From positions 1-25,642 of IMG/VR virus record IMGVR_UViG_3300009506_000903: a DNA stretch of 25,642 nucleotides; one strand, written 5' to 3'. The position numbers and the translations under genes are program-made. The notes under the pieces were generated by a model, which was not told the origin of the DNA, made no database searches, and was given only the letters and a program-made list of their open reading frames with translations. This stretch comes from a virus. Below are positions 1 through 25,642 of this stretch, piece after piece. Position 1 is the stretch's first letter; the number at the start of each line of letters is the position of its first letter.

Positions 1-2
1 GG

Positions 3-272
3 TGTGTGGTTACTTCATTAGTATCTCCATACACTCCCCCAGAGCTGGGAGAACACAGATTATCAGGAGACATCTATAAAGATGCTCATCCAGGACAAAA
101 GTTTAGGGATGGTAGTACTATTACAACATCTCGTATCGTAGGAAAGAAGGGAGATGCAGTAGTTACCCTCTCCGGTAGTATATACGAGCTTGGGAATCCC
201 GCTCCCTTATATGAAGAACAATTCCCTAACGCTAAACAACGCTTGCTAGACAGTTTGGAGGAAGTAAAATGA
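3..272 (+). CDS. Hypothetical protein, possibly 5' partial
   Basis: I do not recognise this protein. The frame is open to the left edge of the window, so the gene may begin upstream; the first visible start is a GTG at position 6, which would give 88 residues, and its ribosome binding site cannot be judged. The product is small and polar, with no membrane segment. A central stretch of short hydrophobic runs and glycines (DGSTITTSRIVGKKGDAVV) looks like beta strands. Its stop overlaps the next start as ATGA at 269-272, so it is probably translated together with the ParB-methyltransferase gene. That coupling is the only clue to function. Confidence 0.6.
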   Translation, partial: CVVTSLVSPYTPPELGEHRLSGDIYKDAHPGQKFRDGSTITTSRIVGKKGDAVVTLSGSIYELGNPAPLYEEQFPNAKQRLLDSLEEVK

Positions 273-1621
273 GTAAACTTCAAATGGTACCTATAAAAGA
301 TATAACAGTTGGTACTAGGTTTAGAAAGAAATATGAGAAGAAAGCCCTTGAAGATTTAATAGAAAGTATCAAGGAGAAAGGTATTGTCCAGCCTATAACT
401 CTTAATAAGGACTTAGTCTTACAAGCTGGAGGTAGGAGATATGTAGCTGCTATGGCCGCTGAGCTTACAGAAGTTCCTGCCCTTATTCGTGACACAACTG
501 ATGAACTTGATTTGAGAGAGGTTGAACTCCTTGAGAACATTCAGCGGGAAGATTTAACATGGCAAGAAGAGGCTGCCTTATATGATGAGATTGATAGACT
601 CTTCAGAGAGAAGTTCAAAGGTAAGAAGAAGTGGAGTGGTAGAAAGACTGCCGAGGAGATAGGTGAGTCGTCAGGAAACGTAGCCGATAATCTTAAACTC
701 GCTAAGGCTTTAAAAGCGGTACCTGAGCTTAGCTTCTGCAAATCTAAGAAGGATGCTCTTAAGCTTCTGAAAAAGGCAGATAAGCATATCCAAGTACAAG
801 AAGCTGTTGCTGAACAGAAAGAGAGGATGAAGAAGGAAGCTCATACCTATGTAGAGTATGCTGAAAATCACTTTAAGATTGGCGACTGCCGCGAAGGAAT
901 ACAAGATCTAATTGATATGTATAAGGAGTGGAAGTCTCCATCTAAGATTGGGTTAGTCGAAGTTGACCCTCCCTACGCCATCGACCTTGAGGAGATAAAA
1001 AAGAAGGAGGGCATAACCAGTGCGGAGCTTGCAAAGTATAAAGAGATATCTAAGGAGCAGTACCCAACTTTCCTTGAACAAGTGTGCCGACTTATTTACT
1101 CCGTATCAGCGCCAGATTCTTGGACGATATTCTGGTTCGGACCTACCTGGTTCTGTGAAGTCAAGCATGCTCTCTGCTCTGCAGGATTTGAAGTGGATGA
1201 CATTCCAGGAATCTGGGTCAAAGGTAACGAGGACTCTGAAGGTCACGGACAAACAAACCAGCCTGGAATTTATTTGGCTAGGGCTTACGAACCCTTCTTC
1301 ATTGCCAGGAAGGGTAAGCCTGAAGTTCACAAGCAGGGACGGAGTAATGTCTTTAATTTCAAGCCTGTCCCAAATCAGAGCAAGTATCATCCGACACAAC
1401 GACCTATTGCATTGATGGAAGAAATCTTACAGACCTTTGCAACACCGGGTACTACAGTAATGATTCCTTTCCTTGGGTCAGGTGTTACTCTGCAGGCTGT
1501 CTATAGAAATCATATGCAGGGCTTTGGTTGGGAACTTAATGCACACAACAAAGAACATTTCTTATTGGAGGTAGAGAAAGATGAACGACTCTCAACGGAT
1601 GCAGCATCAAATGATGGGTAG
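269..1621 (+). CDS. ParB-like domain fused to a beta-class DNA methyltransferase
   Basis: This 450-residue protein joins two domains. Residues about 5-105 are ParB/Srx-like: a GGRRYVAA box near 54-61 and the typical ENIQREDLTWQEEA at 89-102. A helical, lysine-rich linker follows (about 105-200). The C-terminal half is an N6-adenine or N4-cytosine DNA methyltransferase: DPPY catalytic motif IV at 233-236, HPTQRP at 374-379 and the SAM-binding FLGSG motif I at 401-405. Motif IV comes before motif I, as in the beta class. Such fusions occur in phages; the enzyme probably methylates phage DNA, perhaps against host restriction. No restriction endonuclease is next to it. The start follows GGAGGAAGTAAAATG and overlaps the upstream stop. 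The target sequence cannot be read from the protein. Confidence 0.9.
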   Translation: MSKLQMVPIKDITVGTRFRKKYEKKALEDLIESIKEKGIVQPITLNKDLVLQAGGRRYVAAMAAELTEVPALIRDTTDELDLREVELLENIQREDLTWQEEAALYDEIDRLFREKFKGKKKWSGRKTAEEIGESSGNVADNLKLAKALKAVPELSFCKSKKDALKLLKKADKHIQVQEAVAEQKERMKKEAHTYVEYAENHFKIGDCREGIQDLIDMYKEWKSPSKIGLVEVDPPYAIDLEEIKKKEGITSAELAKYKEISKEQYPTFLEQVCRLIYSVSAPDSWTIFWFGPTWFCEVKHALCSAGFEVDDIPGIWVKGNEDSEGHGQTNQPGIYLARAYEPFFIARKGKPEVHKQGRSNVFNFKPVPNQSKYHPTQRPIALMEEILQTFATPGTTVMIPFLGSGVTLQAVYRNHMQGFGWELNAHNKEHFLLEVEKDERLSTDAASNDG

Positions 1622-2177
1622 TATAGTTGATACTAGAGAACGAATGGAGTATGCACTTGAGGAGATAAGGAAGAATAGACCTCTGATTTATCTTGCTTGT
1701 GCTTATGGAAAGGTACCTAAACCACAACAGAAGAGAAGGTATCAGATAGCTAGTGAGGTAGCAGGGAATCTTCTTAAAGCTGGCAATCTTGTGTATAGTC
1801 CTTTGTCTCATAGTCATCCTATGCAGGTGTATGGTAATATGAAGTGGAGTAGTACTCAATGGCTAGAGTATGATGAATTCTATCTCGAACGATGCGATAT
1901 TCTTATGGTTCTTCAGTTAACTAATGCTTGGAGAAACTCAGAAGGTATCTTGCATGAGATACAATTCTGTCATGATTTAGGTAAGCCTATCATATTCCTC
2001 CCTTATGATGGAAATGATGAGCCTTTGCCAGTGGCAGGACCTAGAAGAATCACAACAACAGAAGCATTAGAAAAGGCAGCGCAAGCTTGGTGTACTCCTG
2101 ATACAGATGATATAGTAATGGACTCAAGACTTGCTCAAGCTTTTGCTAATATTCTTCATGAGGAGATGAATAAATGA
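1581..2177 (+). CDS. DUF1937 / nucleoside deoxyribosyltransferase-like protein
   Basis: A 198-residue protein with a Rossmann-like core resembling DUF1937 and the nucleoside 2-deoxyribosyltransferase superfamily. Visible marks are the first strand with IYLACAY near 36-42, the YSPLSHSHP stretch at 72-80, the WLEYDEFYLERCDILMV region at 94-110 and NSEGILHEI near 119-127, where the glutamate of such enzymes lies, then KPIIFLPYD. Family members cleave or exchange N-glycosidic bonds of nucleosides or nucleotides; the substrate here is unknown. The gene overlaps the end of the methyltransferase gene by 41 bases in another frame, but a GGAGG at 1567-1571 supports this start. Its neighbours are DNA-modification and nucleotide genes, so a role in the nucleotide pool or a base-modification pathway is plausible. 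Confidence 0.75.
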   Translation: MNDSQRMQHQMMGSIVDTRERMEYALEEIRKNRPLIYLACAYGKVPKPQQKRRYQIASEVAGNLLKAGNLVYSPLSHSHPMQVYGNMKWSSTQWLEYDEFYLERCDILMVLQLTNAWRNSEGILHEIQFCHDLGKPIIFLPYDGNDEPLPVAGPRRITTTEALEKAAQAWCTPDTDDIVMDSRLAQAFANILHEEMNK

Positions 2178-3184
2178 GTTTCTTACCTTCTCAAACCTCA
2201 CGTGAAGTTCCTGCTGATGGCGACCCGAATAGTCTCATAGCCATAGTAGGTGAAGCCCCTGGCGCGTTTGAGGTTAACTCTGGAAAGCCCTTTGTAGGCC
2301 CTGCTGGTAGAGTGCTTGAGCAGTGTCTGCATGGGGCTGGTCTAATCAGGGGTGAGCTATATATAACTAATCTTATCAAGTATAAGATAAAGTCTATCGA
2401 CACTTATTATAATGAGAGACGAAAGGCTTTAACTGACCTTGGGCAGAAACATGCTGAACTCTTATGGGATGAGTTAGCAGATGTAAAGGCTAATATCATT
2501 GTACCTCTAGGTAATCCAGCACTGGCTGCACTCACTGGTCAAGGTGGTATTATGAGAAGGAGAGGCTATATAGCTGAGTCTCCGTATCTGCGACGAAAGA
2601 TACTTCCTACCATCCATCCTGCTGCAGCCATCCGAGGCAACTACTTATATAGACATTATATAACTGCCGACCTTAGGAAGGCAAAGGCTAACTCTGATAC
2701 CTCTGAGATTGTGTGGCCTGAAGTTGAGATACATATTCCTAAAAACTATTGGGATGCAGTACACTGGCTGAAGTGGCTCAAGCAGCAACCTGCATTATCC
2801 ATAGACATTGAAGTAATGAACTTTGAAGTATCCTGTATAGGCTTCTGCTGGGAAGATAATAAGGCAGTTGTAATCCCTATGTATGGCGCTGCTTTATGGA
2901 CGGAGGAAGAGGAGGTTGGCCTGTGGTCTCTCATTGCTGCTATCCTTGAAGACCCTGAAATAGCAAAGACTGGACAGAACTTCATCTTCGATATGCAGTT
3001 CCTCGCTCAGCGCAACAACATAATAACTCGTGGTCACATAGATGATACTATGATTAAGGCCAGTATTCAATATCCTGACTTCCCTAAATCGCTGGAGTTC
3101 CTTGTAAGTGTCCATTGTAATAGACCATACTGGAAGGACATGGTTCAGTGGAAGGGAGCGGACTTAGTTAAGAAGGAGAGTTGA
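2174..3184 (+). CDS. UDG-like domain fused to the N-terminal part of a 3'-5' exonuclease
   Basis: Residues about 20-172 form a uracil-DNA glycosylase-like domain of the family 4/SPO1-polymerase type: GEAPGAFE at 26-33, PFVGPAGRVLE at 39-49, and the HP motif in PTIHPAAAIR at 145-154. The cysteines that hold an iron-sulphur cluster in family 4 enzymes are absent; the usual KCRP after TN is KYK here. Residues about 190-330 are the start of a Pol I-type proofreading domain: ExoI DIE at 211-213 and ExoII NFIFD at 269-273. The protein stops before ExoIII, which lies at the start of the polymerase gene at 4856. In phage SPO1 a UDG-like domain, exonuclease and polymerase form one polypeptide, so this is probably the front piece of a split polymerase. 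The start follows GAGGAG at 2160-2165. Confidence 0.85.
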   Translation: MSFLPSQTSREVPADGDPNSLIAIVGEAPGAFEVNSGKPFVGPAGRVLEQCLHGAGLIRGELYITNLIKYKIKSIDTYYNERRKALTDLGQKHAELLWDELADVKANIIVPLGNPALAALTGQGGIMRRRGYIAESPYLRRKILPTIHPAAAIRGNYLYRHYITADLRKAKANSDTSEIVWPEVEIHIPKNYWDAVHWLKWLKQQPALSIDIEVMNFEVSCIGFCWEDNKAVVIPMYGAALWTEEEEVGLWSLIAAILEDPEIAKTGQNFIFDMQFLAQRNNIITRGHIDDTMIKASIQYPDFPKSLEFLVSVHCNRPYWKDMVQWKGADLVKKES

Positions 3185-3185
3185 T

Positions 3186-3485
3186 ATGGACTTTATAGAG
3201 TTTCAAAAGGTAGCTGGAGAATGGGCAGAAAGAACATTTCCAAAGTCTACTACAGCCAGCGTGCTTGCTCACATGGAAGAAGAAATGTTTGAACTTAAAC
3301 TTGCAGAGAAGTTCCATGAGCAGGCTGAAGAAGTGGCAGACATACTTCTCCTATTAATCCATTACTGTCACAAGAATAATATAAACTTATTTGGGGCAGC
3401 AAAAGTAAAGTTTAAAGAGAATCAATCTCGTAAGTGGGCAACTGAAGCAAACGAGAAAGGTTATTTCAAGCATGAGGAGGAATAA
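3186..3485 (+). CDS. MazG-like (DUF550-type) nucleotide pyrophosphohydrolase
   Basis: A 99-residue all-helical protein with the metal-binding signature of MazG-type enzymes: EExxE at 32-36 and EExxD at 48-52, then a C-terminal KVKFKENQSRKW stretch (73-84) as in DUF550 proteins. The family hydrolyses nucleoside triphosphates to monophosphate and pyrophosphate. In a phage this could remove host alarmones or unwanted dNTPs. It begins one base after the glycosylase/exonuclease stop behind AAGGAGAGTTGATATG, and its stop overlaps the helicase start as TAATG. It is the first gene of the cassette that lies between the two polymerase pieces. Substrate preference cannot be told from sequence alone. Confidence 0.8.
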   Translation: MDFIEFQKVAGEWAERTFPKSTTASVLAHMEEEMFELKLAEKFHEQAEEVADILLLLIHYCHKNNINLFGAAKVKFKENQSRKWATEANEKGYFKHEEE

Positions 3486-4630
3486 TGCAATACTCACAAG
3501 ACCAAGAGCTTGCTTTAAAGAAGATGCACGAGTGGTATAAGGCCTGCAAAGAAGGCCTTCTTACTAAGCAAGTATTTTATCTAACAGGCTGGGCAGGTAC
3601 AGGTAAGACTACCATAGCCAATGCTTTTGCAGATGAATATAAGAATAAAGGGATTAACAAAGACCGTATTGCTTACGGTTCTTTTACTGGTAAGGCTGCT
3701 CTACGAATGAGACAGGCAGGTATGCAGGGCGCTCAAACTCTTCATAGTATGATATATACTGTGGAGACAGATAGGAAAACTGGTAAGCCTGTCTTTCATC
3801 TCGACCCAAACTCCTCATTGAGGAAGGAAGACTTACTAATCCTTGATGAATGTTCTATGGTTGATAAGGAACTAGGTGAAGATGTGCTCAGCTTTAAGGT
3901 TCCAGTTCTAGTTCTTGGCGACCCAGGACAATTACCACCTATCAAAGGTACTGGATTCTTCACCAGTAGGAAGCCTGACGCTACTCTCAGCGAGGTACAT
4001 CGACAAGCCCTTGAAAATCCCATCATCAAACTGGCTACCGATATAAGAGAAGGTAAGCCAATCCAGAGGATGAATGAGCCTAATCTTAAGACCTATATAA
4101 AGTCTAATAAGTTTGATGCAATATATAAAGACTTTGACCAAATCTTATGTGGCACTAATAAGACTCGTAATCGAATCAATGATCTTGTAAGGGCATATGA
4201 AGGTTATGATGACTTAGATGTACCTCACCAAGGAGAGAGGATTATCTGCTTAAGAAATAATAGAGTGGATGGGGTCTTTAATGGGTTGATAGGAACTATG
4301 ACTAAGGGAGCTGACCCTAACGCTGACCTTCCTTTGCTTGAGTTTGTTGATGAGGAAGAAACTATCCATATGGTATATGCACATAGAGAGGGATTCATAG
4401 ATGATAAGCTCTTTAATGATATGCACTATTCTCTTAGGAAGTCTGCTAATGAATTTACCTGGGGTTATTGTGTTACAGTACATAAGTCTCAAGGTAGTCA
4501 ATGGGATTCAGTTCTCCTTGCTGATGACAACTTCCTTATATGGGACAAGCCTCAGAGAAGGAAGTGGATATACACTGCAGTAACAAGGGCCGCTGATAAG
4601 CTTGGAATTATGCTAGCAAAAGGATTATGA
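3485..4630 (+). CDS. RecD/Dda-like superfamily 1 DNA helicase
   Basis: A 381-residue single-polypeptide SF1B-type helicase. Walker A is GWAGTGKTT at 35-43, Walker B DECS at 121-124, motif III GDPGQLPP at 145-152, motif V TVHKSQGSQWDSV in the C-terminal quarter, and motif VI YTAVTRA near the end. The size and motif spacing match phage T4 Dda and RecD-like helicases, which unwind 5' to 3'. It probably acts in replication start, fork progress or recombination. It lies between the two pieces of the DNA polymerase and is coupled to its neighbours: it starts in the TAATG junction with the MazG gene behind GAGGAGG, and ends inside the start of the next small gene. All helicase motifs look intact. 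Confidence 0.92.
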   Translation: MQYSQDQELALKKMHEWYKACKEGLLTKQVFYLTGWAGTGKTTIANAFADEYKNKGINKDRIAYGSFTGKAALRMRQAGMQGAQTLHSMIYTVETDRKTGKPVFHLDPNSSLRKEDLLILDECSMVDKELGEDVLSFKVPVLVLGDPGQLPPIKGTGFFTSRKPDATLSEVHRQALENPIIKLATDIREGKPIQRMNEPNLKTYIKSNKFDAIYKDFDQILCGTNKTRNRINDLVRAYEGYDDLDVPHQGERIICLRNNRVDGVFNGLIGTMTKGADPNADLPLLEFVDEEETIHMVYAHREGFIDDKLFNDMHYSLRKSANEFTWGYCVTVHKSQGSQWDSVLLADDNFLIWDKPQRRKWIYTAVTRAADKLGIMLAKGL

Positions 4631-4632
4631 TT

Positions 4633-4863
4633 ATGAAAGTTATTGATAGTTACTCAGGAAAAGATTTTGACGTAACTTTTCCAGATTTAATACGAAGAGC
4701 TGTATCATATAATACTTCTCTTTGTTCAGGGCATTTAGAAGTCTTAGCCGCTGCCCAAGAAACACTTATAGATATCATATGCCACTTTACTAAATATTTA
4801 AGTGAGGAGGATATGGTAGAGTTTATGAAAGATATAACCACAGGATACTATCTAGATGAGTGA
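4633..4863 (+). CDS. Small hypothetical protein
   Basis: I do not recognise this 76-residue acidic protein. It has a short N-terminal beta-like stretch (KVIDSYSGKDFDVTF) followed by mostly helical sequence, with two cysteines and no membrane segment. Two starts are possible, ATG at 4627 and ATG at 4633; the AGGA at 4621-4624 is only 2 bases from the first but 8 from the second, so 4633 is preferred. The gene overlaps both the helicase stop, if 4627 is used, and the polymerase start (ATG at 4856, stop at 4861-4863). Its place between helicase and polymerase suggests a replication accessory role, which is inference only. Confidence 0.6.
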   Translation: MKVIDSYSGKDFDVTFPDLIRRAVSYNTSLCSGHLEVLAAAQETLIDIICHFTKYLSEEDMVEFMKDITTGYYLDE

Positions 4864-6460
4864 ATTTACTGATACAGTCCTCGAGTACAACGCCTTCGAC
4901 GTGGTTAATACTCTTGAGGTAAGTAAGGAACTTGAATCTGGCATGGATGCTGACTATCAAGCGACCTATGATTTCACTGAGCGTCTTCTTGAACCTCTCA
5001 TGTTCATGATGAGTAGAGGGGTTGCAGTAGACATGGATGAACTTCAGATTGTTAAGGAAGGCACTATTAAGAAGGCTCAAGCTAAAAGGGAGAAGTTAAA
5101 TGAACTGGCTGAACGAGAGCTTAACCCTAATTCCCCTGCCCAGCTTAGACAGTACTTCTATGTGGAGAAGGGTATCCAACCGTACACGAAAAGGAACGCA
5201 AAGGGTAGTAGTAGCATTACCTGCGATGATAAAGCTCTTCAGCGTATCGCCAGAGGCACTGCTACTCGTAGAGGATTACCTGAAGCGAAACTCATACAAG
5301 AAATTAGAGCTCTCGAGAAACTCCATGGAACATACTTGGACATTGCTTTTGACCAGGACAGACGGTTCCGTTGTAGCTATAATCCAAGAGGAACAAAGTT
5401 CGGGCGACTCAGTTCCTCAAAGACTATTTTTGAGACTGGCATGAATATGCAGAATCTACCTCATGTCTTTAAGAAATTCCTTGTAGCAGACCCAGGGTAT
5501 ATGCTATGGGAGATTGATAAGGCTAAGGCAGAGTGGGTAGTCGTTGCTTATGTCTCAGGTGACGCTAATATGATTAAGGTTATAGAGGAAGGTCTCGACC
5601 CTCATATCCATACTGCTCACCTTATGACCGGCCTACCCAAGGAATTGATAGAGGAAGAGTCTAAGTTAGTAGGACATCTGACTGACCCACAGGAAGTAGG
5701 TGAGATAAGGAATAAGATGCGGCAGGCCTCCTTTGCTGTAGCAAATGCTTTTGAGGCCGCCGACTTTCTTCCTCGCACTATGAGTATAAGGCAATGTGGT
5801 AAGAAATCCAATCATGGTCTAAACTATGATGAGGGATATAGAACATTTGCCCTCACCAATGAGATGCTTGAAGCTGAAGCTAAGAAGGTTATCCAACTCT
5901 ATAAGTACAAGGCCTACCCCGGAATTCCTATCTGGCATAGGTCTATTCAAGAGCAGCTCCGTCATGATAGGACCTTATACAACTGCTTCGGAAGGAAGTA
6001 TAAGTTCCTGGGCAGATGGGATGATGACCTATTCAAGGCTGCCTATGCTTATATTCCACAGAGCTCTGTTGCGGATTTAGTGAATCATGGGATTATAGAT
6101 TCCTATTATGACCGAAGTGATTATATGCTACGGCAGGAGTTGCTAGGTCAGGTACATGACTCAGTGCTTGGACAGAATCCTATATCCGTAATAGAAGAAC
6201 ATGAAGGTGAAAAGGATATCTATAAGATGTATACTAAAGATATTCATCTAAACTCTATAGATATGGCAAAGTCTATGCAAGTAACTGGACAGTACATGAA
6301 TCGTGAATTAGAATACGGAGGACGAAGCTTCCATATAGATAACGACGCTAAGGTCGGATTCAGTTGGGGCGATATGAAAGACGTTAAAATAGACGCTCCT
6401 ATAGAAACACTTGCACAACAAATCCTAGGAGTCTATAATGAGTTCCAGTCGGGAGCTTGA
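4856..6460 (+). CDS. Family A DNA polymerase, ExoIII motif plus polymerase domain (C-terminal piece)
   Basis: This 534-residue protein begins with the last motif of a Pol I-type proofreading domain: Y11-N-A-F-D15 matches ExoIII (YxxxD). The polymerase domain follows: GRLSS at 183-187 with MQNLP at 198-202, motif A with D221 and E226, motif B R312-K316-H320 in RQCGKKSNHGLNY, the PQSSVAD helix at 401-407 and motif C HDS at 434-436. Both catalytic aspartates (D221, D435) are kept. The motif B position that is Phe in E. coli Pol I and Tyr in T7 is His here. ExoI and ExoII are missing from this protein and lie in the 2174-3184 gene. The start overlaps the upstream stop, with AGGA 10 bases before it. 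It is the replicative polymerase by context. Confidence 0.92.
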   Translation: MSEFTDTVLEYNAFDVVNTLEVSKELESGMDADYQATYDFTERLLEPLMFMMSRGVAVDMDELQIVKEGTIKKAQAKREKLNELAERELNPNSPAQLRQYFYVEKGIQPYTKRNAKGSSSITCDDKALQRIARGTATRRGLPEAKLIQEIRALEKLHGTYLDIAFDQDRRFRCSYNPRGTKFGRLSSSKTIFETGMNMQNLPHVFKKFLVADPGYMLWEIDKAKAEWVVVAYVSGDANMIKVIEEGLDPHIHTAHLMTGLPKELIEEESKLVGHLTDPQEVGEIRNKMRQASFAVANAFEAADFLPRTMSIRQCGKKSNHGLNYDEGYRTFALTNEMLEAEAKKVIQLYKYKAYPGIPIWHRSIQEQLRHDRTLYNCFGRKYKFLGRWDDDLFKAAYAYIPQSSVADLVNHGIIDSYYDRSDYMLRQELLGQVHDSVLGQNPISVIEEHEGEKDIYKMYTKDIHLNSIDMAKSMQVTGQYMNRELEYGGRSFHIDNDAKVGFSWGDMKDVKIDAPIETLAQQILGVYNEFQSGA

Positions 6461-7640
6461 AGACTGGATAAGTGCCTATTTGAAATATACAGAGAATACT
6501 GAACCACCTATATCTTATCATACATGGACTGCTGTCTCAATGATAGCAGGAGCTTTGCAGCGAAAAGTCTACCTAAGGTGGGGCTTTGATACTATATACC
6601 CTAATATGTATGTAGTACTAATTGGGCCATCTGGTAGAGCGAGGAAAGGCACTGCAATGAATATCGGGAAGGATATTCTGAAAGATATAGGAATAAGTAT
6701 GACCTCTGAAAGTATTACTCGTGAGGCTCTTATTCGGGATATGAAGGAGGCTATCAGCAACTTTACTGATGCCACTACAGGAAAGATTAGGTATCATTGT
6801 TCATTCACTGCATTATCGGAGGAGTTATCAGTCTTCTTAGGCCAGAATGATATAAGGTTCTTAGCAGACTTAACTGATTGGTATGACTCAAGAGATAGTT
6901 GGACTTATCGTACAAAAGGTTCTGGAACAGACAAGATTGAGGGCGTATGTTTCAACATACTTGGAGCTACGGCTCCTGACTGGCTGCAATCAATTCTACC
7001 TCAGGAGGCTGTCGGAGGAGGCTTCACATCTAGAATTATTTTCGTCGTTGAGGAAACTAAAGGAAAGACAGTACCAGAACCGATATATTCAGACACTGAG
7101 CATGACCTCAGACAAAAGCTCCGCAGAGACTTGGAGAAGATTGCGACTCTTACGGGCGAGATTACCTTTGAGGCACAAGCTAAGGATGCCTACATTGCAT
7201 GGTACGAGGCGCATGAGGAGGCCATTGCCAAAGGTAAACCGCCTATTGAAGATACAAGATTTGCCGGGTACTTGGATAGACGAGCTACACATTTGAGGAA
7301 GTTAGCAATGGTAATGTCTGCAAGTAGGGGTACAGACAGACTTATAACATTACCAGATATTGAACGTGCAGATAAGGTACTCAAACAAGCTGAGGCTAAG
7401 ATGCACAAGACCTTTGGTGGGTTAGGGAGCAGTCCATACTCAGCAATTACTGATAAGGTTATTAACTATGTTAAGAACAAGCATGAAGTTAAGCGGTCAG
7501 AAGTATTGAGACAATTCTATAGAGACCTTGACCCATCAATACTAGATGTGATAGAGGCTACTATGAGTCAGATGAAGATTGTTAAAGTGATTAGAGATAT
7601 GCAGAACCACGATACTACCTATGAATATAAAGGGAGCTAA
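6438..7640 (+). CDS. DUF3987-like P-loop ATPase, putative replicative helicase
   Basis: A 400-residue protein resembling the DUF3987-type ATPases that phages carry beside DNA polymerase. The N-terminal PPISYHTWTAVSMIAGAL and the P-loop GPSGRARKGTA at 63-73 are visible; the P-loop ends KGT where a standard Walker A has GKT. The middle has ILGATAPDWLQSILP followed by GGGFTSRIIFVVEE, typical of these proteins. The last 70 residues look like a winged helix (KVINYVKNKHEVKRSEVLRQ), which may bind DNA. It probably serves as the fork helicase, but no primase domain is seen. The start lies 23 bases inside the polymerase gene, behind AGGAG at 6427. Confidence 0.7.
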   Translation: MSSSRELEDWISAYLKYTENTEPPISYHTWTAVSMIAGALQRKVYLRWGFDTIYPNMYVVLIGPSGRARKGTAMNIGKDILKDIGISMTSESITREALIRDMKEAISNFTDATTGKIRYHCSFTALSEELSVFLGQNDIRFLADLTDWYDSRDSWTYRTKGSGTDKIEGVCFNILGATAPDWLQSILPQEAVGGGFTSRIIFVVEETKGKTVPEPIYSDTEHDLRQKLRRDLEKIATLTGEITFEAQAKDAYIAWYEAHEEAIAKGKPPIEDTRFAGYLDRRATHLRKLAMVMSASRGTDRLITLPDIERADKVLKQAEAKMHKTFGGLGSSPYSAITDKVINYVKNKHEVKRSEVLRQFYRDLDPSILDVIEATMSQMKIVKVIRDMQNHDTTYEYKGS

Positions 7641-7641
7641 C

Positions 7642-7923
7642 ATGAATGGCAGAACAGCGAAAATACTACGAAGACTTGCTCAACGCAATACAAAGGGAAA
7701 GCCCTATGCGCGCTATCTTCAAAGGCAGACAACAGGGCAGATTATTCTTGACCCGCTGAGTTGTACTAAGGGATGGTATAGACAAATTAAGAAAGGACTC
7801 AAAATGAGAGACCCTTTCATGCTCAAGGCTATGGAAGTTGAGAAGGCTACTATAGAAATTGAGCGTTTAAGAAATGTCCGATTGTCGGACACATCTGAAT
7901 CGGAGGTGACTAGTGGACAGTAA
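7642..7923 (+). CDS. Small basic hypothetical protein, possible DNA-binding
   Basis: I do not recognise this protein of 93 residues. It is strongly basic in its first half (KILRRLAQRNTKGKPYARYL) and has a stretch, TKGWYRQIKKGLKMRDP, that faintly resembles the recognition helix of small helix-turn-helix proteins; this is weak. A longer form starting at 7621 exists, but AGGGAG at 7631-7636 lies 5 bases before the ATG at 7642, so that start is preferred. The 3' end of the gene contains a perfect 17-bp inverted repeat (7875-7891) found again upstream of a late gene. A regulator role would fit but is speculation. Confidence 0.55.
   Translation: MNGRTAKILRRLAQRNTKGKPYARYLQRQTTGQIILDPLSCTKGWYRQIKKGLKMRDPFMLKAMEVEKATIEIERLRNVRLSDTSESEVTSGQ
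7875..7891 (+). promoter_or_regulatory. Perfect inverted repeat upstream of the 7913 gene
   Basis: TGTCCGA, three bases (TTG), then TCGGACA: a perfect 7+3+7 dyad. It lies inside the 3' end of the preceding gene and 21 bases before the GTG start at 7913. The same dyad with a different centre (ACG) occurs at 20984-21000 and a degenerate form at 14063-14081, each before a ribosome binding site. It could be an operator for a dimeric regulator or an RNA hairpin in the leader. No T-tract follows, so it is not an intrinsic terminator. Confidence 0.6.
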
Positions 7924-8197
7924 GAAGGAAGAACAATTAAATAATACTAACTATCCTGATAGGAGTGAGATTGTTCCAATAGTAGCTGAGGCTATGTACT
8001 ATATTACGTGTACTAGTTTAATATACCAAGAAGGAAATGAGGCAGAGATAAGATTCATTAATGACCTTGCTAGAAGAAGGTACAATACAGATAACGCTTT
8101 CAAGAATAGAGTAGATGCTGCAGTTAATCAAATCTATAATAAGTTTGAGGAGCACAAACCTAAGATACAATTAATACCTGGAAGAGTGCTGCAATAA
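7913..8197 (+). CDS. Small hypothetical protein, last gene of the rightward block
   Basis: I do not recognise this 94-residue protein. It is mostly helical, with no signal peptide or membrane segment. It starts with GTG at 7913, supported by the GGAGG at 7902-7906, and overlaps the end of the previous gene by 11 bases. The inverted repeat at 7875-7891 lies 21 bases upstream of its start. Its stop codon (8195-8197) runs into the stem-loop that ends the rightward block, so it is the last rightward gene. Confidence 0.6.
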   Translation: MDSKKEEQLNNTNYPDRSEIVPIVAEAMYYITCTSLIYQEGNEAEIRFINDLARRRYNTDNAFKNRVDAAVNQIYNKFEEHKPKIQLIPGRVLQ

Positions 8198-8225
8198 GGG
8201 GACTTCATTGTCCCCTTTTCCTTTG
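8196..8225 (+). terminator. Terminator between the converging gene blocks
   Basis: An 8-bp stem, AAGGGGAC paired with GTCCCCTT, has a 6-base loop (8204-8209) and is followed by a T-rich stretch TTCCTTT. It starts in the stop codon of the last + strand gene and covers the stop codon of the - strand gene at 8205. On the + strand it looks like an intrinsic terminator; on the - strand the T-tract is weak (CCCCTTATTG), so it may stop leftward transcription less well. It prevents the two blocks from reading into each other. Confidence 0.75.
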
Positions 8226-11200
8226 CTCAACCATAGCTTCCTCTTCCTCACTTGAGATACCATAGTCTGTTCCATAGAACTTCTTAAGGAATGAAAGATG
8301 CTTATTGAAATCGTCTGACCTATATCCTAATCCCTGACTTTGCATCTGGCCAGCCATGCTTTCCATGATTCTTCTTCCTCTTTCATCGGCATCTCTCCAT
8401 TCCCAATAGAATAGATCAGCTCTAGTTATAGAGTCTTCATTCCCTGTATTGACCCACCATAACCGCGAAGGGACGGCCTCAGCGCCCGTATAACGGGACA
8501 TAATCCTGTCATAAGCCTTCTGTGCCTCAAATCGTTTTGTGAGCCGAGAGCGCTCCTCAGGCGGCTGTGCGTTAATCCATGCGCGGACTGTACGTTCACC
8601 CCCAGTTATTTCTCCCTGTTTCAGATTAAAATAGGTTTCATCCAACTTTCTAGCAAGGTCGTATCTATAACCTCTCCCTGCTTGAGTCATCGGTTCTATC
8701 TTCTCCATCTCTCTTGCAGCTGGATGAGTGATGCCTATGATTCTTCTGAGGATAGGGGTGTCTGCAAGGATTTGCATTGTCGTCCTACTTTTATCGTAAG
8801 GTGTCAGACCTTCAGTCATCATCTTATATCCCATCCCTGCTAAGTCAGTATAAGGATTGATTGGAAATAACTTCTTAGCCGCAGCCTCTGACCTTTCAGG
8901 AGACATTCCAGTCCATTGACCAAAGTCTCTAAAGAATGGAGGAGTAGGTTGCTTTGGAGGAAGGTTATACTCTTGCTCAGGAGGTAATCCTTCTTCACCT
9001 TTCCATATCTTACTATCATTCCAGAAATCATAGTTAGAAGCATAGGTCATACTTGCTGCTAATGTAGGAATTGATGCAGCCCCTACTGTAGGTAAGGACT
9101 CTCCCAACACTTTCAAAGTTCGTTCCCCAGGAGTTCTATCCATCATATACTTTGCTAGCAGATGTTCAGTAAGTGCTGTGAATGGAATCATAGTATTATC
9201 TTTCTTAATCTTAAAATACACATGACGAGTGTTTCCATTCTGATCTATGAAACTCATACCAGTTCCAATAATCCAATTCTTCTCCATCTCAGCATCAGAA
9301 ATATCGTTCATCAATTCAGGGTTAGCATAGTAGTTAGCTAGCCATAATGAACCAGCAGTTGCTTGAAGCCATGCAACCTTTGTAACAAATTCTCCTGGTC
9401 TTTGCTTTGCAGACCTTGCAGCCGTTCTGAAAGCTTGCATACTGGCATTGAGATATGGAAGAGCGTGGTCAGCCCCTTTAGTAGCCCAACCACCCTGAGC
9501 GAAGTCCAAATAGTTTCTTGCCTCCCAGGTTGCCTCAACAGGACTCTTTCCATTCTCAATAGCTCTATCCCTAATAGCTAAGCGTACCCATATCTCAGAG
9601 AACTCATTAAGCTTAGCCATTGCTTGTCCGACCTTTCTCAATCTAGGGCTCATCTTGATACCAGCCTTGGATACAGTTATCTGAGTCCCTTGATGAGTTA
9701 GGAAATTCATACCTCCATTTTCATTTATATAGTCTTTAAAAGTACCTTCCTTCTTCCAAGCATCCTTTGCAGTCTTTGCTAAGTTCTTACTCATCTGCGC
9801 CATGTATATAGGAAAGTGTGGACTAAAATCAGATGTAGTTATATAAGCGTGAATGAAGTCACGAGGGAAGTTAGCCAGAGCAAACCCTGGGTTATACCCA
9901 GTTGCTAATGGTCGCACAATAAAGCTACCTGACGCTACCCGCATAGTATTAGCCATCATTGCAGACACCTGTGGACTCTGCGTAATCCACTGCTTAGCCA
10001 TAGCAGCATCCATAATAAGAGGATGTTGCTTACCATCTATAAGAACATCTATTCTCACCTGACCTTCTTGCAGATGAATATTTCTTGCTTTCCCTCTCTT
10101 ATCATGCTTAATATCTTTAGCAGCTCTAACCCAGTTGTTCTCAGGATATAGCTCTGCATAGTTCCTAAGGGCCTTGTTGGCCTTATTCATAGCTATTCTG
10201 TTCTCAGCCCTAATCATATACTCAGCAAGGAGTAGACGGGAGTCAAGCTCAAGGGCCCTAATGTCACCCCTACTTAGTTCCTTCAAGCCTGAGTCATGAA
10301 CAGTAATCTTCTGTCCACCAAGTTTGCTTTGAGGAATAGGATCAATTCGATGTATGAACTTACGAGGCTCATACATAACTGTCTTCATCTCATTATAGGC
10401 TTTCTTATTGATAAGACCTTCAACATAGAGATCATCAAGAACTTGCTTAGTTGCCCTATCATAAAATTCTGACCGCTGCCATAGTTCCTGAAACTTATCA
10501 GGTCCTAATCTTTCCTCCATAGCAATAAGTGCATTTCTATGTTGAGTAGCAGTTGTTTTTCCTGGGTGTTGAGTCTTACCTTCTCCCTTAATCCTATCAA
10601 TTTCCATGATGCGTCTTGACTGCAGGATTTGATTCAAGGTACCTATCTCGGATTCAGATAAATTAGCATAAATCTTATCTGACCAAGCTTGATATCTGAG
10701 CTGAGCTTTAGGAGTTGCCCCTGCAATAAGGTCGTGCATCATTACAGCTTGCTTACCTACATCACCTCCTGTCTCTAGTAACCTTTCCTTAACCGCAGCA
10801 GATACGTCAAGAGTAGCATGCTTGACTTTATCTATGATAGACAAACGCATCTGTCTGTCAAGGGCTTTTAGTTGCTTCTCAGACCTATCATAAGTCTCTG
10901 TTACTTTCTTGTAGTCAGCATCAATAGCAGCTTGTGCTTCAGCAGACCTACCTTTAGTGCCTTCAGTAACTCTCAATGTAACAGGCTTATCTCCTAACTC
11001 TTTCATGAGCATAAGAGTATCAAGGTCACCTTTATCTAGCAACTCAATAGAGCCATCCTTATTTCTCGTTGCAGTTATAACTGGCGGCGCTTTAGCATCT
11101 TTTATCTTCTTACTTAACTCCACCATCTCCACAGGTGTACGAGTGATACCTACATCTTCAAGACCTGCTCTTGCAATAATATCTGTTGGGGTTGTCTTAA

Positions 11201-12206
11201 CTACTTCTGTTGTTGAAGACAGTTCAAGTGGTAGGTCCTGTTGCCTTTCCGCAACAACTTCCTTAAGCCTCGCCGCCTTTGAACTTTCAGTACTCTTGAA
11301 TGTCTTATATTCATTTACCTTACCTTTAGCAATTAATAAGGGAACATAATAAGGAAGACCGGCGATAGCAACATCAGCAGCAGTCGCAAGTAATGGACTA
11401 TCAGTATGGTCTAATACCCAAGTACCTACATGATGGCCCATATCTCCAGCACCTTGAAATATCTTACTAAACCAATCAGTATATACCTTGCCATACTCAG
11501 TCTGAGGAGAAATAGTCATAGCATTAGATACTTGACCAAATCCTCTTGCATATGCTTCTCCAGGGCTTTCACCTGTAGACTTATCTGACTCTATAGATTG
11601 TAGAGCCTCATGAGCGCCATATACTGCCCCTGCAAAAGCTCCAGCTAGTCCAGTGAACCCAGAAGCAAGGACCTCTCCGACGCCTACTGCTGCATCAGGC
11701 ACTCGAGCTAAATTGGCAAGGGATTGTTTTATAGTATCAGGAGAAATTTCCTGCCCTCCTACGATCATACCTTTGGAATTAGGAGACGTATTAGAGGGAG
11801 ACTCCTGGGCTGCTCCAAGTTCTTGCTCAATTTGTTGTTGAGGCAAGGGCTTTAGAGAAGTAGCAGGTGTCTGGTCTGCCTTTCCAGGAGTCTCTATACT
11901 TGCACTTCTGGCCTTTGCTGCAGCTACGGCCTCATCAATAGTATCATAGCCCTGCAAAGTCCTTCCAGTATCTGGATCTATTCCTTTTGAATCAGATATA
12001 ATCTTAATAGCTTCATCTGCTGAGACAGACTTACCACCGTAGATAGTAGGAATATTAGTGGGCTTTCCATTATTTATCCTAGTATCCTCAATAGTAATAG
12101 TTCGTTCGGTAGAGTAGGTTCCATCCGGATTAGCTATATAAGGACGACCTTCCTTAGTCTTACCTAAACTATTAAGCTCATCTTTATTAACAGGCTTGAG
12201 TGGCAT
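8205..12206 (-). CDS. Very large internal virion/DNA-ejection-type protein with LPD38-like region
   Basis: The largest gene, 1333 residues. Residues about 18-102 form a module seen in phage ejection proteins: NPDGTYSTERTITI, then NIPTIYGGK, and TIDEAVAAAKARS. A Pro/Gln-rich spacer follows (105-150). Hydrophobic Ala/Gly-rich stretches at about 172-200 and 272-294 could insert into membranes. Around residue 760-900 lies a region like the large polyvalent protein associated domain 38: NPGFALANFPRD and later YLDFAQGGW with PYLNASMQAF. No transglycosylase or protease motif was found. It is the last gene of the leftward structural block, after two other ejection-type proteins, as in podoviruses that release internal proteins with the DNA. 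The start follows AAGGATGAGACATG. Function is inferred from length, composition and position. Confidence 0.7.
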   Translation of the reverse strand: MPLKPVNKDELNSLGKTKEGRPYIANPDGTYSTERTITIEDTRINNGKPTNIPTIYGGKSVSADEAIKIISDSKGIDPDTGRTLQGYDTIDEAVAAAKARSASIETPGKADQTPATSLKPLPQQQIEQELGAAQESPSNTSPNSKGMIVGGQEISPDTIKQSLANLARVPDAAVGVGEVLASGFTGLAGAFAGAVYGAHEALQSIESDKSTGESPGEAYARGFGQVSNAMTISPQTEYGKVYTDWFSKIFQGAGDMGHHVGTWVLDHTDSPLLATAADVAIAGLPYYVPLLIAKGKVNEYKTFKSTESSKAARLKEVVAERQQDLPLELSSTTEVVKTTPTDIIARAGLEDVGITRTPVEMVELSKKIKDAKAPPVITATRNKDGSIELLDKGDLDTLMLMKELGDKPVTLRVTEGTKGRSAEAQAAIDADYKKVTETYDRSEKQLKALDRQMRLSIIDKVKHATLDVSAAVKERLLETGGDVGKQAVMMHDLIAGATPKAQLRYQAWSDKIYANLSESEIGTLNQILQSRRIMEIDRIKGEGKTQHPGKTTATQHRNALIAMEERLGPDKFQELWQRSEFYDRATKQVLDDLYVEGLINKKAYNEMKTVMYEPRKFIHRIDPIPQSKLGGQKITVHDSGLKELSRGDIRALELDSRLLLAEYMIRAENRIAMNKANKALRNYAELYPENNWVRAAKDIKHDKRGKARNIHLQEGQVRIDVLIDGKQHPLIMDAAMAKQWITQSPQVSAMMANTMRVASGSFIVRPLATGYNPGFALANFPRDFIHAYITTSDFSPHFPIYMAQMSKNLAKTAKDAWKKEGTFKDYINENGGMNFLTHQGTQITVSKAGIKMSPRLRKVGQAMAKLNEFSEIWVRLAIRDRAIENGKSPVEATWEARNYLDFAQGGWATKGADHALPYLNASMQAFRTAARSAKQRPGEFVTKVAWLQATAGSLWLANYYANPELMNDISDAEMEKNWIIGTGMSFIDQNGNTRHVYFKIKKDNTMIPFTALTEHLLAKYMMDRTPGERTLKVLGESLPTVGAASIPTLAASMTYASNYDFWNDSKIWKGEEGLPPEQEYNLPPKQPTPPFFRDFGQWTGMSPERSEAAAKKLFPINPYTDLAGMGYKMMTEGLTPYDKSRTTMQILADTPILRRIIGITHPAAREMEKIEPMTQAGRGYRYDLARKLDETYFNLKQGEITGGERTVRAWINAQPPEERSRLTKRFEAQKAYDRIMSRYTGAEAVPSRLWWVNTGNEDSITRADLFYWEWRDADERGRRIMESMAGQMQSQGLGYRSDDFNKHLSFLKKFYGTDYGISSEEEEAMVEQRKRGQ

Positions 12207-12215
12207 GTCTCATCC

Positions 12216-13292
12216 TTATTCAGTAGGCCAGTTATCCTGTAACCATTTAGATAATTGGTCAGGAGGTACATCAGGATAGTTCTCAATCAGATACCCTAAT
12301 AGTTCCTTCGGAGTCCACTCCCTATCTGCAGGGAAGCTTATATCAACTCCATTAACCTTTCCATCTCCAAGAGTCTCTGTCTTTGGAGTCTGCTCACTTG
12401 TTTGTCCCTGTTGACCTTGCTCAGTCTGTTGAGGAGTTTCAGTACCCTGTTGTGGTGCCGGAGCTTGTTCTCTACTGCTAAAGAAGTTCTTGATTCCATT
12501 GAGTAGATCTCCCACACTAGTTTCACCTGTTGGTTTAGGCTGTGTAGTAGTTTGATTCTCTAGATTAAAAGAACTAAATACATCTCTAGATATCTGAGAC
12601 GCTCTAGCTCCAGCAACTTCTGCGGACATACCATCCTCAAACATTAAACCCTCAAGCTGACTCTTGGCAAGCTCAGCCATCTTATTCTTAATAGGGTCAT
12701 CAAAGGTCCAATCATTACCAACCTTCTTCCCGAAGGTAGCATTGATAACTTCAACAGCTTTGCTACGATTCTTTAGAAACTCACGAGCATTGGCTCTATT
12801 AGTAGCATTATCAGGTTTCTGTTTCTTCTTAAGAATATCCTTAATAGCATCCTGCATGTCAGTAGCTTTCTGTCCTGTTTCCTCTGTTGGCCCCATCAAG
12901 GTTAGGTTACGAGCATTAGCATTCTTCTCCGCTGCGCCAGATGCTATGTCTTCAGGTGTAGCAGCAAATGTTGTCTTTCGCTTAGGATTAGTCTTATCAT
13001 AAGCCGTGACTTTAGTCAGACTACTCTTCTGACTTCTGGCAGAAATAACTAATCGAACAATATCACCAGAATCTACCTCAGGAGCCATCTCAGTAGCTTT
13101 AGTAAAATCCTCTCCAAGGGAACGGTCATAAGAGCCAAGTACTTTAGCAAGCTGCTCAGCCCTTTGCTTCTTCTGCTTATCAGAGATAGACTTCTCTGCC
13201 CCTTTAATAAGACCTGTACCAATACCTTGACCGAAGGCAGCCCCAGGTGGATTGCCACCATAGTCAGGTGGTAAATATAAAACTGTTGCCAT
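12216..13292 (-). CDS. Putative internal virion protein, Gln/Pro-rich
   Basis: A 358-residue protein I recognise only by type. The N-terminus is Gly/Pro-rich (LYLPPDYGGNPPGAAFGQG), followed by charged helices with many lysines. Residues about 245-315 are low-complexity and rich in Gln, Thr and Pro, which looks like a disordered linker. The last 40 residues (DREWTPKELLGYLIENYPD) look folded and acidic. It sits between the nozzle/ejection genes and the 1333-residue protein, so it is likely part of the DNA-ejection apparatus. The start follows AGGAG with good spacing. It could instead be an unrelated virion protein. Confidence 0.55.
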   Translation of the reverse strand: MATVLYLPPDYGGNPPGAAFGQGIGTGLIKGAEKSISDKQKKQRAEQLAKVLGSYDRSLGEDFTKATEMAPEVDSGDIVRLVISARSQKSSLTKVTAYDKTNPKRKTTFAATPEDIASGAAEKNANARNLTLMGPTEETGQKATDMQDAIKDILKKKQKPDNATNRANAREFLKNRSKAVEVINATFGKKVGNDWTFDDPIKNKMAELAKSQLEGLMFEDGMSAEVAGARASQISRDVFSSFNLENQTTTQPKPTGETSVGDLLNGIKNFFSSREQAPAPQQGTETPQQTEQGQQGQTSEQTPKTETLGDGKVNGVDISFPADREWTPKELLGYLIENYPDVPPDQLSKWLQDNWPTE

Positions 13293-13306
13293 GTTAAACT
13301 CCTAAC

Positions 13307-14050
13307 TTAAAAGATCAGTGAGCCTGCTTTCATACCAACACCAGCGCCAACACCACCAAGGATACCTGACAAGGCACCCTCTGACCCAGGCTTAGCAATA
13401 CCAATGTTTTCAAGAGTCTGCTGACCAGTAGCCCCTAACAACAATTGCAATAGCTGATTCCGTTCCTCCATCATCTGCTTACGTCTCAACTCTGATACTG
13501 TATTATTAGTAGCAAAATCTGTAGCTGCTCCAGTAACAGTTGGTATCAAACCAAGAGCCTGTAGCATTCTATTTCTTGCCGCTTGGTCAGCCTCAAATGA
13601 CATACGAGTACGCTCTGCAGATAGATTCCTTGTAAGGTCATTAGTCGCAGTAAGGTCTTGATTCAACCTGTCAGAACCCCAGAAGTTAGACCCAGCCCGT
13701 GCAGATATCTGTGGAAGTATCTGCTCACTGAACGTCTTGAGTAAAGGGTCTTGTACCGTCTGTGTAAAGTACTGGTCAATCTGCTGAGGGTCGTATTGTA
13801 AGGACTGATTCAGAGTATTAGCAGCTGTACCCATAGAGCCAGTTATAGCCTCTAGGACCTTCTGCATAGCAGCATCCTGATTAGGATTAGCTGTCCCACC
13901 GGCAGTACCTATAGTCCCATAGTCACCTATATCTCCCTGAAGCAGCTTAAGCATATAATTGATAGCTTGATTCTGCTCAGGAGTTTTAGTAGGTAGAGTT
14001 TTAAACTCTGCACTACTTTCAGTACCTGTTAAAAAGCTGCCTAAGTCCAT
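13307..14050 (-). CDS. Putative DNA-ejection/internal virion protein
   Basis: A 247-residue, mostly helical protein rich in Gln, Ala, Asn and Thr. The middle has a long helical part (PQQIDQYFTQTVQDPLLK) and conserved-looking SARAGSNFWGSDRL. The C-terminus is Gly/Ala-rich and hydrophobic (GILGGVGAGVGMKAGSLIF), which could associate with a membrane. Composition and place after the nozzle-like gene suit a podovirus ejection protein of the P22 gp7/gp16/gp20 or T7 gp14 kind; I cannot say which family. The start follows AGGAGAACGAGATG. A degenerate inverted repeat lies directly upstream (14063-14081). Confidence 0.6.
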   Translation of the reverse strand: MDLGSFLTGTESSAEFKTLPTKTPEQNQAINYMLKLLQGDIGDYGTIGTAGGTANPNQDAAMQKVLEAITGSMGTAANTLNQSLQYDPQQIDQYFTQTVQDPLLKTFSEQILPQISARAGSNFWGSDRLNQDLTATNDLTRNLSAERTRMSFEADQAARNRMLQALGLIPTVTGAATDFATNNTVSELRRKQMMEERNQLLQLLLGATGQQTLENIGIAKPGSEGALSGILGGVGAGVGMKAGSLIF

Positions 14051-14062
14051 CTCGTTCTCCTA

Positions 14063-14081
14063 TTGCTCGATAGTCGGACAA
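14063..14081 (-). promoter_or_regulatory. Degenerate copy of the TGTCCGA dyad upstream of the 14050 gene
   Basis: On the coding strand this reads TTGTCCGA, CTA, TCGAGCAA. Six of eight arm positions pair in DNA; as RNA one of the two mismatches becomes a G-U wobble. It lies 12 bases before the ATG at 14050, with AGGAG between, and fills most of the gap between two genes. The left arm is identical to that of the perfect copy at 20984-21000. Confidence 0.4.
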
Positions 14082-14084
14082 TTC

Positions 14085-15836
14085 TTAATATTCACTTTCC
14101 ATCCTATATATAAACCCAAGACTTTCCCAGATAAGACCGGATGAACCTGATAATCTTAGCCTGAATCTTCTTGAAGCTTTCTGTAAAGAAGTACTTACTA
14201 GTCCAAGGGTTGTCTTAGTAATAGTAGTAAGTGTTTGCCAATTATCACCTTCATCAAAGCTTATCTCAACTAAGATAGAACTTCCTTGAATTCTAAAATC
14301 GAAGGTATCCGTTCTAATCATAAAGCGAGGGTGTCCAAAATCTTCCGTCTCAAATACATAGTCTATAGTATTTCCATTATCATTAGTAGTAAAATAATCA
14401 TACTCATAGACCTGTCCATCATCAGATAATAAATGGGTAATAGGAGAATTTGCTGAGACGGATTTAGAATCCCAACTCCAATCCTGTTGAGTCCAATCAC
14501 CTACTAACTCATTCCAAGTTTTATCATCCTGACTTTGATAGAATCCGAATCCAGTTAAATTAAGACCAAAGTCTCTTGTATAGAAAGCATTATTTGCAAG
14601 TGCTAAGCGCATTAATTTAGTAGGATATTCATCTGTTGTAGTAGGATAGAATATCCAAACTTCATCAAGTTCCTCAACATAGAAACCAAATACTCTTTGC
14701 TTATAACTTGCATTAAGTTCGCCATTAACCCCAAAGGTTAAATCATATATCTTATCGCCTATAGGATTAAAGTCAAAGCCCCCTCTATATTCATATATAT
14801 TTGAGTTACCTACAAATAGATGGTAATCACCAAGATCAATAACACTATCTTGTGATAGGGCTCCTTCCCCGGCAATAACAGTCTCAAAGTCAAATAGTAA
14901 ATCAACAGTTCCTACATATTCAGTTCTTACTACTGACCGTTCCCTATAAAATATCATATAAGGACCTAAAGCAGATACTGCTATAAGCCAATCCTCATTA
15001 TCAAATAAATCAGTAAAGCCTGCATTACCTGTTGTCCAATTAGTTGGGTCACCTGTATCTGACCTTCTTACTCGCTGAGGATACTTACTACCACCTTCCG
15101 TTGTATGAGCAAGAATAAGATGGTTTTCAAATACAGTAACTAATCGACACTGAGTATTACCTGAACTAGGTAAGTTAGGAAGTGTCTGACAACTGGCTCC
15201 ATCATAGTACTGAGGATTATCAACTCCATTAGTAAATACGAACCAATCATGACTAGGTAACGTACAGACCGATACTTGAATATCAGCAGATCCTGTTAGG
15301 TCAACAGCCTTAACAACAGCCGCACCTACTCCAGTGTTCTTACCTGTAGGTATGGCATCATCTATAGTTATACTAACACCGGCAGATACACTTGCTATAG
15401 TAGTCCTATGCTGTGTACCATCAGATAAATCAATACCGACATAATCACTAGCAGTAAAACCAGCAGTCGAAGGAACCTCAATAACGGTCTGGCCAGCAAC
15501 TTCGTCATTAGATGTGGTAGTGGCAGTACCATCAGATACATATCTCCATTCAGCGCTCTCTAATTTATAGAGGGTAGCATCTGTTATCAGCATTAACTCA
15601 GATGAACCATCTTTCATATAGAACTGGTATGATACTCTTGGATTCCCCCTTACAGTACTAAGAAAAGGAGCATATCCAGTATCAGACCTTACTGTACGCT
15701 TATAGAACTTAACATTGTGGGCAGTCAAAGCCTCACCAGGGTCAAGAGTTATAGAAGGTATATCAGCCCTTATACCTTTTGTAAGGTCTTGAATGTGCTT
15801 ATATTCCCACTTATTTTCTAATTCTAAGAAGCTCAT
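14085..15836 (-). CDS. Tail nozzle/hub-like protein (P22 gp10-type, putative)
   Basis: A 583-residue, beta-rich protein. Its N-terminus has the pattern DIPSITLDPGEALTAHNVKF followed by a ringing set of short strands with YQF, LYKL and WRYVSDG, as in podovirus stabilisation/nozzle proteins. There are many repeated WIF, DLGDYH and NSNIYEYRGG turns that suggest a beta-propeller-like fold. Such proteins form the six-fold nozzle below the adaptor ring and bind the fibres. It is next to the collar-fibre gene, which fits. The start follows AAGGAATTATAATG. The call rests on N-terminal pattern, length and context. Confidence 0.6.
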   Translation of the reverse strand: MSFLELENKWEYKHIQDLTKGIRADIPSITLDPGEALTAHNVKFYKRTVRSDTGYAPFLSTVRGNPRVSYQFYMKDGSSELMLITDATLYKLESAEWRYVSDGTATTTSNDEVAGQTVIEVPSTAGFTASDYVGIDLSDGTQHRTTIASVSAGVSITIDDAIPTGKNTGVGAAVVKAVDLTGSADIQVSVCTLPSHDWFVFTNGVDNPQYYDGASCQTLPNLPSSGNTQCRLVTVFENHLILAHTTEGGSKYPQRVRRSDTGDPTNWTTGNAGFTDLFDNEDWLIAVSALGPYMIFYRERSVVRTEYVGTVDLLFDFETVIAGEGALSQDSVIDLGDYHLFVGNSNIYEYRGGFDFNPIGDKIYDLTFGVNGELNASYKQRVFGFYVEELDEVWIFYPTTTDEYPTKLMRLALANNAFYTRDFGLNLTGFGFYQSQDDKTWNELVGDWTQQDWSWDSKSVSANSPITHLLSDDGQVYEYDYFTTNDNGNTIDYVFETEDFGHPRFMIRTDTFDFRIQGSSILVEISFDEGDNWQTLTTITKTTLGLVSTSLQKASRRFRLRLSGSSGLIWESLGFIYRMESEY

Positions 15837-15845
15837 TATAATTCC

Positions 15846-16673
15846 TTAGAATTTAATACAATAAAGTACATTGATGTTGATGGGTCTTGATTCACTACCA
15901 CCATTACCAGATATAGTATGGGTATGCGCTCCAGAAGAACCAGTATTACCTTGACTACCGCCAGGAGTACCAGTTAAGTACTGATCTCCTGAGGTTAGAA
16001 AACCTTGTGAGTGCGTATGTGCCCCATCTGAACTGGTAACGCCTCCGTGGTTATGGTCTTTAACCTCATCAGCCTGTACAGAACCAATAACATCTCCACC
16101 TGTACCATCACCCCTATCAGTACGGGTAGCAGCATCTGGGTCATTGCCAGCTCCATTATCCCAACCACGAAGGAAATACCCACGTAAGTCAGGAAGATTG
16201 AATGTGGTAACTCCATCACCGTTACCAAACCACTCTCCTATAACAGCAAATAGTCCAGCATAAGTCGTTCTCGATACTGCCGACCCATTACAGACAAGCC
16301 AACCAGAAGGAGCCGTTGTTCGCATGAAGCCTTGAACAGCACCGGCAGGAGTTCCTTGTATAGTACCATTACTTGTTATCTGCGTAACTGTACCAGCCGA
16401 GTCCTCATAGTATAATTCAGTTATACCACCAACATCTTTTGTATATGCAAAGCCTACATTAGCAGCATTAGTTGGGTCTGATGCCTGCTCAAGTAAGGTA
16501 CACCACTTATGAGCACCATCATTAGCATCTCCAGCCCAACTATGGTCGACTTCAAGACGCTCACTTATATCATTCTTCAATTCCCTGATACGAGTAGCAC
16601 CTTGACTAGCACTTTGACTGTCTGCCGGGGAGGCTTCATAAGCAGCATTCCAAGTTCTTGTAAAGGTAGTCAT
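15846..16673 (-). CDS. Tail fibre protein with phage tail-collar domain and HxH tip
   Basis: A 275-residue fibre protein. After an N-terminal part with ATRIRELKNDISERLEVDH, residues about 115-180 form a tail-collar domain: GFMRTTAPSGWLVCNG, TTFNLPDLRGYFLRGWDNG. The C-terminal region is Gly/Ser/Thr-rich and has three HxH motifs, DHNH, AHTHS and AHTHT, before a closing SRPININVLYCIKF. In T4 gp37 HxH motifs bind iron along a trimeric needle; a similar metal-bound receptor tip is likely here. It lies between the nozzle-like gene and another small fibre-like gene. The start follows GAGGATTAAAGATG. The cell-surface receptor cannot be told. Confidence 0.85.
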   Translation of the reverse strand: MTTFTRTWNAAYEASPADSQSASQGATRIRELKNDISERLEVDHSWAGDANDGAHKWCTLLEQASDPTNAANVGFAYTKDVGGITELYYEDSAGTVTQITSNGTIQGTPAGAVQGFMRTTAPSGWLVCNGSAVSRTTYAGLFAVIGEWFGNGDGVTTFNLPDLRGYFLRGWDNGAGNDPDAATRTDRGDGTGGDVIGSVQADEVKDHNHGGVTSSDGAHTHSQGFLTSGDQYLTGTPGGSQGNTGSSGAHTHTISGNGGSESRPININVLYCIKF

Positions 16674-16684
16674 CTTTAATCCTC

Positions 16685-16996
16685 TTAGCTTACTATAGCC
16701 CTATCAGTAACTCTACGCCAATTAGTTCCATCTGAGAATGCTGGAACAGCTCCACCAGATTCATCAGATACATATATCATATTTCCTTCATAATCAGAAG
16801 CTGTAGGCAATGTAGCAACTGTATACTCAGGTAGAGCTGGGCCATAGTCAAATATACTATTAACAACAGATGCTATATCTCTCAGTCCAGTTCTTATATC
16901 CCTAGCAAGATTAAATACAGATTGATAAGTTTTCTCATTATCATAGTCTGACTTCCTAACCTGTAAAGCGGGCTTTGTTAAACTAAGTTTAGTCAT
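16685..16996 (-). CDS. Small tail/fibre-associated protein
   Basis: A 103-residue protein. The first 50 residues look helical (SVFNLARDIRTGLRDIASVV). The end, IYVSDESGGAVPAFSDGTNWRR, is a motif common at the ends of phage fibre and baseplate-associated proteins. It may be an attachment or chaperone-like partner of the collar-domain fibre encoded next. The start overlaps the amidase stop as ATGA. I cannot assign a specific family. Confidence 0.6.
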   Translation of the reverse strand: MTKLSLTKPALQVRKSDYDNEKTYQSVFNLARDIRTGLRDIASVVNSIFDYGPALPEYTVATLPTASDYEGNMIYVSDESGGAVPAFSDGTNWRRVTDRAIVS

Positions 16997-17447
16997 GATA
17001 CCTATAAGCCCTATCTCTTAAATCCCAAGGTAAGTCAGATGCTACATCGAAGCAAGGACAATCCTTATGAACTCCTGGCATATCTCTGTGTCCTGCATAT
17101 TTAGCATTAATAGCCATCCTACCTAATAGTCTCCAAAGCATTTTCATACTTTCTTTCTGTGCCCAGGTTCTGGTATCTTTAGGATTGCCTTGCCAATCAA
17201 GACCACCTATATAACATATACCCCAACTATTCGTATTATAGCCTTTAACGTGGGCACCCCTCTCATCCAAGTCTCGCCCTATCTCAATTCTACCGTTAAG
17301 ACGAATAACAAATTGATAGCCAATTTCTGCAAAGCCTCTATCCTTATGCCACTGATTAATATTCTCAGCGGTAAAGTCCTCACCCTCTTTTGTAGCAGAA
17401 CAGTGAGTTATTATTAATTCTATAAGGTCTTCGTTGATAACACTCAT
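16989..17447 (-). CDS. T7 lysozyme-like N-acetylmuramoyl-L-alanine amidase (endolysin)
   Basis: An amidase-2 enzyme that cuts the bond between muramic acid and the peptide stem of peptidoglycan. The chosen start gives 152 residues, close to T7 lysozyme (151). Zinc ligands match T7: H15 in ITHCSAT, H120 in AGHRD and C130 in DCPCFD; the catalytic Y44 (GYQF) and K128 are also present, as is GAHVKGYNTNSWGICYIGG. The frame is open to 17504, but that extension overlaps the upstream gene, and GGAAGGAG at 17457-17464 points to the ATG at 17447. No signal peptide is seen, so it needs a holin, for which the gene just upstream is a candidate. T7 lysozyme also binds T7 RNA polymerase, but no such polymerase gene lies in this window. 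Confidence 0.92.
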   Translation of the reverse strand: MSVINEDLIELIITHCSATKEGEDFTAENINQWHKDRGFAEIGYQFVIRLNGRIEIGRDLDERGAHVKGYNTNSWGICYIGGLDWQGNPKDTRTWAQKESMKMLWRLLGRMAINAKYAGHRDMPGVHKDCPCFDVASDLPWDLRDRAYRYHD

Positions 17448-17456
17448 TGATGGAAC

Positions 17457-17464
17457 TCCTTCCT
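17457..17464 (-). promoter_or_regulatory. Ribosome binding site fixing the amidase start
   Basis: GGAAGGAG on the - strand, 9 bases before the ATG at 17447 and touching the stop codon of the upstream small membrane protein gene. It favours the 152-residue amidase over the longer open frame. Confidence 0.65.
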
Positions 17465-17667
17465 TATTTTGCAGGGAAGTCAATATCAATAATATGCAAG
17501 GCAACTCCAGCAGCTACTATTGAAGCGGCTACTATCCATAGAATTCTTCGTCGAATACTAGCGCCTACTGATATATCAATAGTTTTGAATAGTTGATTTA
17601 CTATAGCTCTTGCAATCTTATTTATATCCTCATCAGACAATCTACTATCATTAGAGTCATTGTTCAT
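17464..17667 (-). CDS. Small single-span membrane protein, candidate holin
   Basis: A 67-residue protein. A polar N-terminal half (residues 1-40, with DEDINKIARAIVNQL) is followed by RRR and one transmembrane segment at about 42-60 (ILWIVAASIVAAGVALHII), then a short acidic tail. The gene ends just before the endolysin start, the usual place of a holin. Single-span holins of this size exist, but so do small inner-membrane spanins; the N-terminus is long for a pinholin. No second transmembrane segment and no lipobox are seen. The start follows AAGGACCTAGGATG. Confidence 0.65.
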   Translation of the reverse strand: MNNDSNDSRLSDEDINKIARAIVNQLFKTIDISVGASIRRRILWIVAASIVAAGVALHIIDIDFPAK

Positions 17668-17680
17668 CCTAGGTCCTTCA

Positions 17681-18382
17681 TTAATCTATGTCATGCACAA
17701 AAGGATCTTTCCAATATTGAGAAGGTATACCAGCTTCATCCATAGTGTCCCCAACCAGTTCTATAGATGGTTGTTCAATATCCTCTCCAACAATATCGTT
17801 AAGCATATTTTTATAAATAGCCCAGAACTTATTAGCATCCTCCATATTCCTAAGAGATAAATAACCCCAACTAACTGCTAGCATAATAAGAGCATCATCT
17901 TTTTCATCAAGGTCTGATGCTACATCGCTCGAGGCATTGAAAGCGGTAGGCCATGCAGTTATTCTTATATCAAGGTCATATGCTGCGTCTGGTATCTTCC
18001 ATAGTTCTAACTTTCCTGCCCACTTTGTATATATAGAAGGTTTACCAGTTGCATACTTCTCAGGGTATGGAATACGCTTATCAAATTCTTTATAAAGGAA
18101 ACCCTGTAACTTTCTACTCTCACTACCATCAATTAGACGAATATCATGTATCTTTCTAACAGTACTTGGAAGTGTTACAAACTTATCATCAGCAGGAGTT
18201 CCAGTATAAGAAGTAGATAAAGAAGTATTCAAGCCCTCAAGCTCTTCAAAGTTATGTACTCTTGCAATCCTTTGCTGAGCAATATTCAACCAGGTAATAT
18301 ATCTAGCTGTAGATATATCATCCCTATCAGCGAAGAAGGCCGATACTTCTGTAACCAATTCTGAACGAGTTAAGGTTCCCAT
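17681..18382 (-). CDS. Head-tail adaptor (connector) protein
   Basis: A 233-residue protein with features of podovirus adaptors of the SU10/P22 gp4 kind. The N-terminus has TRSELVTEVSAFFADRDD and the LNIAQQRIARVHNFEEL helix, then beta sections with KFVTLPSTVRKIHDIRLI and a helical C-terminal part with WGYLSLRNMEDANKFW. Such proteins form a ring under the portal. It is the first gene after the capsid terminator, and lysis genes follow. The start follows AGGATATAAAGATG. The exact family is my recognition by pattern, not a search. Confidence 0.7.
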   Translation of the reverse strand: MGTLTRSELVTEVSAFFADRDDISTARYITWLNIAQQRIARVHNFEELEGLNTSLSTSYTGTPADDKFVTLPSTVRKIHDIRLIDGSESRKLQGFLYKEFDKRIPYPEKYATGKPSIYTKWAGKLELWKIPDAAYDLDIRITAWPTAFNASSDVASDLDEKDDALIMLAVSWGYLSLRNMEDANKFWAIYKNMLNDIVGEDIEQPSIELVGDTMDEAGIPSQYWKDPFVHDID

Positions 18383-18397
18383 CTTTATATCCTAATT

Positions 18398-18425
18398 AAA
18401 AAGAGGGGAGGACCGAAGCCCTCCC
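18398..18425 (-). terminator. Strong intrinsic terminator after the capsid genes
   Basis: On the - strand an 8-bp stem, GGGAGGGC paired with GTCCTCCC (one G-U pair), closes on a UUCG tetraloop and is followed by CTCTTTTT. It lies between the stop of the decoration-like gene (18433) and the start of the adaptor gene (18382). It should lower transcription of everything downstream relative to the capsid genes. Confidence 0.88.
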
Positions 18426-18432
18426 TCCTTTA

Positions 18433-18903
18433 TTACCAAGGGAAATCACACAAGATGATCTGTGCAGACGAATCCACAGACTGGGCACAGACATGATCTG
18501 TTTCCGCAGCTACGGACAAGTCCAACGTACCATCACCAGCGCCTGTGGGAGTTAGAGAATCCCCGTCAGCTCCAGCTGTTAGTGCGATGCTAAGTGTTGC
18601 TACACCCTTAATCTGAATCCAGCCATACTCCTGGTCAGACATATTGGCTTGCAGTACACCAGCCCCAAGTTCGCCAGTACAATCGCTCAGGTCAGATGAG
18701 ACCTGGAAGTCGACAGGGCCATCATTACCATAGTAGTATGCAACCTCACCGGCTACACCATCCACGGCAGCAGTACCTTCGATATACTGAATGTACTTAT
18801 AGACCTTGTTTCCTTCAAAACGGAGACAGCCCACACCTTCTTTATCAGTGGTGCTAACTGCGTCCAGCGGTGTTGCGAATACCTTCTTAATACCGTAAGT
18901 CAT
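18433..18903 (-). CDS. Putative capsid decoration/stabilisation protein
   Basis: A 156-residue, beta-rich, acidic protein, rich in Gly, Ala, Val, Asp and Thr, with repeated hydrophobic strands (VAGEVAYYYG, GVATLSIALTAGADG) and GDGTLDLSVAAETDH near the end. It is directly downstream of the major capsid gene and shares its higher GC and C/G-ending codons, a mark of highly expressed virion proteins. Capsid cement proteins and small head fibres are often found here. A strong AAGGGGGTG precedes its ATG. The role is inferred from context and composition. Confidence 0.6.
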   Translation of the reverse strand: MTYGIKKVFATPLDAVSTTDKEGVGCLRFEGNKVYKYIQYIEGTAAVDGVAGEVAYYYGNDGPVDFQVSSDLSDCTGELGAGVLQANMSDQEYGWIQIKGVATLSIALTAGADGDSLTPTGAGDGTLDLSVAAETDHVCAQSVDSSAQIILCDFPW

Positions 18904-18914
18904 TTCACACCCCC

Positions 18915-19886
18915 TTATGCTGTGTCAATGTTGTAGATGACACCCTGACAGCGGCGGCGCGAAACAGTGAAGTTACCGGCCAGTACAATCTGAGCGGCAC
19001 GGTCATTCACTTGGTCAGGTATCGGCTTCCACTCCGTCATGTCAAAGTACATCATAGGGTCGTACTTGAACGTGATGAAGTTTGTATTTAGGAAGTACAT
19101 CCGAGTGTTGGCACAAGAGGGAGACCAAATCATCGGAATACCTTTGAAGGACTGATTCTGGAATCCCATATCAGCCAACTTTCGGTCATTAATCCGATAG
19201 TAATCAAGAGCCTCATCCTCATACCATTCATACGGAGTCTGTCCCGTTAAGATGATATCTGGCGCATCCATCTTCAGGTTGTTGGTGCAGTTGTTCAGCA
19301 AAGTACGCATCTCAGCTACACCATTAGTGGCAAAGCTGGAACCAGTTAAGTTCTTAGTCTGATTCCTCCACCAACTGTAGGTGGACTGGTTGATAGCGCC
19401 GACTTCAGTAGAGGACGTCGGGTCATCTTGCACCAGATGCTGCAGACCATCAAAACCATCATCACTTGCTGTATTAGCAAACAGACGTGTTTCCAAGTCA
19501 TCAATGATGGAGTTTCTGGTATTTTCCAGCTTACTATTCATGAAGTCGATAATCTTTGACTTCGAGCGGTTCTGCTGGTCGTCCACACCAAAGCGAACGA
19601 TTGAAGCAGCCATATACTTCCAATCCCACTGCGATACAGTCAAGAATTCATAGTCGTTCAGCGGTACAGTACCACCTTTCTTTAACCAAACGACGTTATC
19701 ATTCTTGTCATACTGCAAGGGATCAGTCAGGAAACGTCCACCGGAAACAGACTTCAGTTTGCCCTTTTCCTTCAACCAGTACCAGAAGGGGGTGGCATCA
19801 AAAATCTGGTCACGGATGGTGTCCTGCATATGCTGCCAAGTAGTTGTATAGAGGTTGTCGAGTGCCTCTGTCAACGTTAAGGCCAT
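18915..19886 (-). CDS. Major capsid protein
   Basis: A 323-residue protein whose N-terminal half follows the pattern of many podovirus coat proteins: TTTWQHMQDTIRDQIFDATP, FWYWLKEKGK, GGRFLTDPLQYDKNDNVVWL, SQWDWKYMAASIVRFGVDDQ and MNSKLENTRNSIIDDLETRL. The HK97 fold is likely but cannot be shown by eye. It sits in the usual place after the scaffold-like gene. Codons end mostly in C or G (TTC, TAC, GAC, AAG), unlike neighbouring genes, consistent with very high expression. The start follows AGGAGTATTGCAAAATG. Confidence 0.85.
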   Translation of the reverse strand: MALTLTEALDNLYTTTWQHMQDTIRDQIFDATPFWYWLKEKGKLKSVSGGRFLTDPLQYDKNDNVVWLKKGGTVPLNDYEFLTVSQWDWKYMAASIVRFGVDDQQNRSKSKIIDFMNSKLENTRNSIIDDLETRLFANTASDDGFDGLQHLVQDDPTSSTEVGAINQSTYSWWRNQTKNLTGSSFATNGVAEMRTLLNNCTNNLKMDAPDIILTGQTPYEWYEDEALDYYRINDRKLADMGFQNQSFKGIPMIWSPSCANTRMYFLNTNFITFKYDPMMYFDMTEWKPIPDQVNDRAAQIVLAGNFTVSRRRCQGVIYNIDTA

Positions 19887-19920
19887 TTTGCAATACTCCT
19901 ATTCCGAGTTAAGTTAACAA

Positions 19921-20652
19921 TCAATCATCACTAAGTTGCACGTCAACCATAGTCTTTGCCCATGCTGTGTCGGCTGCGGTCTTAGTATCCATGTCGGAAG
20001 GTACTTCCTCACTCCCTCCACTGGTTGGTAAGAGGCCACCAAAGCCTGGCTTCGATTTTGAAGACTTATTGTCTTCAGATCCCTTATCGTCTTCGGACTC
20101 ATCTTTGCTATACTTTTCTTCGAGTTCTTTAACCTTATCCGGGTTCTCTGCCTTTGCCAGAGCATAGATTCTGGTGAGGGATAGTTCAGGATTATCCTTA
20201 GCAATCTTAGCCATTTCTGGCTTAAAATCATTAAAGTCTTTATGCTTTGCCTGAAGTTCCTTAACCTCAATCAGTAATCTTTGTTCCTCACTTGAGCTGC
20301 TCACAGTCTGAAGTTGGTCAGTTAACCCTTTCATACTCTTAGTAATTATCTTTTCAACCTGACCTAACATATGCCCCATGAACTGTTTTCTATCCATAGA
20401 CTCGAGGTCTGCCGAAGCAGAAAGGTCTTCCTCCTCTTCCTCATTATCTTTGCTAGATTGTCGTTCAAGAGCCTGTCGCTGTGTCTCGGTCAGTCCAGAT
20501 AATGTACCTGTGAGTTGACTAAGTTGATCACCTTGCTTCTGACTCGATTCAACTAGTGTCCCTACCACCTTCGCTAAATCTCCTACTATCTTACTTAAGT
20601 CCTGCTCTTCGCCAGACTTTTCATCTTTCTTCTTACCTGCTTCGCCTACCAT
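19921..20652 (-). CDS. Capsid scaffold-like protein
   Basis: A 243-residue, highly charged protein, rich in Glu, Asp, Lys, Ser and Gln, with heptad-like helical stretches (DLSKIVGDLAKVVGTLVESS and LIEVKELQAKHKDFNDF) and acidic linkers. The C-terminal part is low-complexity (SEDDKGSEDNKSSKSK). This composition and its place directly before the major capsid gene suit a scaffolding protein that guides procapsid assembly. No protease motif was seen, so it does not look like a maturation protease fusion. The start lies just after the stop of the upstream gene. Confidence 0.75.
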   Translation of the reverse strand: MVGEAGKKKDEKSGEEQDLSKIVGDLAKVVGTLVESSQKQGDQLSQLTGTLSGLTETQRQALERQSSKDNEEEEEDLSASADLESMDRKQFMGHMLGQVEKIITKSMKGLTDQLQTVSSSSEEQRLLIEVKELQAKHKDFNDFKPEMAKIAKDNPELSLTRIYALAKAENPDKVKELEEKYSKDESEDDKGSEDNKSSKSKPGFGGLLPTSGGSEEVPSDMDTKTAADTAWAKTMVDVQLSDD

Positions 20653-20653
20653 T

Positions 20654-20971
20654 TTACTCTACCTCGCTTTTAGATTTACCTATGCCAAGATTAGCTAATA
20701 AAGTAGCCAACTTGCCACTATCCTTCGATTCTTCTTTCTGACCTTCAGTGTCAGATACTTCCACTCGTGGAGTCACAAGTTCTTCTGATTTAGATTCAGC
20801 TTGCTGCCTCGCAGCTACTACCAACACACGTCTCTTTCTTCGAATCTCCAACATGATAAGACGTTCAATCTTCTTAAGAACTCGTCCAGAAGTGTACTCG
20901 ATATTCTTACCAGAAACTTTTACATTTCCTTGTGTATCAATATCTATATCAATGTGTACAGGTTTTGTCAT
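20654..20971 (-). CDS. Hypothetical protein upstream of the scaffold gene
   Basis: I do not recognise this protein. From the ATG at 20971 it has 105 residues: a beta-like N-terminus (VHIDIDIDTQGNVKVSG), a basic helix (RVLKKIERLIMLEIRRKRR) and a charged, probably disordered second half. A longer frame begins at 21001, but that start lies within the inverted repeat, while AAAGGGGG sits 4 bases before the ATG at 20971. Its place between portal and scaffold genes suggests a role in head assembly. Confidence 0.6.
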   Translation of the reverse strand: MTKPVHIDIDIDTQGNVKVSGKNIEYTSGRVLKKIERLIMLEIRRKRRVLVVAARQQAESKSEELVTPRVEVSDTEGQKEESKDSGKLATLLANLGIGKSKSEVE

Positions 20972-20975
20972 AATA

Positions 20976-20983
20976 CCCCCTTT
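20976..20983 (-). promoter_or_regulatory. Ribosome binding site fixing the 20971 start
   Basis: AAAGGGGG on the - strand, 4 bases before the ATG at 20971 and directly next to the inverted repeat at 20984-21000. Folding of that repeat in RNA would end right at this site. Confidence 0.6.
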
Positions 20984-21000
20984 TGTCCGAACGTCGGACA
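20984..21000 (-). promoter_or_regulatory. Perfect inverted repeat upstream of the 20971 gene
   Basis: TGTCCGA, CGT, TCGGACA on the coding strand: a perfect 7+3+7 dyad, identical in both arms to the copy at 7875-7891. It fills the gap between the stop of the zinc-ribbon gene (21005) and the ribosome binding site of the next gene. It may be an operator or a leader hairpin. Confidence 0.65.
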
Positions 21001-21004
21001 TTTC

Positions 21005-21265
21005 TTACGAATCTTCCAAGTACTGACTATATTTACCATGCTTTTCACAAGCCTCCTTTAGTTTCTGCTTACTATCTATATACAAGGGTTTAGTAGTAAT
21101 ATGCTCCCACCAACCAGCAGGAAAAGGATGAAAGCGAGGAGCACTAATAAGAGGTTCTGTTTGTCCTCCGCACTTAATGCAGTCGACTTTATCGCGTTCA
21201 GCATACTTACTAATTCTCTCAAAGACATGATTGCACTCCTTACACTTAAAGTCATAAAGGGGCAT
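21005..21265 (-). CDS. FmdB-type zinc-ribbon protein
   Basis: An 86-residue protein. The N-terminal 45 residues are an FmdB-type zinc ribbon: YDFKCKECNHVFE with CxxC at 8-11, then CIKCGG with CxxC at 29-32. The remainder has PAGWWEHITTKPLYIDSKQ and a lysine-rich helix. FmdB-like zinc ribbons are thought to have a regulatory or nucleic-acid-binding role; in phages they often sit among head genes with unknown function. The start follows GGAGGTTAGTATG, which overlaps the portal stop. Confidence 0.8.
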   Translation of the reverse strand: MPLYDFKCKECNHVFERISKYAERDKVDCIKCGGQTEPLISAPRFHPFPAGWWEHITTKPLYIDSKQKLKEACEKHGKYSQYLEDS

Positions 21266-21266
21266 A

Positions 21267-22988
21267 CTAACCTCCAGCAGCAGGAGCGGGAACGCCCTTA
21301 GGCCCTTTACCCTGCTGAAACATTTGTATTACAGAATTCAAGTCCATAGGTACCTGAGCGCTTCCAGGCATCCCTGGTGGTATCTTCAACATGGTATCAA
21401 ATACAGTACCATGATGTTCATGTAAGAAGTATCTACGCAACTGAAGTTGGTCAATTAAGGGATCACCATTCAACTGCTGAAACATTATTTGAGCATTCTG
21501 CTGCCTAAGCTTCTTTGTTTCCGGGACAGAGGTATCAGGGTCAACATTGTACTCGAATATCAAACCTTTAAGCATTTCTGGTTTAAACCTTACCCATACA
21601 GGAACTCCATTAGGTCCCATAATATCCACAACTTGTTCTTCATTCCAATGGTTAAAGATAATATGATTTACATCTTCCATTATACCTACAAACATATCTG
21701 CCATCATATCACGTCTTTCATCAACACGAATCTCAGAAGCCTGTCGTACAATCATAGCTTCAGTAGCAGTAGTATCTCCAGAGCCTTCCTTATATTCACC
21801 AAACTCATTTCTTGAGAATCCAACAGTTTCCCTTACTTCCATAGTTGTATTCTGTTTAGCAATAAATAAGTCCTGAGGAATATTATTACCTTCTACCCAT
21901 TTAATATCAGTGAGTGGGTCTCCATCCATCTCTACATAAGGAAGGATACTCTTATCTAATAACTTGGCCGCTTGGTCTGGATTAAGAGCGTTCTTCTTAG
22001 CCAAAAGTTTAATTAAGGATAGTCTTCGATGCTTCATAATCTGAGTCATATTCTCATTTAACTCAAGCTGTAAAGGCTCAAGAATTTGAGAATCAGGTAC
22101 ACCCCAGAATACTTCATCATCCTCATTGAAGGTTATAGTATGAAATGGAAGTCTGCCATTGTACTGCAACTCATCAGGCCCTTCATAAAGTGCTTTATCT
22201 GTCAGGTTATAAGGAGCTATAACAGATACAGTTCCATTCTTCTTATCCCTAATTTCGTAAAGATCAACCATCTCCTCAAATACTTTTGATGCTTTATTAT
22301 CATCAGGCTTTGATGCTATCATAGTGCCTTTATTACCAGAGCCAGAGTCTAACATAGCTCTAGCAGTTTTATCAAATCTTACATCAGCCTTCACATCAAG
22401 AAGAGGACGACGAATATAGTGTATGCAGAATCTTGCATCATCAAAATCCATACAACCAGTAGGTACAAGAAATGCACCTGGATGTGTACGCAGAAACCAA
22501 GGCATATTTGGAGTCACTATCTGATTATACTCAACCTTATTTGTACCTGCTTTATTGGGAGCTGTATTATCTAACTCTGTTGGACTAGGAGTAAACTGCG
22601 CTCCATATCCCATCTTACCAACTCCAGTACCAAACATGAAAGTATCTTGAACAATCTTCTTCATCTGCTTTTTAAGCTTCATCTGCCTAATAAGCTTATT
22701 ATCAATCCTTTCAAGGAGTTGAGCAAGCAACATATTCTCAAGTCCAGGCTTGGTAGATATAAGACTTACACTAGGATTCCTAAAGTATATTCTAGGAACA
22801 ACAGTACGAATCATCTTGAAATAGATGTTTGCAGGAAGAATGTCACCTTTCCATTGACCTCTATAATACTGTCTCCAAGTAGGCCACTTGGCCACATGAG
22901 CAAAGGTCTTCCTAAACTCAATACCAGCCTCAATCTGAGTCTGCCACCAGCCTATATCTATCTTACCTTTTGAATATCCAGTAGGCAT
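21267..22988 (-). CDS. Portal protein
   Basis: A portal protein of about 573 residues forming the ring through which DNA enters and leaves the capsid. The N-terminus has RKTFAHVAKWPTWRQYYRGQ and MIRTVVPRIYFRNP; the middle has FHTITFNEDDEVFWGVPDS, LEPLQLELNENMTQIMKHRR and the C-terminal part ends in a Met/Gln-rich, Pro/Ala-rich tail. Two starts are possible, ATG at 23003 and ATG at 22988; neither has a strong ribosome binding site, and I favour 22988 because it overlaps the upstream stop as TAATG. It sits near TerL, as is usual, but one gene (the ATP-grasp) lies between them. Confidence 0.82.
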   Translation of the reverse strand: MPTGYSKGKIDIGWWQTQIEAGIEFRKTFAHVAKWPTWRQYYRGQWKGDILPANIYFKMIRTVVPRIYFRNPSVSLISTKPGLENMLLAQLLERIDNKLIRQMKLKKQMKKIVQDTFMFGTGVGKMGYGAQFTPSPTELDNTAPNKAGTNKVEYNQIVTPNMPWFLRTHPGAFLVPTGCMDFDDARFCIHYIRRPLLDVKADVRFDKTARAMLDSGSGNKGTMIASKPDDNKASKVFEEMVDLYEIRDKKNGTVSVIAPYNLTDKALYEGPDELQYNGRLPFHTITFNEDDEVFWGVPDSQILEPLQLELNENMTQIMKHRRLSLIKLLAKKNALNPDQAAKLLDKSILPYVEMDGDPLTDIKWVEGNNIPQDLFIAKQNTTMEVRETVGFSRNEFGEYKEGSGDTTATEAMIVRQASEIRVDERRDMMADMFVGIMEDVNHIIFNHWNEEQVVDIMGPNGVPVWVRFKPEMLKGLIFEYNVDPDTSVPETKKLRQQNAQIMFQQLNGDPLIDQLQLRRYFLHEHHGTVFDTMLKIPPGMPGSAQVPMDLNSVIQMFQQGKGPKGVPAPAAGG

Positions 22989-24229
22989 TATAACCAACCC
23001 CATTCTTTTAGCATACGTATATCGTTAGATACACGAGAGCCTATATCTTGGCGAAATTGCATATCTTGTATTACCAAATTATTTAAGGTTCTATATACCC
23101 TATTTCTTGCCTCACTTATATCCCTTCCATGAGCAGTTGCTTTAAGTACAACACCGTCACTTCCGGCATACTTATACTCTCCATCATCAAGATAAGCATC
23201 AGTAAGATAGATATGTTTCATACTTTCTGCATTAAGGCCAATAATAGGCATACCCCTTTTTTCTCCTTCTGCCTCAGCATGAGGATAGGGTGGGACAGAG
23301 GCCCTTACCGCTATTAGATAATCTTCAGAAAGCATCATATCTTTTTTCATTCCTGCTGCAGTTTCAAACATTAAATCTGTTACTGGTTCCTGTAAACCTT
23401 CCATCAAGGCTTCAATAGCATCATAGCCGAAACGAGGAGTAAACTCAAGTGCATATAACTCATTTGCATCAACTATACAATTAATATCTACAGGTCCTCG
23501 ATAACCAATCTTTTTCAATAGGGGAGATATTTTTTCAATAGTCTCCCTAGTTAATCTATTACCTTCTGTCCCTATAACAAGGTTTCCCATACAACCTGTA
23601 TTAGGGCCTTTATCTCCTTGCATGAACTTCTTTTCTTCAAAGGTATGGTTAAAAGGTCTTATCCAATCCCTACCATTAAACCACCCTTCAGTACTAATCT
23701 CAATCCCATCAACTATCTTCTGTACTATAAGCTTCGTGCCAGATGGCAGAGTGCTAAGGCACCAACGAAAGATATCAGGATGCCTACAAATAAAAGTTTT
23801 CGCCGTATCAAGATTTCCTGAAGGCTTAACCACAAACCCTGATTCTTCCCAGATATCTGCGATGCCTCTTGCTTCTTCTGGACTATCGAAGAAGTAAGTT
23901 TCCGGCACATTGATGTTGAACTTATTGAAGACTTCAATGCCCTTCTCCCTATCTAATTCAATCATATCTGCAAATTTATTGCAGCCTATAAAGACCTTTC
24001 CAAGCTTTCGAAATGTATCTTCGTACTTTCCAAAGCCTACCATATCACAGATAACAAGTTCAGCCCTAGCAATATGAGGCCTCCAACTATTAATCCTTTG
24101 AACAATTCCTTTACCAGCGAAAGGCATGTTAGGATTCTTAATAAAGAGGTCAACGTCATTACCCTCCTCCTTTAATTTTTGAGCTATTCCTAATCCATCT
24201 CCATCAACCGATAACATTAAAATCTGCAT
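22988..24229 (-). CDS. PurD-like (GARS) ATP-grasp protein
   Basis: A 413-residue protein with the domain order of phosphoribosylamine-glycine ligase (E. coli PurD, 429 residues). The GARS-type signature GDKGPNTGCMG is at 205-215, the ATP-grasp metal site LEFTPRFG at 261-268, and the C-terminal domain ends with MQFRQDIGSR near 390-399. Differences are notable: the N-terminal GREHAL box is replaced by DGDGLGIAQKL, the metal-binding Asn after EF is Thr264, and the usual RFGDPE is RFGYDA. It may therefore use a different acceptor or be less active in purine synthesis. It overlaps the terminase gene by 26 bases and the portal start by a few, with GGAGG before the ATG, so it is made with the packaging proteins. 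A role in purine synthesis or in a ligation reaction are both possible. Confidence 0.8.
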   Translation of the reverse strand: MQILMLSVDGDGLGIAQKLKEEGNDVDLFIKNPNMPFAGKGIVQRINSWRPHIARAELVICDMVGFGKYEDTFRKLGKVFIGCNKFADMIELDREKGIEVFNKFNINVPETYFFDSPEEARGIADIWEESGFVVKPSGNLDTAKTFICRHPDIFRWCLSTLPSGTKLIVQKIVDGIEISTEGWFNGRDWIRPFNHTFEEKKFMQGDKGPNTGCMGNLVIGTEGNRLTRETIEKISPLLKKIGYRGPVDINCIVDANELYALEFTPRFGYDAIEALMEGLQEPVTDLMFETAAGMKKDMMLSEDYLIAVRASVPPYPHAEAEGEKRGMPIIGLNAESMKHIYLTDAYLDDGEYKYAGSDGVVLKATAHGRDISEARNRVYRTLNNLVIQDMQFRQDIGSRVSNDIRMLKEWGWL

Positions 24230-25642
24230 AGTCTGCCTCCAAGTTCGTCGCTACTTGATTATCATATAGTTCGCTCTCACCTCGTGAGCGCATCTCTTCT
24301 ATAATACCTTCCATTGAAAAAGGGTCTGCTTCTTGACGAGCAGGAACATAGGACCTATCGCCAGCATATAGTTCTGCCTTTTCTTTTATAACTGCATACA
24401 TAGCAGCTCCCATAACTCTATCATCGAAACAGCCTTCTTCAGCTTCCATCTGACCATTATCCTTTTCCACAAAGGAATCAAGTTCATCCTTTAAATGCGG
24501 AGAATGTATAACCATATCTGTCGATAGTCCATGCCGCAACTGACCAAGAGCAAAGGGCTTTGATTTAACACTAGTCCTATAACCAAAGTCAGTTATCTTA
24601 TCAACCTCATCCCTTACACCAGCTCCTTTACGAGGACGCTTATTAACTAAATGATTAGGGTAACTATCTAATAATACCTTAACAGCTACAATTCCGTGGT
24701 TGTTATTTTCCAAGTTAATATAAGCGTTGTTATAAGTCTCTCCTATAGAAGCCGCTTTCTTTCCAAATACATCAGGACTTATAGCATTATTAGCATACTC
24801 TGCAACCTGCTCATTTGTCTCCAGACAGAATACTTCAAGAGTAGACCTATCACCTTCACCAGTACCCTTTTCATTCTTGATGGATGACCTACCACCAACT
24901 CCTGCAGCAACGTCACCACCTATCGCATAGTGGTAACCTCTCTTAGGATGGTCAGTAAGCCCAAATGTATTTCCATCTAGTCTTTGCCATAGCTCAGTAG
25001 GTTCATAGTTAATCTTAGCAAATATAGACCTACCAGTTGCTTGGAAGCACTCATCAAGAGTCATTGGATATTCCTGCTTGAACTCATTTAAGTCAAAGTC
25101 CAACTCCTCAATCTTATCCCTTCTCCAAGCTAACTGGCCGATCGTTAGACCAAACTGTAGTAACTTAGGCTCATCATACTCATCTATTAAGTGCTCAAGA
25201 AAATATGCTTCCTCTTTTTCAGATAATACATACTGATATTCATCAAAAGTATGCCAAGGAAGAAAGTGCAGCCTATAAGCACTTTCATTATTTGCAGCCC
25301 TCATAGTAGCACGATGGTAATAGTTCCCCTTACCATTCCCTGTTGATTCAAGAGATATCTCTCCGGACTTAGGAACTGCTTGGAAAAGCCCAGATAGTAA
25401 TCCCTTCGCATCCTCCCAGAACGCCACCTCAGAACAATGCAAGAAGTTGATAGTATCACCACGACCGAACTTCTTCGCACCTGCAGTCCCAATGTAGAAG
25501 TTAGAGCCCATCTTAGGAAAACCAATTTCATTCTTATTACTCGTACTAATTACAGGTTTAGCGCCCCTCATATGCTCAATCATATAGTGAACCTTAGCCA
25601 ACATCTTCTGTGTAGATTTAGTATCATGACTAATTACTACAG
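24204..25642 (-). CDS. Terminase large subunit, 5' end outside the window
   Basis: The C-terminal part of the DNA-packaging motor. The reading frame stays open to the right edge, reading VVISHDTKSTQK before the first visible Met at 25604, so the ATPase Walker A lies outside. Visible marks, counted from that Met, are the Walker B-like INFLHCSEVAFW near 52-63, the coupling motif LESTGNGKGNYYH near 85-97, EFKQEYPMTLDECFQATG, and the nuclease domain with GGDVAAG and the closing FDDRVMGAAMY, whose aspartates bind metal. The enzyme cuts concatemeric DNA and drives it into the procapsid through the portal. The gene end overlaps the ATP-grasp start. Confidence 0.9.
   Translation of the reverse strand, partial: VVISHDTKSTQKMLAKVHYMIEHMRGAKPVISTSNKNEIGFPKMGSNFYIGTAGAKKFGRGDTINFLHCSEVAFWEDAKGLLSGLFQAVPKSGEISLESTGNGKGNYYHRATMRAANNESAYRLHFLPWHTFDEYQYVLSEKEEAYFLEHLIDEYDEPKLLQFGLTIGQLAWRRDKIEELDFDLNEFKQEYPMTLDECFQATGRSIFAKINYEPTELWQRLDGNTFGLTDHPKRGYHYAIGGDVAAGVGGRSSIKNEKGTGEGDRSTLEVFCLETNEQVAEYANNAISPDVFGKKAASIGETYNNAYINLENNNHGIVAVKVLLDSYPNHLVNKRPRKGAGVRDEVDKITDFGYRTSVKSKPFALGQLRHGLSTDMVIHSPHLKDELDSFVEKDNGQMEAEEGCFDDRVMGAAMYAVIKEKAELYAGDRSYVPARQEADPFSMEGIIEEMRSRGESELYDNQVATNLEADYADFNVIG

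Follow-up and report, generated by a model that had tools for sequence, protein, structure and literature searches.

In the window (the whole stretch of DNA that was analysed, 25,642 nucleotides, positions 1 to 25,642 of IMG/VR virus record IMGVR_UViG_3300009506_000903), a family A DNA polymerase is encoded in two genes on the same strand, separated by 1,671 nt. The features of the locus are as follows.

2174..3184, + strand: N subunit, 336 aa, with a UDG family-4-like domain and the ExoI/ExoII half of the PolA 3'-5' exonuclease (translation, profile matches, alignment)
2213..2641, + strand: UDG-superfamily domain, N subunit residues 14-156 (profile match, E 1.9e-22)
2804..2812, + strand: ExoI motif DIE, N subunit residues 211-213 (all 23 split homologues keep D and E)
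2978..2992, + strand: ExoII motif NFIFD, N subunit residues 269-273 (N, F and D do not vary)
3128..3184, + strand: C-terminal tail of the N subunit, YWKD...(I/V/L)K-x-(E/D/K)-(S/A/D)-stop, a new conserved motif found clade-wide at N-subunit ends
3186..3485, + strand: MazG-like dATP/dGTP pyrophosphohydrolase, gap passenger (MazG/PRA-PH-like PF04447, E 5e-6)
3485..4630, + strand: Dda-like superfamily 1 helicase, gap passenger (PHROG_325, E 3e-95)
4627..4863, + strand: 78-aa orphan, gap passenger, its 3' end overlapping the polymerase start by 8 nt and without a match in the phage collection
4856..6460, + strand: C subunit, 534 aa, with the ExoIII helix followed by thumb, fingers and palm of a family A DNA polymerase (translation, profile matches, alignment)
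4886..4900, + strand: ExoIII motif YNAFD, C subunit residues 11-15 (all 24 split homologues keep Y and D)
5516..5536, + strand: polymerase motif A, DKAKAEW, with D221 invariant (alignment)
5789..5827, + strand: polymerase motif B, RQCGKKSNHGLNY, interrupted by inteins in three relatives
6152..6163, + strand: polymerase motif C, VHDS (alignment)
6438..7640, + strand: DUF3987/primase-like gene, directly downstream of the polymerase (profile matches)

The second product was assigned to the family A DNA polymerases by its match to DNA_pol_A (PF00476; E 2.2e-34, 119.5 bits against a gathering cut-off of 34.3) and by motifs A, B and C; D221, R312/K316/Y324 and H434-D435 of the C subunit are invariant in the homologue alignment. 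The exonuclease is not continuous: DNA_pol_A_exo1 (PF01612) matches residues 191-316 of the N piece but covers only profile positions 6-129 of 173, the remainder lying in the gene 1.7 kb away. All three signatures of a DEDDy exonuclease (ExoI DxE, ExoII Nx(2-3)(F/Y)D and ExoIII Yx(3)D) are nevertheless present across the two proteins, so that the domain is predicted to work like that of a PolA enzyme while being encoded in two parts. An earlier note on this DNA had described this division of ExoI and ExoII from ExoIII, with little or nothing missing between the pieces, and both observations held. The PHROG_17 profile was matched at positions 479-787 on one piece and 804-1246 on the other; the pieces are therefore consecutive and almost nothing is missing. 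The spacing from the LxFL motif to ExoIII is 31-50 residues in split relatives; fused ones mostly have 29-31, with outliers at 21 and 94. No sequence was therefore lost at the break. By these sequence comparisons, the two pieces are shown to be consecutive parts of one ancestral chain. The former single gene postulated in the same note is supported by unsplit forms, 29 fused loci in total, including Desulfofustis phage LS06 and Microcystis phage Mel-JY34; among the unsplit homologues in named phages, OP947158 has a single 826-aa CDS.

To place the break phylogenetically, 85 loci were classified, of which 38 are broken between ExoII and ExoIII with gaps of -28 to 1,671 nt (six of these are gap-free, at 0 to -28 nt). 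All but one of the 38 form a single clade that includes the window (SH-aLRT 82; 98 for 35 of them; 100/97 in a smaller tree), and the fused relatives fall outside it. Within this clade the break is shared by 36 other non-identical IMG/VR or MAG loci (gaps of -28 to 946 nt), so the split is neither chance nor sequencing error; no re-fusion was found among the loci of the clade. The split is thus an old and stable arrangement rather than a recent accident. The window comes from a metagenomic contig, and mis-assembly or a decaying pseudogene might be suspected; yet independent metagenomes show the identical structure, relatives keep the downstream DUF3987 gene, and both open reading frames are intact with purifying selection in relatives, leaving this explanation a negligible probability. 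A frame error joining the two genes was looked for and not found. The 38th split locus, Caulobacter phage Kuura, has the same break and was placed outside the main clade, making a second origin of the split likely but not proven, given that a tree with Kuura held inside the main clade was not rejected (AU P = 0.10). In a sister clade the split lies elsewhere, ahead of polymerase motif A.

The earlier note had suggested that the cassette of MazG, helicase and small gene broke a former single gene, and a recent insertion of this kind was weighed as a rival origin. That cassette does sit between the pieces in the window, but the clade's 36 further loci have this break too, almost all of them without the cassette genes, and in L012, the closest relative that has the two pieces, the identical break comes with a gap of 164 nt. 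This origin was therefore given up and is scarcely credible. A homologue of the window's MazG was found in the gap of just one other relative (L066) and a strong homologue of its helicase only in L026, where it lies upstream of the N gene. Because the gaps of relatives hold different genes or none, the MazG/helicase cassette is a late passenger in an old split. Profile searches detected no homing endonuclease gene in the window gap; an HNH_3 homing endonuclease occupies the gap in L025, L037 and L126, and an HNH-like gene without a Pfam match was recognized by eye in that of L016. The gap is an insertion hot spot, entered repeatedly by HNH homing endonucleases and cargo genes. The first break, too, may have been the work of a homing endonuclease, by analogy with Aeh1 nrdA/mobE. 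Outside the gap, gene order is conserved, as the DUF3987/primase-like gene trails the polymerase in fused relatives too.

Might the two parts be reunited at the RNA or protein level, through an intron, a split intein, frameshifting or read-through of a stop codon? Inteins are known in this polymerase family, and in relative L024 the pieces share a frame with a single in-frame TAG between them. However, the family's inteins occur only at motif B (in L128, L129 and L103), and an Rfam search, which covers known intron types only, gave no hit, intron or other, that passed the gathering score, either in the window or in ten relatives. Nor did the cassette borders share a repeat of 9 nt or more, in agreement with the earlier note, which had seen no intron, intein or border repeat. 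A split intein at the break was considered and rejected: with N pieces ending about 15 residues past WKD and 10 residues ahead of ExoIII in the C piece, intein halves would not fit. Programmed frameshifting was rejected at the overlapping junctions of L021, L038, L053, L069 and L123, where no slippery heptamer was found, as was recoding of the L024 TAG, which is the ordinary stop of other L024 genes. In the window itself the gap is filled by three complete genes in an operon-like array, and rejoining is accordingly very improbable.

Selection bears on whether the products might instead work apart, the N piece as a UDG-like DNA-binding protein carrying a dead half-exonuclease and the C piece as a naturally exonuclease-deficient polymerase. 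The N subunit has family 4 UDG similarity (NF040953, 81.3 bits, far below the equivalog cut-off of 250), but the domain has diverged, in line with separate functions: GEAPG and an iron-sulfur cysteine have been lost in many relatives, and both the split-clade profile and the window have other residues where family 4 carries its iron-sulfur cysteines (NVVKC and CGHF of PDB 1l9g). Against this, the catalytic residues are invariant on both pieces even in strongly diverged pairs (ExoI D211/E213, ExoII N269-D273 and ExoIII Y11-D15, across 23-24 homologous pairs), with DxE, NxxFD and YxxxD kept in all sampled clade members. In close pairs, dN/dS was about 0.03-0.07 for the ExoI/II half and about 0.02-0.08 for the ExoIII segment, as low as for the polymerase. 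Both halves are under strong purifying selection, where a dead half-domain should decay, although conservation might in principle reflect a need for folding and not for catalysis. Other exonucleases were sought on the contigs of 15 relatives, since the earlier note had held that a separate complete exonuclease would count against assembly. PF01612 found one PolA exonuclease on each, always in the truncated form (in L017 the ExoIII remainder was matched separately), and no second PolA-type exonuclease; a separate DnaQ-like exonuclease (PF00929) was present in L029 and L032, and proofreading may therefore not rely on the split domain in every case. Such a gene would suit products that work apart, but 13 of the 15 relatives' contigs lack one, and independent function of the two products is improbable.

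Structure prediction addressed whether the pieces can pack together, a check suggested in the earlier note. The natural split pair of L024, modelled as one chain (AlphaFold), gave a high-confidence Klenow fold (pLDDT 94.2, pTM 0.90) with a dip only at the junction (63), in a model that forces the pieces together and has fused relatives in its alignment. The break is the sole low-confidence interior loop of this fold, and the ExoIII helix begins right after the junction. Residues 187-821 of the joined chain superposed on Klenow fragment 1kfs residues 324-928 with 557 of 601 residues aligned (Z 33.4, rmsd 3.2), a coverage that applies to the L024 pair rather than to the window's own. When the window N subunit was modelled alone, confidence fell over residues 291-336, beside the missing helix.

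Taken as a whole, it is highly probable that the window encodes an obligate two-subunit UDG-exonuclease-polymerase (PolA) whose proofreading site is completed in trans. Subunit 1 (2174-3184) would bring the beta-sheet of the exonuclease, which bears ExoI and ExoII, together with the UDG-like domain, and subunit 2 (4856-6460) would start at the ExoIII helix and continue into thumb, fingers and palm; on association, the DEDDy two-metal proofreading site would be completed at the subunit interface. Because the cut runs through the proofreading site, the two proteins very probably must assemble to proofread. The joined-chain Klenow fold and the retained residues thus favour the assembly into one enzyme proposed in the earlier note, while physical association of two separate chains, and with it proofreading in trans, is something we infer. 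A more speculative and rather doubtful extension is that the split is an adaptation and not a scar, the C subunit alone being exonuclease-deficient and proofreading being switched on when the N subunit joins, possibly by docking via its conserved C-terminal IK-x-(E/D)-(S/A) tail. An adaptive split predicts the total lack of re-fusion in the clade of 37, even in L024 with its one stop codon, and would make proofreading adjustable by subunit dose or binding.

In the PolA enzymes of textbooks, proofreading and synthesis reside on one chain. An enzyme cut through its proofreading site, and kept so across a broad phage clade, makes their coupling testable by adding or omitting one subunit. With two split sites, motif B inteins and HNH genes in the gap, the gene family is a good natural system for gene fragmentation, suited to asking in what way mobile endonucleases break up essential genes and how enzymes withstand it. 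It also carries a warning for annotation: the Kuura polymerase would look proofreading-deficient, its N subunit being annotated as a "hypothetical protein".

Split phage polymerases are already known, but in the literature we came across no account of a break that lies within the exonuclease active site and has become fixed in a clade. In the T4-like Aeromonas phages 44RR and 25, the family B polymerase is split into gp43A and gp43B, separated by untranslated sequence or a homing endonuclease, and the phage 25 pieces co-purify and polymerise (PMC2988022). These share with the window a replicative phage polymerase in two genes, but they are family B enzymes without a UDG fusion, whereas the window has a family A enzyme broken between ExoII and ExoIII, a break fixed in its clade, which numbers at least 37 loci. 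Aeh1 nrdA is split by the free-standing HNH homing endonuclease mobE, and its two polypeptides restore function (PMC2988022); it is a different enzyme, and the window gap lacks an endonuclease, HNH genes occurring in only some relatives. Methylophilales phages MEP401 and MEP402 have a split PolA (PMC10580990), but here the polymerase domain is cut immediately ahead of motif A (NLQNFDGEIKTLFLSRYGE*|MILNADAKALEW), at the site of the sister clade and not of the window; unlike the window, the whole exonuclease is in the first gene and there is no UDG domain. SPO1 gp31 and Pseudomonas phage PaBG gp205 (PMC7412058) have the same domain order as the window (UDG-like, 3'-5' exonuclease, polymerase), with only 22-24% identity between the SPO1 group and the window over the matched part, but in both phages, unlike the window, these domains form a single polypeptide.

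Both genes described in the earlier note were found in place in the window, and the three catalytic exonuclease motifs were divided between them two to one, as had been claimed:

2174-3184, + strand: N piece, 336 aa, with a UDG-superfamily domain (residues 14-156, profile match), ExoI and ExoII
4856-6460, + strand: C piece, 534 aa, with ExoIII and a complete family A polymerase

The match to the PolA exonuclease profile in the N piece ends at position 129 of 173. Because PHROG_17 positions 479-787 matched the N piece and positions 804-1246 the C piece, the two follow on from each other within a single chain. The gap of 1,671 nt between them is occupied by a cassette of a MazG-like gene, a Dda-like helicase gene and a 78-aa orphan, all intact and packed co-directionally into a single tight array: the helicase gene begins on the final base of the MazG gene, and the orphan overlaps the polymerase start by 8 nt. 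Window positions 269-1621 encode a protein that joins a ParB N-terminal domain to an N6/N4 DNA methyltransferase, and several relatives have genes annotated as ParB-like or methyltransferase upstream of their polymerase.

Searching phage records at the protein level recovered the unsplit form, which the earlier note had proposed looking for in related phages, from Desulfofustis phage LS06 (826 aa), Microcystis phage Mel-JY34, Manatee Spring phage MW202489 and others; the neighborhood around fused forms was the same, in several with ParB/methyltransferase upstream and DUF3987 or primase downstream. The same searches returned Vibrio phage VS-ABTNL-3 and MW202554, broken at different positions, and the isolated Caulobacter phage Kuura has the same break as the window, with two other small genes in its gap. 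Scanning of IMG/VR and GTDB genome contigs gathered ∼120 loci, which, after removal of identical pairs, were classified by domain profiles as exonuclease-split, i.e., broken between ExoII and ExoIII (38, window and Kuura included), split just before polymerase motif A (17), fused (29) or other (1); as the window's own proteins and related ones served as queries for the scans, these counts are not natural frequencies. Gaps in the motif A-split loci (L042, L049, L051, L067, L070, L075-L079, L085, L087, L102, L110, L117 and L119, plus L006; e.g., L042, pieces at 4999-6633 and 6990-7910) ranged from 182 to 1,519 nt, several containing endolysin genes (glycosyl hydrolase family 25, peptidase M15).

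The exonuclease split is old. In a larger tree, from which the UDG domain was left out, one clade comprised 37 exonuclease-split loci (SH-aLRT 82, rising to 98 for a subset of 35) and a sister clade 14 motif A-split loci (support 100), with fused forms placed around and below both; support for the exonuclease-split clade was 100/97 in a smaller, more carefully built tree, and none of its members is fused. Gap length among split loci varied from -28 nt (an overlap) to the 1,671 nt of the window, six members of the clade lacked a gap altogether (0 to -28 nt), and the pieces of locus L024 were separated by only one in-frame TAG. The earlier note had held that the cassette broke the gene. However, since the break is common to the clade while nearly all relatives lack the helicase and MazG genes of the window, the cassette was not the cause of the split; it entered a gap that already existed.

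Homing-type elements offer another possible origin. HNH_3 endonuclease genes lie inside the gap of L025, L037 and L126, and across 27 contigs (1.0 Mb) three of five such genes fell in the gap, which makes up 1.1% of the DNA (chance, ∼1e-5). In L016, an HNH-like open reading frame (2089-2559) carries at its end DSVKFNDIKENS, which repeats the N-gene tail (last 12 codons); the DNA of this copy is near-identical to the N-gene tail of the closest relative, L132 (1066-1098), while the L016 N gene itself now terminates in a diverged copy. This is what an element inserting near the N-gene 3′ end with a replacement tail would leave, and the end of the reading frame reads as the displaced ancestral tail, a fossil of endonuclease insertion at the gene end. 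Together this shows that endonucleases invade this spot, and the original break may also have been the work of one. Throughout the clade the N subunit ends in a conserved tail (WKD, ∼12 residues, then (I/V/L)K-x-(E/D)-(S/A/D)-stop), which may be a docking point, a homing target or both. Within one large subclade (L016, L017, L023, L029-L032, L034-L036, L041, L132 and L133), the gap repeatedly contains members of a protein family of 46-67 aa that end in C-x(2-4)-C and may be either passengers or a third partner.

Sharing a frame, the L024 pieces could be joined into a single chain in which the stop was treated as a residue. AlphaFold2 modeling of this chain (56 sequences in the alignment) gave pLDDT 94.2 and pTM 0.90, and the model spanned the whole Klenow fragment (1kfs: 557/601 residues, Z 33.4, rmsd 3.2). 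Besides the extreme N terminus, the sole weak stretch, with a block mean of 63, was the junction, which is followed three residues later by the start of the ExoIII helix (343-369); the break thus falls in a loop and removes no secondary-structure element. Modeled alone, the window N subunit was confident to about residue 290, after which confidence fell (79, 79, 81, 51 and 39 for successive stretches of ten residues) over the region whose packing partner, the ExoIII helix, is absent, a loose comparison given that protein and alignment differ. For the earlier proposal of a two-piece enzyme, assembly in trans is strongly favored by the Klenow fold of the joined chain and the conserved site, from which we infer that the subunits would physically associate.

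Across 23-24 diverged pairs, five N-piece residues (D211, E213, N269, F272 and D273) and two C-piece residues (Y11 and D15) were invariant. With synonymous sites saturated in many pairs, dN/dS was taken from less diverged pairs only, at ∼0.03-0.07 for the ExoI/II half and ∼0.02-0.08 for the ExoIII segment, the polymerase being similar. Judged from these sequence comparisons, selection continues to act on the proofreading site. In all of 15 phage contigs (37-49 kb) there was one PolA-type exonuclease, the truncated one, with the ExoIII remainder matched separately in L017 (profile positions 143-173); among these contigs a separate DnaQ-like exonuclease occurred only in L029 and L032, where this DnaQ/RNase T-like gene lies ∼2.5-2.9 kb upstream of the N gene, besides the split one. 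The UDG-like domain (window 2213-2641, alignment A1) is without the NVVKC iron-sulfur cysteine of family 4, and its GEAPG motif has disappeared from many relatives, with the domain still under purifying selection; it is probably a non-catalytic DNA- or uracil-sensing domain.

Phage PolA is usually typed by Phe, Tyr or Leu at the site of Taq F667/Klenow F762; H320 of the C subunit (window 5813-5815) aligns there and is invariant in the split clade. The window polymerase has extra residues before motif B (5639-5774), shared among aligned split relatives only by L012, and ∼18 near its C-terminal end (∼6260-6340), absent from the others. Inteins of ∼300 aa with LAGLIDADG-like blocks and no Pfam match interrupt motif B (GKK^SNHG) in three relatives, of which two are exonuclease-split and one is fused (L128:5968-8445, L129:6001-8472 and L103:5578-8901).

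Fusions of UDG, exonuclease and polymerase are known from SPO1 and PaBG. For Kuura, the published description goes no further than “a DNA polymerase”. A search confined to open-access literature yielded no account of a polymerase divided between ExoII and ExoIII, so novelty is likely but not certain. Family B polymerase is split into gp43A/gp43B in phages 44RR and 25, the phage 25 pair co-purifying and being active (PMC2988022), and family A polymerase is split in MEP401-type phages (PMC10580990). We mapped the MEP401 break to just before motif A, the site used by the second, motif A-split clade, whereas the window is broken elsewhere, between ExoII and ExoIII. Split phage polymerases are therefore already known, and it is likely the position of this break that is new.

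Follow-up and report, generated by a model that had tools for sequence, protein, structure and literature searches.

The 17-bp palindromes that precede genes in a viral DNA stretch of 25,642 nucleotides (the window) are probably members of a set of evenly spread landing sites for a phage ParB-methyltransferase, several per genome, in which site and protein are matched within each lineage. The computational support for this reading consists of palindromes that are specific to each genome, their mostly intergenic place, their even spacing, their co-variation with a recognition helix of the protein and the correct prediction of a site class.

Results

Palindromic sites in the window

The window carries two perfect copies and one degenerate copy of the palindrome:

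7875 to 7891, + strand: perfect 17-bp palindromic site TGTCCGA-TTG-TCGGACA (exact sequence match)
20984 to 21000, - strand: perfect 17-bp palindrome, read as TGTCCGA-CGT-TCGGACA on the coding strand; it occupies the gap that separates ORF 21005-21265 from ORF 20654-20971
14064 to 14080, - strand: third, degenerate copy TGTCCGA-CTA-TCGAGCA (minus strand), with two mismatches, in the gap before ORF 13307-14050

TGTCCGANNNTCGGACA matches exactly at 7875-7891 (centre TTG) and at 20984-21000 (centre ACG on the + strand, CGT on the coding strand); these two matches compare with none in each of 100 dinucleotide shuffles, and the arms are identical and the centres different, as the original prediction had described. 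It had also placed both dyads 12-21 bases before a start codon with a ribosome-binding site in between, and measurement agreed: on the coding strand, the 7875 copy lies 21 nt upstream of GTG 7913 and the 20984 copy 12 nt upstream of ATG 20971, each with a ribosome-binding site between. Its count of two held for the perfect dyads and overlooked the copy at 14064, which lies 13 nt upstream of ATG 14050. Neighbouring copies are separated by about 6.2 and 6.9 kb. The 7875 copy falls within the 3'-terminal part of a predicted ORF (7621/7642-7923) and so has no clean gap around it.

Sigma-70 promoter and terminator scans of positions 7600-21300 gave counts at shuffle level. In the terminator scan, the 20984 site appeared terminator-like on the + strand, opposite to the direction of the late genes.

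A ParB-methyltransferase fusion is encoded in the window

The candidate site-binding protein is encoded near the left end of the window:

269 to 1621, + strand: ParB-CTPase / HTH / N6-N4 methyltransferase fusion of 450 aa, putative site-binding protein (Pfam, TIGR00180, model and PDB matches)
275 to 544, + strand: ParB_N (CTPase) domain, residues 3-92 (Pfam match, invariant motif residues)
662 to 697, + strand: HTH recognition helix GESSGNVADNLK, residues 132-143, of which residues 135-136 co-vary with palindrome arm positions 3-4
845 to 1594, + strand: predicted beta-class DNA methyltransferase domain, residues 193-442, with the DPPY motif at 233-236 (motifs, structural alignment)

The fusion matched ParB_N (PF02195) with 61.4 bits (cut-off 26.3), TIGR00180 with 85.6 bits (cut-off 58.45) and N6_N4_Mtase (PF01555) with 62.1 bits (cut-off 26.7), and Foldseek aligned it with ParB/Noc structures at a probability of 1.00. 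In the GxRR and ENxxR motifs, equated here with Boxes II and III by motif likeness, residues G54, R57, E89, N90 and R93 are invariant in 26/26 aligned homologues. With a predicted ParB_N CTPase fold over the curated cut-off and the nucleotide-binding motifs, the protein is classed as a ParB family member. In the methyltransferase part, D233, P235, F401, G403 and G405 of the DPPY and F.GSG motifs are invariant among aligned homologues, and VIA-align superposed residues 193-442 on M.BceJIV, CcrM and M1.HpyAVI with Z about 24 and rmsd 2.2-3.0 over 196-215 residues (213-215 for M.BceJIV and CcrM). In its available text, a survey of December 2025 lists phage ParB-CTPase / N6N4-methyltransferase fusions as a class without known function and the domain pair as frequent in phages; some ParB-fold methyltransferase fusions bound ATP, and many of the candidates showed no binding (PMC12704722).

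Related genomes share the build of the palindrome, each with its own arms

No phage record matched the window in Megablast, and searches of viral contigs with the portal and scaffold proteins gave no relatives. All 25 records of relatives that extend into the early genes contain the fusion; the seven other records are short capsid-region fragments. In the relatives, the palindrome has the same build and other arms, and within a genome the arms hardly vary. A genome has 2-16 copies, most of them in small intergenic gaps, and in most relatives the centre itself is palindromic (AWT). Lack of conservation in related phages had been named as an outcome that would count against the prediction: the exact 17-mer of the window was absent from the first 15 related loci, and the architecture was present, a palindrome with other arms occupying the junction of the 20984 site in loci L003, L004, L005, L006 and L007. 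Architecture is thus kept among relatives and letters are not, and a conservation test on exact sequence would mislead, since site and protein diverge together.

The genomes' own cores occurred on average 7.25 times per genome, compared with 1.46 times for the cores of other genomes (at least two differences; maximum 7). Intergenic sites numbered 103 of 131, compared with 13.2 expected, and 12 of the 99 classified intergenic sites lay between convergent genes, compared with 54 of 1191 junctions. Among relatives of the window, sites between co-directional genes (n=82) lay a median of 28 nt from the start codon (10-90% range 6-210), with 7 nt between stop codon and site; the short site-to-start distance of the window is not general among relatives. 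Sites were more evenly spaced than by chance (sum CV2 3.72 versus 13.5 +/- 2.06 in 18 genomes, p=0.0002), and a second set of 12 genomes gave the same result (p=0.0002); spacing was uneven in some genomes, e.g. G015 and G066. Fragments or near-duplicates (G001-G007, G011, G028) were left out of the copy, location and first spacing statistics, and the spacing test omitted a terminal duplicate among the sites of G019.

An unsupervised palindrome scan was passed by 12/24 set-1 genomes, 17/36 set-2 genomes and Desulfofustis phage OP947158, and by 0/11 control sequences; the window, with two or three copies, did not pass this strict scan. No qualifying cluster was found by the scan in 19/36 set-2 genomes, despite the fusion, nor in MW202489 and Vibrio phage ABTNL-3, which carry more remote fusions and were also scanned. 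Because these genomes are without sites, the palindrome array is not universal.

Site and recognition helix vary together

In an unbiased comparison of 2,139 protein windows from 8 shared proteins, the ParB-methyltransferase recognition helix correlated most strongly with the site (partial correlation 0.55; label-permutation p=0.0025; 23 of 24 genomes, G009 being excluded for want of a usable ParB reading). The helix was again the best in 41 genomes (r 0.34, p=0.001), where the code linking helix to site is near-deterministic. At arm position 3, His goes with G (6/6), Gln with A (2/2) and other residues with T (32/33); at arm position 4, Met goes with A (7/7), Ser with C (5/6) and Gly, Ala or Pro with T (25/27). 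The helix of the window, with Ser135-Gly136, violates the position-4 rule, its site having C whereas Gly136 is usually found with T. From the co-variation, we strongly infer that the HTH of the fusion reads a palindromic DNA site. Residue 135 of the fusion aligns with R173 of Caulobacter ParB, a parS specificity residue whose R173Q change switches G to A, according to the available text of that work (PMC7383237).

In OP947158, C at arm position 4 was predicted before the scan, which then revealed eight copies of the TGTCCCA-NNN-TGGGACA type; this case is counted as an advance prediction, and the expected TTCAA sites of G016 and G017 are not. A base was predicted for 15 loci, 12 of them of at least 8 kb: five agreed, one had a different, non-significant repeat and six had nothing. 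Helix typing covered 71 of 80 loci, those of at least 8 kb being scanned, and some 330 further relatives lie outside the 80.

Discussion

A candidate loading system for a phage methyltransferase

The fusion very likely binds the palindromes, and binding together with genome-wide loading at them is likely. The palindromes would be the phage's own parS-like sites and the target of a dimer of the fusion through its HTH. By analogy with the ParB family, the protein would load there as an NTP-switched clamp and then slide off, a course of events that we hold to be reasonably probable. Spacing by a few kb would allow clamps to cover the whole phage genome, and we propose that the methyltransferase would in this way modify in cis the DNA of the phage itself. 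The most plausible roles are a self-mark against restriction or a part in late DNA handling, and we give about even odds to methylation in cis being what the system is for. The fusion may also bind the palindromes without sliding.

More tentatively, and at slightly less than an even chance, the system may be one of phage self-marking, with a clamp that loads only on private palindromes and slides between sites a few kb apart carrying the methyltransferase. Modification would then be set by landing site and sliding in cis, and not only by the short motif of the methyltransferase, and the joint change of site and recognition helix would amount to a private address code of each lineage.

Alternative explanations

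The operator reading of the original prediction was right in kind, a protein-bound DNA element, because each genome keeps its arms constant, the arms change from one genome to another, and they do so together with one DNA-binding helix. A classical, CI-type repressor operator is unlikely, as the sites are spread genome-wide irrespective of transcription and neither CI/Cro-type HTH_3 proteins (PF01381) nor tyrosine integrases (PF00589) were detected in 20 genomes, with positive controls for both. Alternatively, the fusion might bind the palindromes to regulate transcription globally or to act as a roadblock, its methyltransferase acting elsewhere. Such a protein would be KorB-like or stoperator-like, and the sites do follow stop codons closely and often precede starts; dispersed repressor sites are also known, as stoperators, in mycobacteriophages (available text of PMC9283540). 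We nevertheless consider a regulator unlikely, given the sites between convergent genes, a spacing that is even across both gene blocks, which a regulator does not need, and the negative searches for tyrosine integrase and HTH_3 repressor in 20 genomes. It is less likely still that the palindromes serve partition or packaging as centromeres or sites of condensation, in which case the ParB module would be the organiser and the methyltransferase only incidental. The ParB_N and TIGR00180 scores and the presence of several sites per genome, as is often the case for parS, speak for it; against it, ParA (AAA_31) was found in 0/20 records (possibly incomplete), with 14/14 control genomes positive, partition does not need even spacing, and there is no sign of a maintained prophage since no tyrosine integrase was found in the 20 genomes.

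Two further readings are very improbable. A hairpin controlling translation or mRNA processing, also put forward in the original prediction, would suit the 12-21 nt between window copies and starts, and every palindrome can fold as RNA; it is contradicted by the sites between convergent genes, by co-variation of the site with a DNA-binding helix, and by centres that are mostly AWT, thus palindromic, leaving a single unpaired base in the dyad. Mismatches between the arms show no bias to G-U (8 G-U, 17 A-C, 19 other), and Rfam 15 gave no match over the gathering score in the window. Promoters of a phage RNA polymerase, such as the N4-type hairpin promoter with its 7-bp stem and 3-nt loop, would fit the stem-loop geometry and the placement before genes, but not the symmetric centres or, again, the sites between convergent genes; a search limited to T7-type RNA polymerase (PF00940) was negative in 20 records, T7 being the positive control (second search).

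Significance

If the fusion indeed loads at the palindromes, they tie DNA modification to a ParB clamp and offer a concrete, testable candidate substrate for this class of phage ParB-methyltransferases. They also supply about 40 natural pairs of site and helix from which the DNA preference of ParB-type HTH domains may be worked out. Modification in cis, if confirmed, would give a virus a new means of distinguishing its DNA from host DNA. Searches of the open-access literature showed no description of such sites (subscription papers and preprints were outside the search).

Comparison with known systems

The closest likeness is to ParB-parS (Spo0J/ParB and Noc-NBS), which shares the ParB_N CTPase fold, the invariant GxRR/ENxxR motifs, an HTH and a palindromic target. 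In letters, parS is one near-universal, conserved 16-bp site, whereas the phage sites are 17-bp, odd-centred and hypervariable, with genome-specific arms, and lie evenly over the whole phage genome; with no ParA detected in 20 records, they are not assigned to a ParABS partition system. The phage protein also differs in ending with a putative DNA methyltransferase. Its putative site-reading residues align with residues 172-174 of Caulobacter ParB (available text of PMC7383237). The beta-class DNA adenine methyltransferases CcrM, M1.HpyAVI and M.BceJIV resemble residues 193-442 in fold (Z about 24) and DPPY motif; in the fusion, a ParB clamp module precedes the putative methyltransferase. Stoperators of cluster A mycobacteriophages are likewise many dispersed, phage-specific sites for a phage protein, but in the available text they are asymmetric and bound by a monomeric immunity repressor (PMC9283540), in contrast to palindromes paired with a ParB-methyltransferase in phages with neither tyrosine integrase nor HTH_3 repressor (20 genomes). 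The surveyed phage ParB-CTPase / N6N4-methyltransferase fusions have the same domain pair; to that survey, whose available text gives no target sites (PMC12704722), the present analysis adds the DNA sites, the code and the genome-wide layout.

Palindromic sites in the phage genome

The exact dyad TGTCCGANNNTCGGACA, originally predicted at two places before genes, was recovered at both, with no third exact match in the window and none in shuffled sequences; allowing up to three mismatches gave two additional matches, of which the one at 14064–14080 is also positioned ahead of a ribosome-binding site. The window's three sites are separated by intervals of 6.2 and 6.9 kb. The window is the full IMG/VR phage record (25,642 bases), which is probably a fragment. 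Its early block is rightward and encodes the ParB-methyltransferase fusion, a UDG/exonuclease, a helicase, DNA polymerase A and a primase; the structural block is leftward.

269–1621 (+): ParB-methyltransferase fusion
2174–3184: uracil-DNA-glycosylase-like and 3'-5' exonuclease gene
4856–6460: separate polymerase gene
7875–7891: exact dyad
8196–8217: AAGGGGAC...GTCCCCTT, an inverted repeat with a T-rich stretch beside it, located where the early and late blocks converge; probably a terminator common to both
14064–14080 (−): degenerate third site, directly upstream of a ribosome-binding site
20984–21000: exact dyad
22988–24229: ATP-grasp protein, phosphoribosylglycinamide synthetase type (GARS_A/GARS_C), in the terminase-portal interval of the structural block

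The family A DNA polymerase is split between 2174–3184 and 4856–6460, and the interval contains a Dda-like helicase gene and two ORFs, of 99 and 78 aa. In Desulfofustis phage OP947158, one 2481-nt gene carries the DNA polymerase annotation.

Relatives carry private palindromes, spaced more evenly than chance

In capsid-protein relatives, the same palindrome build was found ahead of the same genes, but the arm letters differed; conservation held for the architecture and not for the sequence. In five related loci (L003, L004, L005, L006 and L007), the junction that holds site 20984 in the window also has a palindrome. Among capsid-protein relatives, the arms were TGTTCAC (L005), TGTTCAT (L003, L004, L007) and TGTTCGA (L012); DNA-polymerase relatives, many of them 36–48 kb records, had private arms including TGTCCCA, TGTTCCA, TGTTCAA, TGTAAAA/TGTACAA and TGTAACA. 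An AAT or ATT centre, which renders the 17-bp palindrome fully symmetric about one base, was observed in 62 of 82 co-directional sites. As a control for counts, a genome contained on average 7.25 occurrences of its own core compared with 1.46 for the cores of other genomes (foreign cores with at least two differences).

With up to two mismatches allowed across the 14 arm positions, 131 sites were counted in 24 genomes, 103 of them intergenic compared with 13.2 expected from non-coding content. The 99 classifiable sites were co-directional (82), convergent (12) or divergent (5); gene junctions overall numbered 1097, 54 and 40, respectively. Taken over 18 genomes, spacing was more even than in random placement among gene junctions: the sum of squared coefficients of variation was 3.72, compared with 13.5 ± 2.06 (P = 0.0002, the floor for 5,000 trials). 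Sites were also more even than uniform placement in a second set of 12 genomes (4.43 compared with 9.81 ± 1.48, P = 0.0002). Individual genomes were not always even (G015, G027, G066).

Several genomes had particular arrangements. Sites of G052 (locus L148) are asymmetric, with TGTTCAA on one side and TTAAACA opposite, and form a cluster at roughly 1.6-kb intervals close to the ParB-methyltransferase gene. G019 has an identical palindrome with identical flanks at 46 and 42864, i.e. at both record ends, the pattern that a terminal or circular repeat would give. In relatives G008–G032, the early block with the ParB-methyltransferase is joined to two or more distinct structural modules (protein families 8–18 and 19–32), and private palindromes extend through both kinds.

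The recognition helix of the fusion co-varies with the site

Eight protein families common to at least 16 of 23 genomes were scanned for co-variation with the sites, using a 12-column window slid along each alignment. For the resulting 2,139 windows, window distances were compared with site distances after removal of whole-protein distance. The highest partial r (0.55) was that of the HTH recognition helix of the ParB-methyltransferase (residues 132–143); ranks 2–6 overlapped it, and the best window of any other protein reached 0.40. Permutation of site labels gave a maximum of at least 0.55 with P = 0.0025. The recognition helix was once more the best window with 41 genomes (r 0.34, P = 0.001).

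The fusion was found in all 25 records extending into the early region and exceeds the curated cut-offs for ParB_N, N6_N4_Mtase and TIGR00180. In its predicted model (pLDDT 86, pTM 0.62), residues 193–442 resemble beta-class adenine methyltransferases and the N-terminus resembles ParB/Noc. The motifs that a nucleotide-binding ParB would be expected to carry are invariant in all 26 homologues.

Other roles were considered for the palindromes and the fusion. An RNA hairpin, proposed in the original prediction, is disfavoured because sites occur between convergent genes, centres are symmetric and arm mismatches lack a G-U bias (8 G-U, 17 A-C and 19 others across 82 sites). The window has no Rfam match. 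A promoter of a phage RNA polymerase is very unlikely given the convergent placement and symmetric centres, and a T7-type RNA polymerase was found in none of 20 records (T7 itself being detected as a positive control). ParA was found in none of 20 records, so the palindromes and the fusion do not form a ParABS partition system.

Prediction of arm bases from helix residues

In Desulfofustis phage LS06-2018-MD01 (OP947158), the helix reads SKSS, and a C at arm position 4 was recorded as the prediction ahead of the scan. Eight TGTCCCA-type copies were found, in agreement with this C, at intervals of 2.0–7.8 kb (even spacing, P = 0.0028).

A profile search added 80 loci, and 36 longer records were scanned unsupervised. 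A significant intergenic palindrome cluster was detected in 17 of these, compared with none of 11 control sequences, which include T7, lambda, and MW202489 and ABTNL-3 with a remote ParB-methyltransferase. Genomes that had the fusion without a 7-3-7 cluster include G036, G038, G041, G045, G046, G054, G057, G061 and G065; they may use a different site length, or none. Fifteen loci were given a helix-predicted base by a rule set before the site scan. Among the 12 of at least 8 kb, the base agreed in five (L116, L150, L154, L175 and, in a longer record, L141), L114 had a different, non-significant repeat, and six had no repeat.

When 41 genomes were pooled, residue 135 was matched to arm position 3 as His-G (6/6), Gln-A (2/2) and others-T (32/33), and residue 136 to position 4 as Met-A (7/7), Ser-C (5/6), Gly/Ala/Pro-T (25/27) and Thr-A (1/1); the window phage is among the exceptions to the position-4 code. 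Judged from these sequence pairings, residue 135 is taken to read position 3 and residue 136 position 4.

Discussion

The private palindromes, their layout, the co-variation and the prediction are computational observations; the mechanism proposed here draws on ParB biology. A fusion dimer would recognise the palindrome, close as an NTP-bound clamp and then slide. Multiple loading sites a few kilobases apart would bring the whole genome within reach of sliding clamps, and DNA of the phage itself would be modified by the methyltransferase that they carry. Such a system may serve anti-restriction, packaging or late DNA handling; self-marking against restriction is the reading that we prefer. In the pink-berry study describing MD01, host restriction systems are reported to have sites in these phages, and the specificity of phage methyltransferases to be unpredictable (PMC10370329).

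According to a survey, phage ParB-N6N4 fusions are a known class for which no sites or function are described; ATP binding was seen there for some ParB-fold methyltransferase fusions, and no binding for many of the candidates (PMC12704722). In the open-access literature, we did not find described dispersed ParB-type sites in phage genomes linked to a methyltransferase.

In an ungapped alignment to Bacillus Spo0J, fusion residues 132–135 correspond to the G-K-S-R segment. Within this segment, Caulobacter ParB is reported to contact parS through S172 and R173, and R173Q changes the base read from G to A (PMC7383237). Although the register on the 17-bp site is not fixable from sequence, the Gln-A pairing of the fusion is the same chemistry as that of R173Q.
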